NCBI RefSeq assembly: GCF_028532485.1
Contig: NZ_CP116942.1
Span: 124,001-188,000, forward strand
Reading direction: 5' to 3'
DNA: 64,000 nucleotides
Source: Iamia majanohamensis
GTDB lineage: Bacteria > Actinomycetota > Acidimicrobiia > Acidimicrobiales > Iamiaceae
Shown: positions 1 to 64,000 of the stretch, one piece after another
Layout of the letters: each line of letters starts with the position of its first letter
How positions within the stretch are numbered: position 1 is the first letter of the stretch
Notes under the pieces: generated by a model
Told to the model about the DNA's origin: nothing
Database searches by the model: none
What the model saw: only the letters and a program-made list of their open reading frames with translations
Position numbers and translations under genes: made by a program

Positions 1-1394
1 GCGGGGGCGGCGGCCGGGGCCCCGGCGAGGTGGGTGAGGGTGCGCCGCACGCCGAGGTCGGTGGCGGGGAAGGCGTCGGGGTCGCCCAGGGCCCGCAGGG
101 CGATGCACTCCGCGGTCCAGGGGCCGATGCCGTCGAGGGCGAGCAGGGCGGCGCGCGTGGCGTCGCGGTCCGCGCCGGTGTCGAGGTCGACCCGGCCGTC
201 GGCCACCGCCCCGGCCAGGCGGACCAGGGCCCGGCCCCGGCTGCGGACCATGGGCAGGGTGGCGGGGTCGACGGCGGCCACCGCCTCCGCGGTGGGGAAC
301 AGGTGGGTGAGGCCGCCGTCGGGGGCGGGCAGGGGCCGCCCGGTGGCGGCCACGAGGCGGCCGATCACGGTGGAGGCGCCGGCGACGGAGATCTGCTGGC
401 CGACGACCGAGCGCACCGCCACCTCGAAGCCGGCGACGGTGCCCGGCACCCGCAGGCCCGGTCGGGTGCGCACCAGGGGGCCGAGCAGGGCATCGGCCCC
501 CAGGTGGGCGTCGATGGCGACGGGATCGGCATCGAGGTCGAGCAGGCGGCGCAGGCGGGCCACCGCGGCGGTGAGGTCGCGCCCGTCGCCCAGGCGCAGG
601 GTGGCGGCGATGTGGTCGTCGGCCGGGACGAGGGTGGCGGTGGCCGGGGCGTGGGGGAGGTCGAGGGTGCGCCGGAACCCGGTCACCGTGCCCTCGGCGT
701 CCCGCTCGGCCTCGCCCACCCCGGCCACCGCGTGGTCGGCGAGGAAGCGGAGCAGGGCGTCGGCGTCGAGGGGGCGGCGGTGGGCCAGGCGGAGGCTGAG
801 GGTGCCCGGCGTCGGGGGCTGGGTCGGGCCCCGGCGGCCGGCGGCCCGGAGCCCGCCGGGGGTGCGGTCGTACACGGCCCGGACGGTGTCGTTGAACTGG
901 CGGATGCTGCCGAACCCGGCGGCGAAGGCGACATCGGCGAAGGAGAGGTCGGTGGTCTCGATGAGGGTGCGGGCGGTCTGGGCCCGCTGGGCCCGGGCCA
1001 GGTCGCGGGGCCCGGCGCCGAGCTCGGCCACGAGGAGGCGCTGGAGCTGGCGGGCCGAGTAGCCGAGACGGCAGGCCAGCCCGGCCACGCCCTCGCGGTC
1101 GACGACGCCGTCGGCGATGAGCCGCATGGCCCGGGCCACGACGTCCGCGCGGGCATCCCACTCCGGCGAGCCGGGGCTGGCGTCGGGCCGGCACCGCTTG
1201 CACGAGCGGAACCCGGCGCCCTGGGCCGCGGCCGGGGTGGGGAAGAAGCGGACGTTGGCCCGCTTGGGGGTGACGGCGGGGCAGCTGGGCCGGCAGTAGA
1301 TCCCGGTCGAGGTGACGCCGATGGTGAACCACCCGTCGAAGCGGGGGTCGCGGCTGCGCACCGCGGCGTAGCAGCGCTCGGGGTCCTCGATCAC
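1..1394 (-). CDS. Ada-type methyl-acceptor / AraC / AlkA DNA glycosylase fusion (partial at C-terminus)
   Basis: DNA alkylation damage sensor and repair enzyme. The N-terminal Ada zinc domain has Cys34, Cys38, Cys65 and Cys68, with the same spacing as Cys38/42/69/72 of E. coli Ada, so Cys34 is the likely methyl acceptor. An AraC-type helix-turn-helix follows (about residues 80-165), then an AlkA-like domain with the HhH-GPD signature (GIGPWTAE) and the catalytic Asp at about residue 446 (PATDLG). The gene runs off the left edge with only the last part missing. The GTG start is preceded by a -10-like GACACT seven bases upstream and no Shine-Dalgarno, so it may be leaderless. In the family, methylation of Ada switches on its own expression; here repair of methylphosphotriesters and 3-methyladenine are joined in one chain. 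Confidence 0.92.
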   Translation of the reverse strand, partial: MIEDPERCYAAVRSRDPRFDGWFTIGVTSTGIYCRPSCPAVTPKRANVRFFPTPAAAQGAGFRSCKRCRPDASPGSPEWDARADVVARAMRLIADGVVDREGVAGLACRLGYSARQLQRLLVAELGAGPRDLARAQRAQTARTLIETTDLSFADVAFAAGFGSIRQFNDTVRAVYDRTPGGLRAAGRRGPTQPPTPGTLSLRLAHRRPLDADALLRFLADHAVAGVGEAERDAEGTVTGFRRTLDLPHAPATATLVPADDHIAATLRLGDGRDLTAAVARLRRLLDLDADPVAIDAHLGADALLGPLVRTRPGLRVPGTVAGFEVAVRSVVGQQISVAGASTVIGRLVAATGRPLPAPDGGLTHLFPTAEAVAAVDPATLPMVRSRGRALVRLAGAVADGRVDLDTGADRDATRAALLALDGIGPWTAECIALRALGDPDAFPATDLGVRRTLTHLAGAPAAAP

Positions 1395-1483
1395 GGGGCC
1401 CAGTGTCGCCCCTCCGACGAGGGCTGGCTGGCGGGCATCGGACATGGGGGTGAGGCCCCGGTCCACGGGCACACTGCGATCCC

Positions 1484-1948
1484 ATGAGCCCCTCCATCGC
1501 CACCACCGACGAGGTCGACAGGGACGCCCTGCTCGACTTCGTCCGCCCTCGCCACCGCCACATCCTCACCACCACCCGGCGCGACGGCACCCCGCAGATG
1601 TCGCCGGTGAGCGCCGGGGTCGACCCCGACGGCCGCATCGTGGTCGCCACCTACCCCGAGCGGGCCAAGGTGGCCAACCTGCGCCGCCACCCGCAGGCCA
1701 GTGTGGTGGTGCTCTCCGACGAGTGGGACGGCCCGTGGGTGCAGGTCGACGGGCCGGCTGAGGTGCTCGACCTGCCCGAGGCCCTGGAGCCCCTCGTCGA
1801 GTACTTCCGGTCGATCGCCGGCGAGCACTCGGACTGGGACGAGTACCGGGAGGCCATGATCCGCCAGGGCAAGTGCCTGGTGCGGATCACCCCCGAGCGA
1901 TGGGGGCCGGTGGCCACCGGCGGCTTTCCGCCCCGCCTGGCGGACTGA
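1484..1948 (+). CDS. PPOX-class probable F420-dependent enzyme
   Basis: A 154-residue split-barrel flavin/F420-binding protein of the pyridoxamine 5'-phosphate oxidase superfamily. The N-terminal pattern (RHRHILTTTRRDGTPQMSPV) and the following strand VVATYPERAKVANLRR are typical of the actinobacterial TIGR03618-type proteins, which usually reduce small substrates with F420H2 or bind flavin/haem. The substrate cannot be told from sequence. The gene is divergent from the Ada/AlkA gene, about 90 bases away, and converges on the helicase gene. A CACACT hexamer lies eight bases before the ATG. Confidence 0.85.
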   Translation: MSPSIATTDEVDRDALLDFVRPRHRHILTTTRRDGTPQMSPVSAGVDPDGRIVVATYPERAKVANLRRHPQASVVVLSDEWDGPWVQVDGPAEVLDLPEALEPLVEYFRSIAGEHSDWDEYREAMIRQGKCLVRITPERWGPVATGGFPPRLAD

Positions 1949-1951
1949 GGC

Positions 1952-3922
1952 TCAGTAGCGCTCGCGGCGGGCGGTGACCTTGCGGCCCCGGAGGGTCGTG
2001 GACCGCAGCCCGTCGATCACCTCGTCGACGCGGTCGCTCGGCACCTCGACCAGCGAGAACCGGGCCTGGATGTCGATGCTGCCGATGTCGCGGCCCTTCA
2101 GGCTGGTCTCCCCCGCGATGGCGCCCACCAGGTCGCCCGGGCGGACCCGCTGCTCCCGGCCCGCGCTCACGAACAGGCGGGTCATGTCGGCCCCGGTGTG
2201 GGTGTTGCGCGCCGGCTTGCCCTTGGCCGGGCGCTCGGGGCGGCCCCGGTCCTGGCCGCCGCGGCCGCCCTTGTCGGGCCGGCCCTTGCTGCTGCGCTCG
2301 GTGCGGAGCTCGACGGTGGGGATGTCCTCGTCGTCGTCGCCGCCGGCGGCGACGGTGGCCTCGTGGGCCATCTTCACCGCGGCCAGGGCGATCTCCATGA
2401 GGTCCCACTCGTCGCTGAGCGACTCGACCACGGCCCGCATGGCGTCGTGGTCGTCGGCCACCAGGACCTCCTCCAGCGACTCCCGGGTGAGCTCCAGGCG
2501 GCGGTTGCGGAGGTCGGACACCGAGGGCACCTGCTCGACGGCGATGCTGCGCCCGCTCACCTTCTCGATCACCTTGAGCTGACGGTGCTCGCGGGGCCCG
2601 GCGAGGGTGATGGCCACGCCCTCCCGGCCGGCCCGGCCCACCCGGCCGGTGCGGTGCACGTAGGCCTCGGGGGCCGAGGGCACATCGAAGTTGACGACGT
2701 GGCTCAGGTGCTCGACGTCGAGGCCCCGGGCGGCCACGTCGGTGGCCACCAGCAGGTCGGCGGTGCCGGACCGCAGCCGGCCCATGACCCGGTCGCGCTG
2801 GACCTGGTCCATGCCGCCGTGGAGGGCCTCGGCCCGGTAGCCCCGGCCGTTCAGGGTCTCGGTGAGCTGGTCGACCTCGGCCCGGGTGCGGCAGAAGACG
2901 AGGGCGGCGGCGGGGGCCTCCACATCGAGGATGCGGCCCAGGGCGGTCGCCTTGTGGGGCCGGTTGACCAGGTAGGCGACGTGGCGGACCTTGGGGTCCT
3001 CGCCCTCGGGGGTGGGCTCCCGGCCCACCCGGATGCGGGCCGCGTCGGTGAGGTGGGCATCGGCGATGGCCACGATGCGCCGCGGCAGGGTGGCCGAGAA
3101 CAGCACCGTCTGGCGGTCCTCGGGGGCCCGGCCCAGGATCTCGTCGATGTCCTCAGCGAAGCCCATGTCGAGCATCTCGTCGGCCTCGTCGAGCACCACG
3201 GTCCGCACCGCGTCGAGGTCGAGCGAGCCCCGCCCGATGTGGTCGATGGCCCGGCCCGGCGTGGCCACCACCACGTCGACGCCGTGCTGCAGGGCGCGGA
3301 GCTGGCGGAAGATGGGCTGGCCGCCGTAGATGGGCAGGACCCGGGCGTCGAGGGGGCGGCCGTAGCGGTGGACCGCCTCGGACACCTGGATGGCCAGCTC
3401 GCGGGTGGGCACCAGCACCAGCGCGGTGGGGGCGGGGCCCCGGCTCCCGGGCTCGAGGTGCTCGAGGATGGGCAGGGCGAAGGCGGCCGTCTTGCCCGTG
3501 CCGGTGGCGGCCTGGCCCAGCAGGTCCCGGCCCGTGAGCATGGTGGGGATGGCCTCGCGCTGGATGGGCGTGGGCTCCTCGTAGCCGAGGCGGGTCAGGG
3601 CGTCGAGCAGCTCGGGGCGCAGGCCGAGGTCGGCGAAGGTCGGGCCCGCGTCGGCGGGGTCCGGCGGGGTGGCGGCGACCTCGTCGGGGGCCGGCTCCGC
3701 AGCCACCTCGGTGCGGCGGCGGTACTCGCCCTCCTCGTCGCGGGCCGGGCCGTCGACCCGACCCGGCCGGGGGTGGTCGGCATCGGGGGCGGGGACCTCG
3801 TCGTCGGCCGCGGCGTCGCCGGCGGGCTCGCCGGTGTGGGGGTCGATGGCGGTGACCCCGGCCAGGTCGATCGGGCCGGGCTCGTCGCCGTCGACGTCCT
3901 CCTCCTCGTCCTCGTCCTCCAC
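1952..3922 (-). CDS. DEAD-box ATP-dependent RNA helicase (DeaD/CsdA type)
   Basis: RNA-unwinding ATPase for ribosome assembly and/or RNA turnover. All helicase motifs are visible: Q motif (PTPIQREAIP), Walker A AATGTGKT, PTRELA, TPGR, VLDEADEMLDMGF, SAT and HRTGRVGRAG. The C-terminus carries a DbpA-like RNA-binding RRM (TRLFVSAGRE onward) after a Lys/Arg/Gly-rich linker. The N-terminus is an acidic low-complexity tail. Coordinates use the first conventional start, a GTG at 3922, but the frame stays open for 61 more codons. At its head GAGGAG is followed, five bases on, by an ATC codon at 4105-4103, so the real protein may be about 717 residues. See findings. Confidence 0.92.
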   Translation of the reverse strand: MEDEDEEEDVDGDEPGPIDLAGVTAIDPHTGEPAGDAAADDEVPAPDADHPRPGRVDGPARDEEGEYRRRTEVAAEPAPDEVAATPPDPADAGPTFADLGLRPELLDALTRLGYEEPTPIQREAIPTMLTGRDLLGQAATGTGKTAAFALPILEHLEPGSRGPAPTALVLVPTRELAIQVSEAVHRYGRPLDARVLPIYGGQPIFRQLRALQHGVDVVVATPGRAIDHIGRGSLDLDAVRTVVLDEADEMLDMGFAEDIDEILGRAPEDRQTVLFSATLPRRIVAIADAHLTDAARIRVGREPTPEGEDPKVRHVAYLVNRPHKATALGRILDVEAPAAALVFCRTRAEVDQLTETLNGRGYRAEALHGGMDQVQRDRVMGRLRSGTADLLVATDVAARGLDVEHLSHVVNFDVPSAPEAYVHRTGRVGRAGREGVAITLAGPREHRQLKVIEKVSGRSIAVEQVPSVSDLRNRRLELTRESLEEVLVADDHDAMRAVVESLSDEWDLMEIALAAVKMAHEATVAAGGDDDEDIPTVELRTERSSKGRPDKGGRGGQDRGRPERPAKGKPARNTHTGADMTRLFVSAGREQRVRPGDLVGAIAGETSLKGRDIGSIDIQARFSLVEVPSDRVDEVIDGLRSTTLRGRKVTARRERY

Positions 3923-4245
3923 GCCGTCGGCGTCGGCCTCGTCGAGGGAGTCGGCCGGGTGGACGGAGGGGTCGGCGTCGGCCTCCTCGGCGCGCGCTGC
4001 GAACGCGGTGGTGTCGTCGGCCTCCGCCTCGCGCTCGGCGTCGGGCGCGGGGACGTCGGCGGGGTCGTCCTCGGGGGACGGCGGGTGGGGGTCGTCGGTG
4101 GTGATGGGGGCTCCTCACGGGCGGCGGGCCGGGGTGGCGGCCGCCCGGTGCCGGTGGCGGGGAGGCAAGCCTACGGGCGTCCCGCCCCGGCGCCCAGGGT
4201 CGACGCCGCGGAACAGCCGGGCCGGTGCCCGGGTTGGACCCTCCG

Positions 4246-4974
4246 ATGAGCGATGCGACGACCCTGACCGTGGACGTGTGGTCCGACGTGGTGTGCCCCT
4301 GGTGCTTCATCGGGCTGGCCAACCTGGACCTGGCCATCGACGAGCTGGAGGGCCCCGAGCAGGTCGAGGTCGTCCTGCACTCGTTCCAGCTCGATCCGAA
4401 CGCCGTGACCCAGACGCCCGAGGAGCACACCGAGGCCCTGGCTCGGAAGTACCGCACCTCGGTGGGTCAGATCAAGGCGACCACCGCCCGCATCGTCAGC
4501 CTCGGCGCCGAGCGGGGCATCGACTTCCGCTTCGACCGGGCCGTCAGCGGCAACACCTTCGACGCCCACCGCCTCCTCCACCTGGCCCGGGAGCGTGACC
4601 TGCAGGTGGCCCTCAAGCACCGTCTGGGCCGGGCCTACTTCACCGACGGCGACCCCATCGGCGAGCACGACACGCTGCGCAAGGCCGCCGTCGACGTGGG
4701 CCTCGACCCCGCCGAGGTCGACGAGGTCCTGGCCGGCGACGCCCACGCCGACGCGGTGGCCGCCGACATCGCCGCAGCGCGCCAGATGGACGTCACCGGA
4801 GTGCCCTTCTTCGTGGTCGACGGCCGCCTGGGGCTGGGCGGCGCCCAGCCCCCCGAGGTGCTGGGCAAGGTGCTGGCCCGGGCCTGGGCCGACCGCACGG
4901 CCGCCGCCGAGCAGGCGGTCGGCGACGGGGCCGTCGACGGCGAGGCCTGCGGCCCCGACGGCTGCGACGTCTGA
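4246..4974 (+). CDS. DsbA-family oxidoreductase, FrnE-like
   Basis: Thioredoxin-fold protein of 242 residues with the redox motif CPWC close to the N-terminus (DVWSDVVCPWCFIG) and the large alpha-helical insertion typical of FrnE/HCCA isomerase-like DSBA proteins. The cis-Pro loop is visible as TGVPFFVVDG. There is no signal peptide, so it acts in the cytoplasm, as FrnE proteins do; FrnE homologues act as disulfide isomerases in oxidative stress. The C-terminus has two more Cys (ACGPDGCDV), as in many relatives. The ATG at 4246 fits the family start better than an in-frame upstream codon at 4225. Confidence 0.88.
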   Translation: MSDATTLTVDVWSDVVCPWCFIGLANLDLAIDELEGPEQVEVVLHSFQLDPNAVTQTPEEHTEALARKYRTSVGQIKATTARIVSLGAERGIDFRFDRAVSGNTFDAHRLLHLARERDLQVALKHRLGRAYFTDGDPIGEHDTLRKAAVDVGLDPAEVDEVLAGDAHADAVAADIAAARQMDVTGVPFFVVDGRLGLGGAQPPEVLGKVLARAWADRTAAAEQAVGDGAVDGEACGPDGCDV

Positions 4975-4976
4975 GC

Positions 4977-5090
4977 GTGCTGCTCGCACGGGTCAGCCTG
5001 GCCGAGGCCGCCCTGGTCGCGGTGGTGCTGGTGGTCGTGGTGGTCGCCGGCCTGATCGCCCTGCGGAGCCGCACCACCGGCGAGCGCTGA
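4977..5090 (+). CDS. Predicted small single-pass membrane protein
   Basis: Short frame of 37 codons starting GTG two bases after the FrnE-like stop. It encodes one strongly hydrophobic segment rich in Val and Leu (about residues 9-29) followed by a basic tail (RSRTTGER). There is no own ribosome binding site, so it would depend on coupling to the upstream gene. I recognise no family. It could be a chance frame in GC-rich DNA; the tight spacing and clean hydrophobic/basic organisation are the only support. Confidence 0.35.
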   Translation: MLLARVSLAEAALVAVVLVVVVVAGLIALRSRTTGER

Positions 5091-5163
5091 GCCCGGTCCC
5101 GAGCCCGGTGCGGCGGCGCGCTCACCAGGGTTGGCGCCGCTGGTGCGGTGGTAGGGCTGAGCC

Positions 5164-5868
5164 ATGACCGTCGCCCGACCACCCGTCGTCAGCCCGTCCG
5201 AGTGGGAGGCCGCGGTGGCCGACCTCCACCAGCGCGAGGAGGCCGTGGCCGCCGAGCTGCACGAGCTGGAGGCGGCCCGCAAGCGCCTGCCCATGGTCCC
5301 GGTCGACCCGAGCTACCGCTTCGAGGGCCCCGACGGCGAGGTGACCCTCCGCGACCTGTTCGACGGGCGCAGCCAGCTGGTGCTCTACCGCTTCTTCTTC
5401 GAGGAGGGCGTCGACGGCTGGCCCGACGCCGGCTGCGCCGGCTGCTCCTCGTGGGCCGACGGCGTCCCCCAGCTCGGGCTGCTGCACGCCCGCGACATCA
5501 CCTTCGCCATGGCCTCGCCTGCACCTCAGGCCAACCTGCAGGCCTACGCCGAGCGCATGGGCTGGACCGATGTGCCCTGGTACACCATCCGCTCCGAGAC
5601 CTTCACCACCGAGATGGGCGTGGACGAGTGGTTCGGGCTCAACGTGTTCCTGCGCGACGGCGATGACGTCTACCGCACCTACTTCCTCCAGCACGGCCCC
5701 ATGGTCCAGGCCATCGGCAGCGTGTGGAGCCTCGCCGCGCTCACCCCCTACGGCGGCCAGCTGGAGGGCGAGGACGTGCCCGAGGGCTGGCCCCAGGCCC
5801 CCATGTCGTTCTGGTACCGACGCCACGACGAGTTCGACGAGCCCCCGCCCTCGGCCCGCGACGCCTGA
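5164..5868 (+). CDS. DUF899 family thioredoxin-like protein
   Basis: A 234-residue DUF899 protein. This family has a thioredoxin-like fold of unknown substrate. Visible are the family landmarks YRFEGPDGEVTLRDLFDGR, LVLYRFFF, a CAGC pair in DAGCAGCSSWAD, and the C-terminal WYRRHDE. Residues 15-40 form a Glu/Ala-rich helix. The start is preceded by a -10-like TAGGGC six bases upstream. It lies in the same direction as the FrnE-like gene, so a shared thiol-stress role is possible but is inference only. Confidence 0.85.
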   Translation: MTVARPPVVSPSEWEAAVADLHQREEAVAAELHELEAARKRLPMVPVDPSYRFEGPDGEVTLRDLFDGRSQLVLYRFFFEEGVDGWPDAGCAGCSSWADGVPQLGLLHARDITFAMASPAPQANLQAYAERMGWTDVPWYTIRSETFTTEMGVDEWFGLNVFLRDGDDVYRTYFLQHGPMVQAIGSVWSLAALTPYGGQLEGEDVPEGWPQAPMSFWYRRHDEFDEPPPSARDA

Positions 5869-5911
5869 CCCAGGCGCCACCCGTCGGCGCGTCGCTGGTG
5901 CGCCCCCGTCC

Positions 5912-6271
5912 TCAGGGCGCCATCACGGCCCAGCCCCGGCGCTGGAGCTCGCCGGCCAGCACCTCGTCGGGCACGTCGCGCAGGCCCAGGGCCGCCTCGG
6001 CCGCCTTGCGCTCCTCGCGGGAGATGCGGTGGTCCTCGTCGAGGGTGCCGGGCGGGCCGCCGGGCCCGTCGGCCGCCGCCGCGTCCTCCAGCAGCCCGAT
6101 GAGGGCATCGGCCTCGTCTCGGGTGAACTTCCCACCCGCCTGGCGCTGGGTGAGCCCCAGCGGGCCCCGGGCGTCGCGGAGGTCGACGTGGCCGGCGTCG
6201 GTCACCAGCCGCAGGAGGTCGCGCATCTGCCGGGAGGTGGCGGGTGGTCCGCTCTGCTGTCCGAAGGCCAT
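5912..6271 (-). CDS. Hypothetical protein, 119 residues
   Basis: I do not recognise a family. The protein is mostly helical and charged; the centre (SRQMRDLLRLVTDAGHV and GGKFTRDEADALIGLLEDA) looks like two amphipathic helix pairs and the middle is Gly/Pro/Ala rich. There are no Cys and no membrane segment, so it is likely cytoplasmic. ATG at 6271; GAGGAT ends six bases upstream and can be read as a -10 or a weak Shine-Dalgarno. It is divergent from the NfeD-like gene across about 105 bases, so the two may share a promoter region. Confidence 0.6.
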   Translation of the reverse strand: MAFGQQSGPPATSRQMRDLLRLVTDAGHVDLRDARGPLGLTQRQAGGKFTRDEADALIGLLEDAAAADGPGGPPGTLDEDHRISREERKAAEAALGLRDVPDEVLAGELQRRGWAVMAP

Positions 6272-6376
6272 GGGTCGATCCTCCCAGGTCGGTGTGACAG
6301 CCCCGGGCGATGCCCCCGTGCCCCGGCGGGAACCCGACCCCGCCCGGCCGGGGCGACCGGTAGTGTCACGGTGGCG

Positions 6377-6886
6377 ATGAACGCGTTCCTGTGGGTGGGT
6401 CTGGGGTGCACGGCGGTGCTCCTCGTCGCGCTCGTGCTCGACGGCCTCGACGACGCCTTCGACGCCCTCGACCTCGGCCCCTCCTGGCTCTCGCTGCCGG
6501 TGCTGGCCGCCTTCGGCGGGGCCTTCGGCTGGGTCACCGGGGCCCTCGTCGGCGCCCTCGGCCCGGTGGCCGTCGTCATCGGGCTGGTCGCCGGGCTGGT
6601 CTTCGGGGCCGCGACCGTGCGCTTCAGCGCCTTCTTCTCCGACATGCCCACCGACCACACCGAGACCGAGGCCGACATGCTCGGCTCGCTCGGCCGGGTG
6701 GTCGAGGCGCCGCAGGCGGGCCGCTACGGCGCCGCCCTGCTGTCCCGGCCCTCGGGTCCGGTCAAGGTCGCCTGCACCTCGGAGGTGACCCTCGCGGTGG
6801 GCACCCCCGTGGTGGTGGTCGACGTGACCTCCTCGACCCTCGTCGCCGTCGAGCCCTTCGACGCCGACGCCGCCCTCGGGCCCTGA
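6377..6886 (+). CDS. NfeD-like membrane protein
   Basis: A 169-residue protein with about three N-terminal transmembrane segments (residues 4-20, 38-58, 62-82) followed by a soluble beta-barrel domain of NfeD/OB type (LGSLGRVVEAPQ through VVVVDVTSSTLVAVEP). NfeD proteins partner with flotillin or stomatin in membrane microdomains. Here a flotillin gene follows 34 bases downstream, the classic pairing. TAGTGT lies ten bases before the ATG, with no clear Shine-Dalgarno. Confidence 0.8.
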   Translation: MNAFLWVGLGCTAVLLVALVLDGLDDAFDALDLGPSWLSLPVLAAFGGAFGWVTGALVGALGPVAVVIGLVAGLVFGAATVRFSAFFSDMPTDHTETEADMLGSLGRVVEAPQAGRYGAALLSRPSGPVKVACTSEVTLAVGTPVVVVDVTSSTLVAVEPFDADAALGP

Positions 6887-6920
6887 CCCGACCTCCCCCA
6901 CCCCCACAGGAGCCGACCCC

Positions 6921-8396
6921 ATGTCCCCCGTCCTCATCGCCGCCGCCGGCCTCGCCGCGCTGGTGGTCTTCCTCATCGCCTTCGTCATCACGAGGGTCAA
7001 GGTCGCCGGGCCCAACGAGGCGTTCGTCATCACCGGCCGCAAGGGCAAGGCCGGCGCGGATGCCACCTCGGGCCAGAAGGTGGTGCTGGGCGCCAGCGTG
7101 TTCGTGGTGCCCTTCGTCCAGAAGCTGGGCGTCATCGGCCTCACCAGCCGCCAGATCGGCGTGAGCGTGCCCGCCGCCGTCTCGGCCAACGGCATCCGCT
7201 GCACCCTCGAGGGCGTGGCCGTGGTGAAGGTGGGCGGCACCGAGGAGCTCATCCGGGCCGCGGCCCAGCGGTTCCTCGGCCAGCAGACCGAGATCGACGT
7301 CTTCACCCGGGAGGTCCTGGCCGGCTCGCTGCGCGCCATCGTCGGTCGCCTCAGCGTGGAGGAGATCATCCGCGACCGGGCCGCCTTCGCTGGCGCCGTG
7401 GCCGAGGAGGCCGAGAACAGCCTGACCGGCCAGGGCCTGGTGCTCGACACCTTCCAGCTCCAGGACATCCAGGCCGAGGGCGACTACCTGCTCGACCTGG
7501 GCCGCCCCGAGGCCGCCCGGGCCGAGAAGGAGGCGGCCATCGCCGAGGCCGTGGCCCGCCGCGAGTCCGAGCAGGCCCGCATCCTCGCCGAGGAGGAGAT
7601 CGCGGTGGCCAACCGCGAGCTGGCGCTGAAGCAGGCCGAGATCAAGGCCCTCACCGACGCCGCCGCGGCCAACGCCGCCGCCTCCGGGCCCCTGGCCCAG
7701 GCGGCCAAGGACCAGGAGGTCATCCAGGCCCAGGAGCAGGTCGCCGCCCGCCGGGCCGACCTGAAGGAGCGCGAGCTCGACACCGAGGTGCGCAAGCCGG
7801 CCGACGCCGCCCGCTACGCCACCGAGCAGCAGGCCGCAGCGGACAAGGCCCGTGACATCGCCGACGCCGAGGCCGAGGCCGAGCAGGTCCGGCTGTCGGG
7901 TGCGGCCGAGCGGGAGCGCCGCACGGCGCTGGCCGAGGCCATCCGGGCCGAGGGCCAGGCCGAGGCCGACTCCATCGCCGCGCGCGGCGAGGCCGAGGCC
8001 GAGGCCATGGCCAAGAAGGCGGAGGCCTACGAGCACTACGGCGAGGCCGCCATCATCGACATCGTGGCCGACACCCTGCCCAAGGTGGTGGCCGAGGCGG
8101 CCTCGCCCATGGCGTCGATCGACCAGATGACGGTGATCTCCACCGACGGCGCCAGCCAGACCGTGAAGTCGGTGGCCTCGACGGTGGCCCAGGGCCAGGA
8201 GCTGGCCAAGACCATGCTCGGCGTCGACCTCGGCGCCCTCCTGCAGGGCTTCGTCGAGGCCCGCCAGGGCGGCGACGGCGCGGGTGGCGTCGACGACGGG
8301 TCCGACGGCGACGGGACCGGACCCGACGGCGACGGCGACGGCGACGGCCCCGGCGGTCCGCGACCCGCGCTCACCGAGAGCACCGGCACGACCTGA
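6921..8396 (+). CDS. Flotillin / SPFH-domain protein
   Basis: Membrane-microdomain scaffold of 491 residues. It has one N-terminal membrane segment (about residues 3-22), an SPFH/band-7 domain (about 25-200) and a long Ala/Glu-rich coiled coil (about 195-370) with many AEAEA repeats typical of flotillins. The C-terminus is an Asp/Gly-rich low-complexity tail (roughly the last 50 residues), unusual in length and probably disordered. A good Shine-Dalgarno (AGGAG) lies eight bases before the ATG. It is encoded with the NfeD-like protein and probably co-transcribed. Confidence 0.92.
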   Translation: MSPVLIAAAGLAALVVFLIAFVITRVKVAGPNEAFVITGRKGKAGADATSGQKVVLGASVFVVPFVQKLGVIGLTSRQIGVSVPAAVSANGIRCTLEGVAVVKVGGTEELIRAAAQRFLGQQTEIDVFTREVLAGSLRAIVGRLSVEEIIRDRAAFAGAVAEEAENSLTGQGLVLDTFQLQDIQAEGDYLLDLGRPEAARAEKEAAIAEAVARRESEQARILAEEEIAVANRELALKQAEIKALTDAAAANAAASGPLAQAAKDQEVIQAQEQVAARRADLKERELDTEVRKPADAARYATEQQAAADKARDIADAEAEAEQVRLSGAAERERRTALAEAIRAEGQAEADSIAARGEAEAEAMAKKAEAYEHYGEAAIIDIVADTLPKVVAEAASPMASIDQMTVISTDGASQTVKSVASTVAQGQELAKTMLGVDLGALLQGFVEARQGGDGAGGVDDGSDGDGTGPDGDGDGDGPGGPRPALTESTGTT

Positions 8397-8467
8397 CCGA
8401 CCGGCCCACCCGGCCCACCCGGCCCGCCGTCCCCGCGCCGGGCGGGGGCGGGTGGCAGGGTGGGCCG

Positions 8468-9775
8468 GTGCGCATCGGACTGGCGGCCCTGCTCGACCGG
8501 GTCCGGAGCAGCCTCTTCCTCGTCCCCATGCTCTTCGTGGTGGGCGGGGCGGTGCTCGGCCAGGTCAGCCTGGAGGTCGACTCCGCCCTCACCGACCGCG
8601 ACGTCCAGCTGCCGTTCGTCCTCCAGTCGACGGTCGACAACGCTCGGGCCGTCCTCTCCACGGTGGCCACCGCCACCATCACCGTCGCCGGCATCGCCTT
8701 CTCCATCTCGCTGCTGGTGATCCAGCTGGCGTCCAGCCAGTACTCGCCCCGGGTGGTGCACAGCCTGTTCCGCGACCCGTTCACCAAGCGGGTCATGGGC
8801 CTGGTGGTGGGCACCTTCACCTACTGCCTGGTGGTGCTGCGCTCCGTGCGCGACGCACTCGACGACGGCGGCCAGGCGGTGGTGCCCAACCTGTCGGTGG
8901 CCCTGGCCCTGCTGCTCGGCGTGGCCTCGATCCTCGCCACCATCGCCTTCATCAACCACAGCGCCCACTCCATGGACGTGAGCGAGCTCCTCCACGACGT
9001 CACCGAGGAGTCGCTGCGGGCCGTGGAGCGGGGCTGGCCCACCTCGTCGGGCCCGGGCGCGCTGGAGGACCCGCCGCCGGTCGAGGGCCACGAGGTCCGC
9101 TTCACCGCCAACGGGTGGATCCAGTACGTCGACGCCGACGCCCTCATGGCCGTGGCCGCACCGGGCGGGGTGGTGCGCCTCGAGTCCGAGGTGGGCCGCT
9201 ACGCCGTCGCCGGCACCCCGTTGGCCACGGTGTGGCCCGTCCCCGACCCCGACGACCGCGACCCGCTGGCCGGGCGCCTGCGGGCCGCGGTGCACGTGGG
9301 CCAGAGCCGGACCCTCCAGCAGGACGCCAGCTACGGTGTCCGCCAGCTGGTCGACGTGGCCCTCCGGGCCCTGTCGCCCGGGGTCAACGACCCCACCACC
9401 GCCCAGGACGCCATCTTCCACCTGGCCGCCGTGCTCCACGAGGCCCTGGAGCGGGACTGCCCGCCGCGCGCGGTGGAGGGCGACGGCGGCCGCCGGCTGC
9501 TGCGCCCCGAGGCCCCCGACCACGGCGACCTCGTCGACCTCGCCCTCGACGAGCTCCGGGTCGCGGCCCGGGCCCTCCCCACGGTCTGCGTCTACCTGCT
9601 CGAGGCCATCCACCTCCTGTGCCTCTCCCAGCAGGTCGTCGACCGCCCGGCGGTGCGCGAGCCCCTGCTGCGCCAGGCCCGGCTGGTGCGCGACGGCGCC
9701 GCCGCGGCCGACCTCCTGCCCGAGGACCGCGAGCGGGTGCGGGCGGCCTACGCCTCCCGGTTCGAGGGCGGCTGA
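8468..9775 (+). CDS. DUF2254 family integral membrane protein
   Basis: A 435-residue membrane protein with the DUF2254 landmarks: about four transmembrane segments in the first 170 residues (LFLVPMLFVVGGAVLG, TVATATITVAGIAFSISLL, a third near FTYCLVVLRS, a fourth at ALALLLGVASILATIAFI), the ASSQYSPRV motif, and a soluble part with YGVRQLVDVALRALSPGVNDPTTA. The function is unknown; transport or ion handling has been suggested for the family. GTG start with CAGGGT six bases upstream. It follows the flotillin gene by 70 bases. Confidence 0.85.
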   Translation: MRIGLAALLDRVRSSLFLVPMLFVVGGAVLGQVSLEVDSALTDRDVQLPFVLQSTVDNARAVLSTVATATITVAGIAFSISLLVIQLASSQYSPRVVHSLFRDPFTKRVMGLVVGTFTYCLVVLRSVRDALDDGGQAVVPNLSVALALLLGVASILATIAFINHSAHSMDVSELLHDVTEESLRAVERGWPTSSGPGALEDPPPVEGHEVRFTANGWIQYVDADALMAVAAPGGVVRLESEVGRYAVAGTPLATVWPVPDPDDRDPLAGRLRAAVHVGQSRTLQQDASYGVRQLVDVALRALSPGVNDPTTAQDAIFHLAAVLHEALERDCPPRAVEGDGGRRLLRPEAPDHGDLVDLALDELRVAARALPTVCVYLLEAIHLLCLSQQVVDRPAVREPLLRQARLVRDGAAAADLLPEDRERVRAAYASRFEGG

Positions 9776-9838
9776 ACGGTCCCCGCCGGGCGCCGGGGAG
9801 GGGTGCCCGGCCAGTGGGCAGCCGCTCGTCGGCCCCGC

Positions 9839-10006
9839 ATGATCGGCCCCGTGATCCTCGTCATGTTCGTCTGCTGGGCCGTGGCCGCCCTGGCCCGCGC
9901 CGTGGGCCGGGTCGCGGCGTGGGTGCGCCCCCGCCCGCCCGGGCTGGCCCTGGTGACCGAGGACGTCGCCGAGCCCGAACCGGAGTCCCGGACCCCGGCC
10001 GCCTGA
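9839..10006 (+). CDS. Small single-pass membrane protein, paralogue of the 16773 gene
   Basis: Frame of 55 codons. Residues 4-22 are hydrophobic (VILVMFVCWAVAALARAV), followed by a basic stretch and an acidic C-terminus. It resembles the small gene at 16773-16901 both in protein (hydrophobic helix ending W-x-V-x-x-LAR) and in the DNA before the start, where sixteen bases (GGGGAGGGGTGCCCGG, 9795-9810) are identical. That conservation argues it is a real gene. No known family; function unknown. Confidence 0.55.
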   Translation: MIGPVILVMFVCWAVAALARAVGRVAAWVRPRPPGLALVTEDVAEPEPESRTPAA

Positions 10007-10012
10007 CGGTCG

Positions 10013-10348
10013 TCAGTGCCAGACCGACGCCATGTCGGTGCTGGTCGTGCGGAGGTCACGTCCGGAGACGCCCAGGCCCTCGAGCAGGGCGAGGGCGCGG
10101 CCCCGCCCGGCGTCCTCGGCCCGTGCGGTCACGTCGCCGGGCGGGGTGTCGTCCTCGGTCCGCTCGCGCACCTCGACCCGGACGCTGAAGAAGTCGAGCC
10201 GCCCGTCGTAGACGAGCGTGCCCTCGGGGGTGAACCGGGCGCGCAGGGCCTCGTGGTCGTCGGCCGCGGCGCGCAGGCGCGCCCGGTCGTCGTCGGTCAG
10301 GTCGGCGAAGCGGCCGCGCACGGTGACGCGGTGGATGTGGGTGGCCAC
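10013..10348 (-). CDS. DUF6204 family protein
   Basis: A 111-residue protein that I match by pattern to the actinobacterial DUF6204 family: N-terminal HRVTVRGRFADLTDDDRARL, central FTPEGTLVYDGRLDFFSVRVEV and C-terminal RDLRTTSTDMASVW. It looks like a two-strand/helix ferredoxin-like fold and its function is unknown. GTG start, with CAGGCT six bases upstream (leaderless pattern). It converges on the small membrane protein gene and is followed 55 bases later by the P450 gene's stop codon. Confidence 0.7.
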   Translation of the reverse strand: MATHIHRVTVRGRFADLTDDDRARLRAAADDHEALRARFTPEGTLVYDGRLDFFSVRVEVRERTEDDTPPGDVTARAEDAGRGRALALLEGLGVSGRDLRTTSTDMASVWH

Positions 10349-10403
10349 GGCGGGAGCCTGCTCGGCGGCGCGGCCCGTGGCAACGGCTTTCCGAGGGGCC
10401 GGC

Positions 10404-11687
10404 TCAGGTCGGGGCTGCGTTGCGGGGTCGGTGGGTGAAGGCGACGGGCAGGCGGGCGGGCCCGTACAGGCTCATGAACGGCTTCATCTCCACCTCGCCG
10501 TCGAGGCGGAGGTCCCGCAGGCGGGCGGGGAGGATGGTGAGGGCCTCCTGCAGCTCGGCCCGGGCCAGGTTGGCGCCCAGGCAGAAGTGCCGGCCGGTGC
10601 CGAAGGCGAGCGACGACCACCCGGGTCGGTCGGCCGCGGTGTCGAAGGCCTCCGGGCAGCCCACCACGGCCGGGTCGCGGTTCGAGGCGCTGGAGGACAG
10701 CATCACCATGCTCCCGGCGGGGAAGGTGACGTCGCGATAGGTCACGTCCTCGGTGGCCACCCGCATGGTCCCCGAGGCGGTGGGGTCGAAGCGGAGGACC
10801 TCGTCGACCGCAGCCGGCACCGCGGCCGGGTCATCGCCCAGCCGGGCCCACTGGTCCGGGTGCCGGGCCAGGTGGAGGACGGCCAGTCCCAGCTGGTTGC
10901 GGGTGGTGTCGGTGCCGCCCAGGAGCAGGCTGGTGACGAGGTCCCGCAGCTCAAGGGCGGCGAGGCGGTCGCCGTCGGCGTCGCTGGCCCGGACCAGGTC
11001 GGAGAGCAGGTCCTCGGTCGGGGCCCGGCGCCGCTCGGCCACGAGGGCGTCGATGTAGGCCTCCAGCTCGACGTAGGCGCCCTCGATCTCGCCCTGGAGG
11101 GCGGCCACGTCGAAGCCGACCACCTGCATCACCGTGTCGGCCAGGCGGGACAGGAGCGGCCAGTCGGCCGGAGGGGCGCCGACCACCTCGCCGATGATGG
11201 CGATGGGGTAGGTCTCGGCGATGGCGGTGACCAGCTCGCACCGGCCCGCGGGGCCGACCTCGTCGATGCGGTCGTGCAGGTAGGAGCGCATGCGGGGCCG
11301 CAGCCGGGCCACCGACCGGGGTGTGAACGACGGCGACACCAGGCGTCGCACCCGGGAGTGGTCGTCGCCCTCCAGGGCCAGGATGTTCCGCTGCGTGCGG
11401 GCGTGGAGCGGCCCGTCCGTGATGCCCTGGAGCTCGAGCATGCTCGTCATCGGCGTGGCGAAGCGGTCGTCGCGCCACAGGTCGCGGGCGGCGGCGTCGC
11501 TGATGACGGTGGTCCACAGCGGCCCCTCGTACAGCCAGTGGCCGGCGGCGTGGAGCTCGGCGACGAGCACGTCGAGGCGGGCCTGGGTGGCCGGGTCGAG
11601 CGGGTCGAGGGTGGGCGTGCCGGCCGGGGTGGTGGCCAGGGGCACGGGGCCCGGGTCGGGCGCCGGTGCGGTCCCCACCTCGCTCAT
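10404..11687 (-). CDS. Cytochrome P450
   Basis: Haem-thiolate monooxygenase of 427 residues, normal bacterial class I length. The I-helix oxygen-activation motif is GGTDTT (257-262), the ExxR pair is Glu296/Arg299 and the haem loop FGTGRHFC places the ligand at Cys369. It is soluble, with no membrane anchor, and needs a ferredoxin and reductase that are not encoded nearby. Substrate unknown. ATG at 11687 with TACCCT six bases upstream, so probably leaderless. It shares a short divergent promoter region (about 80 bases) with the DUF664 gene. Confidence 0.95.
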   Translation of the reverse strand: MSEVGTAPAPDPGPVPLATTPAGTPTLDPLDPATQARLDVLVAELHAAGHWLYEGPLWTTVISDAAARDLWRDDRFATPMTSMLELQGITDGPLHARTQRNILALEGDDHSRVRRLVSPSFTPRSVARLRPRMRSYLHDRIDEVGPAGRCELVTAIAETYPIAIIGEVVGAPPADWPLLSRLADTVMQVVGFDVAALQGEIEGAYVELEAYIDALVAERRRAPTEDLLSDLVRASDADGDRLAALELRDLVTSLLLGGTDTTRNQLGLAVLHLARHPDQWARLGDDPAAVPAAVDEVLRFDPTASGTMRVATEDVTYRDVTFPAGSMVMLSSSASNRDPAVVGCPEAFDTAADRPGWSSLAFGTGRHFCLGANLARAELQEALTILPARLRDLRLDGEVEMKPFMSLYGPARLPVAFTHRPRNAAPT

Positions 11688-11770
11688 GGCCGGAGGGTAC
11701 GACGCCTCCGGCGCGGCTGCGCTCGACGCCCCTCGGGTCCGCCTCCGCGGCTCTCGGTAGCGTGGCCGGG

Positions 11771-12262
11771 ATGGTGCCGCCCGACGTCCCGCCGCCATGG
11801 GTCGACGACCTCGGGGGCCGGGTCGACGAGCTCCTCGACGAGTACCGGTCGGTGCTGCACGACTCGCTCGACGGCCTGACCGAGGAGGAGGCCCGGATGC
11901 GGCTGGTGCCCTCCAAGACGACGTTGCTCGGCCTGGTCAAGCACGTGACCTTCGTCGAGGGGGTCTGGTTCGACCAGGCCGTGACCGGTCGGACCCACGC
12001 CGAGGTCGGCATCGCCTCCTCCCCGGACCGCTCCTTCACCCTCCGGGCGTCGGACACCGTGGCGAGCGTCCAGGCCGCCCACCGCGAGCGCTGCGAGCGG
12101 TCACGTCGGACCATGGCCGGGCTGGACGAGGGTGATGTCGTCGACGGGCGCGGGTCGCGTCCCGTGTGGGCCCTCCGCCTCCAGGTCCTCCGGGAGCTGG
12201 CCCACCACGCCGGCCACGCCGACATCCTGCGGGAGCAGGTCCTGGCGAGGCGCGAGGCATGA
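11771..12262 (+). CDS. DinB-like DUF664 protein
   Basis: A 163-residue four-helix DinB-fold protein of the DUF664 type. Family marks are SLDGLTEEEARMRLVPSKTTLLGLVKHVTFVEGVWF and the C-terminal LRELAHHAGHADILRE, which supplies the His metal ligands. Related proteins act as thiol (mycothiol or bacillithiol) dependent transferases or are uncharacterised. TAGCGT lies exactly seven bases before the ATG (leaderless pattern). Its stop overlaps the start of the PHP gene in an ATGA, so the two are translationally coupled. Confidence 0.85.
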   Translation: MVPPDVPPPWVDDLGGRVDELLDEYRSVLHDSLDGLTEEEARMRLVPSKTTLLGLVKHVTFVEGVWFDQAVTGRTHAEVGIASSPDRSFTLRASDTVASVQAAHRERCERSRRTMAGLDEGDVVDGRGSRPVWALRLQVLRELAHHAGHADILREQVLARREA

Positions 12263-13497
12263 GCGTCGAGCGCCGCCGTCTCCGCTTCGACCCCGACGAC
12301 CAGGCTGCGGAGCGCTACCCCCGGGTGCCGTTCGTCGTCGACAGTGAGGCGTCCGTGGAGGTCCACCTGGCAGTCGCGACCGAGGGTGCGGTGGTCGACG
12401 TCGGCTGCGAGGCGCCGGCGGGGTGGCGGGGCTGGTCGGGCGGGGCCCGCACCCGGTTCGCCATCACCCCGGAGGCCGCCACCCCCGGCTACGTCCCTGG
12501 CCCCCTGGAGCCGGGCGAGTGGGCCGTGGTCCTGGGGCTGCACCGGGTGCCGGCGTCCGGCGTGGAGCTCGAGGTCACCATCTCGCTGCCGGCCACCGGC
12601 CCCGTCGAGGAGGAGCCGCCGGCCCCGCCCCGCCCCGACGCCCCCCGGGGCAGCGCCCGAGGCCTGCCCGCCCCCGCCGGGCTGACCTGGTTCGCCGCCG
12701 ACTTCCACGCCCACTCCACCCACTCCGACGGCGACCAGTCCCTCGACCAGCTGGCCGCCCGGGCCGCGGCGTCGGGGCTCGACGTGCTGGCCGTGACCGA
12801 CCACAACACCGTCTCCCACCACCCCCACCTGCCGGCCGTCGGCGCCCGCTACGACCTGCCCCTCGTCGCCGGCCAGGAGGTCACCACCGCCCGGGGCCAC
12901 GCCAACGCCTTCGGCGAGATCGGCTGGATCGACTTCCGCACGCCGGCCGACACCTGGTTGGACGAGGTCGAGGCCCGGGGCGGGCTGCTCAGCGTCAACC
13001 ACCCCATCGAGGGCGACTGCTCCTGGCAGCACCCGCTGACCCGCATCCCGCCGGTGCTCGAGCTGTGGCACATCGGCTGGTTCCGCGACGTCCGCTCCGA
13101 CGCCATGTGGGCCTTCTGGAACCGGTGGCGCCACGACGTCTCCGTGGTCGGGGGTGGCGACTTCCACATCGCCGGCGACGGCCGTCCCCCCGGCCTACCC
13201 ACCACCTGGGTGGCCGCCGCCGACCGTTCGCCCGACGCCGTGCTCGATGCCGTGGCCGCGGGCCGCACCGCCATCGCCTGGTCGGCCTGGGGCTCGCCGG
13301 CCCTGCTGCGGGTCGACGACGAGCTCGTCGCCGTCGACGCCGACGGCGCCGTGCTGGTCGACATCGAGGGACGGCGGCGTCCGGTCCACGGCGACCGGGT
13401 GGCCCGGGCCGCCGACAGCACCACCGCGGACGGGGCCGGCGTGGCGCCCTACCGACTGGAGAGCGCCACCGGCGAGCTCCTCGCCATCAGCCCCTGA
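12259..13497 (+). CDS. PHP-domain metallohydrolase (CehA/McbA type)
   Basis: A 412-residue protein with an N-terminal beta-sandwich-like region (1-130) and a C-terminal PHP phosphoesterase domain. Metal-binding motifs are visible: FHAHSTHSDG (motif I), VTDHNTVSHH (motif II), GQEVTT, NHPIEGDCSW and GGGDFHIAGDG. CehA/McbA relatives hydrolyse carbamates or phosphoesters; the substrate here is unknown. It starts within the stop of the DUF664 gene (ATGA), implying co-expression. There is no signal peptide. Confidence 0.85.
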   Translation: MSVERRRLRFDPDDQAAERYPRVPFVVDSEASVEVHLAVATEGAVVDVGCEAPAGWRGWSGGARTRFAITPEAATPGYVPGPLEPGEWAVVLGLHRVPASGVELEVTISLPATGPVEEEPPAPPRPDAPRGSARGLPAPAGLTWFAADFHAHSTHSDGDQSLDQLAARAAASGLDVLAVTDHNTVSHHPHLPAVGARYDLPLVAGQEVTTARGHANAFGEIGWIDFRTPADTWLDEVEARGGLLSVNHPIEGDCSWQHPLTRIPPVLELWHIGWFRDVRSDAMWAFWNRWRHDVSVVGGGDFHIAGDGRPPGLPTTWVAAADRSPDAVLDAVAAGRTAIAWSAWGSPALLRVDDELVAVDADGAVLVDIEGRRRPVHGDRVARAADSTTADGAGVAPYRLESATGELLAISP

Positions 13498-13516
13498 CCC
13501 GGCGCCGGAGGGGGGA

Positions 13517-14248
13517 TCAGGCGAGGATCGGTCGGCGGGCGGCGAGGGTGAGGCGCACGAAGTCGGCGACGGGCTCCTCCAGTGCAGCGGCGACCTGGGC
13601 GGCCCGCTCGGCGCCACGGTCGTAGGGGGCGAGGGCGGCGTCGGCCAGGTACTCCGCCAGCGCGGCGCGGGAGGGGAAGCGCACGGGCTCCTCCTCGAGG
13701 GTGCAGACCACGTCGACGAACCCGGCGGCCTCCAGGCGACGGGTGGTCGTCTCGGCGTCGGCGTAGTGGTTGCGGCCCTCGACGCCCACCCCGGCCCGGC
13801 GGGCCGCGGCACGGACAGAGGCCAGACTGCCGGTCCCGCCGGCGACGACGCCCAGCCGGCCTCCGGGCCGCAGGGCGGCGAAGGCGGCGGCGAACAGCCG
13901 GTCGTGGTCGCGCACCCAGTGGAAGGCGTTGGTCGACACCACCAGGTCGACCGGCTCCGACAGCGGCCACGGCTCGGCCAGGTCGGCCTCGACCAGCCGG
14001 ACCCGCCCGGCGTGGCGGGCCAGGCGGTCCGCGGCGGCGGCCAGCATGCTGGCCGAGGCGTCGATGCCGACCACCGACGCGGTGGGGTGGCGGTCGAGGA
14101 GCAGCTCGGTCACCCGTCCCGACCCGCACCCGGCGTCGACCACCACGGCGCCCTCGGCCACCTCGAGCCGGTCGACGAGGCGGGCCCCGGCGTCGCGCTG
14201 CGGGCCGGCCGCGGCGTCGTACGCACCTCCGTCCCACCCGGTCGTCAC
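13517..14248 (-). CDS. Class I SAM-dependent methyltransferase
   Basis: A 243-residue Rossmann-fold methyltransferase of the UbiE/Tam-like group. SAM motif I is VVDAGCGSGRVTELL, motif II is VVGIDASASML, and STNAFHWVRDHDRLF corresponds to the post-II acidic/aromatic region. Tam-like enzymes methylate small carboxylic acids, but the acceptor cannot be deduced. GTG start with GAGGAT six bases upstream. It converges with the PHP gene 19 bases away. Confidence 0.85.
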   Translation of the reverse strand: MTTGWDGGAYDAAAGPQRDAGARLVDRLEVAEGAVVVDAGCGSGRVTELLLDRHPTASVVGIDASASMLAAAADRLARHAGRVRLVEADLAEPWPLSEPVDLVVSTNAFHWVRDHDRLFAAAFAALRPGGRLGVVAGGTGSLASVRAAARRAGVGVEGRNHYADAETTTRRLEAAGFVDVVCTLEEEPVRFPSRAALAEYLADAALAPYDRGAERAAQVAAALEEPVADFVRLTLAARRPILA

Positions 14249-14645
14249 CGCCGCATCCTCGCCGATCGCCCCGCCGCCGACCGGTGCGTCTGCGCGCCTG
14301 CGGGGAAGGCCCTGGGCGGCCCCTGGCTCCCGGTCGGCCCGAGCCGCCGCTGGTCGATGCGTGCGACGCGGACGGTCCGGCGGTGGTGACCCGAGGGCGA
14401 CGGGGCGCGAGGATCGCCCACCGCACGCTCCGCGCCTGCGTGCGGCGGTCGTGGGTGATCCCCCTGCGTGATCCCCGGCGAGGAGTCCTCGCCGCCTCGG
14501 CCCGGGCACCCGGGGGCGGTGGCGCAGCCAACCCGCACGCCGTCGATCGCCGGGCGCGCCTCCAGACGAGGCCGGTCGGCCTCGCCCGGAGCGCTGTCGT
14601 CTCGACCCCCGACCACTGCACCTGCGGGCGCGGCGGCCCGGACCG
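14249..14645. other. Intergenic stretch of about 400 bases with one short palindrome
   Basis: No convincing coding frame on either strand; the long open frames here are GC-driven and lack family resemblance. The only structure noticed is CGGCGAGGAGTCCTCGCCG (14476-14494), a near-perfect inverted repeat that could be a protein binding site. It lies upstream of the methyltransferase gene and downstream of the DUF222-HNH gene. Confidence 0.5.
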
Positions 14646-15929
14646 TCAGGGTGGTCCCGGTCCGGCGACGGTGAGGGTCGTGCCGCTGATGCGGGCGGCG
14701 GCGGCCCGGGTGGTGGGGCGGAGGGGTGGTCGTCGGGAGGTGAGGCGGCGGCCGTGGGGGCTGGTGAAGGTGAGCTCGCCGTCGGCGTCGCCGGTGACCT
14801 CCCAGCGGCCCTCGTGGACGAGGTGGTGGTGGGCCCAGCACAGGCCGTCGAGGTTGTGGCTGTCGGTGGGGCCCCGGTCGCGGGTCCAGTGCCGGTTGTG
14901 GTGGACGTGCCGGATCGGTCGCTCGCAGCCGGGGAACCGGCACGTGCCGTCGCGGGCCTCGATGTGGCGCCGGAGCCAGTCGGGCACGGTGCGGGTGCGC
15001 CGTCCGATGCCGATGGTGGTGCCGTTCGGTCCCTCGACGGCGTGCTCGACGTCGCAGTCGCAGAGGTAGCGCAGCACCGTGCGGCGGTGGACGGCGAGGG
15101 GGCCGAGGACGCCGTTGGCGAGCAGCGGGCCGTCGCCCCCGAGGCCGCCCGCTGCGGCCTCGGCCCCGGGGGCGAGCAGGCCGGACTCGACGTGGAGCAC
15201 CGCCAGCGCGGCCTGGCCGGGGAGGCGGTCGCCGACGGCGAGGTCGTGGAGGGCGTCGGCGCAGCGGGCGCCGAAGGGCTCCCACAGCCCGGTGGCGGCG
15301 TCGGGTCCGGCCTGCTCGGCCAGGGCGCTGAGGGCGGCGTTGACGGCCTCGCCGGCCTCGGTGGGCAGGAAGCCTCGGTAGTGGAACCCGCCGCTCTTCT
15401 GGTCGGGCCGCCAGTGGAACGAGCGGCGGGCCCGGGCCGTGCCCGGTTCGTCGTCGGGGCGAGGGGTGAGCCGGCGGGCGACGGCCTCGGCCTGGCCGGC
15501 GGACCAGCCCGGCAGCTCGTGGGCGAGGTCGTCGTCGGTGGCGGGGGTGGCGAAGGCGGTGACGGGGCGGACCTGGTCGAAGGCCACCTCGCCGGAGGCG
15601 AACACGGTGCGCAGGGCGGGCAGGTGCTCGAGGGCGTGGGCCACGCGCACCGTCTCCCGGGCGTGGCGGCGGGTGGCGCCGGTGCGCCAGGCCAGCCAGG
15701 CGGCCACGTCGGTGGCGCCGTCGGCGAGGTGGTCGCCGGCCCGGTCGACGGCCACGACCACCCGGCCGAGCTCGGCCTGGAGGGCGGCGATGGCGCCGGT
15801 GAGCTGCTCGACCACGTCGGTGCGGGCCGCCGGGGAGAGGGCGACGTAGGGCGACGGCTCCGGCGGGCCGAGCACCGGCTCGATGGCGACGGGCCAGCCC
15901 GTCGACGGGGTCGAGAGGGTGTCGGTCAC
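14646..15929 (-). CDS. DUF222 / HNH endonuclease domain protein (13E12-repeat type)
   Basis: A 427-residue protein with an N-terminal helical DUF222 domain (about 30-230) and a C-terminal HNH nuclease domain: CRFPGCERPIRHVHHNRHW, then SHNLDGLCWAHHHLVHEG, with the zinc and catalytic His/Asn pattern intact. Such proteins are abundant and multi-copy in actinobacteria; the biological role is unresolved, with suggestions of mobile or homing behaviour. A strong Shine-Dalgarno (GGAGGTGA) precedes the GTG start. Only one copy is present in this window. Confidence 0.9.
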   Translation of the reverse strand: MTDTLSTPSTGWPVAIEPVLGPPEPSPYVALSPAARTDVVEQLTGAIAALQAELGRVVVAVDRAGDHLADGATDVAAWLAWRTGATRRHARETVRVAHALEHLPALRTVFASGEVAFDQVRPVTAFATPATDDDLAHELPGWSAGQAEAVARRLTPRPDDEPGTARARRSFHWRPDQKSGGFHYRGFLPTEAGEAVNAALSALAEQAGPDAATGLWEPFGARCADALHDLAVGDRLPGQAALAVLHVESGLLAPGAEAAAGGLGGDGPLLANGVLGPLAVHRRTVLRYLCDCDVEHAVEGPNGTTIGIGRRTRTVPDWLRRHIEARDGTCRFPGCERPIRHVHHNRHWTRDRGPTDSHNLDGLCWAHHHLVHEGRWEVTGDADGELTFTSPHGRRLTSRRPPLRPTTRAAAARISGTTLTVAGPGPP

Positions 15930-16236
15930 GGTGTCTCACCTCCGAGGCAGCAGGGGCGGCCGCACGGGAGGCGGGCGCCGGACTGGTCAGGCAGAGGACC
16001 GGATCCCTGGTCCTCGAAGGGGAAGTGCCCGCACGCTACACGAACTCACGTTCGTCGCGCAAGGGGCGAGCGAGGATCTTCCCGATCCCTCGACCTCCTC
16101 GGGTCCCACCCCGACCCGTCCCTCCTCCCGGGACCCGGACGCGAGGTCGCGCCGTGCGACGACACCCCTCCGAGGTGCGAGCTCGGGCCGCACGCCCCGG
16201 AGGCGCGCCGTCCCGTTCCCTCCTAGCGTCGTCGCC

Positions 16237-16683
16237 GTGGAGAGCGTCTACGAGGCGGCCGGGGGCGATGCCGGGCTGGTCCGGCTGGCGCGGGCCTGGC
16301 ACGAGCGGGTGCTGGCCGACGAGGTGGTGGCCCACGCCTTCCGCCCGCCGCTGCACCCCCACCACGTCGAGCGCCTGGCCGCCTACTGGGCCGAGGCCCT
16401 CGGTGGCCCCACCACCTACTCCGCCACCATGGGCGACGAGACGGAGGTCGTCCGGGCCCACAGCGGCAACGGGCCCCACGGCGACATGGACGACCGGGCC
16501 ATCGCCTGCTTCGCCGCCGCCCTCGACGACGTCGGGCTGGAGGACCCGGTCCGCGCCGTGCTGCTCGCCTACTTCACCTGGGCCACGCGCACGACGATGG
16601 CCGCCTACGAGGAGTCGGCCGACGACGTCCCCGACGGCCTGCGCATCCCCCACTGGTCGTGGGACGGCCTCCAGCCCGTCTGA
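16237..16683 (+). CDS. Truncated haemoglobin-like protein (group II type)
   Basis: A 148-residue globin of the truncated 2-on-2 class. The N-terminal VYEAAGGDAGLVRLARAWHERVLAD and the LHPHHVERLAAYWAEALGGP segment match the family; His residues around positions 44-48 and 73-82 are candidates for haem ligation, but I cannot fix the proximal His without alignment. Roles in the family are O2/NO chemistry. GTG start with TAGCGT exactly seven bases upstream and no Shine-Dalgarno. The gene is divergent from DUF222-HNH across about 300 bases in which I see nothing else. Confidence 0.8.
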   Translation: MESVYEAAGGDAGLVRLARAWHERVLADEVVAHAFRPPLHPHHVERLAAYWAEALGGPTTYSATMGDETEVVRAHSGNGPHGDMDDRAIACFAAALDDVGLEDPVRAVLLAYFTWATRTTMAAYEESADDVPDGLRIPHWSWDGLQPV

Positions 16684-16772
16684 GGCATCGTCCCTGGTCA
16701 GCGTCTCGCCCACCGGAGGGGAGGGGTGCCCGGGCACTGGTCGGCCCCGACCCGGAGGCGGATGATCGCCGC

Positions 16773-16901
16773 ATGGTCCTCATCCTCCTCCTCGTCTGGT
16801 CGGTCACCTCCCTCGCCCGAGGCACCATGCAGGTCGTCGACCGCCTCCTCCCCCGTCCCGACGCCACGCTGGTCGAGGTCCCGGTCTCCGCCCGCCGCTG
16901 A
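16773..16901 (+). CDS. Small single-pass membrane protein, paralogue of the 9839 gene
   Basis: Frame of 42 codons, one hydrophobic helix (VLILLLVWSVTSLAR) followed by a short basic/acidic tail. Upstream DNA shares GGGGAGGGGTGCCCGG (16718-16733) with the gene at 9839. An upstream ATGATCGCC at 16762 matches the first codons of the paralogue but is out of frame by one base here, so translation probably begins at the ATG at 16773. Function unknown. Confidence 0.5.
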   Translation: MVLILLLVWSVTSLARGTMQVVDRLLPRPDATLVEVPVSARR

Positions 16902-16933
16902 GCGGGCGGCGGACCCGGAGGGGGCGGGCGCCC

Positions 16934-17302
16934 TCAGGCCTCGGCGTCGTCGTCGCCCAGCACGGCGCGGAGGGTCGCGGCCTGGGCGTCGGCCGTCGCC
17001 GCCTCGTCGCCCTGCCCCCGGTCCCGGTGCCAGGCTGCGGTCGCCACGCGGTCCTCGAGCTCGGCGGTGACGAGGGCGCGCACCTCCTCCTCGGACACCT
17101 GGCGTCGCGGCACGTCGACGGCGTGGGATGCGGCCGCCCACCGCTCGCTCTGGGTACGTTCGTCGTCGGCGACGGCCTCGGCGTTCTCGACCGCGCTCAG
17201 GGCGACCCGCAGCACCTGCATCGCCGGGCGGTCGCGGGCCCGCATGGCGTCCCGGAGCCGGGTGCGCAGCGCGGTACGCAGGTCCGTCGGGTGGTCCTCC
17301 AC
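16934..17302 (-). CDS. GatB/YqeY domain protein
   Basis: A 122-residue YqeY-like protein. The helical domain is related to the tRNA-binding tail of GatB: LRTRLRDAMRARDRPAMQVLRVALSAVENAEAVA, then VSEEEVRALVTAELEDRV. Its role is not well defined; it may bind tRNA or modulate amidotransferases. GTG at 17302 with CACGAT six bases upstream. It is divergent from the DUF1697 gene. Confidence 0.75.
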   Translation of the reverse strand: MEDHPTDLRTALRTRLRDAMRARDRPAMQVLRVALSAVENAEAVADDERTQSERWAAASHAVDVPRRQVSEEEVRALVTAELEDRVATAAWHRDRGQGDEAATADAQAATLRAVLGDDDAEA

Positions 17303-17436
17303 CGGGCCATCGTGGTCGGTCGCCCAGGGACCGGCCGCAGGGTTTCGCCGCCGCACCGAGGGTGCGAGGCCGCCGTTCCGGCCGCGCCGGCGTCGTCTCC
17401 AGATGTCCGTGCCTCCGCGGTGGGCAGACTCGGCCC

Positions 17437-17964
17437 GTGACCGACTACGTGGCCCTGCTGCGCGGCGTCGCCCCGGTGTTCGAGGGGATGCGCAACGCGG
17501 ACCTGGTCGGGGTACTGGGCCGGGCCGGCTTCGAGGACCTCCGGACCGTGGGCGCCAGCGGCAACCTGCTGTTCCGCTCCGACGACCGGAGCAGACGTCG
17601 GCTGGAGCGGATCGCCGAGGACGCCCTCCACGCCCACCTCGGGCGTCCCTGCACCACGATCATCCGCAGCCGGCGCCAGGTCGAGCGCCTCCTTTCCCGC
17701 GACCCGTTCGCCGGCCACCCCGACGAGGCGCCGTCCCGCTGGAACGTGACCTTCCTCCAGCGCGCGCCTCGCGACCCGCCGCCGCTGCCCCCGCCGACCC
17801 GCGACGGCCAGGCGGTGTCCCAGCACGCCGGTGAGGTGTTCCTGGTGGTGGACACCACCACCCCCGGCACCTCGAGCCTCATGGCCGCGGTGGAGCGGAC
17901 CTACGGCCGGGAGACGACCACCCGCACCTGGCGGGTTGTCGAGCGCATCGCCCGCACCTTCTGA
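17437..17964 (+). CDS. DUF1697 family protein
   Basis: A 175-residue DUF1697 protein. The hallmark N-terminus YVALLRGVAP, the central TVGASGNLLFRS and NVTFLQRAP are visible, with a C-terminal TWRVVERI. The structure of relatives is a duplicated ferredoxin-like fold, function unknown. The usual ALLRGINVGG loop is changed to ALLRGVAPVF here. GTG start with CAGACT six bases upstream. Confidence 0.8.
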   Translation: MTDYVALLRGVAPVFEGMRNADLVGVLGRAGFEDLRTVGASGNLLFRSDDRSRRRLERIAEDALHAHLGRPCTTIIRSRRQVERLLSRDPFAGHPDEAPSRWNVTFLQRAPRDPPPLPPPTRDGQAVSQHAGEVFLVVDTTTPGTSSLMAAVERTYGRETTTRTWRVVERIARTF

Positions 17965-18039
17965 CGGGGCCCGATGAGCCCGGCCTGCGGGCGACGTCAG
18001 ACCTCAGGACCCACCGCCCGCCCAGGAGAGGACCGACCC

Positions 18040-18339
18040 ATGGTCATCATCGCCGGACACGTGCTCGTCGCCGAGGCCGAGCGAGATCGCTGCGTCGCCC
18101 TGTTCCAGGACCTCGTCCGTCGCTGCCGGGAGGCCGATGGGTGCATCGACATGGCCATCTCGGCCGACCCGGTCGACCCGGCCCGGGTGAACAACCTCGA
18201 GGTCTGGGCGTCGGCCGAGGCCCTCGACGCCTGGCGGGCGGTGGCCGACGCCCCCGACCCCGGCGTGGCCATGGACGCCTCCGCCATGGCGCGCGACGAC
18301 GCGACCGACGGCGGCCCGCTCTTCCCCTCGACCGCCTGA
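18040..18339 (+). CDS. Antibiotic biosynthesis monooxygenase (ABM) domain protein
   Basis: A 99-residue dimeric alpha/beta-barrel ABM protein. Visible features are the VIIAGHVLVAEAERDRCVALFQDLV strand-helix, the ADGCIDMAIS motif and VNNLEVWASAEALDAWR. Members oxidise quinone-like compounds without cofactor or degrade haem; the substrate is unknown. A good Shine-Dalgarno (GGAGAGGA) precedes the ATG at 18040. It is followed by the frameshifted SnoaL-like gene, another polyketide-tailoring-like fold. Confidence 0.8.
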   Translation: MVIIAGHVLVAEAERDRCVALFQDLVRRCREADGCIDMAISADPVDPARVNNLEVWASAEALDAWRAVADAPDPGVAMDASAMARDDATDGGPLFPSTA

Positions 18340-18484
18340 GCCCGACCCGGGGGGGCGCAGCACCGCCTGCGAGGTCGAGCGACGCCGCCCCTGCGGCGAC
18401 CGAGGTGGGCCAGTGGCCGCCCGGCGCCGATGAGGCCTGCGCCTCGTCCTCGTCACCCCTGAGAGCAACCTCGAGGAGGACACC

Positions 18485-18882
18485 GTGGACGACGACGAGG
18501 ACCGCATCCGAGAGCTGGTCGCGCGCTGGGCCGCCGCCGTGCACGACGGCGACATGGACGCGGTGCGGGCCAACACGCGGACGACATCGTGATGTTCGAC
18601 GTGCCCCCGCCGGAGCGGGGCGTCCGGGGCATCGCGGCCTACCGGGAGGCGTGGCCGCCGTTCTTCGACTGGCAGCGGTCGGGCGCCCGCTTCGCCGTCG
18701 ACGAGCTCGACGTCACCGTCGGCGGCGACGTCGCCTACGTCTGGGCCCTGCTGCGGTGCGGCACCGACGAGCACCTCGCCGAGGCGCCGGACCGGCGGCT
18801 GCGGCTCACCCTCGGCCTGCGGCGCGAGGAGGGCACCTGGGTGGTGGCCCACGAGCACCACTCCTTCACCGACCGGTCCTGA
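18485..18882 (+). pseudogene. SnoaL-like / SgcJ-type ketosteroid isomerase-fold protein, frameshifted
   Basis: The first part (GTG at 18485, after a strong GAGGAGGA Shine-Dalgarno) encodes IRELVARWAAAVHDGDMDAV, the typical start of a SnoaL-like protein. It then runs out of frame and stops at about 18592. The remainder (DDIVMFDVPPPERGVRG to HEHHSFTDRS) continues two bases out of register to 18882. Restoring one C near 18566 (AAC-CAC-GCG) rejoins them as AN-HA-DDIVMFDV, which is exactly the family pattern. So there is one deleted base: a recent pseudogene, a programmed shift or a sequence error. Confidence 0.8.
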
Positions 18883-19028
18883 CGGTCATCGGCGCGCCGC
18901 GTCGCGCCGACGGCGCCCCGACGGGTGGCCCGACCGCCTCCGTCGGCCCGGCCCTCCGGCCCCACACCCGGGACGGGTGGCGCCCCGGTACTGTCCTGGG
19001 GCCACCCCGCCGAGCTCGGAGACGCACC

Positions 19029-19304
19029 ATGGGCTGCCTCGTCGCACTGATCGCGCTGATCTCCCCGAGGTTGGCGATCTTCCTCATGTGGCTGTTCACC
19101 GACCGGCTGCGGATCGCCTTCGACTCCGGGTGGGTGGGGCTGCTGGGGTTCCTGTTCCTGCCGTGGACCACGCTCGTCTACGCGCTGGCCTACGCCCCCT
19201 TCGGCGGCGTCACCGACCTGGGGTGGGTCCTCGTCGGCATCGCCCTGTTCGCCGACCTGGCCTCCTACGGCAGCGGCGAGCGCTCCCGCCGCCGCCGCGA
19301 CTGA
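19029..19304 (+). CDS. Small membrane protein, 91 residues
   Basis: Three hydrophobic segments (about residues 4-20, 32-52, 58-76) ending in a basic tail (GERSRRRRD). The motif LFLPWTTLVYALAY with a preceding MWLFTDR resembles a widespread uncharacterised family of small actinobacterial membrane proteins, but I cannot name it. The ATG at 19029 has a GGAG eight bases upstream. Confidence 0.7.
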   Translation: MGCLVALIALISPRLAIFLMWLFTDRLRIAFDSGWVGLLGFLFLPWTTLVYALAYAPFGGVTDLGWVLVGIALFADLASYGSGERSRRRRD

Positions 19305-19388
19305 GCCCGCTCGCGGTCCGGGGACCGGCCCCGCGGCTCACCGCGCCGCCGCCCGCTCGGCGCGACCGGCGGCGTCTCGGGCGCCGGG

Positions 19389-20111
19389 TCAGCCCCCCGG
19401 CGACCCGGTGCGGAGGCACGGCGTCACCACGGTGATGGTCGTGGACCCGCCACCGCCCGCGTCGGGCTCGAGCCGGACCACCACCTCCTCCTCGTCCTGG
19501 CCCCGCAGCTCGACCGGGGTGCCGACGGCCGGCCCCTGGACCTGGCGTCCGGGCGCGGCCAGCGTCGCGGCCAGTCGACGCTGGGAGTCCACGCCCAACC
19601 CGTCGGCGACGACGATGGCGGGGCCTCCGTAGACGGCGCCCCGATCCCGTCCGAAGCGGTCGACGCACCTGGAGGGCCCTGGCCCGCCGTCGAGGACCCT
19701 CCACCCGCCGGGCGCCACCTCGTCGAGCCCGTGCCGGAGGTCGGCCTCGACCTCTCCGACCACCTCCTCGTAGGTCGCGCCCCCGGCCCCGTCGGGGGCC
19801 TGGGGGCGCACGATCCAGAGCCGGACGCCGATCGAGACCACGAGCGCGACGACGAGCACCGCCGTCAGCCGGGCCCTCTGCGCCCGCCGCAGGGCCAGGA
19901 CGGCGGCGGGCAGGGAGAGCCAGACGAGCACCGTGAACAGGCCGTCGCCGAGGACGTCGAGCTGGTGGGAGCCGGACGCCACGGCCACCACGCTCACGCC
20001 GGCGACCACGGCTGCGACGCCGAGCGCCACCGCCAGCGTCGTCGTCGCCCACGGGGGGAGGGGCGCCGACGCCTCCCGTGCCCGGGTGCTGGCCTCGGTG
20101 TCGGCATCCAT
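19389..20111 (-). CDS. Hypothetical membrane protein with extracytoplasmic domain
   Basis: A 240-residue protein. Three hydrophobic helices at about residues 22-47, 53-72 and 80-97, then a soluble C-terminal part (about 100-240) with two Cys (SRCVDRFG and TPCLRTG) that may pair outside the membrane. No family recognised. ATG at 20111, with CACGAT six bases upstream. It is convergent with the small membrane protein gene at 19029. Confidence 0.65.
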   Translation of the reverse strand: MDADTEASTRAREASAPLPPWATTTLAVALGVAAVVAGVSVVAVASGSHQLDVLGDGLFTVLVWLSLPAAVLALRRAQRARLTAVLVVALVVSIGVRLWIVRPQAPDGAGGATYEEVVGEVEADLRHGLDEVAPGGWRVLDGGPGPSRCVDRFGRDRGAVYGGPAIVVADGLGVDSQRRLAATLAAPGRQVQGPAVGTPVELRGQDEEEVVVRLEPDAGGGGSTTITVVTPCLRTGSPGG

Positions 20112-20266
20112 GGCCCGATCGTGGACGGACCGGGACCTGGTCGCCACCCGGGACACCCCCCACCGTGCCCTGGGGGTCCCCGGTCCGTGCCGCGACATCG
20201 GCACAGGTCGTGGCGCCGGGAGGGCCGACGCCGGGACGCTGGCACCGACCGGCCCCACAGCGTTGG

Positions 20267-20839
20267 TCAGGTCGGCGGCTGCCAGGCGGGGTCGCGGCCG
20301 GTGAGGCCGAGGAGGCGCTCGAAGGCCGGGGCGTCGTCGGCGACGGGCACGACGGGGCCGAACAGCTCGCCGTCGCGAGGGGCGTCGAAGCTCTCCACGA
20401 AGCCCAGGGCGGCCTCGACGTCTGCGGGCGAGGGGCTGTGGCTCTGGCCGGTGGCCACGGCGACGTCCCAGCCGTGGACGACCAGCTCGTCGACGGCCAC
20501 CAGCCCGGCCACCTCGCCCGGCAGCTCGATGCCGCCGGCTGCGGTCATCCCCTCCCAGGCCTGCGGGTCGCGCCAGGCCTGGGCCAGGGCCGACAGGTCG
20601 CCGGCGATCCGCTCCCGCCAGCCGTCGCCCAGGTGGGCGGCGTCGGCCGGGGCGGGGGGCTTGGTGCGGGGGAGGTCCTTCTCGGCCACGGCGGTGAAGC
20701 CCAGGGCGAAGGCCCCGATGTGGTCGATGACGTCGCCCACGCACATGTCGGGACACGGCGTCGGCAGCGCGAGCTGCGCGTCGGTCACCGAGGTGACGAG
20801 GGCGGCGGTGCGGTCGGCGGCGGGTCCGAGGTCGATCAT
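20267..20839 (-). CDS. TIGR03086 family DinB-fold metal-binding protein
   Basis: A 190-residue protein of the mycothiol-dependent maleylpyruvate isomerase-like superfamily, TIGR03086 subgroup. The family marks are LALPTPCPDMCVGDVIDHIGAF (N-terminal metal His), and VDELVVHGWDVAVATGQ. The reaction is unknown; relatives use mycothiol. The ATG at 20839 is favoured over an upstream in-frame start at 20872 because family members begin close to the MIDLGPAADR segment. It lies 49 bases after the hemerythrin gene on the same strand. Confidence 0.8.
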   Translation of the reverse strand: MIDLGPAADRTAALVTSVTDAQLALPTPCPDMCVGDVIDHIGAFALGFTAVAEKDLPRTKPPAPADAAHLGDGWRERIAGDLSALAQAWRDPQAWEGMTAAGGIELPGEVAGLVAVDELVVHGWDVAVATGQSHSPSPADVEAALGFVESFDAPRDGELFGPVVPVADDAPAFERLLGLTGRDPAWQPPT

Positions 20840-20888
20840 GGTGGGGAGACGCCGCCCGGCGCCCGACCTCATCGGCCCCGCCGCCGGC

Positions 20889-21875
20889 TCACTCCGAGTC
20901 GGAGGCCGCCTTGGCGGTGGAGGTGGCCGCCCCCTTGGCCTGGGCCTTGGTGGTCTTGGCCGCCTTCTTGGCGGTGCGACCGGTGGTGGTGGCGGCCCGC
21001 TTGGCCGTGGTGGTGGCCTGGCTGCCGGACCTCTTGGCCGAGGTGGTGGTGGCCTTGGCCCCGGAGCGGGCCGCCTTGGCGGTGCGGGTGGCGCCGCGCC
21101 CGGCCGAGGTGGCCGCGCCCTTGGCGCCGGAGGTGGCGGCGTCGGCGACGTCCTCGCCGGTGTCGCGGGCCGACTCGATCGACTCGATGACGGACTCCGC
21201 GGCCGACGACACGTTGGACCGGAGGCGGCGGGCGGTGGTGCGGCTCACCTTGGAGCCCCGGGGGGACTGCTGGGGCCGGGGGCGGCGCAGGATCACCGCG
21301 ACCACGTCCTGGACGGCCGAGACGCTGCCCTGGGCCACGCCGTAGACGGTGTCGCCGATGCGGTCGGCGACGCCGGCGACGGTGCCGACCAGGAGGTTGG
21401 CGGGCGGCGCGTCGGGCGAGCGGGGGTGGGGCTTGGTGGGAGCCGTCTTCTTGGCCTCGACCATGGCGTCGCCCAGCTCCTGGAGGTCCTTGCGGCCCAG
21501 CTCGTCGCGCACCTTGGGGAAGAACTCCTGCTCCTCCTCCTCGACGTGGTGGCGGACGTTCTCGATCAGCACCGTGACCTTGGCGTCGAAGCGCTCGTCC
21601 TGGGGGTCGAGGGAGTCGAGGTCGTGCAGCAGCCACTTGGCCACGCCGTGCTCCTCCATGCTCTCGAGGGCGATGTCCTCGGTGTCGGGCACGGTGGCCC
21701 GGGCGACGGGGTAGAGGAGCATCTCCTCGACCGCGGCGTGGACGGACAGCTCCTCGATGATGCGGTCGACGATCTCGCGCTTGCGGACGTAGGCCCGGTC
21801 ACCCGCGTCCTCGAACTGGGTGAACAGCTTCTCCACCGTCTTGTGGTCATCCTTGAGCATCGTGATCGCATCCAT
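20889..21875 (-). CDS. Hemerythrin-domain protein with histone-like Ala/Lys/Thr tail
   Basis: A 328-residue protein. Residues 1-140 form a hemerythrin/HHE four-helix bundle with di-iron ligands visible: DDHKTVEKLF (His11), VHAAVEEMLLYP (His46, Glu50) and RHHVEEEEQEFFP. Residues 210-328 are a low-complexity basic tail of Ala, Lys, Thr and Ser with repeats such as KAARSGAK, TTTAKRAA and TAKKAAKTT, like histone H1 or HupB tails. Hemerythrins bind O2 or iron or sense redox state; the tail suggests DNA or polyanion binding. The gene is about 65% longer than a plain HHE protein. Confidence 0.85.
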   Translation of the reverse strand: MDAITMLKDDHKTVEKLFTQFEDAGDRAYVRKREIVDRIIEELSVHAAVEEMLLYPVARATVPDTEDIALESMEEHGVAKWLLHDLDSLDPQDERFDAKVTVLIENVRHHVEEEEQEFFPKVRDELGRKDLQELGDAMVEAKKTAPTKPHPRSPDAPPANLLVGTVAGVADRIGDTVYGVAQGSVSAVQDVVAVILRRPRPQQSPRGSKVSRTTARRLRSNVSSAAESVIESIESARDTGEDVADAATSGAKGAATSAGRGATRTAKAARSGAKATTTSAKRSGSQATTTAKRAATTTGRTAKKAAKTTKAQAKGAATSTAKAASDSE

Positions 21876-22162
21876 GGCCTGATCCCTGCCCGTCAGGGCG
21901 GGTCCTAGACGCGATGTGCCCGAAGTCGCCGCCGATCCGCCCGATGTCACCTGCGCCGCCCGTCACGCCGCCACGGGCCGGATCGCGTCGCCCGAGGGTC
22001 GACGCGCCGACGCCTCCCTGGTCAGCCGCCTGCGACGGCGCGCAGGTCCTCGTCGGCCTCGCCCCGACGCCCCCACGACCCGGCGGCGTGGGCGCCGGGC
22101 GGGCCTGGGCGCATGCGGCGCCGGGGACCACCCCGGTCGGCGCCGCCTGCCCCCGTCGGGCC
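21876..22162. other. Intergenic, no feature seen
   Basis: About 290 bases between the hemerythrin start and the FAD oxidoreductase stop, both on the minus strand. It presumably holds the hemerythrin promoter and the end of the oxidoreductase transcript. I see no RNA gene, strong hairpin or coding frame. Confidence 0.4.
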
Positions 22163-23551
22163 TCAGCCGGTGGTGAGGTCGAGCCCGCAGCCCAGGACCT
22201 CGTCGCCGTCGACCCGGGCCTTGACCTGCTGGAGTCGGGTCAGGTCGTCGGGGGCGAAGCCCTCGGCGGTGCGGGCCCGGCGCTCCTCGCCGTCGCAGAA
22301 GCTGAGGTACGCCCGGCCCAGGGTGTGGTCCGCCAGGCCGTGGCGCAGGGCCCTGATGTGGGCCTCGCTGGCCGCCGCGGCCTCGTCGGTGGGGGTGGCT
22401 GCGACCAGGCAGAGCAGCAGCTCGCCCTCGCGGCCGCCGAAGGCGCCGGCCGTGCCCCGGGCCACGGCCCCGCCGGCGTGGCGCACCTCGGCGAACAGGA
22501 GCAGGGGCGGCCCGTCGGCGGCGAAGGCGGCGTCGACGAGGCGGCCGGCGACGTCGGGGCCGAGGTCGGTCAGCCACTCGGTGCTGAGCGCCGCGGGCAG
22601 CGGGTCGACCGGGTCGTTGCTGATGGTGGCGGCCGCGGAGAACGGCATCGGGCCGAACATGTCGATGGCCGGCTCGGCCCACTCCCGCCAGGGCCGCAGC
22701 CACTGCTCGCCCTCCTCGACGGGGCCGGACCAGCAGCCCCGCACGATGACGAAGGACTGGCCGCGCAGCGGCTCGGGCACGTCGGGGAAGGGCGGGAAGT
22801 TCATGAGCACGACCGAGGTGGTGAGCTCCTCGGGGACGGTCTCGATCCACTCGGCGTAGCGGGCGACGACCTCGGCGGCCATGGCCGCCGGGTAGAGCAG
22901 GTTGCCGGCGTAGACCGTGCTGACCGGGACGAGGTCGATGGTCATGGCCGTGACCACGCCCAGCCCGCCGGCGCCGCCGCCCAGCAGGGCCCAGAACAGC
23001 TCGGGGTCGCTGTCGGCCGAGGCCACCTGGACCTCGCCGGCGGGGGTCACCAGCTCGAAGGAGCGGACGTGGTCGATGGCCAGGCCGTGGTGGCGGGCCA
23101 GCCAGCCCATGCCGCCGCCCATCGTGTAGCCGACGGCGCCGACGTGGGGCGTCGAGCCGAGCAGCGGGGCCAGGCCGACCTCGCTGGCCGCAGCGAGCAC
23201 GGGCTCCCAGGTGGTGCCGCCCAGCACCCGGGCGCTGCGGGCCTCGGCGTCGACGGTGACGCCGACCAGGGTGGACAGGTCGAGCAGCAGCCCGCCCTCG
23301 GTGGCCCGGGCGAAGCCGTGGCCGGTGGTCTGGACGGCCACCTCCATGTCGTGGCGGCGGGCGTGGCGCACGGCGGCGACCACGTCGTCGGGGGTCTCGG
23401 CTCGGACCACCACGGCCGGGCGGTGGGTGTGGCGCACGTTCCAGGCCCGGGCGGCCTCGGCCAGGCCGGGCTCGTCGGGGCCGAGCACGGCGCCGGTGCA
23501 GGCGGCCCGCAGGTCGTCGAGGGGGGCGGGGGTGGGGAGCAGCTGGGTCAC
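22163..23551 (-). CDS. FAD-binding oxidoreductase, berberine-bridge-enzyme type
   Basis: A 462-residue PCMH-type flavoprotein. The FAD domain shows RPAVVVRAETPDDVVAAVR, QTTGHGF (the His that commonly carries covalent FAD) and GAVGYTMGGGMGW. The C-terminal BBE motif appears as RLQQVKARVDGDEVLG, somewhat diverged from the usual KxxYDPxN. It oxidises unknown alcohol or phenolic substrates with O2. There is no signal peptide. A GGAGGA Shine-Dalgarno lies six bases before the GTG at 23551. Confidence 0.9.
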   Translation of the reverse strand: MTQLLPTPAPLDDLRAACTGAVLGPDEPGLAEAARAWNVRHTHRPAVVVRAETPDDVVAAVRHARRHDMEVAVQTTGHGFARATEGGLLLDLSTLVGVTVDAEARSARVLGGTTWEPVLAAASEVGLAPLLGSTPHVGAVGYTMGGGMGWLARHHGLAIDHVRSFELVTPAGEVQVASADSDPELFWALLGGGAGGLGVVTAMTIDLVPVSTVYAGNLLYPAAMAAEVVARYAEWIETVPEELTTSVVLMNFPPFPDVPEPLRGQSFVIVRGCWSGPVEEGEQWLRPWREWAEPAIDMFGPMPFSAAATISNDPVDPLPAALSTEWLTDLGPDVAGRLVDAAFAADGPPLLLFAEVRHAGGAVARGTAGAFGGREGELLLCLVAATPTDEAAAASEAHIRALRHGLADHTLGRAYLSFCDGEERRARTAEGFAPDDLTRLQQVKARVDGDEVLGCGLDLTTG

Positions 23552-23693
23552 GGGGGTCCTCCGTGGATCGTCGCCGGCGGTCGGCGGGTGCCGTCGTCGG
23601 CACCTCCGTAGGAGACCGCGCCGCGCGTGGATCCCTCTTGAGGGCTTCTTGGAGCCCATGACCTGCTGCTCGTCCCCCCTGGCGAGGGAGTCC

Positions 23694-23790
23694 GTGCGGC
23701 GGCGGCGGAGGTGGGGGTCGCTGCGGGCGTAGGGGACGTAGCCGGCGTCGTCGGTGGAGAGGTCGGTGCCGGGCGGGACGAGGTCGGTCG
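23694..23790 (-). pseudogene. Aldo/keto reductase C-terminal fragment (direct repeat copy A)
   Basis: On the minus strand this stretch reads DLVPPGTDLSTDDAGYVPYA then SDPHLRRRR, almost the same as the last 30 residues of the complete aldo/keto reductase at 24705. At DNA level 88 bases (23694-23781) match 24712-24799 with only a few changes. No upstream part of the reductase is present, so this is a remnant of a partial duplication. Confidence 0.85.
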
Positions 23791-23837
23791 CACCGACGTA
23801 GGGTGCGGCCGTGACGTTCTGTGGTGGGAGGGGTGCA

Positions 23838-24641
23838 GTGCGTGAGGCATCGTCCAAGCGGAGCGCTAGCGCCAGCGCCGGACCGACAGGGCGCCGGAGG
23901 GCGAGGGTCGGCGTCCTCGCGATCGCGGTGGCCACCGTCGTGGGGCTCGGTGCGTGTTCGACCCCGGCTGACGATGGCGCCGGGCTGCGGAGCGCGACCA
24001 CGACCGAGACCTCGGCGTCCGGGCCGACGACGCCTCCGCCCTCGTCGGCCCGCTCCGAGGAGCGGTGGGTCGAGGTCACCCTGTGCACCGACGTGGGCCC
24101 GTTGCGGGTGCAGATGCCGGGGCCGGTGCACCTCGAGGGACCCAGGTCGCTGCGCCACATCGCCCCGCCGGCGCAGGGGACGTTCGCTCTGTCGTACGGG
24201 AGCACGGACGACCGGCGTTACGACGCCTTTGTGATCCACTCCGCCGGGGCCGAGGGTGACACGGCGGAGGCGCGGATGGAGCGCGTGCTGCGGACCATGG
24301 ACGGTGATCCGGGCGTCGTCGAGCTCGGCGCGACCGAAGCGGTGGGTGACCACGTCGAGGTCCCGTATGAGGAGACCTTCAACGATCGTCGCCTGTACGC
24401 CCACGGGTTCGCGCTCGCCGACATCGTCATCGCCATCGACGTGGGGGTGCGGGCCGGTAGCCCGACCTCGGAGCTGGACATCGCCAGGGCGGACCTCGCC
24501 CGGATGCGAGCGACGATCCAGCTCCCCGACCCCGGTCGACCGACGGACTGCGCCAGCAGCCAGGTCCCGCTCGACGAGCCACCGAGCGACGAGCCGACGT
24601 CACCCGACCCACCCACGACGACCACACCGCGAGAGGTCTAG
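23838..24641 (+). CDS. Predicted lipoprotein
   Basis: A 267-residue exported lipoprotein. A basic N-terminus (TGRRRAR) and hydrophobic core VGVLAIAVATVVGLGAC give a lipobox LGAC with Cys40 as the acylation site. A Thr/Ser/Pro-rich spacer follows, then a globular domain of about 150 residues (EVTLCTDVGPLRVQMPG onward) and a Pro/Thr-rich end. No family recognised. GGGAGG eight bases before the GTG at 23838 decides the start. The gene lies between two copies of the aldo/keto reductase 3' end. Confidence 0.75.
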   Translation: MREASSKRSASASAGPTGRRRARVGVLAIAVATVVGLGACSTPADDGAGLRSATTTETSASGPTTPPPSSARSEERWVEVTLCTDVGPLRVQMPGPVHLEGPRSLRHIAPPAQGTFALSYGSTDDRRYDAFVIHSAGAEGDTAEARMERVLRTMDGDPGVVELGATEAVGDHVEVPYEETFNDRRLYAHGFALADIVIAIDVGVRAGSPTSELDIARADLARMRATIQLPDPGRPTDCASSQVPLDEPPSDEPTSPDPPTTTTPREV

Positions 24642-24704
24642 GGCTCGGGGTCCTCGAACGGGCGTGGACCCCGGCCGCGCCGCAGGGCACGCGAGCCAGG
24701 GGTG

Positions 24705-25757
24705 TCAGTCGGTGCGCCGGCGGCGGAGGTGGGGGTCGCTGAGGGCGTCGGGGACGTAGCCGGCGTCGTCGGTGGAGAGGTTGGTGCCGGGCGGGACGAT
24801 CTCGTCGATGCGGTCGAGGACGTCGGTGGTGAGGGTGACGTCCATGGCGCCAAGCTGGGACTCGAGGTGCTCCATGGTGCGGGGGCCGATGATGGGGGCG
24901 GTCACCGCCGGGTGCTGCATGACGAAGGCGAGGGCCAGGTGGATGAGGGGGATGCCGGCGTCCTCGGCCAGCAGGGCAAGGTCCTCGACGGCGTCGAGCT
25001 TGGCCGCGTTGCCGGGCGAGTCGAGGTCGAAGCGCTGCGGCATGAGCTTGGCGCGGTGGGTGTCGGGGGTGTCCTGGCCCTTGCGGAAGCGGCCGGTCAG
25101 CCAGCCGCCGGCGAGGGGGCTCCAGGGGATGACGCCCATGCGGTACTGCTCGGCGACGGGGAGGACGTCGGCCTCCACACTCCGGACGAGCAGGGAGTAC
25201 GGGGGCTGCTCGGTGACGAAGCGGCCCAGGGCCCGCTCCTTGGAGATCCACTGGTCCTCGACGATGCGGTGGGCGGGGAAGGTGGAGGAGCCGAAGGCCC
25301 GGATCTTGCCCTGGCGCTGGAGGTCGGTGAGGGCGGCGATGGTCTCGTCGTCGTCGGTGCCGGTGTCGGGCCGGTGCACCTGGTAGAGGTCGATCCAGTC
25401 GGTCTGGAGGCGACGGAGGCTCTCCTCGACCTCCTTGACGATCCAGCGTCGGGAGTTGCCCCGCTGGTTGGGGTCGCCGGTCTGGCCGAGGGGGACGTCC
25501 ATGGGGCCGTGGAACTTGGTGGCGAGGATGACGTCGTCGCGCCGCCCGCCGGCGAGGGCCTTGCCCACGATGACCTCGGACTCGCCCTGGGAGTAGATGT
25601 CGGCGGTGTCGACGAAGTTGATCCCGGCGTCGAGGGCGGCGTGGATGATGCCGATCGACGTGTCGTGGTCGCGCTCCCCGAACGCCCCGAACATCATCGC
25701 CCCCAGGCAGAGGGGGCTGACGTACATCCCGGTGTGACCAAGGTTCCGATGCTCCAT
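24705..25757 (-). CDS. Aldo/keto reductase
   Basis: NADPH-dependent carbonyl reductase of 350 residues with a TIM barrel. The catalytic tetrad is visible: Asp and Tyr in FVDTADIYSQGESE, Lys in VILATKFHG and His in IDLYQVHRPD. It resembles the AKR11/YajO-like groups. The physiological substrate is unknown. ATG at 25757 with a TACGTT hexamer six bases upstream and no Shine-Dalgarno, so probably leaderless. Its 3' 88 bases are repeated 1 kb downstream. Confidence 0.93.
   Translation of the reverse strand: MEHRNLGHTGMYVSPLCLGAMMFGAFGERDHDTSIGIIHAALDAGINFVDTADIYSQGESEVIVGKALAGGRRDDVILATKFHGPMDVPLGQTGDPNQRGNSRRWIVKEVEESLRRLQTDWIDLYQVHRPDTGTDDDETIAALTDLQRQGKIRAFGSSTFPAHRIVEDQWISKERALGRFVTEQPPYSLLVRSVEADVLPVAEQYRMGVIPWSPLAGGWLTGRFRKGQDTPDTHRAKLMPQRFDLDSPGNAAKLDAVEDLALLAEDAGIPLIHLALAFVMQHPAVTAPIIGPRTMEHLESQLGAMDVTLTTDVLDRIDEIVPPGTNLSTDDAGYVPDALSDPHLRRRRTD
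24712..24799. repeat. 88-bp direct repeat, copy B (inside the aldo/keto reductase 3' end)
   Basis: It matches 23694-23781 over its whole length with only a few differences. It lies in the coding end of the intact reductase. The two copies bracket the lipoprotein gene in direct orientation. Confidence 0.85.
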
Positions 25758-25820
25758 GAGGGCAACGTACCGAGGGGTGCGCGAGATGCGGTGGGCGGTG
25801 CTCGGGTCGACGTGGTGGCG

Positions 25821-25838
25821 GCGTTCTCAGCTTGGGAA
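25821..25838. repeat. 18-bp direct repeat, left copy (candidate att site of the island)
   Basis: GCGTTCTCAGCTTGGGAA, identical to 39393-39410 inside tRNA-Gly(CCC), where it covers part of the anticodon arm, variable loop and edge of the T arm. An exact 18-base match to a tRNA segment 13.6 kb away is very unlikely by chance. The flank on its left is normal high-GC chromosomal DNA. Confidence 0.75.
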
Positions 25839-25995
25839 CCCGCCAGAGGGGTGTCGCTGACCACCCCCCATGGGCGCAACCCCAGGTCGGACCGGGTCAC
25901 CCGTGTCCGCCACTACCCCTCGCTGACCCGCATCTCCCGCCCGATCTGGCACGCATCTGGCACGCCGGGAGATGGCGCCGCATGCTGTTAACACG

Positions 25996-27225
25996 TCATC
26001 CCCGGGGGGCTTCGCTCTTCCTCGCCTTCGGCTTCGCCTTCTTCTTCTTCGTCTTCGTCTTCGTCTTCGCGTTCGCTCTGGAGGCGCGGCCCGCTGGCGG
26101 GGGCGCGATCCCCCTCCTGGCCGTCGAGCCGAGCTTCTCGTCGCCTGGTTCGGGCTCGGAGCTGTGGGCAACACGCGGGACGCGCCTGCCGCCCGCCACA
26201 TCCGCGACGGGGGTGCGCAGAACCTCGAGACGTACTCTCAGCTCCCGGTACCAGCGCCGCTCGGCCCATGTTGTCCGCGGGACGGAGGCGCGCTTTCGAG
26301 ACTCGACCACTTGCCACTCGATCAACTCGTTGACGCCCCGGTCGAACATGTCCCGCGAGATTTGGTAGTCGCGAGTGAGTTGAGTCTCGGTCAGGTGCCA
26401 CCATCGCAGGGCCTTCACTTGCTTCACGGTCAAGTCGGGCCTGACCTCCTCGTCGACGGTGTCGGTACCCGCCTGCATCCACGTCGCATCGAGGAGAATT
26501 ACGAGGGCAGCTACGGCGCGGGCGGACAACACTGCGATCCACCCATTCGCCCAGAACCCTCTATCGAGCTGGGAGTAGTAGTCCGCTGGATTGTGAGCGG
26601 CATTCTGCTCGCCCACGGGCGATGTCCAGGCTCGGCCGCGACCTTCCTCATGGAGTACGCCAACACGCGGGGCACGACCCTGAGCCTGATCGGCCTCCAC
26701 GATGCCGGCATCTGCCAAGACTCGAATGGCGGACGCCACTCGAGCGGCCCCCTGCTTTCGCGGATCATCAAGTCCGAAGAGGAGCGCCCACGTGGCGGCA
26801 GGAACGTCCTCCACAGTCCAACGGTCGCCTTCACGGGCGAGGAACAAGAGGGTCAGAACCAGCTTGAGGCGTGGCTCGGCGGCCCGCCCAGCGCCCCGCC
26901 CCACGAGTTGGGCGAGAACTGGCCGCTGTTGCGAATCGATCTGGCGTGCGAATGACTTGCGGATGTTGCAGGAGGACTCGCGGCGGGTGCCAAGGTCTGC
27001 GGCCAAGGCAAGCGCGTCTTCGTCCGGTGTGCGCGGCGCATCTGCCATGCGCCGCTTTCTGCGGTCCACGCTTCGGGTCGGAGGCGGAAGGATCTTCACG
27101 ACGGAGCCCTTTGTGGTGCGCAGGGTCGGCGGCGACGAGGGGGAGAGGTCCTCAGCGCCGGCCGCCCCTCCTGTGGGAGGCCTCTGGCTCGGTGACTCGG
27201 CGGGGGTGTGGCTGCTCCGACTCAC
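25996..27225 (-). CDS. Winged-helix-like protein with Lys-rich tail (unknown, island gene)
   Basis: Up to 409 residues; the start is uncertain (GTG 27225, or ATG 27048, which skips a low-complexity head). I recognise no named family. Two helical segments look like winged helices: one at about 118-180 (LKLVLTLLFLAREGDRWTVEDV to VASAIRVLADAGIVE) and one at about 275-320 (LTETQLTRDYQISRDMF to ELIEWQVVESRKR). The last 30 residues are KTKTKTKKKKAKPKARK, encoded by TCTTCG-type microsatellite DNA. It is probably DNA-binding: a regulator of the island or a replication-type protein. Divergent from the NYN gene. Confidence 0.6.
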   Translation of the reverse strand: MSRSSHTPAESPSQRPPTGGAAGAEDLSPSSPPTLRTTKGSVVKILPPPTRSVDRRKRRMADAPRTPDEDALALAADLGTRRESSCNIRKSFARQIDSQQRPVLAQLVGRGAGRAAEPRLKLVLTLLFLAREGDRWTVEDVPAATWALLFGLDDPRKQGAARVASAIRVLADAGIVEADQAQGRAPRVGVLHEEGRGRAWTSPVGEQNAAHNPADYYSQLDRGFWANGWIAVLSARAVAALVILLDATWMQAGTDTVDEEVRPDLTVKQVKALRWWHLTETQLTRDYQISRDMFDRGVNELIEWQVVESRKRASVPRTTWAERRWYRELRVRLEVLRTPVADVAGGRRVPRVAHSSEPEPGDEKLGSTARRGIAPPPAGRASRANAKTKTKTKKKKAKPKARKSEAPRG

Positions 27226-27472
27226 AGTCCTGATGCTCCATCGCTCCTGAGACGCTCCGGTACTTCCGCCGTGGCCCCACAGGAAATGAGGGTACTACTC
27301 GGAATGTACCGGACAATGTCGCCGGTTGACCACCGCTGTGACACGGCGTGTTGTTTCCGCTGGATCACCGGTTGTCCAGCGCTGTGCCTCGGTTGCGTCG
27401 TCCGGCTCGAACCGGTTTGCTCACGGTCGACCGCACGCACCGTGCTTGCGGCGGACGAGAAGGGAACGTGAG
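27226..27472. promoter_or_regulatory. Divergent promoter region with 22-bp direct repeats
   Basis: The 247 bases between the winged-helix-like gene and the NYN gene are AT-richer than the genome. Two 22-base direct repeats, 27319-27340 and 27365-27386 (core CCGGTTGACCACCGCTGTG versus CCGGTTGTCCAGCGCTGTG), start 46 bases apart. An inverted pair GGTAC/GTACC lies at 27291-27310. These look like operator sites, plausibly for the adjacent winged-helix protein. The TTGACC and TTGTCC cores also resemble -35 elements. Confidence 0.55.
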
Positions 27473-28066
27473 ATGTCAATGGTCTCTGACGAACTGGCCG
27501 GAGGAGGCGACGGCGCCCGCCGCCTCCTCGTGGTGGATGCCCCGAACGTCGATCGGGTGCACGCCGGGCTGCTTGGGCGACCGCCGCTTCGCACGGAGCG
27601 GTTCGACCCGGAGGCGTTGACTGCCTGGATGGACGGCGCTAGCAAGTCGCGGGCGGAGCGGACGCTCTTCACCAACGTGCGTCAGCCGGTCCCCGCTGGA
27701 GTCGAGGGTTGGATTCGCCACCTCGTGGACGCCGGCTGGAAGGTCTTCGCCAAGCCCAAGCTTCGCCCCGGGGACGACATCGACGACGAGATGGTCGCCC
27801 ACCTCACGAGCGCTGAGTGGACCCAGGTGACCGTGTTCAGTCACGACAGCGCCTGCTTCGTCGATCCTCTGATGGCGCTCGCTGCGAGCGGATGTGTGGT
27901 GACCGTTCTCGGGTTTCGCGAGTGCGCCGGGAACCTCCCGCACTTGGACGGGATCGACTATGTGGACGTGGCTTCGGTGCCGGGCCTGTACCAGAGCCTT
28001 CCGCCGCGAGTTCGCCTCGTGGACCTGCGCCCGCAGGGGTCCTGGGTCGAGCCCGTCGCGAACTAG
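27473..28066 (+). CDS. NYN (PIN-like) domain protein, predicted RNase
   Basis: A 197-residue NYN/LabA-like protein. Motif 1 is VDAPNVDR (Asp22, Asn25); the acidic cluster DDIDDEM (Asp101-Asp105) is motif 2; the third motif, normally SGDxDF, is changed to SHDSACF (Asp125 kept, second Asp lost). The strand-helix pattern after it (DPLMALAASGCVVTVLGFRE) is typical. NYN proteins are metal-dependent RNases. The ATG at 27473 has GAAGGGA upstream. It precedes the NurA operon by 159 bases in the same direction. Confidence 0.75.
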   Translation: MSMVSDELAGGGDGARRLLVVDAPNVDRVHAGLLGRPPLRTERFDPEALTAWMDGASKSRAERTLFTNVRQPVPAGVEGWIRHLVDAGWKVFAKPKLRPGDDIDDEMVAHLTSAEWTQVTVFSHDSACFVDPLMALAASGCVVTVLGFRECAGNLPHLDGIDYVDVASVPGLYQSLPPRVRLVDLRPQGSWVEPVAN

Positions 28067-28170
28067 GGAGCCCGAAGACAGAGGGACGAAGCCGGTCACG
28101 CACTGGGTCAGGCCACCAGACCCGCCCCGACCGCCACGTCTTCCACTAAGTGTCACACCCCATCGGTACT

Positions 28171-28185
28171 CTCCGCTCGGCGGAG
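28171..28185 (+). promoter_or_regulatory. Short hairpin in the NYN-NurA gap
   Basis: CTCCGC-TCG-GCGGAG forms a six-pair stem with a three-base loop 41 bases before the NurA start. There is no T-tract, so a terminator is doubtful; it may be a leader structure. Confidence 0.35.
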
Positions 28186-28225
28186 CGCCGATGACTTCCG
28201 CACGGCTGACCCAGGCATCCGGCCG

Positions 28226-29218
28226 ATGACACCCATCGACACCGACAGACAAAGTGCGGCGGGGATACCGCCGGCCAGTCCGGGCGATGTCGGCTGGAAC
28301 GTGTACGGCGAAGGCTGGGATCCCTCCTTCGGCACCAGCGCGGACTTCGAGGTCGATGGCTCGGCCGACGTCGAGCTGGTCGAGCCGGGTCGTGGCCCCA
28401 TCGAGCGGTCGCCCGCGCAGCCGGTACCGCTCGCCTTCGTCGACGGGGTACGTCGTGCAGAGCTCAGCCTCTGGGCTGAACACTCGGTCACCGGGGATCG
28501 GATCCCGGGCCTCGCCGGTGCCTACGGCGTCGGAGCTGTGGTGATCCGTCCCGGCGCTCCGGCGCGCTACGCCGGGATCCGCGTGGGACGGATCGCGGTC
28601 TGGGGTGGGGGCCACTCCGGTGACATCGCATCACGAGTCGGCTACCGCTGGGCGTCGGCGCCGATCGCAGGGACGGATCCGGACGAGTGCCTGGCGCACC
28701 TGCAGGACCGGATGCGGCGCGCCGAGGGCGAGCTCGCCATCGAGGCCGCCGATGCTGGCTGGAACGTGGTCCTAGACGGACCGCTGAATCGTCTGTGGCC
28801 GCCGGGCCTTGTGGCGGGATACGTGAAATCCCACCACCGTCGGATCCTGCCGGAGGGCGCTCATGCCGCGGTGCCGGGCCTGGGCATCGGGGACCGCACT
28901 CGGCTCTACAGCGTCGGATCCCAGCGCTACACCTGCTACGTGCGCATCGGCCACCCCGCTACCGGGGCGTCGCCGTGGTCCGGCATCGCTCGGCTCGAGT
29001 TCGCCGCATCGGCGGGGCTGCAGGAGGTCATCTCCCGTGCGACGCTGCTGTCGTCCCTGCTGCCCGCCCACGCCGGCGCCCATCACCGCGACCAGCGCGC
29101 GCCTGTCAACCTCACACCTGTGAAGTCTCTCGAGCACCGGTTGGCCAAGGCTCTTGGGAGCGTCGCCATGGCGACGCGGGCGGCCCGCGACGCGATCACC
29201 TCTGGAGCACGCCGATGA
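28226..29218 (+). CDS. nurA: NurA-like DNA nuclease
   Basis: A 330-residue protein I assign to NurA, the HerA-partner nuclease that resects DNA ends. Supporting marks: VDGVRR (Asp73), Glu167 and Asp184 in VVLDGPLNRL, seventeen residues apart as in archaeal NurA, GYVKSHHRR (Lys201), and a C-terminal NLTPVKSLEHRL (His304) where NurA has its catalytic His. The family's Tyr just before that His is not obvious. It is the first gene of a coupled operon; its stop overlaps the HerA start (ATGA). Assignment rests on motifs and context, not on an alignment. Confidence 0.7.
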   Translation: MTPIDTDRQSAAGIPPASPGDVGWNVYGEGWDPSFGTSADFEVDGSADVELVEPGRGPIERSPAQPVPLAFVDGVRRAELSLWAEHSVTGDRIPGLAGAYGVGAVVIRPGAPARYAGIRVGRIAVWGGGHSGDIASRVGYRWASAPIAGTDPDECLAHLQDRMRRAEGELAIEAADAGWNVVLDGPLNRLWPPGLVAGYVKSHHRRILPEGAHAAVPGLGIGDRTRLYSVGSQRYTCYVRIGHPATGASPWSGIARLEFAASAGLQEVISRATLLSSLLPAHAGAHHRDQRAPVNLTPVKSLEHRLAKALGSVAMATRAARDAITSGARR

Positions 29219-31170
29219 GTGACGACTTCCCCGCGGCCGAACCGAACAGCGATGGCGTGTCGGACGCGATCCAGGGCGAGATCGAGCTGGTGCCCCTCCA
29301 CAGGGTCGAGGACGTCACCGGCGAGGACCGGCGAAACGACCTTGATTCCCTCCCGGGGGTCCCCGGCAGTGACCCGGTCGGGCTGGTGGATGCGTCGACC
29401 GATGCCTCGACGCAGATCGCCAACGCCATCGTCGATGAAAGGTTCGATCTCGCCCTCGACACGTTCGTCGTCACGGCGCAGCGGCTGGTCGACGACACCG
29501 TGTTGTTCCACTACGGCATCGTCACCGAGGTGTCCGGTCGGTTCGAGGGGGCCGAGATGGCCACCGACACCGCCCGGCTCGTGGCCGCCACCTTGCCCGG
29601 CCAGCGCTACCGGCGCGCTGAGGTCTCGTGGATCCGCACCCACCCCGAGCGCTACCTGCCGCCGTCGTCGGGTGCCCCCCTCTGGATCGCCGAGGACATC
29701 CACCGACGTCGCGCTCTGTTCCTCGACAAGATGGCCGAGGGCGAGGCGATCGCGATCGGTCTCGACATGAACGACGAGCGGGTGTTCATGCCGTACAGCT
29801 TCCTGAACGGCGACCGAGGCGCCCATGTGTCGATCAGCGGCAAGTCAGGAGTCGCCACCAAGACCAGCTACGCCCTCTTCCTCCTCTACATGCTGTTCGA
29901 GACCGAGCAGGGCATCGCTGCTCGGGGAGGGTCGGCCCACGACCGGGCGGTTGTCTTCTCGGTCAAGGGCTCGGATCTGTGCGTCCTCGACAGGCCGAAC
30001 AACCGGTTCCACGTCGATGACGAGGTCGGTGCCGAGGCGATGGCCCAGTGGTCCACGCTCGTCGGCGAGGTGAACCCGGGACCGTTCGGCAACGTCGCCG
30101 TGTACGCGCCCGCAGAGGAGGCTGAGCCGGGCACGGAGCCCGTCCCTGACATCTCGGTGCGGGACCGGAACGACACGCACGCCTACGGCTGGTCGCCGGC
30201 GCGATTCATCTCGGCGGGCCTACTCGAGTACGTCTTCGACGATCTCGAGTCGGGGCAGCTCTCCTTCATCGAGCAGGTCGTCCGTCTCCAGCTGCTGCGT
30301 TGGGCGTGGCCGCTTGCGGGGGACGAGAGCGGCGCCATCGTGCTGGCCGACCCGGATCTTCAGACGGGCGACCCGGTCCCGTCCACATGGGAGTCGGCAG
30401 GCCGCCACTTCCGGACGAAGAAGCGGGCCGGGCTCGCCGCTGGAGCCGGAATGGTCGTCCGTGACCTCGACGACATCGTGGCCTTCGTCGCTGACAAGGT
30501 CACCGAGGGCACCGCAGGTTTCGACCCCTCCTGGTGTGGCGCTGTGTCGGCTGCGACGTCGCAGGCCTTCGTCCGACGACTCTGGAAGGCCACCCCACGT
30601 CTGCGGCGGCTCGTTCGAGCCGGTCTCGCGGAGGTCGACCTGGCCAGACAGCTCTCGGTGGTCGACGTCCACGCCCTCCACGCAGATGGTCAGCGGTTCG
30701 TCGTCGCGGCCGTCCTCGACCACGTCTGGTCGCAGCACGAGAATTCCACCGCTCCCGGCAAGACGTTCGTCGTCCTCGACGAGCTGAACAAGTACGCCCC
30801 CCGACAAGGCGGCTCGCCGATCCGTCACCTTCTGGTCGACATCGCCGCTCGTGGTCGGTCGTTGGGCGTGATCCTCATAGGGGCGCAGCAGAACCCCTCG
30901 GGCGTCGATCGCGACATCACCAACAACGCTGCGCTCGAGGTCGTCGGACAGATCAAGGCCTCGGAGGCGATGGAGCTCGGCTTCCTGCCGCCGGCCATGC
31001 GGGCCAGAGCCCAGATCATCGCTCCCGGCACCATGATCACGAACCAACCCTTGCTGCCGGCGCCCGTACCCATCCGGTTCCCGTACCCGCCCTACGCAAC
31101 GCGCGTCGCGGAGGTCGCCAGCTCGGCCAGCGACGCAGCCGACGCCGCAGCCTTCCTGGACCGAGAGTGA
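29215..31170 (+). CDS. herA: HerA-type motor ATPase with atypical P-loop
   Basis: A 651-residue HerA/FtsK-like ATPase expected to form a hexamer and drive the neighbouring nuclease. Walker B is FVVLDELNKY (Asp522, Glu523), and LLVDIAARGRSLGVILIGAQQNP corresponds to the sensor/arginine-finger region. The P-loop is unusual: SGKSGVATKTS (residues 208-218), one residue longer than GxTGSGKS and with Thr instead of Gly before the Lys. It starts in the NurA stop and its own stop overlaps the Mre11 start (GTGA). Confidence 0.8.
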   Translation: MSDDFPAAEPNSDGVSDAIQGEIELVPLHRVEDVTGEDRRNDLDSLPGVPGSDPVGLVDASTDASTQIANAIVDERFDLALDTFVVTAQRLVDDTVLFHYGIVTEVSGRFEGAEMATDTARLVAATLPGQRYRRAEVSWIRTHPERYLPPSSGAPLWIAEDIHRRRALFLDKMAEGEAIAIGLDMNDERVFMPYSFLNGDRGAHVSISGKSGVATKTSYALFLLYMLFETEQGIAARGGSAHDRAVVFSVKGSDLCVLDRPNNRFHVDDEVGAEAMAQWSTLVGEVNPGPFGNVAVYAPAEEAEPGTEPVPDISVRDRNDTHAYGWSPARFISAGLLEYVFDDLESGQLSFIEQVVRLQLLRWAWPLAGDESGAIVLADPDLQTGDPVPSTWESAGRHFRTKKRAGLAAGAGMVVRDLDDIVAFVADKVTEGTAGFDPSWCGAVSAATSQAFVRRLWKATPRLRRLVRAGLAEVDLARQLSVVDVHALHADGQRFVVAAVLDHVWSQHENSTAPGKTFVVLDELNKYAPRQGGSPIRHLLVDIAARGRSLGVILIGAQQNPSGVDRDITNNAALEVVGQIKASEAMELGFLPPAMRARAQIIAPGTMITNQPLLPAPVPIRFPYPPYATRVAEVASSASDAADAAAFLDRE

Positions 31171-32555
31171 GCCTCCGCACCATCGATAGGTCGCAGCTGC
31201 CGGCGCGCCCTGCGGCAGCAGTCCGTGTTCTCCACACGTCGGACTGGCACCTCGGGGTCGCCGTCCGGAACGAGCCTCGCGATCGCGACCACGATGCCGT
31301 GCTCTCCGAGCTCGTCGAGGTGGCGGCGGCCGCTGGCCCAGACCTCGTAGTTCACACTGGAGACCTCTTCAACGGCGGCCGCCCCGGGATGGCGGACTTC
31401 GGACGCGCGATTCGAGTTCTGCGGGAGCTCGCCGACGTCGCCCCCGTGGTCGTGATGGCCGGGAACCACGACTCGGCAGTGGCGCTGGAGACCCTCGGAG
31501 TCGCGGTGTCTGACCCCGTTCCCGAGCTGGTCGCGGCTGGAACCTACGACCCGGACGCCACCTGCCCAGCCCGGATCCGGGTCCTCCACCGGCCGACCAG
31601 TGCGCCGGGCGGGGCGGTCGCAACTTTCCCCACCAGGGCCGGAGGTCGGCTGAGGCTCGTCGCGTTGCCGTTCGTTCACGCAAACCGGGTCGCCGGCGAG
31701 TGGGAAGACGTGCTGACCTCGCACAGCACCTACACCGACGGCATCCGCAAGATCTGCGACCTGCTGACGAGCGCCGCCTTCGCCGATTTCGACGCTGCGT
31801 CAGACGTGGCCGTCTTCGCCTCGCACCTCCACGTCTCGGGGGCGCGCACGTCGACGGAGAAGGAGATCCACGTCTCCTCGGAGTACGCGACCGATCCGGC
31901 GCACCTCTCGCCCGACTACGGGTACCTGGCGTTCGGGCACATCCACATCGCTCAGGCTGTGGCCGCCAGCCGTGGTCGCTACGCAGGATCGATCCTGGAG
32001 GTCGACTTCGGGGAGGAGGGCGAGGCCAAGCAGGTGGTCGTCGCCGACCTCACGCCGGGACGACCGACGGCGATCCACGACGTCGCCCTGCGGGCCGGGC
32101 GACGGATCCATCGTGTTACCGCCCCGTACAGCCGGCTCTCGGAGCACGCCACCGCCATCGGCGACGGACTGGTCGAGGTCACCATCGGCCCGGAGGAAGG
32201 GGGCGGCGAGGGAGCCATCACGCTGGAGATCCCAGGCTTCGACAGCCTCGCCGCAGCAGTCCATGATGCGCTGCCGGACGCCACCATCGTCGGCGTCCTC
32301 GACGGTCGTCGTCCGGAGACCGCTGTTGCCGACGACCTCCACATCCCCGAGACGACGGAGACGCCAGCGGAGCTCTTCCGGGGTTGGCTCGCCGAGTCCG
32401 GCAGCCCCCTCCTTGCGCGCTACTCGACAGGCCACGCCGATCCGGAGCGCATCGCTCGGATGTTCGAGGAGATCCACACGGCCGTCACGACCGACTCCGA
32501 GGTCGAGCTGGACGGCCTCGCTCGTCTGCTCACGCTCGTCGAGGGAGCGGACTGA
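31167..32555 (+). CDS. sbcD: Mre11/SbcD-family nuclease
   Basis: A 462-residue metallophosphoesterase nuclease that processes DNA ends with Rad50. All metal and catalytic residues are present: SDWHLG (Asp26, His28), TGDLF (Asp66), GNHD (Asn100, His101), ASHLHV (His220, His222) and FGHIHI (His258, His260). A C-terminal cap region of about 150 residues follows. GTG start overlapping the HerA stop and stop overlapping the Rad50 start (TGATG) show tight coupling. It differs from a housekeeping sbcD by its NurA-HerA context. Confidence 0.88.
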   Translation: MSLRTIDRSQLPARPAAAVRVLHTSDWHLGVAVRNEPRDRDHDAVLSELVEVAAAAGPDLVVHTGDLFNGGRPGMADFGRAIRVLRELADVAPVVVMAGNHDSAVALETLGVAVSDPVPELVAAGTYDPDATCPARIRVLHRPTSAPGGAVATFPTRAGGRLRLVALPFVHANRVAGEWEDVLTSHSTYTDGIRKICDLLTSAAFADFDAASDVAVFASHLHVSGARTSTEKEIHVSSEYATDPAHLSPDYGYLAFGHIHIAQAVAASRGRYAGSILEVDFGEEGEAKQVVVADLTPGRPTAIHDVALRAGRRIHRVTAPYSRLSEHATAIGDGLVEVTIGPEEGGGEGAITLEIPGFDSLAAAVHDALPDATIVGVLDGRRPETAVADDLHIPETTETPAELFRGWLAESGSPLLARYSTGHADPERIARMFEEIHTAVTTDSEVELDGLARLLTLVEGAD

Positions 32556-35500
32556 TGCGCCCCCGCCGGCTTCGCTTCTCCGGTCTGCGCTCCTATCGGG
32601 CCGAGGCGGACATCGACTTCTCCGACCTCGACCTCTTCGCTGTCATCGGCGACACCGGTGCCGGCAAGTCCACCATCATCGAGGCGCTCTGCTTGGCGCT
32701 CTACGGCAAGAAGACCTGGTCCGGCGATTCTCTCAAGGATGTCATCGCCGATGGCGAGGACATGATGCGCGTCGAGTTCACCTTCGACGCTGACGGCCAC
32801 ACCTGGATCGTGCAGCGGGCCCGGCGGCGCAAGGCGGGCCCGGGTCAGGACCTCCTCAAGTCGACCACCAACCACGTGCCCGACGTCAACGGCCATGGAC
32901 AGGTGACGCAGCGGGTGGTTGATCTGCTGGGTCTCAGCTTCGACCAGTTCACTCGCGCCGTCGTGATGCCACAGGGCCGCTTTGACGAGCTGCTCCGCTC
33001 GACCACGGGGACGAGGAACCAGATCCTCAAGTCGCTACTCGGTCTCGAGGACATGACCCGCGCCGCCAAGGCGGCCGTCGAGGCCAGGGACGAGGTTCGT
33101 CCGATCCATGAGCGTTACCTCGAGCGTCGGAGGGCCTTCCCGGCCGACCCTCAGGCTGAGCTCCGAGACGCGACGATGGGTCGGGACGTCGCAGTCGCTC
33201 GCCGCTCGCTGCTCGAGCGGAGCGTCGAGGCAATCGGTGGACCTCTGGCCACCCAGCAGGCGGCTGCGACGGTGCGCGGCCCGCTCTCGGAGGCGCTTGC
33301 CGCCTTGGGATCGCAACCCGATGACGTGGTCGAGGTCCTTCGCTCGTGTCACGAGGTCGGAGCGCGGCTTCACGAGGAGCTAGCCGAGGTCAAGGCTGAC
33401 CTGGACAAGGCGAAGGGGTCGTTCGACGCCGCCTCGGAAGAGATCGAAGTCGTCCTCGCCGGGTTCCCCACGACGGGGCACCTGACGGCGGCCGCCTCCC
33501 GGGCCGAGGACGCAGTGGAGAACCTGCCCGGCGACTTGGAAGCGTTGGCCGGCGCCCGCCGCCGCCGCTCCGCCCTCGAGGAGGCTGCGCCGGCGACGGG
33601 AATCGATCCGGCCCTCGTCGAGCGCGAACGGGACACGGCGCAGGAGGTGGCTGACCTCCGCCGTGCGGAGGGCGTGGCGAAGGACGCCCGGGCCGAGGCC
33701 AGGTCGGCGTGGGCCCGATTCCTCGCTCTCCGGGACGGCCTGCCTGGCGCCACATCCGCCGCTGCGGCCGCGCGGCAGGCCCACGAGAGCGCCCGCTCCG
33801 ACGTCGCTGCAGTCGAGGAGAGGCTCACGGCGGCGGGTGCCGAGCTGGCCAACGCACAGGCGGCCGTCGAGGCAGCCCAGGTAGCTGACCGTGTTGCTGC
33901 TGTCGCCGTCGGCCATGGCGCAGGCGATCCCTGCCCAGTGTGCAGCCGGGAGTTGCCATCCGACTTCGTCGTCCCGGACAGCGCCGATCTTGACGCCGCT
34001 CGCAACCGGCTGGATGCGGCCACCGCTGCGCGAGACGCAGTCGGGACGGAGCTGCGAGCGCAGCGCGATCGAGCCTCGGAGCTCGCGGCCACGGCCCGGC
34101 TGCGGTCCGACGCCGAGGCGACGGCGCAAGCGGACCTTGAGGCGGAGCGCGTTGAGGCCGCAGGCCTTGGAGTGGACATCGCCGCACACGACGACGACCG
34201 GGCCCTCGCCGCCCTCGACACGGCAGTGGAGAGATCGGCGGACCGGCTCGGTCAGGCTGAGGCCGCCGCCCAGGCGGCGTCCGTCGCCCGAGCGACTGCC
34301 GAGGCCGCGCTCGAGGGAGAGCGGATCCGGCACGCCGACCAGGTGGTCCAGGCTGAGAATGAGGTGGGTCGAGCCCAGGCTGCGTTGGACCGCTATGTGA
34401 CCATGCTCGTGGGCTTGCCATCGGCGTGGCGGCGGGAATCCGAGCCCACAGCCGATTCCCTGAGCGTGGAAGGGTTCATCGACCTGGGCAGCCGACTCGC
34501 TGCGGCGAAGGGTTCAGTTGAGGCAGCGGCGAAGCGAAGGGCGGACGCCGAGGGAGCCATGGCGAAGGGCGAGGCGCGACGGGAGGCGATACGCGCCAAC
34601 GCCGCCGAGCGGGTCACCCAACCAGCTGCGGCTGCGCTGGCGCAGGTGAATCGTCACCTGACCCGGGTACGGGCGGTCGTCGAGCGGGCCCGCCAGGCCG
34701 CCAAGGCATGCGCGCTCGACGTCGAGTTCCCCGATGCGTCGGTCGAGGAGGTGCCCGATCGGGTCACAACCGCCGATCTGCCGGACACGATCGCGGCGAC
34801 GTCCCAGCGCTTGGGTGACGCAACTCACCAGGTCGAAGTGGCGCGAAGGGTCCTGACTGAGGTTGAGGCCGCGGAGCGATCGGCGGCCGAAGCTGTCGCA
34901 AGCGCCCTCGCTGAGGCAGGGTGCGAAACGGTAGACGAGTTGCACGGCCAGCTTGGCCAAGCCCGCTCACAGGAGCAGCAGGCCGAGCATGCCGTGGCTG
35001 CAGCCGCAGTGGCCGTCACGCAGGCCGCCGCCGTCGATGAGGTCCTGAACCTCGCTACTCCCTTGCGCGAGGACCTCGAGGTCCTGTGCGCAGCGCTGGG
35101 CAACAACCAGTTCGTCGACCACCTCCTCGATCGACGGGAGGCGGAGCTGCTGGCCGAGGCATCCCGCCGGCTGAAGGCGCTCACCGGGGACAAGTTCGGG
35201 TTCGTCGCCGACTTCGGGGTCAAGAACACGGCGTCCGGCGAGATCCGCAGCCCGGACTCCCTATCTGGAGGCGAGCGCTTCCAGGCTTCGCTGGCGCTCG
35301 CCCTTGCACTCGTCGAGATCGCGTCCCGAGGGGCAGGCCGGCTCGACGCGGTGTTCGTCGACGAGGGCTTCGGCTCACTTGATCAGAACGCGCTTGAGAC
35401 GGCGCTCGCCACCCTCGGCCGGGTGGCCGGCGGCGGCAAGACCGTCGCCCTCATCTCGCATCTCCAAGCCGTCGCCGAGTACGTGGACACCGTCATGCAC

Positions 35501-35602
35501 GTCACGAGAGACGATGTCTTCGGCTCCAAGATCCGCACCCTCACCGAACCCGAGCGAGACCAGTTCCTGTCCGACGACATCCGCTCTGGCCTAACGGGCT
35601 GA
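32555..35602 (+). CDS. sbcC: Rad50/SbcC-family SMC-like ATPase
   Basis: A 1015-residue ABC/SMC-like ATPase that partners Mre11. Walker A GDTGAGKST (32-40), Q-loop region VVMPQGRF, long Ala/Glu-rich coiled coils, a zinc hook CPVC (Cys460, Cys463) in the middle, ABC signature LSGGE (903-907), and Walker B VFVDEGFGSLD (Asp936, Glu937). It is complete and of usual length. ATG overlaps the Mre11 stop by one base. GC content is near 67%, below the surrounding chromosome. Confidence 0.9.
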   Translation: MRPRRLRFSGLRSYRAEADIDFSDLDLFAVIGDTGAGKSTIIEALCLALYGKKTWSGDSLKDVIADGEDMMRVEFTFDADGHTWIVQRARRRKAGPGQDLLKSTTNHVPDVNGHGQVTQRVVDLLGLSFDQFTRAVVMPQGRFDELLRSTTGTRNQILKSLLGLEDMTRAAKAAVEARDEVRPIHERYLERRRAFPADPQAELRDATMGRDVAVARRSLLERSVEAIGGPLATQQAAATVRGPLSEALAALGSQPDDVVEVLRSCHEVGARLHEELAEVKADLDKAKGSFDAASEEIEVVLAGFPTTGHLTAAASRAEDAVENLPGDLEALAGARRRRSALEEAAPATGIDPALVERERDTAQEVADLRRAEGVAKDARAEARSAWARFLALRDGLPGATSAAAAARQAHESARSDVAAVEERLTAAGAELANAQAAVEAAQVADRVAAVAVGHGAGDPCPVCSRELPSDFVVPDSADLDAARNRLDAATAARDAVGTELRAQRDRASELAATARLRSDAEATAQADLEAERVEAAGLGVDIAAHDDDRALAALDTAVERSADRLGQAEAAAQAASVARATAEAALEGERIRHADQVVQAENEVGRAQAALDRYVTMLVGLPSAWRRESEPTADSLSVEGFIDLGSRLAAAKGSVEAAAKRRADAEGAMAKGEARREAIRANAAERVTQPAAAALAQVNRHLTRVRAVVERARQAAKACALDVEFPDASVEEVPDRVTTADLPDTIAATSQRLGDATHQVEVARRVLTEVEAAERSAAEAVASALAEAGCETVDELHGQLGQARSQEQQAEHAVAAAAVAVTQAAAVDEVLNLATPLREDLEVLCAALGNNQFVDHLLDRREAELLAEASRRLKALTGDKFGFVADFGVKNTASGEIRSPDSLSGGERFQASLALALALVEIASRGAGRLDAVFVDEGFGSLDQNALETALATLGRVAGGGKTVALISHLQAVAEYVDTVMHVTRDDVFGSKIRTLTEPERDQFLSDDIRSGLTG

Positions 35603-35676
35603 TCACCGAAGGCCGACTTGCCGTCGGGCGGCGGGCCGATCGGGCTGGACCGCCAGATTCATGGATGGTGGTACGG

Positions 35677-35694
35677 TCCCAGTCTCAACTGGGA
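35677..35694 (+). promoter_or_regulatory. Hairpin before the SIR2 start
   Basis: TCCCAGT-CTCA-ACTGGGA: a perfect seven-pair stem with a four-base loop, ending seven bases before the GGGAGG Shine-Dalgarno (35699-35705 region) of the SIR2 gene. It may be an operator or a leader hairpin that affects translation. Confidence 0.5.
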
Positions 35695-35711
35695 AGGTCG
35701 GGAGGGCCATC

Positions 35712-36998
35712 GTGGAGAGTCTGTACCTTACAGCTGGCGACTTGCGGTTTGAGGTCACTGAAGGCTCGAACGGGCGACGTCTGCGCGACATCCTTGGTCA
35801 ATTGATTCAGGTGAACGATCTCTGTTTACTAGTTGGAACGGGCGCATCCTTCCACCTTGGTGCTCCGAAAATCCGCTCTGTCGATTCGCAGATTGTAAAG
35901 GAGATGTGTGCGACAGCCGGTTTGAAACTGGAAGAACGGCACTCTCAGTTGCTCGACCAGATGATCCCGGAGGGTACGGACCTCGAGCATTTCCTGGGCC
36001 AACTGGTGGCATGTCGCTCCTACGCGGCTGCGTTCAAGCTGACAGACGTCACGGTCGGAGAAGTTGAGTGCACTTCAGACGAACTAGAAAACCTCTTCGT
36101 CGCGGTCAATGTGGGTCTTGCGTGGGCATGCGACCTACCAAACGCTGATTGCGATCCGGAGTTTGAGAGCGATCCTTTGAAGGCGCATCGAGACTTGCTC
36201 GGTCGTCTGGTCGCAGCAAGACGACCCGATGCGCCCCGGTTGAAGGTTTTCACCACAAACTACGACACGGTCATAGAGCGAACGCTGGACGAGTCTGGAG
36301 TTACGTTCATCGATGGGTTCTTGGGGTCGATCGATCGGCAGATCAGTCTTGCCTCTTATAATAGAGATGTCTACTACGCACCGAACGCCGATAAGGGCAC
36401 TGTTCGCCGAGTGCCGGACTTGGTACACCTCTACAAGCTGCACGGCAGTCTGACCTGGCGTAGCAGGCATTCGTCACTCGGATCGACGACCGTAACGCAG
36501 TCTGCCGGCCCGCCAGCAGGTGATGAAGTTGCGGTGATATACCCGACGCCTACGAAGGAATCGGACGTCCTTGGGCATCCGTACTCCGACTTCTTGCGGT
36601 TGTTCGGCGCTGCGGTAAGTGAGCCGGAATGTGCATTGCTTGTGATCGGCTATGGCTTCGCTGACGAGCATATCAACCGAATCATCTTTGATGGGATGGC
36701 TCGAAACGGGAGTCTCCAACTCTTCATCGCCGATCCATTCGGTGTCGTTGAGTCCTATGATGGGGATCAAGCACCTCCGGTTGTGGAACGATCTGACTCG
36801 CCGGTGGGCCGACTCTCGGCCGTAAAGGACTCGCGCATCTCTGTTCTGACCGGCGAGGCGGCCATCTTTCCGCGCCTGGCTGAAGCGTTTCCTGACGTTA
36901 CTGACCTGCCTCCTGCCGGGCAGGACCGGATCGAAGATGTTCTCGCCGCTGCCCTGTTGCGACAGGCCGACACATCGGCAATGGATGTTGGCCAGTGA
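35712..36998 (+). CDS. SIR2-domain protein, predicted NADase of a SIR2-HerA pair
   Basis: A 428-residue SIR2 protein. NAD-binding GTGAS (42-46), TTNYD (Thr182, Asn183, Asp185), catalytic His244 in YKLHGSLTW and GYGFADEHIN (from 313) are all intact, so NAD+ hydrolysis is predicted. GTG at 35712 is chosen because GGGAGG lies just upstream; an ATG at 35661 is the alternative. The stop overlaps the start of the HerA gene (GTGA). GC is near 55%, far below the genome. In known SIR2-HerA anti-phage pairs, infection triggers NAD+ loss. Confidence 0.85.
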   Translation: MESLYLTAGDLRFEVTEGSNGRRLRDILGQLIQVNDLCLLVGTGASFHLGAPKIRSVDSQIVKEMCATAGLKLEERHSQLLDQMIPEGTDLEHFLGQLVACRSYAAAFKLTDVTVGEVECTSDELENLFVAVNVGLAWACDLPNADCDPEFESDPLKAHRDLLGRLVAARRPDAPRLKVFTTNYDTVIERTLDESGVTFIDGFLGSIDRQISLASYNRDVYYAPNADKGTVRRVPDLVHLYKLHGSLTWRSRHSSLGSTTVTQSAGPPAGDEVAVIYPTPTKESDVLGHPYSDFLRLFGAAVSEPECALLVIGYGFADEHINRIIFDGMARNGSLQLFIADPFGVVESYDGDQAPPVVERSDSPVGRLSAVKDSRISVLTGEAAIFPRLAEAFPDVTDLPPAGQDRIEDVLAAALLRQADTSAMDVGQ

Positions 36999-39148
36999 CC
37001 ACCGACGGCACGCATCGAATTGGCTCCGTCGCTGCGGTGGAGAGCGAACGGGTGTTGATCGAGATTGATGCGGCTTCGGCAGGACTGGTGAAGGCCGGGT
37101 CTGCAGGGGTGCTGCCAGTCGGTGCCATCAACTCTTACGTGACGATTTCGGCGGGCTCTAGTCGAGTTGTAGCAGTAGTCACGGCGATTCGCATGGCGCC
37201 TGAAGGCGGGCCCGGGGCACCACAGCTTCCGTCGGATGCCGCCTTCGAGATTCGCCGTACCATCGAAGCGACTATGGTTGGAAGACTAGAAGTGGGAGGC
37301 TACGAGCCTGGCTTAGTTTCCTACCCTTCAGTATTCGCGCCCGTGTCGCTTGCCACAAGGGCCGACCTTGAGACGATCTTTCGTCCAGGCGAGCCGGCGT
37401 TCGCTCTAGGTCAAGCGTCCGTTGCACCTGACCAAGATGTCTGGCTCAATGCTGATCGTTTGCTAGGACGCCACTTCGCTGTGCTTGGTTCCACGGGTTC
37501 CGGAAAGTCGTGCTCGGTGATGGCGGCACTTGACGGCATTGCCGACCTCGGCGTTCCCGGAGCTAACATCGTAATCTTCGACACAAATGGAGAGTACGGA
37601 CGATGCTTTCGACAAGGAAGCATGCGTGCCGCGAAGATGCGGGCATTCTCCGTAGGGCCGACGCCCGGCGGCGACGGGTCACTACACGTGCCGCAATGGT
37701 TCATGAACACCGACGAACACCTTGAAATGGTGCGAGCCGCAGAAGGTGTCCAAGCGCCGCTTCTGCAAAGGGCGATAGCCGATGCTCGCTTGCATAGTGA
37801 GACCAAGGGTATTGGTCTGCGGCGGCTGCGAATGGTTAGGCGTGCTCTTGAGACCATCACTAATATCGAGCGGAATGATCGTAAGGTCCAAGAGAAGCTC
37901 CTCTCCCAAGGTCGTTCGCTGCACACATACCTGGGTTCTTTCCTAGATCCACCGGACGAACTTGAAGTTCATTGGCGGGCGATGCAGGAGAGTTTAAGGA
38001 GATTCGGAGAGCTCGACCTTGATGATTCTTCCTGGGACCCGTTGACCGCCGTTCAACGCGGAGTATTTGAAGAAGTAGTTCAAGCCATGAGAGACGAGAT
38101 AGAGTCCGCGGTCAGCACGCTTGGGCTTGGAAGTAGCATCGCCGCCTCCGACTTCGATGCTCCAACTTACTTCTCATTGGAGGACTTGAGCGAAGTCTTC
38201 CTTCCCCGACGAATCGAAATGGAGTCTGAGCAGGACCAGAGAATTGCAGCGTATGCGGTCACGATGCAGATGCGTCTGAGCCGGATGCTCGCAGATGATC
38301 GCTACAGCTTCGTCACGCGGGTGGAGCCTTTTGAAGGTGCGCTGAGTCTTTACCTCCGAATGTTGTTTGGACACCAGCCAATGGAGACCTTCGACTCTGA
38401 AGCGGAACCTCCTTGGGGAGAAAGCTACAGCAACGAGTGTGAGGGCAGTGATGGGCATCAAGTCACTCTGCTAGATTTAAGTCTTGTGGCCCAAGACGTC
38501 TTGGGGGTGGTCACCGGCCTCATTGCGCGATTGATACTTGACCTTGCTCAGCGAGTCGAACCGAGAGCATCCTACCCGGTACTAGTAGTGCTCGAAGAAG
38601 CTCACCGATATGTTCGCCGAGAAGCGGACGGGTCAAGGACGCAGGCAAGCCTCGCGTTTGAGCGGATCGCAAAGGAAGGCAGGAAGTTCGGCGTTTCATT
38701 GTGCGTTGCTACGCAGCGTCCAAGCGAACTGGACGGCACCGTGCTGGCTCAGTGCGGAACGCTGATCGCACACAGGACTGTGAGCCAAGTCGACCAAGAC
38801 CTTATCCGTCATGCCACGCCGATGGCGTCGCGTGACGTGTTGCGTCAGTTGCCAGGCTTGGCGACTCAACATGCGCTTGTACTCGGTGAGGCGGTCCCTG
38901 CTCCCGTTGCGGTCCGGGTTCGTGACGTGGCCGACCCTCCGGACAGCCAAGACCCTCGCTTCATCGAGCGGTGGTCGGCGGGAGCTGCAGACGGCGCCGC
39001 CCGCCACATCCACGCGATTGCGAAGGCGTGGGAGTCGGGACGTCGGACACGTGTTGGAGCGGCAGACCTGACCACCTCGGATGAGGGTTCACCGGGGTCC
39101 GACAACGATGATGGTACCAATGAAGGAATTGCCCCGGCGGGCGAGTAG
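36995..39148 (+). CDS. herA: HerA-type ATPase (DUF87) of the SIR2-HerA pair
   Basis: A 717-residue HerA/DUF87 ATPase. It has an N-terminal HAS-barrel-like region (1-150), a canonical Walker A GSTGSGKS (165-172), Walker B LVVLEEAHRYV (about 530-540) and KEGRKFGVSLCVATQRPSEL with LAQCGTLIAHR, the classic HerA C-terminal motifs. The central region (about 250-450) is a long helical insertion. It is coupled to SIR2 by a GTGA overlap. GC is as low as in SIR2. Unlike the HerA at 29215, its P-loop is normal. Confidence 0.88.
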   Translation: MTTDGTHRIGSVAAVESERVLIEIDAASAGLVKAGSAGVLPVGAINSYVTISAGSSRVVAVVTAIRMAPEGGPGAPQLPSDAAFEIRRTIEATMVGRLEVGGYEPGLVSYPSVFAPVSLATRADLETIFRPGEPAFALGQASVAPDQDVWLNADRLLGRHFAVLGSTGSGKSCSVMAALDGIADLGVPGANIVIFDTNGEYGRCFRQGSMRAAKMRAFSVGPTPGGDGSLHVPQWFMNTDEHLEMVRAAEGVQAPLLQRAIADARLHSETKGIGLRRLRMVRRALETITNIERNDRKVQEKLLSQGRSLHTYLGSFLDPPDELEVHWRAMQESLRRFGELDLDDSSWDPLTAVQRGVFEEVVQAMRDEIESAVSTLGLGSSIAASDFDAPTYFSLEDLSEVFLPRRIEMESEQDQRIAAYAVTMQMRLSRMLADDRYSFVTRVEPFEGALSLYLRMLFGHQPMETFDSEAEPPWGESYSNECEGSDGHQVTLLDLSLVAQDVLGVVTGLIARLILDLAQRVEPRASYPVLVVLEEAHRYVRREADGSRTQASLAFERIAKEGRKFGVSLCVATQRPSELDGTVLAQCGTLIAHRTVSQVDQDLIRHATPMASRDVLRQLPGLATQHALVLGEAVPAPVAVRVRDVADPPDSQDPRFIERWSAGAADGAARHIHAIAKAWESGRRTRVGAADLTTSDEGSPGSDNDDGTNEGIAPAGE

Positions 39149-39370
39149 ACGTGAGTTGCCGCAATTCGTTTTCCCACGAAACGCACGCTGAAGTTTGAGT
39201 GAAGGTTGGACGGTGATCCCACGGGAGCCCTCCGTGGCGGATCGGTCCGGCGACACTCGCGAAGCGATCGTGCGGATCGCAGATGCCGGCAGTCCCGCTC
39301 TGTAGCGCACTTTCGTTCCCGGCAGTTCTCGGCGAGGCGCTGCGAGCCTCTGACCTTGAGTTTTTCTAGA
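39149..39370. other. Island right-end non-coding stretch
   Basis: About 220 bases between the HerA stop and tRNA-Gly. No gene recognised; a 73-codon minus frame is not convincing. If the island is mobile, this stretch would be its right arm next to the tRNA. Confidence 0.4.
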
Positions 39371-39440
39371 GCGGGTGACGGGAATCGAACCCGCGTTCTC
39401 AGCTTGGGAAGCTGATGTTCTGCCTCTGAACTACACCCGC
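39371..39440 (-). tRNA. tRNA-Gly, anticodon CCC
   Basis: The minus strand folds as a complete cloverleaf of 70 bases: acceptor GCGGGTG/CACCCGC (7 pairs), D stem GTTC/GAAC, anticodon stem TCAGC/GCTGA with loop TTCCCAA (anticodon CCC), four-base variable loop and T stem GCGGG/CCCGT with loop TTCGATT. The 3' CCA is not encoded. Its bases 39393-39410 are repeated at 25821, marking it as the probable integration site of the island. Confidence 0.95.
39393..39410. repeat. 18-bp direct repeat, right copy (within tRNA-Gly)
   Basis: Identical to 25821-25838. It covers the anticodon loop, the 3' side of the anticodon stem, the variable loop and the first bases of the T stem. Confidence 0.75.
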
Positions 39441-39600
39441 GAGCGGACGGCGGGGTGGGAGCGGGTCCCGGCCACCGGCCGATGCGTGAGCGCCGAGCAT
39501 AGCGACCCGCCCCGGGGCGGCTGCCGCCGGGATCGGGCCGGACGCCGTCGAGGCCTGGTGTGCCTAGGGGGGCCAGGGTGCTGCGTGCGAGGATGATCCG

Positions 39601-40548
39601 ATGTCCGATCGCACCGTCGACGCCCCCGCCGCACAGGCTGCGGCGCGCCCCGGTCCCGTCCAGATCGTGGCCATGGTCGCCCGGGGGTTCGCCATGGGCG
39701 CGGCCGACGTCGTGCCCGGGGTCTCCGGCGGCACCGTCGCCCTCGTACTCGGCATCTACGAGCGCCTGGTCACCAACATCCGCACCGGTGCCAGCGTCCT
39801 CGGCCACGTCGTCCGCCTCGACGTCAAGGGCGCCCTCGCCCGCCTTCGCGAGATCGAGTGGCTGTTCCTCATCCCACTCCTCGCCGGCATCGGCGCCGCC
39901 GTGCTCAGCCTGGCCCACGTCATCGAGGTCGCCCTCGAGGACCACCCGGTGCCCATGGGCGCCCTGTTCTTCGGGCTCATCGCCGGCTCCGCCATCCTCG
40001 CCTGGCGCATGCTCGAGAGCGCCACCGCCCGTGAGGTGATCGTGATGATCGCCGTGGCCATCGTCGCCTTCTTCGCCCTCGGCCTCACCTCCGGCGAGCG
40101 CACCGACGCCGCCCTCTGGTTCGTGCTCATCGCCGGGGCGATCGCCATCTGCGCCATGATCCTCCCCGGCGTCTCCGGATCCTTCCTGCTCCTCGCCATC
40201 GGCATGTACGAGCTGGTCATCGACGCCGTCAACGAGCGCGACCTCGTCTTCATCGCCGTCTTCGGCATCGGCTGCGTGCTCGGCCTGGCCCTCTTCTCCA
40301 GCGCCCTCAGCTGGTCGCTCGAGAACCACCACGACCTCGTCATGGCCGCCCTCACCGGGCTCATGCTCGGCTCCCTGCGGGTGCTCTGGCCCTGGCCCGT
40401 CGGCACCGAGGACACCGGCCTGGCCGCCCCCGGCGAGCAGTGGGGCCTGGCCCTCGTCATCGCCGTGGTCGCCTTCGCCTTCGTCGTCGCCGTGGCCGAG
40501 GTGGCCCGCCGCTACGGCCAGCTCGAGGACGCCGAGCTCCACGACTGA
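39601..40548 (+). CDS. DUF368 (PopT-like) membrane protein
   Basis: A 315-residue polytopic membrane protein with about eight to nine helices. Repeated motifs GAADVVPGVSGGTVALVLGIYE and CAMILPGVSGSFLLLAIGMYE define DUF368. Members (PopT) translocate undecaprenyl phosphate back across the membrane for cell-wall and glycan synthesis. ATG at 39601 with GAGGAT six bases upstream. A DedA gene follows, a second family with undecaprenyl-phosphate flippases. Confidence 0.9.
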   Translation: MSDRTVDAPAAQAAARPGPVQIVAMVARGFAMGAADVVPGVSGGTVALVLGIYERLVTNIRTGASVLGHVVRLDVKGALARLREIEWLFLIPLLAGIGAAVLSLAHVIEVALEDHPVPMGALFFGLIAGSAILAWRMLESATAREVIVMIAVAIVAFFALGLTSGERTDAALWFVLIAGAIAICAMILPGVSGSFLLLAIGMYELVIDAVNERDLVFIAVFGIGCVLGLALFSSALSWSLENHHDLVMAALTGLMLGSLRVLWPWPVGTEDTGLAAPGEQWGLALVIAVVAFAFVVAVAEVARRYGQLEDAELHD

Positions 40549-40596
40549 GCCCTCGGGACAGGACGTCACCGTGACCACGACGACAGCCCCCCGATC

Positions 40597-40615
40597 GCCC
40601 TCCGCTGCGGAGGGC
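40597..40615 (+). promoter_or_regulatory. Hairpin masking the DedA Shine-Dalgarno
   Basis: GCCCTCC-GCTGC-GGAGGGC forms a seven-pair stem. Its right arm contains GGAGGG, the ribosome binding site of the DedA gene starting at 40621. It could switch translation or act as a weak terminator between the two genes. Confidence 0.5.
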
Positions 40616-40620
40616 TCGCC

Positions 40621-41343
40621 GTGATCTTCGCCGGGCTCAGCGACTTCCTCACCGGCGACCTCACCGACTGGGTCATCGACGTCATCGACCGCCTCGGCTA
40701 CCTCGGCGTCGCCCTCCTCGTCGCCCTGGAGAACGTCTTCCCGCCCATCCCCTCCGAGGTCGTGCTCCCCGCCGCCGGCATCCACGCCAAGGACGGCGGC
40801 AGCTCGGTGGTCGGCATGATCATCGCCGCCACCATCGGCTCGGTCGTCGGCGCCTGGGTCCTCTACCTCGGCGCCTCGTGGATCGGCCCCGACCGGCTCC
40901 GGGCCCTCGTCGTCCGCCGAGGTCGCTGGATCGGCGTCAAGGAGAAGGACCTCGACAAGGCCGAGCGCTGGTTCGACCGCCACGAGGAGCGGGCCGTCCT
41001 CATCTGCCGCTGCGTGCCCCTCGTGCGCTCGCTCGTCTCCATCCCCGCCGGGATCGAGCGCATGCGCCCGGTCCCCTTCACCCTCTACACCGCGCTCGGC
41101 TCGCTCGTCTGGAACACCGCCCTGATCATGGTCGGCTACGCCGCCCGCCAGCACTGGGGCACGGTGCAGGACGTCGTCGGCTACGTGCAGTACGCGGTGG
41201 TGCTCGCCATCCTCGGCGCCCTCGGCTGGTTCGTCTGGCGCCGCATCGTCCGGGTCCGCCTCCACCCCGAGGACGCCGACCCGGAGCTGCTCCCGCCCGA
41301 CCTCGAGGACCAGGTCACCCACCACCACACCGACCAGCCCTAG
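40621..41343 (+). CDS. DedA-family membrane protein
   Basis: A 240-residue DedA/SNARE-associated protein. Features: the re-entrant loop region ALENVFPPIPSEVVLPAAG with the conserved Glu, an amphipathic segment, the CRCVPLVRSLVSIPAGIERM motif with essential Arg residues, and four to five helices. DedA proteins flip undecaprenyl phosphate or other lipids and depend on proton motive force. GTG start, Shine-Dalgarno within a hairpin, 72 bases after DUF368. The His-rich C-terminus is unusual but short. Confidence 0.9.
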   Translation: MIFAGLSDFLTGDLTDWVIDVIDRLGYLGVALLVALENVFPPIPSEVVLPAAGIHAKDGGSSVVGMIIAATIGSVVGAWVLYLGASWIGPDRLRALVVRRGRWIGVKEKDLDKAERWFDRHEERAVLICRCVPLVRSLVSIPAGIERMRPVPFTLYTALGSLVWNTALIMVGYAARQHWGTVQDVVGYVQYAVVLAILGALGWFVWRRIVRVRLHPEDADPELLPPDLEDQVTHHHTDQP

Positions 41344-41387
41344 CCACGGGATCGGGCCCGGGGGCGCTGCACTAGGTTCGGCGCCCG

Positions 41388-41951
41388 ATGATCCTGTCCG
41401 ATCGCTCCATCCGCGAGGCGCTGGCCGCCGGCCGCATCGAGATCGACCCCCTCGACGAGTCCTACATCCAGCCCTCGTCGGTCGACCTCACCATCGACCG
41501 CTCCTTCCGCGTGTTCCGCAACCACACGATGCCGCTCATCGACGTGAAGAAGGACCTGAGCGAGCTCACCGAGGTGGTGGAGATCCCCGACGACGGGGTC
41601 TTCATCCTCCACCCCGGCGAGTTCGTCCTCGGCGCCACCGCCGAGCGGGTGCGGCTGCCCACCGACATGGTCGCCCGCCTCGAGGGCAAGTCGAGCCTGG
41701 GCCGCCTGGGCCTGCTCATCCACTCCACCGCCGGCTTCGTCGACGCCGGCTGGGACGGCTACCTCACCCTCGAGCTGTCCAACATCGCCACCCTGCCCAT
41801 CACCCTCTACCCGGGCATGAAGATCGGCCAGATCTCCTTCCTCCAGATGACCACCGAGGCCGACGAGCCCTACGGCTCCGCCTCCAAGGGCTCCAAGTAC
41901 CAGGGCCAGCGCGGCCCCACCGCCAGCCGCTACTGGGAGAACTTCGGCTAG
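41388..41951 (+). CDS. dcd: dCTP deaminase (dUTP-forming type)
   Basis: A 187-residue trimeric dCTP deaminase. Key stretches are [56 protein letters not shown] with the catalytic Glu region in LTLELSN, and the C-terminal lid [11 protein letters not shown]. The sequence is close to mycobacterial Dcd, which both deaminates and hydrolyses to dUMP, so the bifunctional activity is likely. TAGGTT ends nine bases before the ATG. Its stop shares CTAG with the convergent gene's stop. Confidence 0.95.
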
Positions 41952-42655
41952 GTCGTCTGACCGGGAGGTCCCCCCTCCTGCTCGTGGGCCCAGTCGTCGA
42001 TGCGGGTGGTCCGCTGCACCTCCACCGTCTCCAGGTCCGGGTGGTCGAGGAGCTGCTGGCCCACCCGCTCCGTCGATGCGATGTAGGTGGACGTCAGGTC
42101 GTGGTCCGAGCAGGTGATCCAGGTCTGTGCCTGGTCCCAGGCCAGCGACGGCGTGTTGACCCAACCCGCGCCGCGGTGCCGGATGCGTTGGGCTGCTGCG
42201 TGGCGACCCTCGATGGACGGTGACCTGTAGAGGTGGGGCCGGTGGTCGTCCGCGCTGATGACGGCGGCCAGGCCGAACTCGAAGAAGTACGGGCCGGTGC
42301 TGTTCACGCCCAGGATGCCGAACAGGTCCTTGGCCGTCGACACCTCGATGTCGCCGTCCCACACCGTCCAGGGCCGACGCTCTCCATCGTCGGGGAGCGC
42401 CGGCTCGAGCAGCTTCCAGGTCGTGGTCGGGGTCAGCTCCAGTCCGGCCAGCGCGGCGAGGGCACCCCAGGTGGTTCGAGGCTCCACTGGCTCGACCGAG
42501 CACTCCAGCTCCCACGGCACGAACGGGTGGAACAGCCGCAGGTAGCACTCGTGGCCCGGGGGCAGCAGCTCGGCGACCGTGTGGCCCTCCGACTCGGGCG
42601 CCGGCCCCAGGTCCCACGGGATCGCGTGCTCGATCTCGTCGATCTCGACGTTCAT
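41948..42655 (-). CDS. Hypothetical protein, 235 residues
   Basis: Cytoplasmic, acidic protein rich in Trp and Pro, with no Cys-rich motif or membrane segment. Segments such as [28 protein letters not shown] and [15 protein letters not shown] suggest an alpha/beta protein. I do not recognise a family. ATG at 42655 with CACACT six bases upstream (leaderless pattern). Convergent with dcd, sharing the four bases CTAG as both stop codons. Confidence 0.65.
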
Positions 42656-42737
42656 CGAGACAGTGTGGTGGGCCCGGCCTGCACCACCGGCTCTCTTTCG
42701 TCACCTGTGCCTCTTGGTCGAGCCGTGGAGGCGAGCT

Positions 42738-43478
42738 TCACGTCGAGTCTGCTTCCGTCGGGGCGTCACCGGCCTCCAGCTCGAAGAACAGGAAGCAGGG
42801 CGATGTCGCCAGCGCCTCGACCTGGTCGGGGAAGCGCCGGCGTGCCTCGGCGGTGGGCTGCGGCTCCCGGATGGCAGTGATGCGGAACCCGGCGCTGGTG
42901 AAGACGTCGGTCATGGCCGCCAGCGGCCGGTGCCAGAAGCGCATGTGCGCCCGATGGCCGCCGAGGTCCCAGACGAACGACCACGGGCGGACGGCGAAGT
43001 AGTCGGCCCCCGGGCTCGCTTGCGCCTGGCTCTGGAACGGGTGCTCGACCGAGGCGATCAGCCGACCACCGTGGGCGAGGACCCGGTGGAGCTCGGCCAG
43101 CGTCGGCGCCCAGTCCTCCAGGTAGTGCAGCACCAGCGACGCCACCACGTCGTCGAACGCACTGTCGGCGAAGGGGAGCGGGTCCCGCAGGTCGACCACC
43201 CGGAGGTCGACCTCGGCGCCGAGGCGCTGCCGGGCCAGCGCCAGCATCTCGGCACTGGCGTCGATGCCGGTCACCGTGGCCCCGCGGTCCCGGAGGGCTG
43301 CGGTCAGCGGGCCGGTGCCGCACCCGGCGTCGAGGATGCGCCGGCCCGCCACGTCGCCGGCCAGGTCGAGGACAGCAGGGCGCTCGTAGTGGGCGTTGAC
43401 GAGGTTGTCCTCGGTCTCGGCCGCGTAGGCCTCGGCGAAGGCGTCGTAGTCGTTGGCCCCGGGTTCGTCAGCCGTCAC
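42738..43478 (-). CDS. Class I SAM-dependent methyltransferase
   Basis: A 246-residue methyltransferase. Motif I ILDAGCGTGPLTAAL, motif II VTGIDASAEMLALA, DVVASLVLHYLEDWAPTL and LHRVLAHGGRLIAS are standard. It resembles the SmtA/UbiE-like group; the substrate is unknown. GTG at 43478 with CACACT seven bases upstream. Divergent from the vapBC operon, with the two starts only 75 bases apart. Confidence 0.88.
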   Translation of the reverse strand: MTADEPGANDYDAFAEAYAAETEDNLVNAHYERPAVLDLAGDVAGRRILDAGCGTGPLTAALRDRGATVTGIDASAEMLALARQRLGAEVDLRVVDLRDPLPFADSAFDDVVASLVLHYLEDWAPTLAELHRVLAHGGRLIASVEHPFQSQAQASPGADYFAVRPWSFVWDLGGHRAHMRFWHRPLAAMTDVFTSAGFRITAIREPQPTAEARRRFPDQVEALATSPCFLFFELEAGDAPTEADST

Positions 43479-43540
43479 GCCGACCAGTGTGGACGCCCCA
43501 AACCCGGTTGCGCACCGCCGGCGGAGCGCCTCAACGCAGT

Positions 43541-43556
43541 TATACTTTCAAGTATG
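43541..43556 (+). promoter_or_regulatory. vapB promoter/operator overlapping the start codon
   Basis: ATACTT-TC-AAGTAT (43542-43555) is a perfect inverted repeat. Its left half contains TATACT (43541-43546), an excellent -10, and its right half runs into the ATG at 43554. With seven bases from -10 to ATG the transcript would start at the ATG, and a repressor on this site would block both. Confidence 0.7.
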
Positions 43557-43784
43557 ACTCACCGTGTCGGGACGAAGGGACAGGTCGTCATCCCCAAGGA
43601 GCTGCGGGACGCGCTCGGCATCGAGCCCGGCGACGAGGTCAGCTTCTGGCGCGAGGACGACCACGTGGCGGTCCGGCCCGCCGAGCACGGTCGAACGCTG
43701 CGGGGACGGTTTCGGGGGACCGCTCTCGTGGACGCGCTCGTCGAGGAGCGGGCCGCTGATCGAGACCGCGAGGATGCTCAGTGA
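43554..43784 (+). CDS. AbrB/MazE-type antitoxin
   Basis: A 76-residue SpoVT-AbrB swapped-hairpin protein: HRVGTKGQVVIPKELRDALGIEPGDEVSFW is the DNA-binding barrel, followed by an acidic/basic tail that should cover the toxin active site. It autoregulates in related systems, and a perfect inverted repeat overlaps its start codon. Its stop overlaps the toxin start (GTGA). Confidence 0.9.
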   Translation: MTHRVGTKGQVVIPKELRDALGIEPGDEVSFWREDDHVAVRPAEHGRTLRGRFRGTALVDALVEERAADRDREDAQ

Positions 43785-44167
43785 CCATCGTCCTCGACTC
43801 GTGGGCCGTCCTCCGGCTCCTCGAGGACGCGGGTTCCGCAGCGGGTGACGTCGAACGACTGCTGGAGGCCGAGCGGCCGTTGATGTCCTGGATCAACATG
43901 GGAGAGGTCCACTACGTGCTCCGACGAGCCCACGGCGAGCACGCGGCCGTCGAGGCGATCCGCGACCTCCGTCGGAGGATCGATACGCGGCTCCCCGACG
44001 AGTCCGCCGTCACGGCCGCAGCTCGGATCAAGGCCGACCACGCCATGTCCTACGCCGATGCCTTCGCCGCCGCACTGGCCGTCGACGCAGACGCCGAGCT
44101 GTGGACCGGTGACCCGGAGCTGCTCATCGACGATGGTGGATGGCGCTGGCGCGACCTCCGGGGCTGA
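43781..44167 (+). CDS. vapC: VapC-type PIN-domain toxin
   Basis: A 128-residue PIN RNase. The acidic residues Asp6 (IVLDSWAVL), Glu42 (NMGEVHYVL), Asp93 (SYADAFAAA) and Asp111 (TGDPELL) are all present, so it should be active. VapC toxins cut tRNA or rRNA. GTG start inside the antitoxin stop ensures antitoxin is made first. No mobile element flanks the pair. Confidence 0.92.
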   Translation: MTIVLDSWAVLRLLEDAGSAAGDVERLLEAERPLMSWINMGEVHYVLRRAHGEHAAVEAIRDLRRRIDTRLPDESAVTAAARIKADHAMSYADAFAAALAVDADAELWTGDPELLIDDGGWRWRDLRG

Positions 44168-44186
44168 CCAGCCGGAGGGGGCGTCC

Positions 44187-44771
44187 TCAGTCCGCCGTGG
44201 CGGCGGGGTGGTAGGTGAGGGCGACAGCGCCGGAGGAGAGCTCCTTGCGGTCGACGAGGGTCAGGTCGAGCTGCTGGGCCAGGCCGTCGAACAGGCGGGG
44301 GCCGTGGCCGGCGACGACGGGCATCACCACCAGCTCGTAGGAGTCGATGAGCCCGAGTTCGGCCAGGGCCAGGGGAAGGGTGAGGCCGCCGGTCATGACC
44401 TCGTCGTGCTGGTCCTTCAGCGCTCGGACAGCCGGGGCCAGGTCGCCCCGCACCAGCTCCGCGTTCCAGTCGACGGCGCCGAGCGTGGTCGACACCACGT
44501 GCTTCGGCTTGGCGTCGATCGTCTCGGCGAAGCCGATCGCCCGCTCGTCCATCCACTCGGGCCACTCACCGGAGGCCGGGCGCCGCCACGCCTCCTCCAT
44601 CATCTCGTAGACCACCCGCCCGAAGAGCAGGGCGTCGGCTCGCTCCATGGTGGCCGCGTGGTGGACGTGCATCTCCTCGAGGTGGGCCTGGCCGGCCGCG
44701 CCGCTCGGGAACACGTTGTGGTCGCAGCACCCGTCGAGGGTGACGTTGATCGAGTAGCGCAGCATCCCCAT
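44187..44771 (-). CDS. RibD C-terminal/dihydrofolate reductase-like protein
   Basis: A 194-residue DHFR-fold oxidoreductase of the RibD_C group. Features: MLRYSINVTLDGCCDH, ADALLFGRVVYEMM, GGLTLPLALAELGLIDSYELVVMPVVAGHGPRLFDG. Such stand-alone proteins probably reduce small substrates with NADPH; no pathway is suggested by the neighbours. A GGGAGG Shine-Dalgarno lies six bases before the ATG. Confidence 0.87.
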   Translation of the reverse strand: MGMLRYSINVTLDGCCDHNVFPSGAAGQAHLEEMHVHHAATMERADALLFGRVVYEMMEEAWRRPASGEWPEWMDERAIGFAETIDAKPKHVVSTTLGAVDWNAELVRGDLAPAVRALKDQHDEVMTGGLTLPLALAELGLIDSYELVVMPVVAGHGPRLFDGLAQQLDLTLVDRKELSSGAVALTYHPAATAD

Positions 44772-44962
44772 GGCAGCCTCCCGGCAGCGGGTGCAGGCAC
44801 GGTGCCCGGCCCCTCGGTGCGGAGACGCAGGCTCCCACGCCGACTCATCGGTCGTGGCCGGCCTGCGCGTCCAGGAGCGCGGTGGTCGCAGTCCTGATCG
44901 AGCTGACGAGGCCCGCCGGTGCGCGGCGGCGCCGTCTGCCCTCTCGATGACAGGATCCGGCC

Positions 44963-45721
44963 GTGAGCGAGACCTACTCCGACGTGGACGGGGCGACGCA
45001 GCCGGACGAGGCGGTGGCGTGGCAGGAGCGCGTCGCCCGGTGGAGAGTCATCGAGGCCCACAAGCGGCGGTCACACGAGCTGCTCGGTGGGGCCGAGCTG
45101 GTCCTCGACGTCGGCTCCGGACCGGGGGACGACCTGCTCGCCCTCGGTGTCGACCGCTGCGTCGGCGTCGACCGCGCCGCGGTGATGTGCGCCCGGGCCC
45201 AGGAGCGGGGCGGGATCGTGGTCCGGGCCGAGGCCGGCGCCCTGCCGTTCGGTGACAGCGTCTTCGACGGGGCGCGTGCCGATCGCACGCTTCAGCACCT
45301 GACCGACCCGGAGGCCGCGCTGCGAGAGCTGCTGCGCGTCGTGCGCCCCGGAGGGACCCTCGTGGTGGTCGATCCCGACCAGGAGACGCTCTCCATCGAG
45401 GTCCCCGGTGTCCGCCGCTCCGTGCTCGACCGGCTCGAGGCCCTGCGCCGGGACGTGGGCTACCGCAGCGGACGGTGGATCTCCTCCGCCCCCGAGATGC
45501 TCGCCGGCCTCGGAGCACGAGCCGAGTCGGTCGAGTCGTTCCGGCTCGTCATCGAGCACCCGGCCGACGCCTTCGGCCTGCCGACCTGGCCTGGCTTCTG
45601 GCGCGAGGAGGGCGCCTTCACCGACGAGGAGCTGGCCGAGTGGGACGCGGCCATGGACGGCATCGCGCCCGGGTTCTCCTACGCGGTCACGTTCGTGCTC
45701 GTTGTCTCTCGCGTGCCCTGA
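44963..45721 (+). CDS. SAM-dependent methyltransferase
   Basis: A 252-residue UbiE-like methyltransferase. Motif I LVLDVGSGPGDDLLAL, motif II CVGVDRAAVMCARA, motif DGARADRTLQHLTDPEAAL and VVRPGGTLVVVDPD. The C-terminal half (WPGFWREEGAFTDEELAEW) resembles methyltransferases of natural-product clusters. GTG with CAGGAT six bases upstream, no Shine-Dalgarno. Confidence 0.87.
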   Translation: MSETYSDVDGATQPDEAVAWQERVARWRVIEAHKRRSHELLGGAELVLDVGSGPGDDLLALGVDRCVGVDRAAVMCARAQERGGIVVRAEAGALPFGDSVFDGARADRTLQHLTDPEAALRELLRVVRPGGTLVVVDPDQETLSIEVPGVRRSVLDRLEALRRDVGYRSGRWISSAPEMLAGLGARAESVESFRLVIEHPADAFGLPTWPGFWREEGAFTDEELAEWDAAMDGIAPGFSYAVTFVLVVSRVP

Positions 45722-45788
45722 TCCCGGCGGCCGGTGGCGTCAGGGCGCCCGTCTCGGCGGCCCCAGGCATGATCACGGCACGCTGCTG

Positions 45789-45802
45789 CTGTCGGCCGAC
45801 AG
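45789..45802. other. 14-bp perfect palindrome between convergent genes
   Basis: CTGTCGGCCGACAG lies in the 123-base gap between the convergent methyltransferase and VOC genes. It may be a bidirectional terminator element or binding site. Confidence 0.35.
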
Positions 45803-45844
45803 ACGAGCGGTCGCCCTTGGCCACAGGTCAAGGACGACCGGGTG

Positions 45845-46183
45845 TCAGGTGCCGGTGAGGACGAGGCGGTTGCCGTCGGGATCGGCGACCTGCAGGATTC
45901 GGGACGACGTCGCCGACTGCGGGGTGGCGTCGGTGAGCCCGGCCTCGGCCAGGCGGGCGGCGTGGGCGTCGAGGTCGTCGACCTGGAGGACCACGCTCGA
46001 GCGACCGGCCCGGTCGGGCTCGGCCCAGACCTGGACGCCCGTGGCGTCGCCCCCGAGGTGCCACTCGAGCAGCCCGTCCATGGGCCGGGCGTCGGGCGGA
46101 CGGTCGAAGAACGCCGTGTACCACTCCTCGGCCGCGTCGAGGTCGGTGACGGTGGCCTGGGCCAGGACGCCGGTGATCGCCAT
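45845..46183 (-). CDS. VOC (glyoxalase/bleomycin-resistance fold) protein
   Basis: A 112-residue protein with paired beta-alpha-beta-beta-beta modules: VTDLDAAEEWYTAFFDRPPD and LQVDDLDAHAARLAEAGLT with a final LQVADPDGNRLVLTG. Metal ligands typical of glyoxalase are partly present (Glu in LLEWHLGG). It could be a resistance or isomerase protein; the substrate is unknown. A GGAGGAG Shine-Dalgarno precedes the ATG. Confidence 0.85.
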   Translation of the reverse strand: MAITGVLAQATVTDLDAAEEWYTAFFDRPPDARPMDGLLEWHLGGDATGVQVWAEPDRAGRSSVVLQVDDLDAHAARLAEAGLTDATPQSATSSRILQVADPDGNRLVLTGT

Positions 46184-46260
46184 GGTGCTCCTCCGGTGCA
46201 GGGGACACGAGCCTCCCCGGCGACCCGCACGCCGAACCGGCGGCGGGGTGCCCGGCGATC

Positions 46261-46308
46261 GTTCTGGTCGTGGACAGTGCCCTGGAGGGCGTCCCCAGCG
46301 ATCAGAAC
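46261..46308. repeat. 48-bp palindromic unit 1 of a 71-bp period array
   Basis: It begins GTTCTGGTC and ends GATCAGAAC, with GCCCTGGAGGGC in the centre; the outer arms carry one mismatch. First unit of a regular array in the gap between the CPBP protease and VOC genes. Confidence 0.85.
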
Positions 46309-46331
46309 CGTCGAGGCATGGGCGCCGGGCG

Positions 46332-46379
46332 GTTCTGGTCGGGAGGAACGCCCTGGAGGGCCTGATCTCAGACCAGAAC
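46332..46379. repeat. 48-bp palindromic unit 2
   Basis: GTTCTGGTC and GACCAGAAC are perfect nine-base outer arms around GCCCTGGAGGGC. It starts 71 bases after unit 1. Confidence 0.9.
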
Positions 46380-46402
46380 GGTCGCAGCGGTCCGTGTCCC
46401 TG

Positions 46403-46450
46403 GTTCCGATGGCGGGAGGGGACCCGGGTGGCCGTGATCCTCGACGAGGG
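46403..46450. repeat. Position of a degenerate unit between units 2 and 3
   Basis: At the expected 71-base step the sequence starts GTTCCGATG instead of GTTCTGGTC and the rest is not recognisable. Units 2 and 3 are exactly 142 bases apart, so one decayed or replaced unit is inferred. Confidence 0.4.
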
Positions 46451-46473
46451 CGGCCGAGAGCGCCGGGGCCATG

Positions 46474-46521
46474 GTTCTGGTCTCAGATCGCGCCCTGGAG
46501 GGCGCGATCTCAGACCAGAAG
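46474..46521. repeat. 48-bp palindromic unit 3 (most perfect)
   Basis: Arms of 22 bases, from TTCTGGTCTCAGATCGCGCC to its reverse complement, differ by a single base, around a GGAG-type centre. It can form a long hairpin or cruciform. Confidence 0.9.
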
Positions 46522-46544
46522 CGTGCGGGGCTCGATGGCGGGCG

Positions 46545-46592
46545 CTTCTGGTCGCAGAACATGCCCCCGAGGGCCCGATCTCAGACCAGAAC
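46545..46592. repeat. 48-bp palindromic unit 4
   Basis: Outer arms TTCTGGTC/GACCAGAA and inner GCCCCCGAGGGC. It starts 71 bases after unit 3 and ends 36 bases before the CPBP gene's stop. Confidence 0.88.
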
Positions 46593-46627
46593 GGGGAGGA
46601 CGGGCGCGACCACCGGGACGGGAGAGG

Positions 46628-47551
46628 TCAGCGGGGGTCGGGGTCGCGGCCGGGGGAGGCCACGCCAGAGGGCTGGTGCTCCGACGGCTCGGAGGCCGAG
46701 GGGTCGCGGTCGGGCTCCGCGATCCAGGTGATCTCCTCGCCGCGCTGCACCGTCGGGCGGTGGCCGTCGCGGAGGTCGATGACGGTGTCGGTGATGAGGT
46801 CCTCGTCGGAGCCGTCGGGGGCGGCGGCGGCCCGGCGGGCGGCCCGGTCGCCGGGCCAGGCGAAGGTGCCCACCAGCAGGAACAGCAGGCACACGCTGAG
46901 GGCGCTGCGGCCGACCGAGCTGATGTCGCCCCGGAGGGCGGCGATGGTGATCACGTTGAGCACGCAGTGGGCCACGCTCATGGGGATGAGGGCCCGGGAC
47001 CGCGACACCACCAGGGCGCTGATCACGGCGAAGGCGATGTAGGTGACGAGGGAGGCGGCGCCGTCGGTCTGGGCCTGGTGGCCCGGCAGCAGCACCCACC
47101 AGGTGCCGCCCACGACGTAGCCCACCACCCGGGCCGCCCGGGACGGGAAGCGCACCACCATGAGGGCGCTGGTGACCACCAGCGGCACGGCGAAGCGGAA
47201 GACGACCTCCTCGTTGGCCGCGGCCACGATGAGCCCGACCATGTCGACGGCGTCGCCGGTGCGGGAGAAGAGGGTGAAGCCGAGGCCCAGCCCGGCGGCC
47301 ATGGCGATCCAGAACGGCACCAGGCGGTCGGGGTCGGCGGGGCGGCCCGAGGCGGGCACGCCGAGGGCGACGAGCAGCACCAGCGAGGGCACCAGCGACG
47401 CCGACAGCGGGAGGGAGCCCACGTGGACCGCCGCACCGGCCAGCAGGGACCCCATCTCCACCGCCATGGTGATGGCGGCCAGGGCCAGGATCGCGGCCCG
47501 GCCCTTGGCCGTGCGGATGAGCGTGACCGGGGCGAGGAGGCCGGCGCTCAC
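46628..47551 (-). CDS. CPBP-family intramembrane metalloprotease
   Basis: A 307-residue membrane protein with about seven helices and the CPBP (Abi/CAAX-like) motifs: EEVVFR (the EExxxR pair), a later conserved His region and SVAHCVLNV (HxxxN). The last 60 residues are a soluble acidic/Pro-rich tail with no match. Members cleave prenylated or other membrane proteins or confer bacteriocin self-immunity. GTG start overlaps the stop of the DUF1385 gene (GTGA), so they form an operon. Confidence 0.83.
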   Translation of the reverse strand: MSAGLLAPVTLIRTAKGRAAILALAAITMAVEMGSLLAGAAVHVGSLPLSASLVPSLVLLVALGVPASGRPADPDRLVPFWIAMAAGLGLGFTLFSRTGDAVDMVGLIVAAANEEVVFRFAVPLVVTSALMVVRFPSRAARVVGYVVGGTWWVLLPGHQAQTDGAASLVTYIAFAVISALVVSRSRALIPMSVAHCVLNVITIAALRGDISSVGRSALSVCLLFLLVGTFAWPGDRAARRAAAAPDGSDEDLITDTVIDLRDGHRPTVQRGEEITWIAEPDRDPSASEPSEHQPSGVASPGRDPDPR

Positions 47552-48519
47552 GCGCCGACCCCGGCGACGGCGGCGGGCACGGGCTCGGCGGGGGCGGGGG
47601 TGCCGCTGTCGACCTCGGCCGACACGGTGGCCCGCAGGGCGGCCACGGCCACCTCGATCTGGTCGTCGTCGGGGGGGCGGGTGGTGAGGGTCTGCAGCCA
47701 GCCGCCGGGGGCCATGAGGATGCGGCCCGCCGTGGTGTGGCGGTGGAGGCCGGCGAAGCGGATGACCTCGTAGGCCAGCCCGGCGATGAGGGGCAGGCCC
47801 AGGATCCGGGAGGCGAGCAGCCAGGGCAGGCTCACGTCGCCGATCACCAGGTGCACGCCGAGCGAGACGATCACGACCAGCAGCAGGAAGGCGGTGCCGC
47901 AGCGGGGGTGGCGCCGGTCGAAGCGGCGGATCTGGTCGGGCTCGAGGGCCACGCCGTGCTCGAAGGCGTGGATCGTCATGTGCTCGGCGCCGTGGTACGA
48001 GAAGGTGCGCTTGACCTCGCGGTTGAGCGAGATGAGGGCCATGTAGCCGACGAGGATCCCGAGCTTGAGGAAGGTCTCGGCCGCGTTGAAGGCCCAGCGC
48101 CCGTCGATGCCGAGCATGTGGGGCACCGTGGCCGGGATGACCAGCAGGAAGGTGATGGCGAGGGTGGCGGCGACCAGGGTGGTGAGGGCCATGCCGCCCT
48201 TGGAGTAGCCCTTGCCGTCGGCCGTGCCCCGCTCCTTGGCGCCCCAGAGCATGGCCCGGGTGCCGAGGCTGACCGACTCCCACAGCGACACCGGGCCCCG
48301 CAGCAGGGGGATGCGGCGCACGCCCTCGCCGTCGCGGGGGAGGGTGGCCACGGTGGTGGCGATGCTGCCGTCGAGGCGGCGGACGGCGGCCCCCCAGGCG
48401 CCGGCTCGGCGCATCATCACGCCCTCGACGAGGGCCTGGCCCCCGATGGGGCCGATGTTGGCGACCAGCGATGGTGCCCCGGCATCGGTCTGGTGCGGCG
48501 AGTGCGGCGACTGGCTCAC
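47548..48519 (-). CDS. DUF1385 family membrane protein
   Basis: A 323-residue protein of the DUF1385 (YqhQ-like) family: GGQALVEGVMMRR at the N-terminus, SYHGAEHMTIHAFEHG with paired His/Glu suggesting a metal site, and HPRCGTAFLL. Five to six helices. The function is not established. Many firmicutes and actinobacteria place it near rpmE/prfA, which is not the case here; instead a CPBP protease is coupled to it. AGGGAAGGGA precedes the GTG at 48519. Confidence 0.85.
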   Translation of the reverse strand: MSQSPHSPHQTDAGAPSLVANIGPIGGQALVEGVMMRRAGAWGAAVRRLDGSIATTVATLPRDGEGVRRIPLLRGPVSLWESVSLGTRAMLWGAKERGTADGKGYSKGGMALTTLVAATLAITFLLVIPATVPHMLGIDGRWAFNAAETFLKLGILVGYMALISLNREVKRTFSYHGAEHMTIHAFEHGVALEPDQIRRFDRRHPRCGTAFLLLVVIVSLGVHLVIGDVSLPWLLASRILGLPLIAGLAYEVIRFAGLHRHTTAGRILMAPGGWLQTLTTRPPDDDQIEVAVAALRATVSAEVDSGTPAPAEPVPAAVAGVGA

Positions 48520-48768
48520 GAGCGTCCCTTCCCTGGTGCCCGGCGGTCGCCCGACGGCCACCACCCTGTGTGGCGAGTGTGCCGCACTGTAGGTGGTCGC
48601 AAACCTGCTGTCTAGGCCGAACGACCTACTCGCCCCTCACCATGCGTGCTGAAGACAGACGAAAGTGCCCGGAAACGCCACCCAGCGTGGGATTCTCGGG
48701 CGCAGCGAGGTCACGCCCGCACCGAGCGCAGGCGCAACCCGCTCACGCCGCGTGACGGGGGAGGGGGC

Positions 48769-51030
48769 TCAGGCGCCGGCCACGGGGGCGCCGTCGAGGC
48801 CGCCGCCGTGCACGGCCGCGTTGTCGGCCGCCTCGCCGGCGTCGATGGCCTCGACCAGGTGCATGGCGATGTCGGCCACCTTGACCTCGTCGTCGTCCTT
48901 GCCCGCGCCCTTCACGCCGTCGTCGATCATGATGTAGCAGAAGGGGCAGGCGGTGGCGATGCGGTTGGCGCCGGTCTCGATCAGCTCCTCGGAGCGGGCG
49001 TCGTTGACCTTGGTGCCGATGGTCTCCTCCATCCACATGCGGGCGCCGCCGGCGCCGCAGCACATGCCCTTGGTGCCGTTGCGGGGGGCCTCGACCACCT
49101 CGACGCCGCCCAGCCGGCCGATGACCTCACGGGGCGCCATGTAGATGTCGTTGTGGCGACCCAGGTAGCAGGAGTCGTGGTACACGATGCGGTCCTCGAG
49201 CCGGGCCCGGCTGAGGTCGAGCTGGCCCGAGGTCACCAGCTGCTCGAGCAGCTTGGAGTGGTGCATGACCTCGTAGTGGCCGCCCAGCTGCGGGTACTCG
49301 TTCATCAGCGTGTTGAAGCAGTGGGGGCACTGCGTGATGATCTTCTTCACCCCCATGCCGTTGAGCACCTCGATGTTCTGCATGGCCAGCATCTGGAAGA
49401 TGTACTCGTTGCCCGAGCGCCGGGCCGGGTCGCCGGTGCAGTTCTCCGACGGGCCGAGGATGGCGAAGTCGAGCCCTGCCCGCTGCAGCAGCTTGGCCAT
49501 GGCCTGGGTGACCTTCTGGTTCTTGTCGTCGAAGGACCCGGCGCAGCCGACCCAGTAGAGGTACTCGTGCTCGAAGGCCTCGCTGCCGTCGACCAGGGGG
49601 ACCTCGTCGCCGACCTTCTCGGTCCACTTGGCCCGCTCGGCCTGGCTCATGCCCCAGGGGTTGCCGCTGTTCTCCATCGACCGGTAGGCGTTGCCCAGCT
49701 CGGTCGGGAAGTTCGACTCCATGAGCGACAGGTAGCGCCGCATGTCGAGGATCTTGTCGAGGATCTCGATGTTGACCGGGCAGATCTCGTCGCAGGCCTT
49801 GCAGGACGTGCAGGCCCACACCTCCTCGGGGGTGATGCGCTCGAAGAGGGAGTCGGCGCCGATGGTGATCTCGTCGTCGATGCTGAGCGGCGGCGACACC
49901 TTGGGGTCGCCGGTGGCGGCCATGACCTCGCCCGTCTTGAGCACGATCTCGCGGGGATCGAGGGGCTTGCCGGTGGCGTGGGCCGGGCACACGCTGGTGC
50001 AGCGGCCGCACATGGTGCAGGCGTCGGTGTCGAGCAGCTGCTTCCAGGTGAAGTCCTCGACGGTGGAGGCGCCGAAGGTCTCCAGCTCGGTCTCCATCAG
50101 GTTGGGCATGGCCTTCATGGCGCCCTTGGGCCGCTGCTTGTCGCGCAGGTACATGTTCAGCGGCGAGGTGAACATGTGGCGGAGCATGGTGACCGGGAGG
50201 ATGGCGAGGAACAGCACGAAGCTGGCCACGTGGGCGATCCACCAGATCTGGTGGCCGCCGGAGAGCGAGCCGCTGTCCTCGATGAGGGCGGAGAGCGGGT
50301 AGGAGACGAACGACCAGACCTCGTAGTCGGGCCGGCCCTCGAGGGCGATGCGCCAGACCTCGGCGCCGAAGCCGGTGACGGCCAGGGCCAGGAAGGTGCC
50401 GAGGATGAGGGCGTGCTCGGGCTTGGACTTGATGCGGATGCGGTAGGGGCGCTGGACGTAGCGGCGGACGATGGCCCACACCACGCCCACGAGCAGGGCC
50501 AGGCCGGCGATGTCGCCCACGAAGGAGAAGCCCTGGTAGGTGCCGCCGTAGAGGAACTTGGCCCCCTCGGGCAGCTGGTGGTCGACCTCGAGGGTGGTGG
50601 TGACGCCCAGCAGGATCAGGAAGCTGAAGTAGATGAGCGAGTGCATGATCCCGGCCGCGGGGTCGCGCAGCAGGGTCTTCATGGAGGTGCCGGCCCGGAA
50701 GTCCTCCATCCGGCGCTTCACGTTCTTGGTGGTGGTGCCCCGGTCGTCGGGCCCGCCCCGCTGCCAGTTCTTGGTGCGCTGGGCGAAGAGGACGGCCCCG
50801 GCGAAGATCGACACCGGGATGACGACGTAGAACGCCAGCTTCACCGCGCTGGGGATGTTCCCGAAGACCTCGCGGTGCACCGGCTCGTCGGAGTGCCAGT
50901 CGGTGATGAGCGGCACGATGCCGGAGATGGCGGTGAAGATCGCGATGCCCGCACCGAGGCCGATGACCAGGTGCTGGGGGCGGATCCGCTTGGCTCCCGT
51001 CGGCGGGGCGGCCTCGTCGGTGGCAGTCAT
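48769..51030 (-). CDS. EtfD-like membrane iron-sulfur ETF:menaquinone oxidoreductase
   Basis: A 753-residue fusion. The N-terminal part (about 20-330) has five to six helices of NarI/cytochrome-b type. Then come two 4Fe-4S motifs, CTMCGRCTSVCP and CTSCKACDEICP, and two CCG domains with CPHCFNTLMNEYP, DSCYLGRHNDIY, MCCGAGGARMW and CPFCYIMIDD. It matches the architecture of mycobacterial EtfD, which passes electrons from acyl-CoA dehydrogenases via ETF to menaquinone. An acyl-CoA dehydrogenase is encoded 6 kb away; ETF genes are not in the window. TAGTTT lies ten bases before the ATG. Confidence 0.85.
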   Translation of the reverse strand: MTATDEAAPPTGAKRIRPQHLVIGLGAGIAIFTAISGIVPLITDWHSDEPVHREVFGNIPSAVKLAFYVVIPVSIFAGAVLFAQRTKNWQRGGPDDRGTTTKNVKRRMEDFRAGTSMKTLLRDPAAGIMHSLIYFSFLILLGVTTTLEVDHQLPEGAKFLYGGTYQGFSFVGDIAGLALLVGVVWAIVRRYVQRPYRIRIKSKPEHALILGTFLALAVTGFGAEVWRIALEGRPDYEVWSFVSYPLSALIEDSGSLSGGHQIWWIAHVASFVLFLAILPVTMLRHMFTSPLNMYLRDKQRPKGAMKAMPNLMETELETFGASTVEDFTWKQLLDTDACTMCGRCTSVCPAHATGKPLDPREIVLKTGEVMAATGDPKVSPPLSIDDEITIGADSLFERITPEEVWACTSCKACDEICPVNIEILDKILDMRRYLSLMESNFPTELGNAYRSMENSGNPWGMSQAERAKWTEKVGDEVPLVDGSEAFEHEYLYWVGCAGSFDDKNQKVTQAMAKLLQRAGLDFAILGPSENCTGDPARRSGNEYIFQMLAMQNIEVLNGMGVKKIITQCPHCFNTLMNEYPQLGGHYEVMHHSKLLEQLVTSGQLDLSRARLEDRIVYHDSCYLGRHNDIYMAPREVIGRLGGVEVVEAPRNGTKGMCCGAGGARMWMEETIGTKVNDARSEELIETGANRIATACPFCYIMIDDGVKGAGKDDDEVKVADIAMHLVEAIDAGEAADNAAVHGGGLDGAPVAGA

Positions 51031-51195
51031 GATGCGGCCGAAACTACTCGTCACCCCCTGTCCCTCACAGTTGGAGGGGGGTGGGCGACGACCGGCGGGT
51101 GCGGTCTGCCGAGCACCTCGGCGGCCCACGGGGGTGGCCCCTCTGACGGGCCGAGGGCTACCTTCCGCCCACCACCGACCCGACCGGGAGGTCCC

Positions 51196-51885
51196 GTGTC
51201 CCTGCGCCGACCCCGCGCCACCGCCACCGTCGTGGTGCCCCTCATGGCCCTCGCCCTGCTGGTGGCCACGGGCGCCGGACCTGCGGGTGCGGCGCCGCAG
51301 AGCATCTCGGGCCGGATCACCGGCTCCCTCTCGGTGGGCGACATCGAGGTGGTCGCCGCAGATCTCGGAGGCGCCGACGGCACGGTCGACGTCGAGGCCG
51401 GCACGATCGACCTCGGCTTCAGCTTCCCGGGCCCGCGGGAGTACACCTCGACGTCGGACCTGCTCGTCTCGCTGACCCTGGGTGGCCCGGGAGAAGCACA
51501 GGGCACGTACGACGCGACCACCGGCGCCGTCGCCCTGTCGCTCACGACCACCCTGGCCATCAGCGCTGAGACCCAGGACCGGGACCTCGGCTACTGCGTG
51601 ACCACCGACTTCGTCATCCCGTTCACGGGCGTCCTCGACCTGGATGCCTCCACCCTGACCCTGGCGGCCACTGGTGTGCCGACGGGGATCGAGGGGTGCG
51701 CCGTGCGCGGCCAGGTGGAGGAGGAGATCGCCAAGGGGCTCTCCTTCGACTGGACCGTCGGCCGAGGGCTCCCCGAGGGGCCGTCGACCACGTCCACGAC
51801 CACCTCGATCCCCGTCGATGACGCCGACCCGCCGGCCACCGACGCAGCCCAGCCGATCACCGCGGCAGCCACCTTCACCGGCTGA
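51196..51885 (+). CDS. Secreted protein of unknown function
   Basis: A 229-residue exported protein. The signal peptide is RRPRATATVVVPLMALALLV with cleavage near GAGPAGA-AP (about residue 32). The mature part is beta-rich, Gly/Thr/Ser/Asp-rich with two Cys that could pair, and ends in a Thr/Ser-rich stalk. No Cys at the cleavage site, so not a lipoprotein. A GGGAGG Shine-Dalgarno precedes the GTG. No family recognised. Confidence 0.7.
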   Translation: MSLRRPRATATVVVPLMALALLVATGAGPAGAAPQSISGRITGSLSVGDIEVVAADLGGADGTVDVEAGTIDLGFSFPGPREYTSTSDLLVSLTLGGPGEAQGTYDATTGAVALSLTTTLAISAETQDRDLGYCVTTDFVIPFTGVLDLDASTLTLAATGVPTGIEGCAVRGQVEEEIAKGLSFDWTVGRGLPEGPSTTSTTTSIPVDDADPPATDAAQPITAAATFTG

Positions 51886-51894
51886 GCCGGACGG

Positions 51895-52446
51895 TCAGGG
51901 GGCGCCCACCTTCTGGGCCGGGGCGTCGACCGACAGCAGGTAGCCGCGGCTGCGCACCGTGTGGATGGTGAGCGACAGGGGGGCCAGGCGGCGGCGCAGG
52001 CGGAGCACGTGGACGTCGAGGGCGTTGCGCCCGGGGGCGCCGTCGGGCCACCCCGCCGACGAGAGGGCGTCGCGTGTGACGACCGCGCCCAGGCGGTCGA
52101 GCAGGGCCCGGGCCAGGCGGTGCTCCACGGGCGGGAGGGCGACCCAGTCCTCGCCCACCCGGATGAGGCCGTCGTCGTCGAGCACGGGGCCCCGGTCGCC
52201 CTCGCCGGGCCGCTCCCGGGCCACCCGGTGGGCGAGCCAGCGGACCCGGGCGCGGAGGTCGGCCTCGGCCACGGGGATGCGGACCCAGTCCTCGAGGTCG
52301 TCGTCGGGCTCGGGCGCCGGCGTCGACGGGTTCAGCAGCAGCATCCGCGCCCGGCCCTCGGCCCGCAGCGCGGCCCGCACCGCCTCCTGCTCGGGCCACC
52401 GGACGAGGGTGACGTCAGCCCGTCTCTCCGGTGCGTCGTCCACCAT
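51895..52446 (-). CDS. OmpR-type winged-helix regulator with a shortened N-terminal domain (GlnR candidate)
   Basis: A 183-residue protein. Residues 95-175 form an OmpR/PhoB winged helix (LPPVEHRLARALLDRLGAVV, DVHVLRLRRRLAPL, IHTVRSRGYLLS). The first 90 residues are too short for a full receiver and lack a recognisable phospho-Asp site, as in GlnR-type orphan regulators. It is near two amt-glnK operons with GlnR-like sites, so a role in nitrogen control is suggested but not proven. TACGGT lies six bases before the ATG. Confidence 0.75.
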   Translation of the reverse strand: MVDDAPERRADVTLVRWPEQEAVRAALRAEGRARMLLLNPSTPAPEPDDDLEDWVRIPVAEADLRARVRWLAHRVARERPGEGDRGPVLDDDGLIRVGEDWVALPPVEHRLARALLDRLGAVVTRDALSSAGWPDGAPGRNALDVHVLRLRRRLAPLSLTIHTVRSRGYLLSVDAPAQKVGAP

Positions 52447-52546
52447 GCGGCGACCGTACGCAGGTCAGGTTTCGCTCCTGTTTCGCTCCTGTGAACGGTG
52501 CCTCGACCGCCGTGGCGAGGCCCCCCGAAGGCCGCCCCCGGGGGGC

Positions 52547-52972
52547 TCAGCCGTAGATCTTGGAGTCGAGCTCGCGCACCCGCCCGGCCAGCGCGGCCAT
52601 CACCTTGCGCGAGAGCGAGGGCACGTCCTCGAGCACGCCGGCGAACTGGCGGGCGCCCAGGACGAAGAGCGTCATGTCCCCGTCGGCCACGACGGTGGCG
52701 GTGCGGGGGCCGTGGTCGAGCAGGGCCAGCTCGCCGACGCAGTCACCCGGGCCGAGGGTGGCGACCTTGCGGTTGCCCCGCTTCACCGCCGCGGTCCCCT
52801 CGATGACCACGAAGGCCTCGCGCCCGGCGTCGCCCTGGTTGATGAGGACCTGGCCGTCCTTGGCGTGCAGCTCGTCGCCGGCCTTGGCGAGCTTGCCCAG
52901 CTCGCGGCGGGAGCAGGCCGAGAACAGCGGCACGGAGCTCAGGTGGTCGAGGTAGGTCTCACGGCGGGCCAT
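52547..52972 (-). CDS. Stand-alone cyclic-nucleotide-binding domain protein
   Basis: A 141-residue cNMP-binding jelly-roll domain (Crp-type) without a DNA-binding part: INQGDAGREAFVVIEGTAAV, then VGELALLDHGPRTATVVA, where the GELALL-xxxPRTATV phosphate-binding cassette is intact. It may sense cAMP or regulate a partner protein. TATGCT lies eight bases before the ATG. It is divergent from the amt gene. Confidence 0.85.
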   Translation of the reverse strand: MARRETYLDHLSSVPLFSACSRRELGKLAKAGDELHAKDGQVLINQGDAGREAFVVIEGTAAVKRGNRKVATLGPGDCVGELALLDHGPRTATVVADGDMTLFVLGARQFAGVLEDVPSLSRKVMAALAGRVRELDSKIYG

Positions 52973-53058
52973 GGGCCGGGAGCATACGGCTGCCGGGTCG
53001 TCGGTGCTGGGGGACCGGCGCCGTGTGCCACCGGCGGTGAGCCGGGCGACAGGGAGAC

Positions 53059-53096
53059 GTCACCGTCACGCAAGTGAGCCGAAACGCTCCCGAAAC
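53059..53096 (+). promoter_or_regulatory. GlnR-like operator upstream of amt-1
   Basis: Four half-sites on an exact 11-base period: GTCAC (53059), GCAAG (53070), GAAAC (53081), GAAAC (53092). This matches the published GlnR pattern of alternating gTnAC and GaAAC boxes spaced by six bases. It is 64 bases before the amt start. Confidence 0.7.
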
Positions 53097-53159
53097 AGAC
53101 CGTTCGTACCTTGCCCGCACCACGACGGGCGCCGACCGCGGCGCCCGCAGGAGAGGAGC

Positions 53160-54398
53160 GTGAACCCCCCGATGGAGAACGGTGACCTGGCATGGGTCCT
53201 CATCTCGGCCGCCCTGGTGTGCTTCATGACACCGGGACTGGCCTTCTTCTACGGAGGCATGGACCGCTCTCGGAACGTGCTCAACATGCTGATGATGAAC
53301 TTCTGGTGCCTGCTGATCGTGCCGGTGGTGTGGGTCATCGTCGGCTACTCGCTGGCCCAGAGCGGTGACGGCGCCCTCATCGGCAACTTCGACAACCTCT
53401 TCCTGGACGGGATCGGCATCGTCGAGGACAACGGCGGGGCCATCGCCACCGTCGCCTTCCTCGGCATGTTCGCCGCCATCACCCCCGCCCTGATCTCCGG
53501 GGCGGTGGCCGACCGCATGCGCTTCTCGGCCTGGGCCGTGTTCGTGCCCATCTGGCTGCTGCTCGTCTTCGTGCCCGTGTTCAAGTGGGTCTACGGCGGC
53601 TGGCTCTTCGACCGGGGCTCGATCGACTTCGCCGGCGGCACCGCCATCCACGTCAACGCCGGCATCGCCGCCCTGGCCGCCGTGCTCGTCCTGGGCAAGC
53701 GCCGGGGCTGGCCGGCCGAGGGCCACCCGCCCCACTCCATGCCCCTCGTCATGATCGGCACCGGCATCCTCTGGTTCGGCTGGTTCGGGTTCAACGCCGG
53801 CTCCGCCCTCGGCGCCAACGGCCAGGCCGCCCAGGCCTTCATGAACACCTTCCTCGCCGCCGCCGCGGCCGGCCTCGCCTGGGCCCTGGTCGAGCGGGTC
53901 CGGGAGGGCAAGATCACCAACCTGGGCGCGGCCTCCGGCATCGTCGCCGGCCTCGTCGCCATCACCCCCGCCGCCGGCTTCGTCTCCGGCGTGGGCCCGC
54001 TCGTCATCGGCGCCGTCGCCGGCGCCATCTGCTCCTTCGCCGTCGGGCTCAAGACCCGCTTCGGCTACGACGACGCCCTCGACGTGGTGGGCATCCACTT
54101 CGTCGGCGGCCTCGTCGGCTCGATCCTGCTCGGGCTCTTCGCCAACGCCGAGTTCTTCGGCGAGGAGGGCTTCGGCGAGAAGGGCCTCGACGGCCTCCTC
54201 TACGGGGGGTCGGCCGAGCTGCTCCTCGAGCAGGTCATCGCCAACGGGGCGACCATCATCTACTCCGGCCTCGTCACCCTGGCCATCATGGTGGCGCTGA
54301 AGGCCACCATGGGGGTCCGGGTCTCCGAGGAGACCGAGAGCACCGGCCTCGACCTGGCCGAGCACGCCGAGACCGCCTACCACGAGATGATCGCCTAG
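53160..54398 (+). CDS. amt: Ammonium transporter (Amt/Rh family), copy 1
   Basis: A 412-residue transporter with 11 helices and no cleavable signal. Family marks: MTPGLAFFYGGMDRSRN, twin channel His in AIHVNAGIAA and GIHFVGGLVG, Phe gate region and FGWFGFNAGS. GTG at 53160, with AGGAGA upstream. It conducts ammonium and is gated by GlnK, which is encoded 30 bases downstream. The promoter carries GlnR-like boxes, implying induction under nitrogen limitation. Confidence 0.93.
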   Translation: MNPPMENGDLAWVLISAALVCFMTPGLAFFYGGMDRSRNVLNMLMMNFWCLLIVPVVWVIVGYSLAQSGDGALIGNFDNLFLDGIGIVEDNGGAIATVAFLGMFAAITPALISGAVADRMRFSAWAVFVPIWLLLVFVPVFKWVYGGWLFDRGSIDFAGGTAIHVNAGIAALAAVLVLGKRRGWPAEGHPPHSMPLVMIGTGILWFGWFGFNAGSALGANGQAAQAFMNTFLAAAAAGLAWALVERVREGKITNLGAASGIVAGLVAITPAAGFVSGVGPLVIGAVAGAICSFAVGLKTRFGYDDALDVVGIHFVGGLVGSILLGLFANAEFFGEEGFGEKGLDGLLYGGSAELLLEQVIANGATIIYSGLVTLAIMVALKATMGVRVSEETESTGLDLAEHAETAYHEMIA

Positions 54399-54767
<369 letters not shown>

Positions 54768-54795
54768 GTCTTCGCCCTCACTCGCCCACATCTGA

Positions 54796-54829
54796 CGATG
54801 CCCCTCGGACCTTGGTCCGGGGGGCATCG
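54796..54829 (+). terminator. Hairpin after amt-1/glnK-1
   Basis: Sixteen-base arms CGATGCCCCTCGGACC and GGTCCGGGGGGCATCG (one G-U pair) with a two-base gap form a very stable stem 29 bases after the glnK stop. There is no T-tract, as is common for actinobacterial intrinsic terminators. Confidence 0.75.
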
Positions 54830-54868
54830 GCGCGTCCCGGGCGCTGTGCAGGGACGGGACGGGTATGC

Positions 54869-54928
54869 GTCAGACGCGCGTCAGGAAAGCGTTCGACGGG
54901 AGTAACGCGCCGCCCCTCGGTTCGAAAC
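54869..54928 (+). promoter_or_regulatory. GlnR-like operator array upstream of amt-2
   Basis: Half-site-like pentamers on an 11-base period: GTCAG (54869), GTCAG (54880), GTTCG (54891), GTAAC (54902), a poor one (54913) and GAAAC (54924). GTTCGAAAC spans 54920-54928. The pattern is weaker than upstream of amt-1 but keeps the same phase. It ends about 80 bases before the start codon. Confidence 0.55.
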
Positions 54929-55009
54929 ATGGCCTCCCTACGTTCGCTGGCTGACCAGTGCGCGGCGTCCGTGCCGTGCCCGAACACAGCAACAGTCAAC
55001 GGAGGACAC

Positions 55010-56778
<1,769 letters not shown>

Positions 56779-56805
56779 GCGTCCCCTCCCGCTCTCCCCC
56801 AGAGA

Positions 56806-56846
56806 GACGCCGCTGCCCCCGGGCTCCCCCTCCCGGGGGCAGCGTC
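56806..56846 (+). terminator. Hairpin after amt-2/glnK-2
   Basis: GCTGCCCCCGGG pairs with CCCGGGGGCAGC, extended by GACGC/GCGTC with a bulge. It lies 28 bases after the glnK stop and just before the convergent acyl-CoA dehydrogenase end, so may serve both. Confidence 0.75.
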
Positions 56847-56864
56847 GCGTCCGGCCCCGGGTCG

Positions 56865-58148
56865 TCAGCCTCGGCGCTTGGCGAAGTACTCCTTGTAGCC
56901 CTCGGCCACCTTGCGGAGGTCGGGGTCGGCCTCGAAGCGGGGCTCCCAGGCCTCCCACGCCGCCTCCCGCTTGGCCGGGAGGAACTCGCTCGGGAAGTAG
57001 CCCTCGTGGGGCCGGTACCCCTTCAGCACCCGGCGGGCCACGGTGGCCTTGTGGACCTCGTCCACCCCGTCGGCGATGCCCATGGTGGGCGCCTCCGCGT
57101 ACATGCGCTGCAGGGGCGTGAGGTCGGTGGTGCCGAGCGAGCCGTGGATGTGCAGGGCGTTGAACGACACCTCCCGCAGCACCTTGGCCATGGTGAACTT
57201 CACCGCGGCGATGTCGGTGCGGGCCTCCTGGGTGCTGGTGTTGTCGATCTTCCAGGCCGTCTCCAGCACGAACAGCCGCAGCATGCGGATCTGGGCGTAG
57301 GAGTCGGCGATCTTCTCCTGCACCATCTGGTGCTCGGCGATGGTGGCGCCGTGGGACTCGCGGCTGAGGGCCCGCTCGCACATCATGTCGAAGGCGAGCG
57401 TGCACTGGGCGATGGTGCGCATGGCGTGGTGGATGCGCCCCCCGCCCAGGCGGCGCTGGGCCAGCACCTTGGCCCCGTCCTCGGGGCCGAGCAGGTGGTC
57501 GGCCGGCACCCGGACGTCGGTGTAGATGATGTGGTTGTGGTTCCGGGGCTCCGGCATGATCTCCACCCCGGGGGTGTCGCGGGGCACCACGAACATGCCG
57601 TTGGTGCACATCACGAAGAGGATGTCGGCCACCCGCCCGGCGCTGGTGAACCACTTCTCGCCGTTGATGACCCACTCGTCGCCGTCGCGCACGGCGTGGG
57701 TGCGGAACAGGTTGGGGTCCGAGCCGCCCTGGGGCTCGGTCATGGAGTAGGCCGAGAAGATCTCCTGGTCCAGCAGGGGCTGGAGCCAGCGCTCCTTCTG
57801 CTCCTCGGTGCCGTAGGCGGCCAGCATCTCCATGTTCCCGGTGTCGGGGGCGGCCGCGCCGAAGAGCTGGGGGGCGGCCGGGTAGCGGCCCAGGATCTCG
57901 TTGAGCAGGCCCAGCTTGAGCTGGCCGAAGCCGGGGCCGCCCAGCTCCTCGTCGAGGAAGATGGCCCACAGGCCCTGGTCCTTCACCTGCTGCTGCAGGC
58001 CGCGTACGAGCTCCTTCACCTTCGGGTCGGGCAGCCGCACGGCGTACGGGAAGATGAACCCGAGGGGCTCGACCTCCTCCCGGCAGAAGCGGTCGACCCA
58101 GTCGAGCTTCTCCTGGAACTCGGGATCGGTCGAGAAGTCCCAGGCCAT
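56865..58148 (-). CDS. Acyl-CoA dehydrogenase family protein
   Basis: A 427-residue flavoprotein. The N-terminal helical domain, LDEELGGPGFGQLKLG, SAYSMTEPQGGSDPN with WVINGEKWFTSAGRVAD (flavin-binding middle domain) and HIHGSLGTTDLTPLQRMYAEAPTMGIADGVDEVH (C-terminal domain) are standard. It oxidises an acyl-CoA and hands electrons to ETF. Chain specificity is unknown. A GAAGGAG Shine-Dalgarno precedes the ATG at 58148, favoured over an upstream codon at 58205. Confidence 0.92.
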   Translation of the reverse strand: MAWDFSTDPEFQEKLDWVDRFCREEVEPLGFIFPYAVRLPDPKVKELVRGLQQQVKDQGLWAIFLDEELGGPGFGQLKLGLLNEILGRYPAAPQLFGAAAPDTGNMEMLAAYGTEEQKERWLQPLLDQEIFSAYSMTEPQGGSDPNLFRTHAVRDGDEWVINGEKWFTSAGRVADILFVMCTNGMFVVPRDTPGVEIMPEPRNHNHIIYTDVRVPADHLLGPEDGAKVLAQRRLGGGRIHHAMRTIAQCTLAFDMMCERALSRESHGATIAEHQMVQEKIADSYAQIRMLRLFVLETAWKIDNTSTQEARTDIAAVKFTMAKVLREVSFNALHIHGSLGTTDLTPLQRMYAEAPTMGIADGVDEVHKATVARRVLKGYRPHEGYFPSEFLPAKREAAWEAWEPRFEADPDLRKVAEGYKEYFAKRRG

Positions 58149-58255
58149 GGTGTCTCCTTCGCAGCGGGGGCGCGCCCGGACGGGCACCCCCGCATGGTGG
58201 CCCACCTCCGGCGGTCGCGCCGCGTCGCGACGGTCGCGCCGTCGGCGAGGCGACC

Positions 58256-58594
58256 TCAGTCCGGGCGGATCTCGTCCTCGAGCTCGTCGACGACGGTCTC
58301 GACCGACTGGGCCGCGCCGGTGGCGTGGGCCGCCCGCCCCAGGAGGTGGTTGGCGACCGGCGCGGTGAGCAGGGCGAAGGCCGCGGCCAGGAGCAGCTTG
58401 GTCACCACGGCCACGTCCTCCACCTGCAGCGCCGCGCCGAGCAGGCAGAGCGTGATGCCGAGGGTCGCAGGCTTGGCCGCGGCGTGCATGCGGGCGTAGA
58501 CGTCGGGCAGCCGGTAGAGGCCGACCACGGCGGTGACGGTGAGGGCGCTGCCGGCCAGCAGCAGCACGGCGGAGACGACGTCGAGGACGATCAC
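58256..58594 (-). CDS. mnhG: Mrp-type Na+/H+ antiporter subunit G
   Basis: A 112-residue MnhG/PhaG protein with three helices and motifs GSALTVTAVVGLYRLPDVYARMHAAAK, LTAPVANHLLGRAAH. Last gene of the Mrp operon; the GTG start overlaps the subunit F stop. The C-terminus is acidic. Confidence 0.92.
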   Translation of the reverse strand: MIVLDVVSAVLLLAGSALTVTAVVGLYRLPDVYARMHAAAKPATLGITLCLLGAALQVEDVAVVTKLLLAAAFALLTAPVANHLLGRAAHATGAAQSVETVVDELEDEIRPD

Positions 58595-58851
58595 GGGCCC
58601 CTCCGGGACATGAACCGGGAGATGGCGACGGTGGCGAGGAACCCGAGCAGGCCGAGCACCAGGGCCACGTCCGCGTAGATGCCGTCGCCGGTGACGGCCA
58701 CTCCCACGGCGATGCCCGAGATGATGGTGGCGGTCACGGTGTCGAGGGCCACGGCCCGGTCGGCCAGGCCGTCGGCCCGCCACAGCCGCAGGAGGCAGAG
58801 GGCTGCGCTCACCGACAGGGCGGTGAGGCAGATGGCGCCCACGACCATCAT
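58591..58851 (-). CDS. mnhF: Mrp-type Na+/H+ antiporter subunit F
   Basis: An 86-residue membrane protein with three helices: ALCLLRLWRADGLADRAVALDTV is the MnhF core. Tandem ATG codons at 58851 and 58848; the first overlaps the subunit E stop (ATGA). Confidence 0.92.
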   Translation of the reverse strand: MMVVGAICLTALSVSAALCLLRLWRADGLADRAVALDTVTATIISGIAVGVAVTGDGIYADVALVLGLLGFLATVAISRFMSRRGP

Positions 58852-59363
58852 CGGGCCGCCTCCGCGGGGGTCGGGGTGAAGGCGGCGGTGGCCCGGGCGT
58901 GGAGGTCGGCGACCCCGGCCCGGAACTCCTCCACGTCGCCCAGGCCCAGGACGTGCACGTGGAGGGTGGCCGGGTCGGACTCGGCGGTCACGGTGAGCGT
59001 GCCGGGGGTGAGGGTGATGGCGTTGGCCACCAGGGTGACCACCAGCGGGGTGGCCCCGGGCAGCTCCACCCGCACGATGCCGGCGCGGAGCCGGGCCGGG
59101 GTGGGGGCGAGGACGGCCACCACCACCTGGACGCTCGAGGTGAGCAGGTTCCAGAGCACGAAGCCGACGTAGGAGAGGGCGGCCCACGGGTGGAACCGGT
59201 GCGAGGTGGCCCCCGGCGTGGGCGCCAGCGGGAAGGCCACCAGCACCAGCACGGCGACGAGGACGCCGCCGATGATGTTGCCCACGCTGGGCTCGCCGTT
59301 GAGCAGCACCCAGATGGCGGTGAGGACCAGGATCCAGGCCCCGCGCCGACGCAGCCAGCTCAT
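58848..59363 (-). CDS. mnhE: Mrp-type Na+/H+ antiporter subunit E
   Basis: A 171-residue MnhE protein: two N-terminal helices (ILVLTAIWVLLNG, IIGGVLVAVLVLVAF), the FVLWNLLTSSVQVV helix and the conserved NAITLTPGTLTV, with a cytoplasmic domain ending HVHVLGL. ATG overlaps the subunit D stop. Confidence 0.92.
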   Translation of the reverse strand: MSWLRRRGAWILVLTAIWVLLNGEPSVGNIIGGVLVAVLVLVAFPLAPTPGATSHRFHPWAALSYVGFVLWNLLTSSVQVVVAVLAPTPARLRAGIVRVELPGATPLVVTLVANAITLTPGTLTVTAESDPATLHVHVLGLGDVEEFRAGVADLHARATAAFTPTPAEAAR

Positions 59364-60856
59364 CGGTCCGCCTCCACCTGCGCGGCGTAGCGCCCCGGCG
59401 TGGTCAGGTCGTCCGCGGTGCGCTCGCAGTAGGAGTAGATCGGCCCGGCGGCGATGGCCAGCACCAGCCCGACGGCGACGAGCATGCCCGTGGCCCCGCC
59501 CATCGTGCGCCGGTGGCGGAGCAGCCCGACGGGCGCCGCCGCGGCGGCGGCGCCCGGGACCGCGGGGGCGCCCCAGAAGGCGCCCAGCCAGATCTTGGCC
59601 ATGGACACGAGGGTGAGCAGGCTGCCCACCAGGGCGAGGACGACCAGCACGTACTGGCCACGGTCGACGCCCGCGGTGATGAGGCCCAGCTTGCCCACGA
59701 AGCCCGAGAACGGGGGCAGGCCGGCCAGGCTCAGGGCGGGCAGGGCGAAGAGCAGGGCCAGCCACCCCGAGCGCCGGGCCAGGCCCGACAGCCGGTCGAG
59801 CGCCCCGGTGCCCTCGGTGCTCTCCACCACCCCCTCGACCATGAACAGGGAGGTCTTGATGGGGATCTGGTGGAGGAGGAAGAACACCGTCGCCGCCACC
59901 GCGGCCGGGCCCCCGATGCCGAGGCCCATCACCATGTAGCCGATCTGGCTCACGATGTGGAACGACAGGATGCGCTTCATGTCGGTCTGGGCGATGGCGC
60001 CCAGCACGCCGATGATCATGGTCAGCCCGGCCACGATCAGCAGCAGGGTCCGGTGCTGGTCGGGGAACAGCAGGGTCTGGGTGCGGATCATGCAGTAGAC
60101 GCCGACCTTGGTCAGCAGGCCGGCGAACACCGCGGTGACGGGGCTGGGGGCGGTCGGGTAGGCGTCGGGCAGCCAGAAGAAGAGGGGGAAGACCGCGGCC
60201 TTGAGCCCGAAGGCGATGAGCAGCAGCACCTGCAACCCGGTGCGGACCCCGGGGTCGAGGGCGGCCAGGGCGTCGGGCAGGTCGGCCAGGCTCAGGGTGC
60301 CCGTGGCGGCGTAGACGAGGCCCACCGCGGCCAGCAGGACCAGCGACTCGACGCTGTTGATGATCACGTAGGTCGTGCCCGAGCGCACCTGTCCCGGTTG
60401 GCCGTGCAGGGTGAGCAGCACGTAGCTGGCCATGAGCAGGATCTCGAAGGCCACGAACAGGTGGAAGAGGTCGCCCGCGCAGAAGGCGGCGCCGATGCCG
60501 GCGGCGAGGACGAGGTAGGCCGGGTGGTAGTAGGGCGAGTGCTCGTCGCGGCCCTTCTCGCCCACCGCGAAGACCAGCACCAGCAGCATGGTCGTGAAGG
60601 CGATGACCAGCAGCAGCCCCGACAGGCGGTCGAGGACGTAGGTGATGCCGATGTCGGTGGGCCAGGCGCCGACCTGGGCCACCGCGGCCTGGTCGCCGCG
60701 CTCCACGTGGACGAGCAGGGCCACGGCCAGGCCCAGGGTCGCAGTGAGGCAGGTGAGGTTGAGGACGCGCTGCACCCGCTGGCGGCGCACGGCGATGAGG
60801 CTGAGGGCGGCGCCGAGGAGGGGGATGGCGAAGGTGAGGGGGACGAGCTGGTCCAT
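59360..60856 (-). CDS. mnhD: Mrp-type Na+/H+ antiporter subunit D
   Basis: A 498-residue proton-translocating subunit related to NuoM/NuoN. The Proton_antipo core shows HPAYLVLAAGIGAAFCAGDLFHLFVAFEILLMASYVL with the key Glu, GLKAAVFPLFFWLPDAYPTAPSPVTA with the Lys, and QTDMKRILSFHIVSQIGYM. About 14 helices. Its ATG overlaps the subunit C stop by one base (TGATG). Confidence 0.94.
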   Translation of the reverse strand: MDQLVPLTFAIPLLGAALSLIAVRRQRVQRVLNLTCLTATLGLAVALLVHVERGDQAAVAQVGAWPTDIGITYVLDRLSGLLLVIAFTTMLLVLVFAVGEKGRDEHSPYYHPAYLVLAAGIGAAFCAGDLFHLFVAFEILLMASYVLLTLHGQPGQVRSGTTYVIINSVESLVLLAAVGLVYAATGTLSLADLPDALAALDPGVRTGLQVLLLIAFGLKAAVFPLFFWLPDAYPTAPSPVTAVFAGLLTKVGVYCMIRTQTLLFPDQHRTLLLIVAGLTMIIGVLGAIAQTDMKRILSFHIVSQIGYMVMGLGIGGPAAVAATVFFLLHQIPIKTSLFMVEGVVESTEGTGALDRLSGLARRSGWLALLFALPALSLAGLPPFSGFVGKLGLITAGVDRGQYVLVVLALVGSLLTLVSMAKIWLGAFWGAPAVPGAAAAAAPVGLLRHRRTMGGATGMLVAVGLVLAIAAGPIYSYCERTADDLTTPGRYAAQVEADR

Positions 60857-61305
60857 CAGCGCCGCTCCTCGTCCTGGGGCTGCTCGTCGCCCCGGCGCTG
60901 GACCCCGGCGTCGACCTCGGTGGCGACGTCCTCGACCGCCTCCTCGGGGGTCTCCTCGAGCCCGGCCCGCTCGGCCAGGCGGCGGTCGGCGATGTCGTCC
61001 TCGACCTCGTCGTTGCCGTCGAGGGTCCAGTTGCGCCAGGCCAGGGCGAGCAGGAAGGCCTGGATGCCGAAGCCGATGACGATGGCGGTCAGCACCAGGG
61101 CCTGGGGCACGGGGTCGGCCAGCACGCCGTCCTCGCCCAGCACCGGCGGCGACCCGGGCGGGCCCCCGGCGGTGATGATCAGCAGGTTGACCGCGTTGGC
61201 CAGCACCGCGAACCCGAGGATGATCCGGGTCATGGTGCGGTGCATCATCAGGTAGGTGCCGGCGGCGAAGAGCACGCCGATGAGCGCGGCCATCGGGATG
61301 CTCAT
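60856..61305 (-). CDS. mnhC: Mrp-type Na+/H+ antiporter subunit C
   Basis: A 149-residue NuoK-like protein with three helices: LIGVLFAAGTYLMMHRTMTRIILGFAVLANAVNLLI and QALVLTAIVIGFGIQAFLLALAWR. The last 45 residues are an extra acidic tail, longer than usual. A strong GGAGGAGGTG lies five bases before the ATG, within the subunit A/B end. Confidence 0.93.
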   Translation of the reverse strand: MSIPMAALIGVLFAAGTYLMMHRTMTRIILGFAVLANAVNLLIITAGGPPGSPPVLGEDGVLADPVPQALVLTAIVIGFGIQAFLLALAWRNWTLDGNDEVEDDIADRRLAERAGLEETPEEAVEDVATEVDAGVQRRGDEQPQDEERR

Positions 61306-64000
61306 CGGGACACCTCCTCCTGGCGGGCCCACCGCGGTCGGCGCGACGCCTCCGCCCCCAGGTGGGTGAGAACGCTCAGCACCACGCCCAGCACCAGCAC
61401 GTAGACGCCGATGTCGAAGAGGGCGGCCGACACCAGCTCCACCTCACCGATGACGGGCAGGTGCAGGTAGGCCAGCTCCTGGTCGAGGAACTCGCCGCCG
61501 AAGAGCATGGGCGCGAGCCCGGTGCCGAGGGCGAGGAGCAGGCCGATGCCGATGAAGGCCGAGGTGGGCAGCGAGCGGTCGCGCTGGAGGGGCGGCGAGC
61601 CGCCGGCGAGGAAGCGCATGACGAAGGCGATGCCTGCGATGAGCCCGCCGGCGAAGCCGCCGCCGGGCGCGTTGTGGCCGCGCAGGGCGATGTAGACCGA
61701 CACCACCAGCACCACGGGGAACACGGCCCGGGTCACCATGTCGAAGATCACCGACCGGGCCCCGATGGTGTCGACCCCCGTCACCCGTTCCGGGCCCGTC
61801 CCCACCGCGTCGGGCGGGCCCAGCGGGTCGGTGTCCTCGTCGTCGAGGTCGCGCCGGGCGGCGCGCACCAGGTTGGCCACGCCGGCCGCGGCCACCGCCA
61901 GCACCGTGATCTCGCCCAGGGTGTCGATGCCGCGGACGTCGACGAGGATCACGTTGACGACGTTGCGCCCGTGGGCCACCGGCTCGGCCTGGGCCAGGAT
62001 CTCCTCGGCCACGGGGCGGTCGGTGCGGGCCGAGCCCGCGGCCATGGCGAAGGCGGCCACGCCCAGCCCGACGGCGATCGAGATGCCGAGCCGCAGCCCG
62101 AGGGGGGCCCAGCGGGGCGGGTCGGAGTAGCCCTCGGGGAGGTGGCGGAGGACGAGGAGGAAGACCACGAGGGTGATGGTCTCGATGAGGACCTGGGTGA
62201 GGGCCAGGTCGGGGGCGCCCAGCTGCAGGAACAGGACGGCCATGCCGTAGCCGATGGCCCCGAGCATGAGGACGGCCACGAACCGCCGCCGGGTGACGAC
62301 CATGGCGATGGCCAGGCCGGCCGAGACCACCGCGACCACGGCCTGGAGGGGCGTGCCCCACGACGTGCCGCCGTCGCCGATCTCGGCCCCGTGGACCAGG
62401 GAGGCGGCCAGGCCGGCCACCACGACGGTGAAGATGATGGCCAGGTAGGCGGGCAGCGAGCCGCTCTGGACCACGCCGGTGAGGCGCCGGGCCCCGACCT
62501 GCAGGCCGTCGTAGGTGCGCACGAAGGCCCCCTCGCCGGAGAGGCGCGCGGCCGGCACCTCGCGGGCGGAGCGCTGGAGGGCGAGGTGGACCACGGCGCC
62601 GGCGGCGACGATGCCGACCGACAGGTAGAGGGCGAGCTTGAACCCGGCCCACAGGGTGAGGTGGGCCTCGGCCGCGGCGTCGAGGGACTCGCTGGCCACC
62701 GAGAGCTCGTGGCCGAGCGGCCCGGCGAAGAGCCCGCCGGCGATGGTGAGGGCGGTGAGCACCACCACCGGCACGACCAGGGCGGGGCCGGGGCCGTGGT
62801 GCACCGTGGCCGGCTCGGCCACCGGCTGGCGGGACCGGCCGAAGAGGCCGAACCAGAGCCGGGCCGAGTAGGCGGTGGTCAGCACCGAGCCGAGGACCAC
62901 GGCGGCCAGGGCCACGTAGGCCGTGGTGGTGTGCTCGTACTCGAGGCCGGCGAGGGCCGCCTCCTTGGCCACGAACCCGAGGAGGGGCGGCAGCCCGACC
63001 ATGGAGGCGGTGGCCACCGCGGCGAACCCCGCGACCCACGGCATCTGGTCGCGCAGGCCGTCGAGCAGGCGGATGTCGCGCGTGCCGGTGGCGTGGTCGA
63101 CGATGCCGACCACGAGGAACAGGGCCGCCTTGAACAGGGCGTGGGCGAGCAGCACGGCCACCCCGGCCGCGGTCGCCTCCGGGTAGCCCACGCCGAAGAG
63201 CACGATCAGCAGGCCCAGCTGCGACACCGTGCCGTGGGCCAGCAGGAGCTTGGCGTCGTGCTGGCGCAGGGCGTTGACGCCGCCCACGAGCATGGTGGCC
63301 CCGCCGACGGCGATGATCGTCGGCCGCCACCACGGCACCTCGGCGAACTGCGGCGCCAGGCGGGCGACGAGGATCACGCCCGCCTTCACCATGGTGGCGG
63401 AGTGGAGGTAGGCGCTGACCGGCGTGGGGGCGGCCATGGCCCCGGGCAGCCAGAAGTGGAACGGCACCTGGGCCGACTTGGTGATGGCGCCGATCAGCAC
63501 CAGCACCAGGCCCACCTGCACGAGGGTGGTGGTGTCGTCGGCCGCGCCCAGCTCCATCAGCGAGGTGGTGCCGGCGGTCTGGGCCAGGATCACCAGCCCG
63601 CCCATCAGGGCCAGGCCCCCCGCCCCGGTCACCAGCAGCGCCTGGCGCGCCGCGGCCCGGGCCTCGGCCTTCTCGTCGTCGAGGCCGATGAGCAGGAAGG
63701 AGGTGATGGTGGTCGCCTCCCAGAAGATGAAGAGCGTCCAGATGTCGTCGGCCAGGACGAGGCCGAGCATGGCCCCGGCGAAGCCCACGAAGCCCCCGGC
63801 GAACCTCACCAGCCGGGCCCGGGGCACGTCCCCGTCGAAGTAGCCCGTCGAGTAGGCGAGCACCAGGGTGCCCATCCCGGTGACGATGAGCGCCATCAGC
63901 AGGGCGAAGCCGTCGAGGCGGAACGAGAAGCCGACGCCCAGGTCCTGGATCCAGGTGACCGACGACGAGCGCTCGGCCCCGTCGAGCACGGAGGGGACCT
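61302..64000 (-). CDS. mnhA: Mrp-type Na+/H+ antiporter fused subunit A/B (N-terminus beyond right edge)
   Basis: About 900 residues are present; the first 50-80 lie off the window. The N-terminal part is a NuoL/ND5-like proton pump (WEATTITSFLLIGLDDEKAEAR, AQVPFHFWLPGAMAAPTPVSAYLHSATMVKAG with key Glu/Lys). It is followed by MbhD-like and MbhE-like segments and at the end a MnhB domain (VSVYIALRGHNAPGGGFAGGLIAG). This A-B fusion is usual in actinobacterial Mrp operons. All six downstream subunits follow with stop/start overlaps. Confidence 0.93.
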   Translation of the reverse strand, partial: VPSVLDGAERSSSVTWIQDLGVGFSFRLDGFALLMALIVTGMGTLVLAYSTGYFDGDVPRARLVRFAGGFVGFAGAMLGLVLADDIWTLFIFWEATTITSFLLIGLDDEKAEARAAARQALLVTGAGGLALMGGLVILAQTAGTTSLMELGAADDTTTLVQVGLVLVLIGAITKSAQVPFHFWLPGAMAAPTPVSAYLHSATMVKAGVILVARLAPQFAEVPWWRPTIIAVGGATMLVGGVNALRQHDAKLLLAHGTVSQLGLLIVLFGVGYPEATAAGVAVLLAHALFKAALFLVVGIVDHATGTRDIRLLDGLRDQMPWVAGFAAVATASMVGLPPLLGFVAKEAALAGLEYEHTTTAYVALAAVVLGSVLTTAYSARLWFGLFGRSRQPVAEPATVHHGPGPALVVPVVVLTALTIAGGLFAGPLGHELSVASESLDAAAEAHLTLWAGFKLALYLSVGIVAAGAVVHLALQRSAREVPAARLSGEGAFVRTYDGLQVGARRLTGVVQSGSLPAYLAIIFTVVVAGLAASLVHGAEIGDGGTSWGTPLQAVVAVVSAGLAIAMVVTRRRFVAVLMLGAIGYGMAVLFLQLGAPDLALTQVLIETITLVVFLLVLRHLPEGYSDPPRWAPLGLRLGISIAVGLGVAAFAMAAGSARTDRPVAEEILAQAEPVAHGRNVVNVILVDVRGIDTLGEITVLAVAAAGVANLVRAARRDLDDEDTDPLGPPDAVGTGPERVTGVDTIGARSVIFDMVTRAVFPVVLVVSVYIALRGHNAPGGGFAGGLIAGIAFVMRFLAGGSPPLQRDRSLPTSAFIGIGLLLALGTGLAPMLFGGEFLDQELAYLHLPVIGEVELVSAALFDIGVYVLVLGVVLSVLTHLGAEASRRPRWARQEEVSR

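Follow-up and report, generated by a model that had tools for sequence, protein, structure and literature searches.

NurA and HerA, a nuclease and DNA translocase found together in archaea and in Deinococcus, have been proposed to resect broken DNA ends for recombination. A 2023 paper describes bacterial NurA-HerA as limited to a few bacteria. The accessible sections of a 2026 study propose an antiviral role for archaeal HerA-NurA and describe Deinococcus radiodurans as being without Mre11-Rad50 (PMC12977600). Here we analyze a 64,000-nucleotide stretch of the Iamia majanohamensis genome (the window), in which genes for NurA, HerA, Mre11 and Rad50 form one operon on a mobile island. We put the probability at a little under one half that this cassette is a machine for degrading DNA ends and that the clade to which it belongs is accessory, horizontally spread and mainly devoted to immunity.

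A four-gene operon on an island at tRNA-Gly(CCC)

The operon NurA-HerA-Mre11-Rad50 spans 28226-35602, with an overlap at each of its three junctions: ATGA at 29215-29218, GTGA at 31167-31170 and TGATG at 32553-32557. A sequence-only reading that preceded this work had the coordinates, gene order and junctions all correct.

Table 1. Predicted features of the element and its insertion site (window coordinates).
Feature	Position	Strand	Evidence
18-nt direct repeat, left copy (attachment core)	25821..25838	.	exact match to 39393-39410
ORF without family assignment, left end of element, start uncertain	25996..27225	-	no family above cut-off
ORF without family assignment, start uncertain	27473..28066	+	no family above cut-off
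nurA-like nuclease, 330 aa, predicted RNase H-like fold	28226..29218	+	family profile, AF2, Foldseek
herA (HerA1), 651 aa, putative Deinococcus-type DNA translocase	29215..31170	+	7F6D match, Walker residues
mre11/sbcD nuclease, 462 aa	31167..32555	+	TIGR00619, SbcD structures, motifs
rad50/sbcC ATPase with CPVC hook, 1015 aa	32555..35602	+	TIGR00618, SbcC structure, motifs
SIR2-domain protein of Sir2-HerA defence pair	35661..36998	+	PADLOC SIR2 5e-57
HerA (HerA2) of Sir2-HerA pair	36995..39148	+	PADLOC HerA 1e-125
tRNA-Gly (CCC), insertion target, 3' end toward element	39369..39440	-	ARAGORN
18-nt direct repeat, right copy, within tRNA-Gly(CCC)	39393..39410	.	exact match to left copy

The cassette is carried on a 13.6-kb element flanked by two identical 18-nt copies of tRNA-Gly(CCC) sequence, which bears out the earlier suggestion of an island. 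This 18-mer has only two copies in the 4.58-Mb genome, and the reversed control has none. GC3 of the cassette genes is 0.81-0.87, compared with 0.95-0.97 in four chromosomal neighbours. No integrase family was detected among eight scanned ORFs of the element. The ORF at its left end has matches in two other genomes among 148 of the order (1.1e-8 and 4.6e-4). The ORF at 27473-28066 gave no match under 0.1 in a PDB search; by eye it looks like a NYN/PIN nuclease.

In two congeners, G297 (L142) and G296 (L156), this tRNA-Gly(CCC) lies next to other elements, and no clean empty site was seen there. In G296 the 18-mer bounds a different, integrase-bearing 15.6-kb stretch that ends in tRNA-Gly(CCC), while the G297 genome holds a single exact copy, and the repeat therefore does not delimit the element there. 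The left neighbour of the window's element, an aldo/keto reductase gene, did not turn up in the sequence retrieved from G297 and G296. The position of the cassette inside a tRNA-Gly element, at a site that other elements occupy in two congeners, would suit a role in serving the element itself, either by processing ends during transfer or integration or by destroying rivals at the same tRNA. We consider this improbable, however, given that the retrieved portions of the two congener elements yielded no homologue of the island genes, that relatives occur in 6 of 72,556 plasmid records, and that none of 186 candidate stretches from viral_contigs encodes one. Together with that last count, the finding of just two distant matches among phage records led us to reject a phage recombination module.

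The predicted proteins are of bacterial type

The family profile of the first gene product matches NurA of 7F6D at 1e-57 and 1ZUP at 1.3e-23. An AF2 model of the protein (pLDDT 89.7, from 63 sequences) retrieved 7F6D_G (3.1e-14), 1ZUP_A (1.4e-12) and 1ZUP_B (4.2e-11) in Foldseek, and nothing more under 1e-3. The predicted fold is thus that of NurA, matching 7F6D, and profile and fold together support the identity first proposed and point to a NurA of the D. radiodurans (bacterial) type. Pfam PF09376 has no match to this protein or anywhere in its genome; it matches 42 of 63 family members at E <=1 (best 1.9e-11), and we judged the model too narrow for this branch and filed the protein as NurA on profile and fold.

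The NurA alignment retained 63 of 88 sequences, the window's included. Residues E167, D184, K201, R224, R256 and R291 are kept in all 63, and D73 in 62, the remaining sequence having a gap. Asp73, Glu167 and Asp184, listed in the sequence-only reading, are accordingly conserved. Its fourth residue, His304, is replaced by R in 41 of the 63 sequences and by K in 7, and, not being conserved, it is not a catalytic residue. According to the available part of PMC9960219, cutting by D. radiodurans NurA requires D53, K201 and R309. These correspond to D73, K201 and R291 of the window protein in a profile alignment to 7F6D, counting the 20-residue offset of the 7F6D chain.

HerA1 matches the HerA of 7F6D at 2e-192 as a profile and at 2.6e-91 as a single sequence (spanning 46-642), and beyond 7F6D the profile finds weak matches only (best 8.5e-4 and 0.01). 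Its P-loop is GKSGVATKT, and the Walker A/B residues K216, T217, D522 and E523 are kept in 26 of 26 sequences. With homology along its full length, HerA1 is of the Deinococcus (bacterial) type. The overlap of the nurA and herA genes and their co-conservation are in keeping with a possible physical complex of the two products that would digest DNA in an ATP-dependent way.

Mre11 scores 98 bits against TIGR00619, above the model cut-off, matches SbcD structures at 3.7e-19, and is nearest to bacterial SbcD. Rad50 matches TIGR00618 at 5e-51, below the model cut-off, and an SbcC structure at 5e-27. Both had been described as catalytically intact, and the motifs are indeed present in Mre11 (SDWHLG 25, GDLF 65, GNHD 99, SHLH 219, GHIH 257) and Rad50 (GDTGAGKST 32, CPVC 460, LSGGE 903, VFVDEGFGSLD 933). 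An archaeal origin of the cassette was considered and rejected, since profile, single-sequence and fold searches all return bacterial-type NurA-HerA. A Deinococcus-type NurA-HerA joined to an Mre11 nearest bacterial SbcD argues against a recent archaeal transplant.

None of the four proteins strongly matches a system listed in PADLOC 2023. Weak or generic matches were obtained to mad8, HerA, PDC-S10, mad3 and LmuB; the best for HerA1 is the generic mad8 (6e-12), and the LmuB match of Rad50 is weak (6e-12).

Distribution and mobility of the cassette

A genome scan confirmed at least 525 loci with a HerA relative, and the best 80 of these, all with bacterial labels, were retained for comparison. 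Among the 45 of these 80 that are roomy on both sides, 39 have all four genes within the distance limit (22 NurA-first, 17 NurA-last). Of the six incomplete loci, two have NurA just past this limit. Four-gene cassettes are therefore not peculiar to the actinobacterium of the window but are found under many bacterial phylum labels.

A tree of HerA, quickly built and with some long branches (L120, L121), includes 114 of 117 long matches; three under 450 aa and fragments such as L053 and L072 were excluded. In the window's clade (clade W) seven phyla appear among the labels, although several labels come from MAGs that are possibly mis-binned (e.g. L051, L097, L098). When the three best candidates per genome were scored across the order (397 genomes), the window's kind was matched at full length in 7, its own included, and the other kind (clade V) by a split match in 40, with no genome among the 47 showing both. 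Three other genomes of the genus have no match at 1e-30. The operon is thus not a conserved core gene set in close relatives. Among pairs with 70-90% HerA identity, a flanking gene is shared in 1 of 29 in clade W and 36 of 47 in the other clades (Fisher p 8e-11), the clade-W pairs mostly crossing phylum labels and the control pairs mostly being nearer relatives. Taken together, the tRNA hotspot, GC3, patchiness in the order and scarcity of shared neighbours indicate that clade W is mobile between distant groups. Replacement of V by W at a single locus was also considered and rejected, as a comparison with the V loci of the congeners G263 and G586 did not recover the flanks of L050.

The sister clades, by keeping their neighbours among close relatives, suggest chromosomal repair as the ancestral role; these shared neighbours are also what a vertical history of clade V rests on, clade V being patchy too. 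This brings in a serious rival, namely that the cassette acts on broken chromosome ends, resecting them for recombination, and spreads by aiding survival of DNA damage. All four genes encode repair-family proteins, the portion of PMC9960219 available to us describes end resection in vitro by NurA-HerA of D. radiodurans, and the failure of the two kinds to co-occur would fit one shared role. Against this, the host encodes a second SbcD and an AddAB/AdnAB-like pair elsewhere, and the same portion of PMC9960219 reports that Deinococcus or Thermus strains deleted for nurA or herA show a modest change, or even an improvement, in damage resistance. The patchy and mobile cassette, often beside defence genes in the window's subclade, also fits accessory repair poorly, and we hold that reading to be possible but somewhat doubtful.

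Neighbouring defence genes

The SIR2-HerA neighbour noted earlier was found by PADLOC at 35661-39148, on the same strand as the cassette and 58 nt from it. The SIR2 protein matches SIR2-like PDB chains at 1.4e-25, which we take to be Sir2-HerA entries. The close spacing, the common strand and the presence of a HerA-type ATPase in both modules could be read as a single six-gene system. GC3 of the pair, however, is 0.60-0.62 against 0.81-0.87 in the cassette, a difference in base composition large enough that adjacency alone is no proof of cooperation, and a phmmer search of L050-L129, where many loci are short, gave no match to SIR2 or HerA2 at 1e-5. The Sir2-HerA pair is a module separate from the cassette, and a six-gene system is very unlikely.

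Five loci of the window's subclade have long flanks. Four of these have defence genes with strong matches as neighbours, namely the Sir2-HerA pair in the window, PglW and PglX in G113, DrmD, AbiTii and PDC-S01 in L050, and SngB and SngC in L051. No flanking gene is common to the window, G113, L050 and L051, and a conserved fifth gene was rejected. The fifth long-flank locus, L053/L072, has a HerA that is 75-88% identical and split over two contigs, which left it outside the HerA tree and the PADLOC scans. Its 7-kb upstream flank encodes ClpP, an epimerase, dehydrogenases and a pyrophosphatase, housekeeping-looking when read by eye and without a match to the defence proteins used for comparison, and this locus makes the defence reading slightly less likely. 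The short flank of L052, also in this subclade, encodes an amidohydrolase. It also counts against the immunity reading that unrelated cargo gathers in defence islands.

Elsewhere in clade W, defence neighbours occur at L064, L068 and, by homology, L075. Many scanned flank genes gave no defence match (L054, L063, L065, L074, L076, L132, L061, L066), nor did the flank of L170 by PDB search alone; the PADLOC flank scans covered loci other than L169, L170 and L053/L072. Ordinary neighbours of this kind, at L053/L072 and several more clade-W loci, count on the side of repair.

At 1e-20, PADLOC gave 62 families for 112 of 114 clade-W flank genes (20 loci) and 18 for 112 of 183 control genes (15 of 27 loci), 13 of these 18 being DpdF models; such alignment-based counts are of families and not of proteins. 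By reading, distinct defence-like proteins number about 15 and about 3-4, respectively (Fisher p 0.015, illustrative only, as genes are non-independent and some matches are generic, such as an SMC-like ATPase and an HTH-M78 protein). One ZacB match was not placed, and two of three type IV restriction matches were assigned by homology. Counted per locus, the defence contrast beyond the window's subclade is weak.

A possible DNA-end degradation machine

How might these proteins act? From their sequences and surroundings, we infer that the four cooperate, what their substrate is, and that they serve immunity. The bacterial-type NurA-HerA translocase-nuclease and the SbcCD/Mre11-Rad50 end-recogniser would act as one machine. 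Mre11-Rad50 would locate free, hairpin or protein-blocked double-strand ends, which cutting by Mre11 would open. A HerA hexamer could then load at the opened end and pump the duplex inward, to be digested by a NurA dimer docked on HerA. The targets would be linear or cleaved foreign DNA, such as phage genomes or DNA cut by neighbouring restriction systems, which offers ends where an intact circular chromosome would offer none. The sequence-only reading of an accessory, plausibly anti-phage role is retained, whereas its description of the genes as the archaeal set gives way to bacterial-type proteins.

More tentatively, clade W may be an undescribed stand-alone anti-phage or anti-plasmid system in which Mre11-Rad50 would license a HerA-NurA shredder at DNA ends. 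Such a system would have derived from a chromosomal bacterial end-resection operon still present in the other clades, and have spread over some seven phyla, often beside restriction-like systems whose cuts supply ends. With complete cassettes in many bacteria, on branches that keep their neighbours as well as on mobile ones, repair and defence could be tested against each other in mesophilic actinobacteria in place of hyperthermophilic archaea.

Comparison with known systems

The window pair resembles D. radiodurans NurA-HerA (7F6D) in full length, P-loop and nuclease residues, but D. radiodurans has a herA-nurA pair where the window has four genes in one operon, carried by a mobile island. 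The archaeal nurA-herA-mre11-rad50 operon, as presented in the accessible sections of PMC12977600, unites the same four functions; the window sequences, in contrast, are of bacterial type, and the fold search below 1e-3 gave bacterial NurA alone. Mre11 and Rad50 are SbcD/SbcC-like, yet unlike SbcCD they are coupled to NurA-HerA, with a separate SbcD elsewhere in the genome. A pair matching the Sir2-HerA anti-phage system adjoins the cassette, and the PADLOC HerA models fit HerA2 strongly and HerA1 hardly at all. To our knowledge, NurA-HerA is part of neither Lamassu nor Wadjet. With these SMC-type defence systems, as covered in the available text of PMC10586767, the cassette would share the idea of a Rad50-like ATPase directed against foreign DNA.

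Gene Content and the Predicted NurA

The NurA-HerA-Mre11-Rad50 cassette of Iamia majanohamensis occupies 28226-35602 of the window (G000:C1:124001-188000 in a host genome of one 4.58 Mb contig), where the sequence-only reading had placed it, and its four plus-strand genes are joined, in order, by ATGA, GTGA and TGATG junctions. Neither Pfam nor NCBIfam gives a match for the product of gene 1. Within its family, the Pfam NurA model picks up 42 of 63 proteins at E ≤1 (best 1.9e-11), and the family profile matches the NurA proteins of D. radiodurans (1e-57) and T. maritima (1.3e-23). The AlphaFold2 model (pLDDT 89.7, pTM 0.88) matches the structures of these two NurA proteins, the only PDB entries below 1e-3, in agreement with the NurA identity proposed from sequence.

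Excerpts of an earlier study state that cutting by D. radiodurans NurA is abolished in D53A, K201A and R309A (PMC9960219). Mapped by family-profile alignment, allowing a chain offset of 20 residues, these positions correspond to D73, K201 and R291 of the window protein, which are conserved in 62/63 (one gap), 63/63 and 63/63 family members, respectively. The position of His304, previously listed among the NurA-like residues, is not conserved across the family.

HerA1, the cassette HerA, aligns with D. radiodurans HerA over almost its full length (2.6e-91 as a single sequence, 2.2e-192 as a profile), and its SGVATKT P-loop residues are invariant in 26/26 sequences. The closest structures to the cassette Mre11 and Rad50 are SbcD and SbcC, and the motifs of both proteins are present, a CPVC hook among them.

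Coordinates of the cassette, its neighbors and the element ends
Feature	Position	Strand	Remark
18-nt exact direct repeat, first copy	25821-25838
Tandem TGGCACGC-like words	25941-25970		by eye, near element end
ORF	25996-27225	-	unassigned, left end of element; tail rich in lysine/arginine
ORF	27473-28066	+	unassigned, left end of element; NYN/PIN nuclease look, by eye
Gene 1, nurA-like	28226-29218	+
herA (HerA1)	29215-31170	+
mre11/sbcD	31167-32555	+
rad50/sbcC	32555-35602	+
SIR2	35661-36998		downstream of cassette
HerA (HerA2)	36995-39148		after SIR2
tRNA-Gly(CCC)	39369-39440
18-nt exact direct repeat, second copy	39393-39410		inside tRNA-Gly(CCC)

Distribution and Phylogeny

At 1e-3, HerA1 matched 109 of 296 genomes of the phylum, many weakly, and a scan of genome contigs confirmed relatives at 525 loci at least. 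Gene orders were counted in the best 80 of these at least 525 loci, many of them cut by contig ends: NurA-HerA-Mre11-Rad50 (37), HerA-Mre11-Rad50-NurA (19), HerA-Mre11-Rad50 (12), NurA-HerA (7), NurA-HerA-Mre11 (4) and HerA-Mre11 (1). All four genes are present at 39 of the 45 loci among these best 80 that have room on both sides. At two of the six incomplete loci (L100, L110) NurA lies slightly past the distance limit used, and at L128 the downstream stretch is short. The other three (L059-L061) carry NurA-HerA alone, with no Mre11-Rad50 match nearby; they cluster together in clade W, two bear an Eremiobacterota label, and they are possibly a natural two-gene version of the cassette.

A HerA1 tree of 114 proteins, built by a quick method, has three clades. 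Clade W (27 rows, window included) carries Actinomycetota, Chloroflexota, Vulcanimicrobiota, Gemmatimonadota, Acidobacteriota, Pseudomonadota and Spirochaetota labels. Clade V (39 rows) contains Micromonospora, Pseudonocardia, Kineosporia and representatives of the family and order to which the window belongs, along with long-branched Thermaceae and Cyclobacteriaceae rows. Clade A (48 rows) comprises several Actinomycetota groups, many labeled Acidimicrobiia, with a single Myxococcales and two Acidobacteria labels.

Across the order, 397 genomes were compared on three candidates each. Seven, the window's own genome among them, show one full-length match like that of the window, two of these (G711, G441) being outside the tree and assigned from the match alone; 40 show a match split in the manner characteristic of clade V, and none shows both. 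The window's kind occurs in 1 of 101 genomes in the family of G113, namely G113 itself. Three other genomes of the genus gave no match at 1e-30, so the cassette is not a fixed core set in close relatives.

At 70-90% HerA identity, a flanking gene is common to 1/29 W pairs versus 36/47 V/A pairs (p 8e-11), the W pairs mostly crossing phylum labels and the V/A pairs mostly joining nearer relatives. This crossing of phylum labels is itself a sign of transfer.

A Probably Layered Island at tRNA-Gly

As had been proposed, the cassette sits on an island beside a SIR2-HerA pair (35661-39148). The 18-nt repeat bounding this 13.57 kb element is found as an exact copy just twice in the whole host genome, at the element ends, and the element's extent coincides with a low-GC stretch. 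Because GC3 differs among the cassette (0.81-0.87), the Sir2-HerA pair (0.60-0.62) and four flanking chromosomal genes (0.95-0.97), the island was probably built by at least two layered acquisitions. No integrase family was detected in its eight scanned ORFs.

In the congener G297, which has a single exact copy of the 18-mer, another element with integrase-like and relaxase-like genes (functions by eye) adjoins the same tRNA; in the congener G296, a 15.6-kb stretch with an integrase-like gene lies between two copies. In Iamia, tRNA-Gly(CCC) seems to serve as a hotspot for integration. Comparison of the three sites (window 25821-39440; L156, from G296, 1801-17440; L142, from G297, 1-15573) reveals three different neighboring elements, two bounded by the identical repeat, with a recognized integrase missing only in the window's. 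Tandem TGGCACGC-like words, possibly integrase arm sites, are also seen, again by eye and close to the end of the element, at L142 15405-15440. The G296 element may be a defense island too, because it carries TIR-like and SLATT-like ORFs (L156 4368-6984, by eye).

Defense Neighbors and Proposed Function

Within the window's subclade of W, four of the five loci with long flanks have strong PADLOC neighbors: Sir2-HerA (window), PglW and PglX (G113), DrmD, AbiTii and PDC-S01 (L050), and SngB and SngC (L051). Neighbors at the fifth (L053/L072) look like housekeeping genes by eye, and the short flanks of L052 include an amidohydrolase. Elsewhere in W, L064 has MkoA and PLD_Helicase, L068 combines type IV restriction with an MkoA-like match, and L075 has type IV restriction placed through homology; at other W loci, the flank genes scanned are ordinary or unrecognized. 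PADLOC families at 1e-20 number 62 over 112 flank genes at 20 W loci and 18 over 112 genes at 15 V/A control loci, DpdF models making up 13 of the 18. At the clade W locus L056, an HTH and M78 (IrrE/ImmA-like) protein (16052-17122) abuts or overlaps the end of rad50 and might regulate the cassette in response to damage.

Cassette relatives are seldom met on plasmids and hardly ever in phage records or viral contigs. The host has a second SbcD (C1:815406) and two adjoining large AddAB/AdnAB-like PDDEXK proteins (C1:561268 and 564947; 561268-565801), which are probably its AddAB/AdnAB, so the cassette seems to be more than standard resection requires. We favor accessory immunity through end-dependent DNA degradation, at slightly under even odds; accessory repair, ranked second, is a serious though less probable alternative. 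In the immunity reading, going by the protein families, Mre11-Rad50 would open DNA ends, HerA would pump the DNA and NurA would digest it.

In the titles and abstract openings of freely available journal papers, we found no description of a bacterial four-gene NurA-HerA-Mre11-Rad50 cassette. Bacterial NurA-HerA is stated, in excerpts of one source, to occur in few bacteria only (PMC9960219), and passages of another suggest an antiviral role for the archaeal HerA-NurA complex (PMC12977600).
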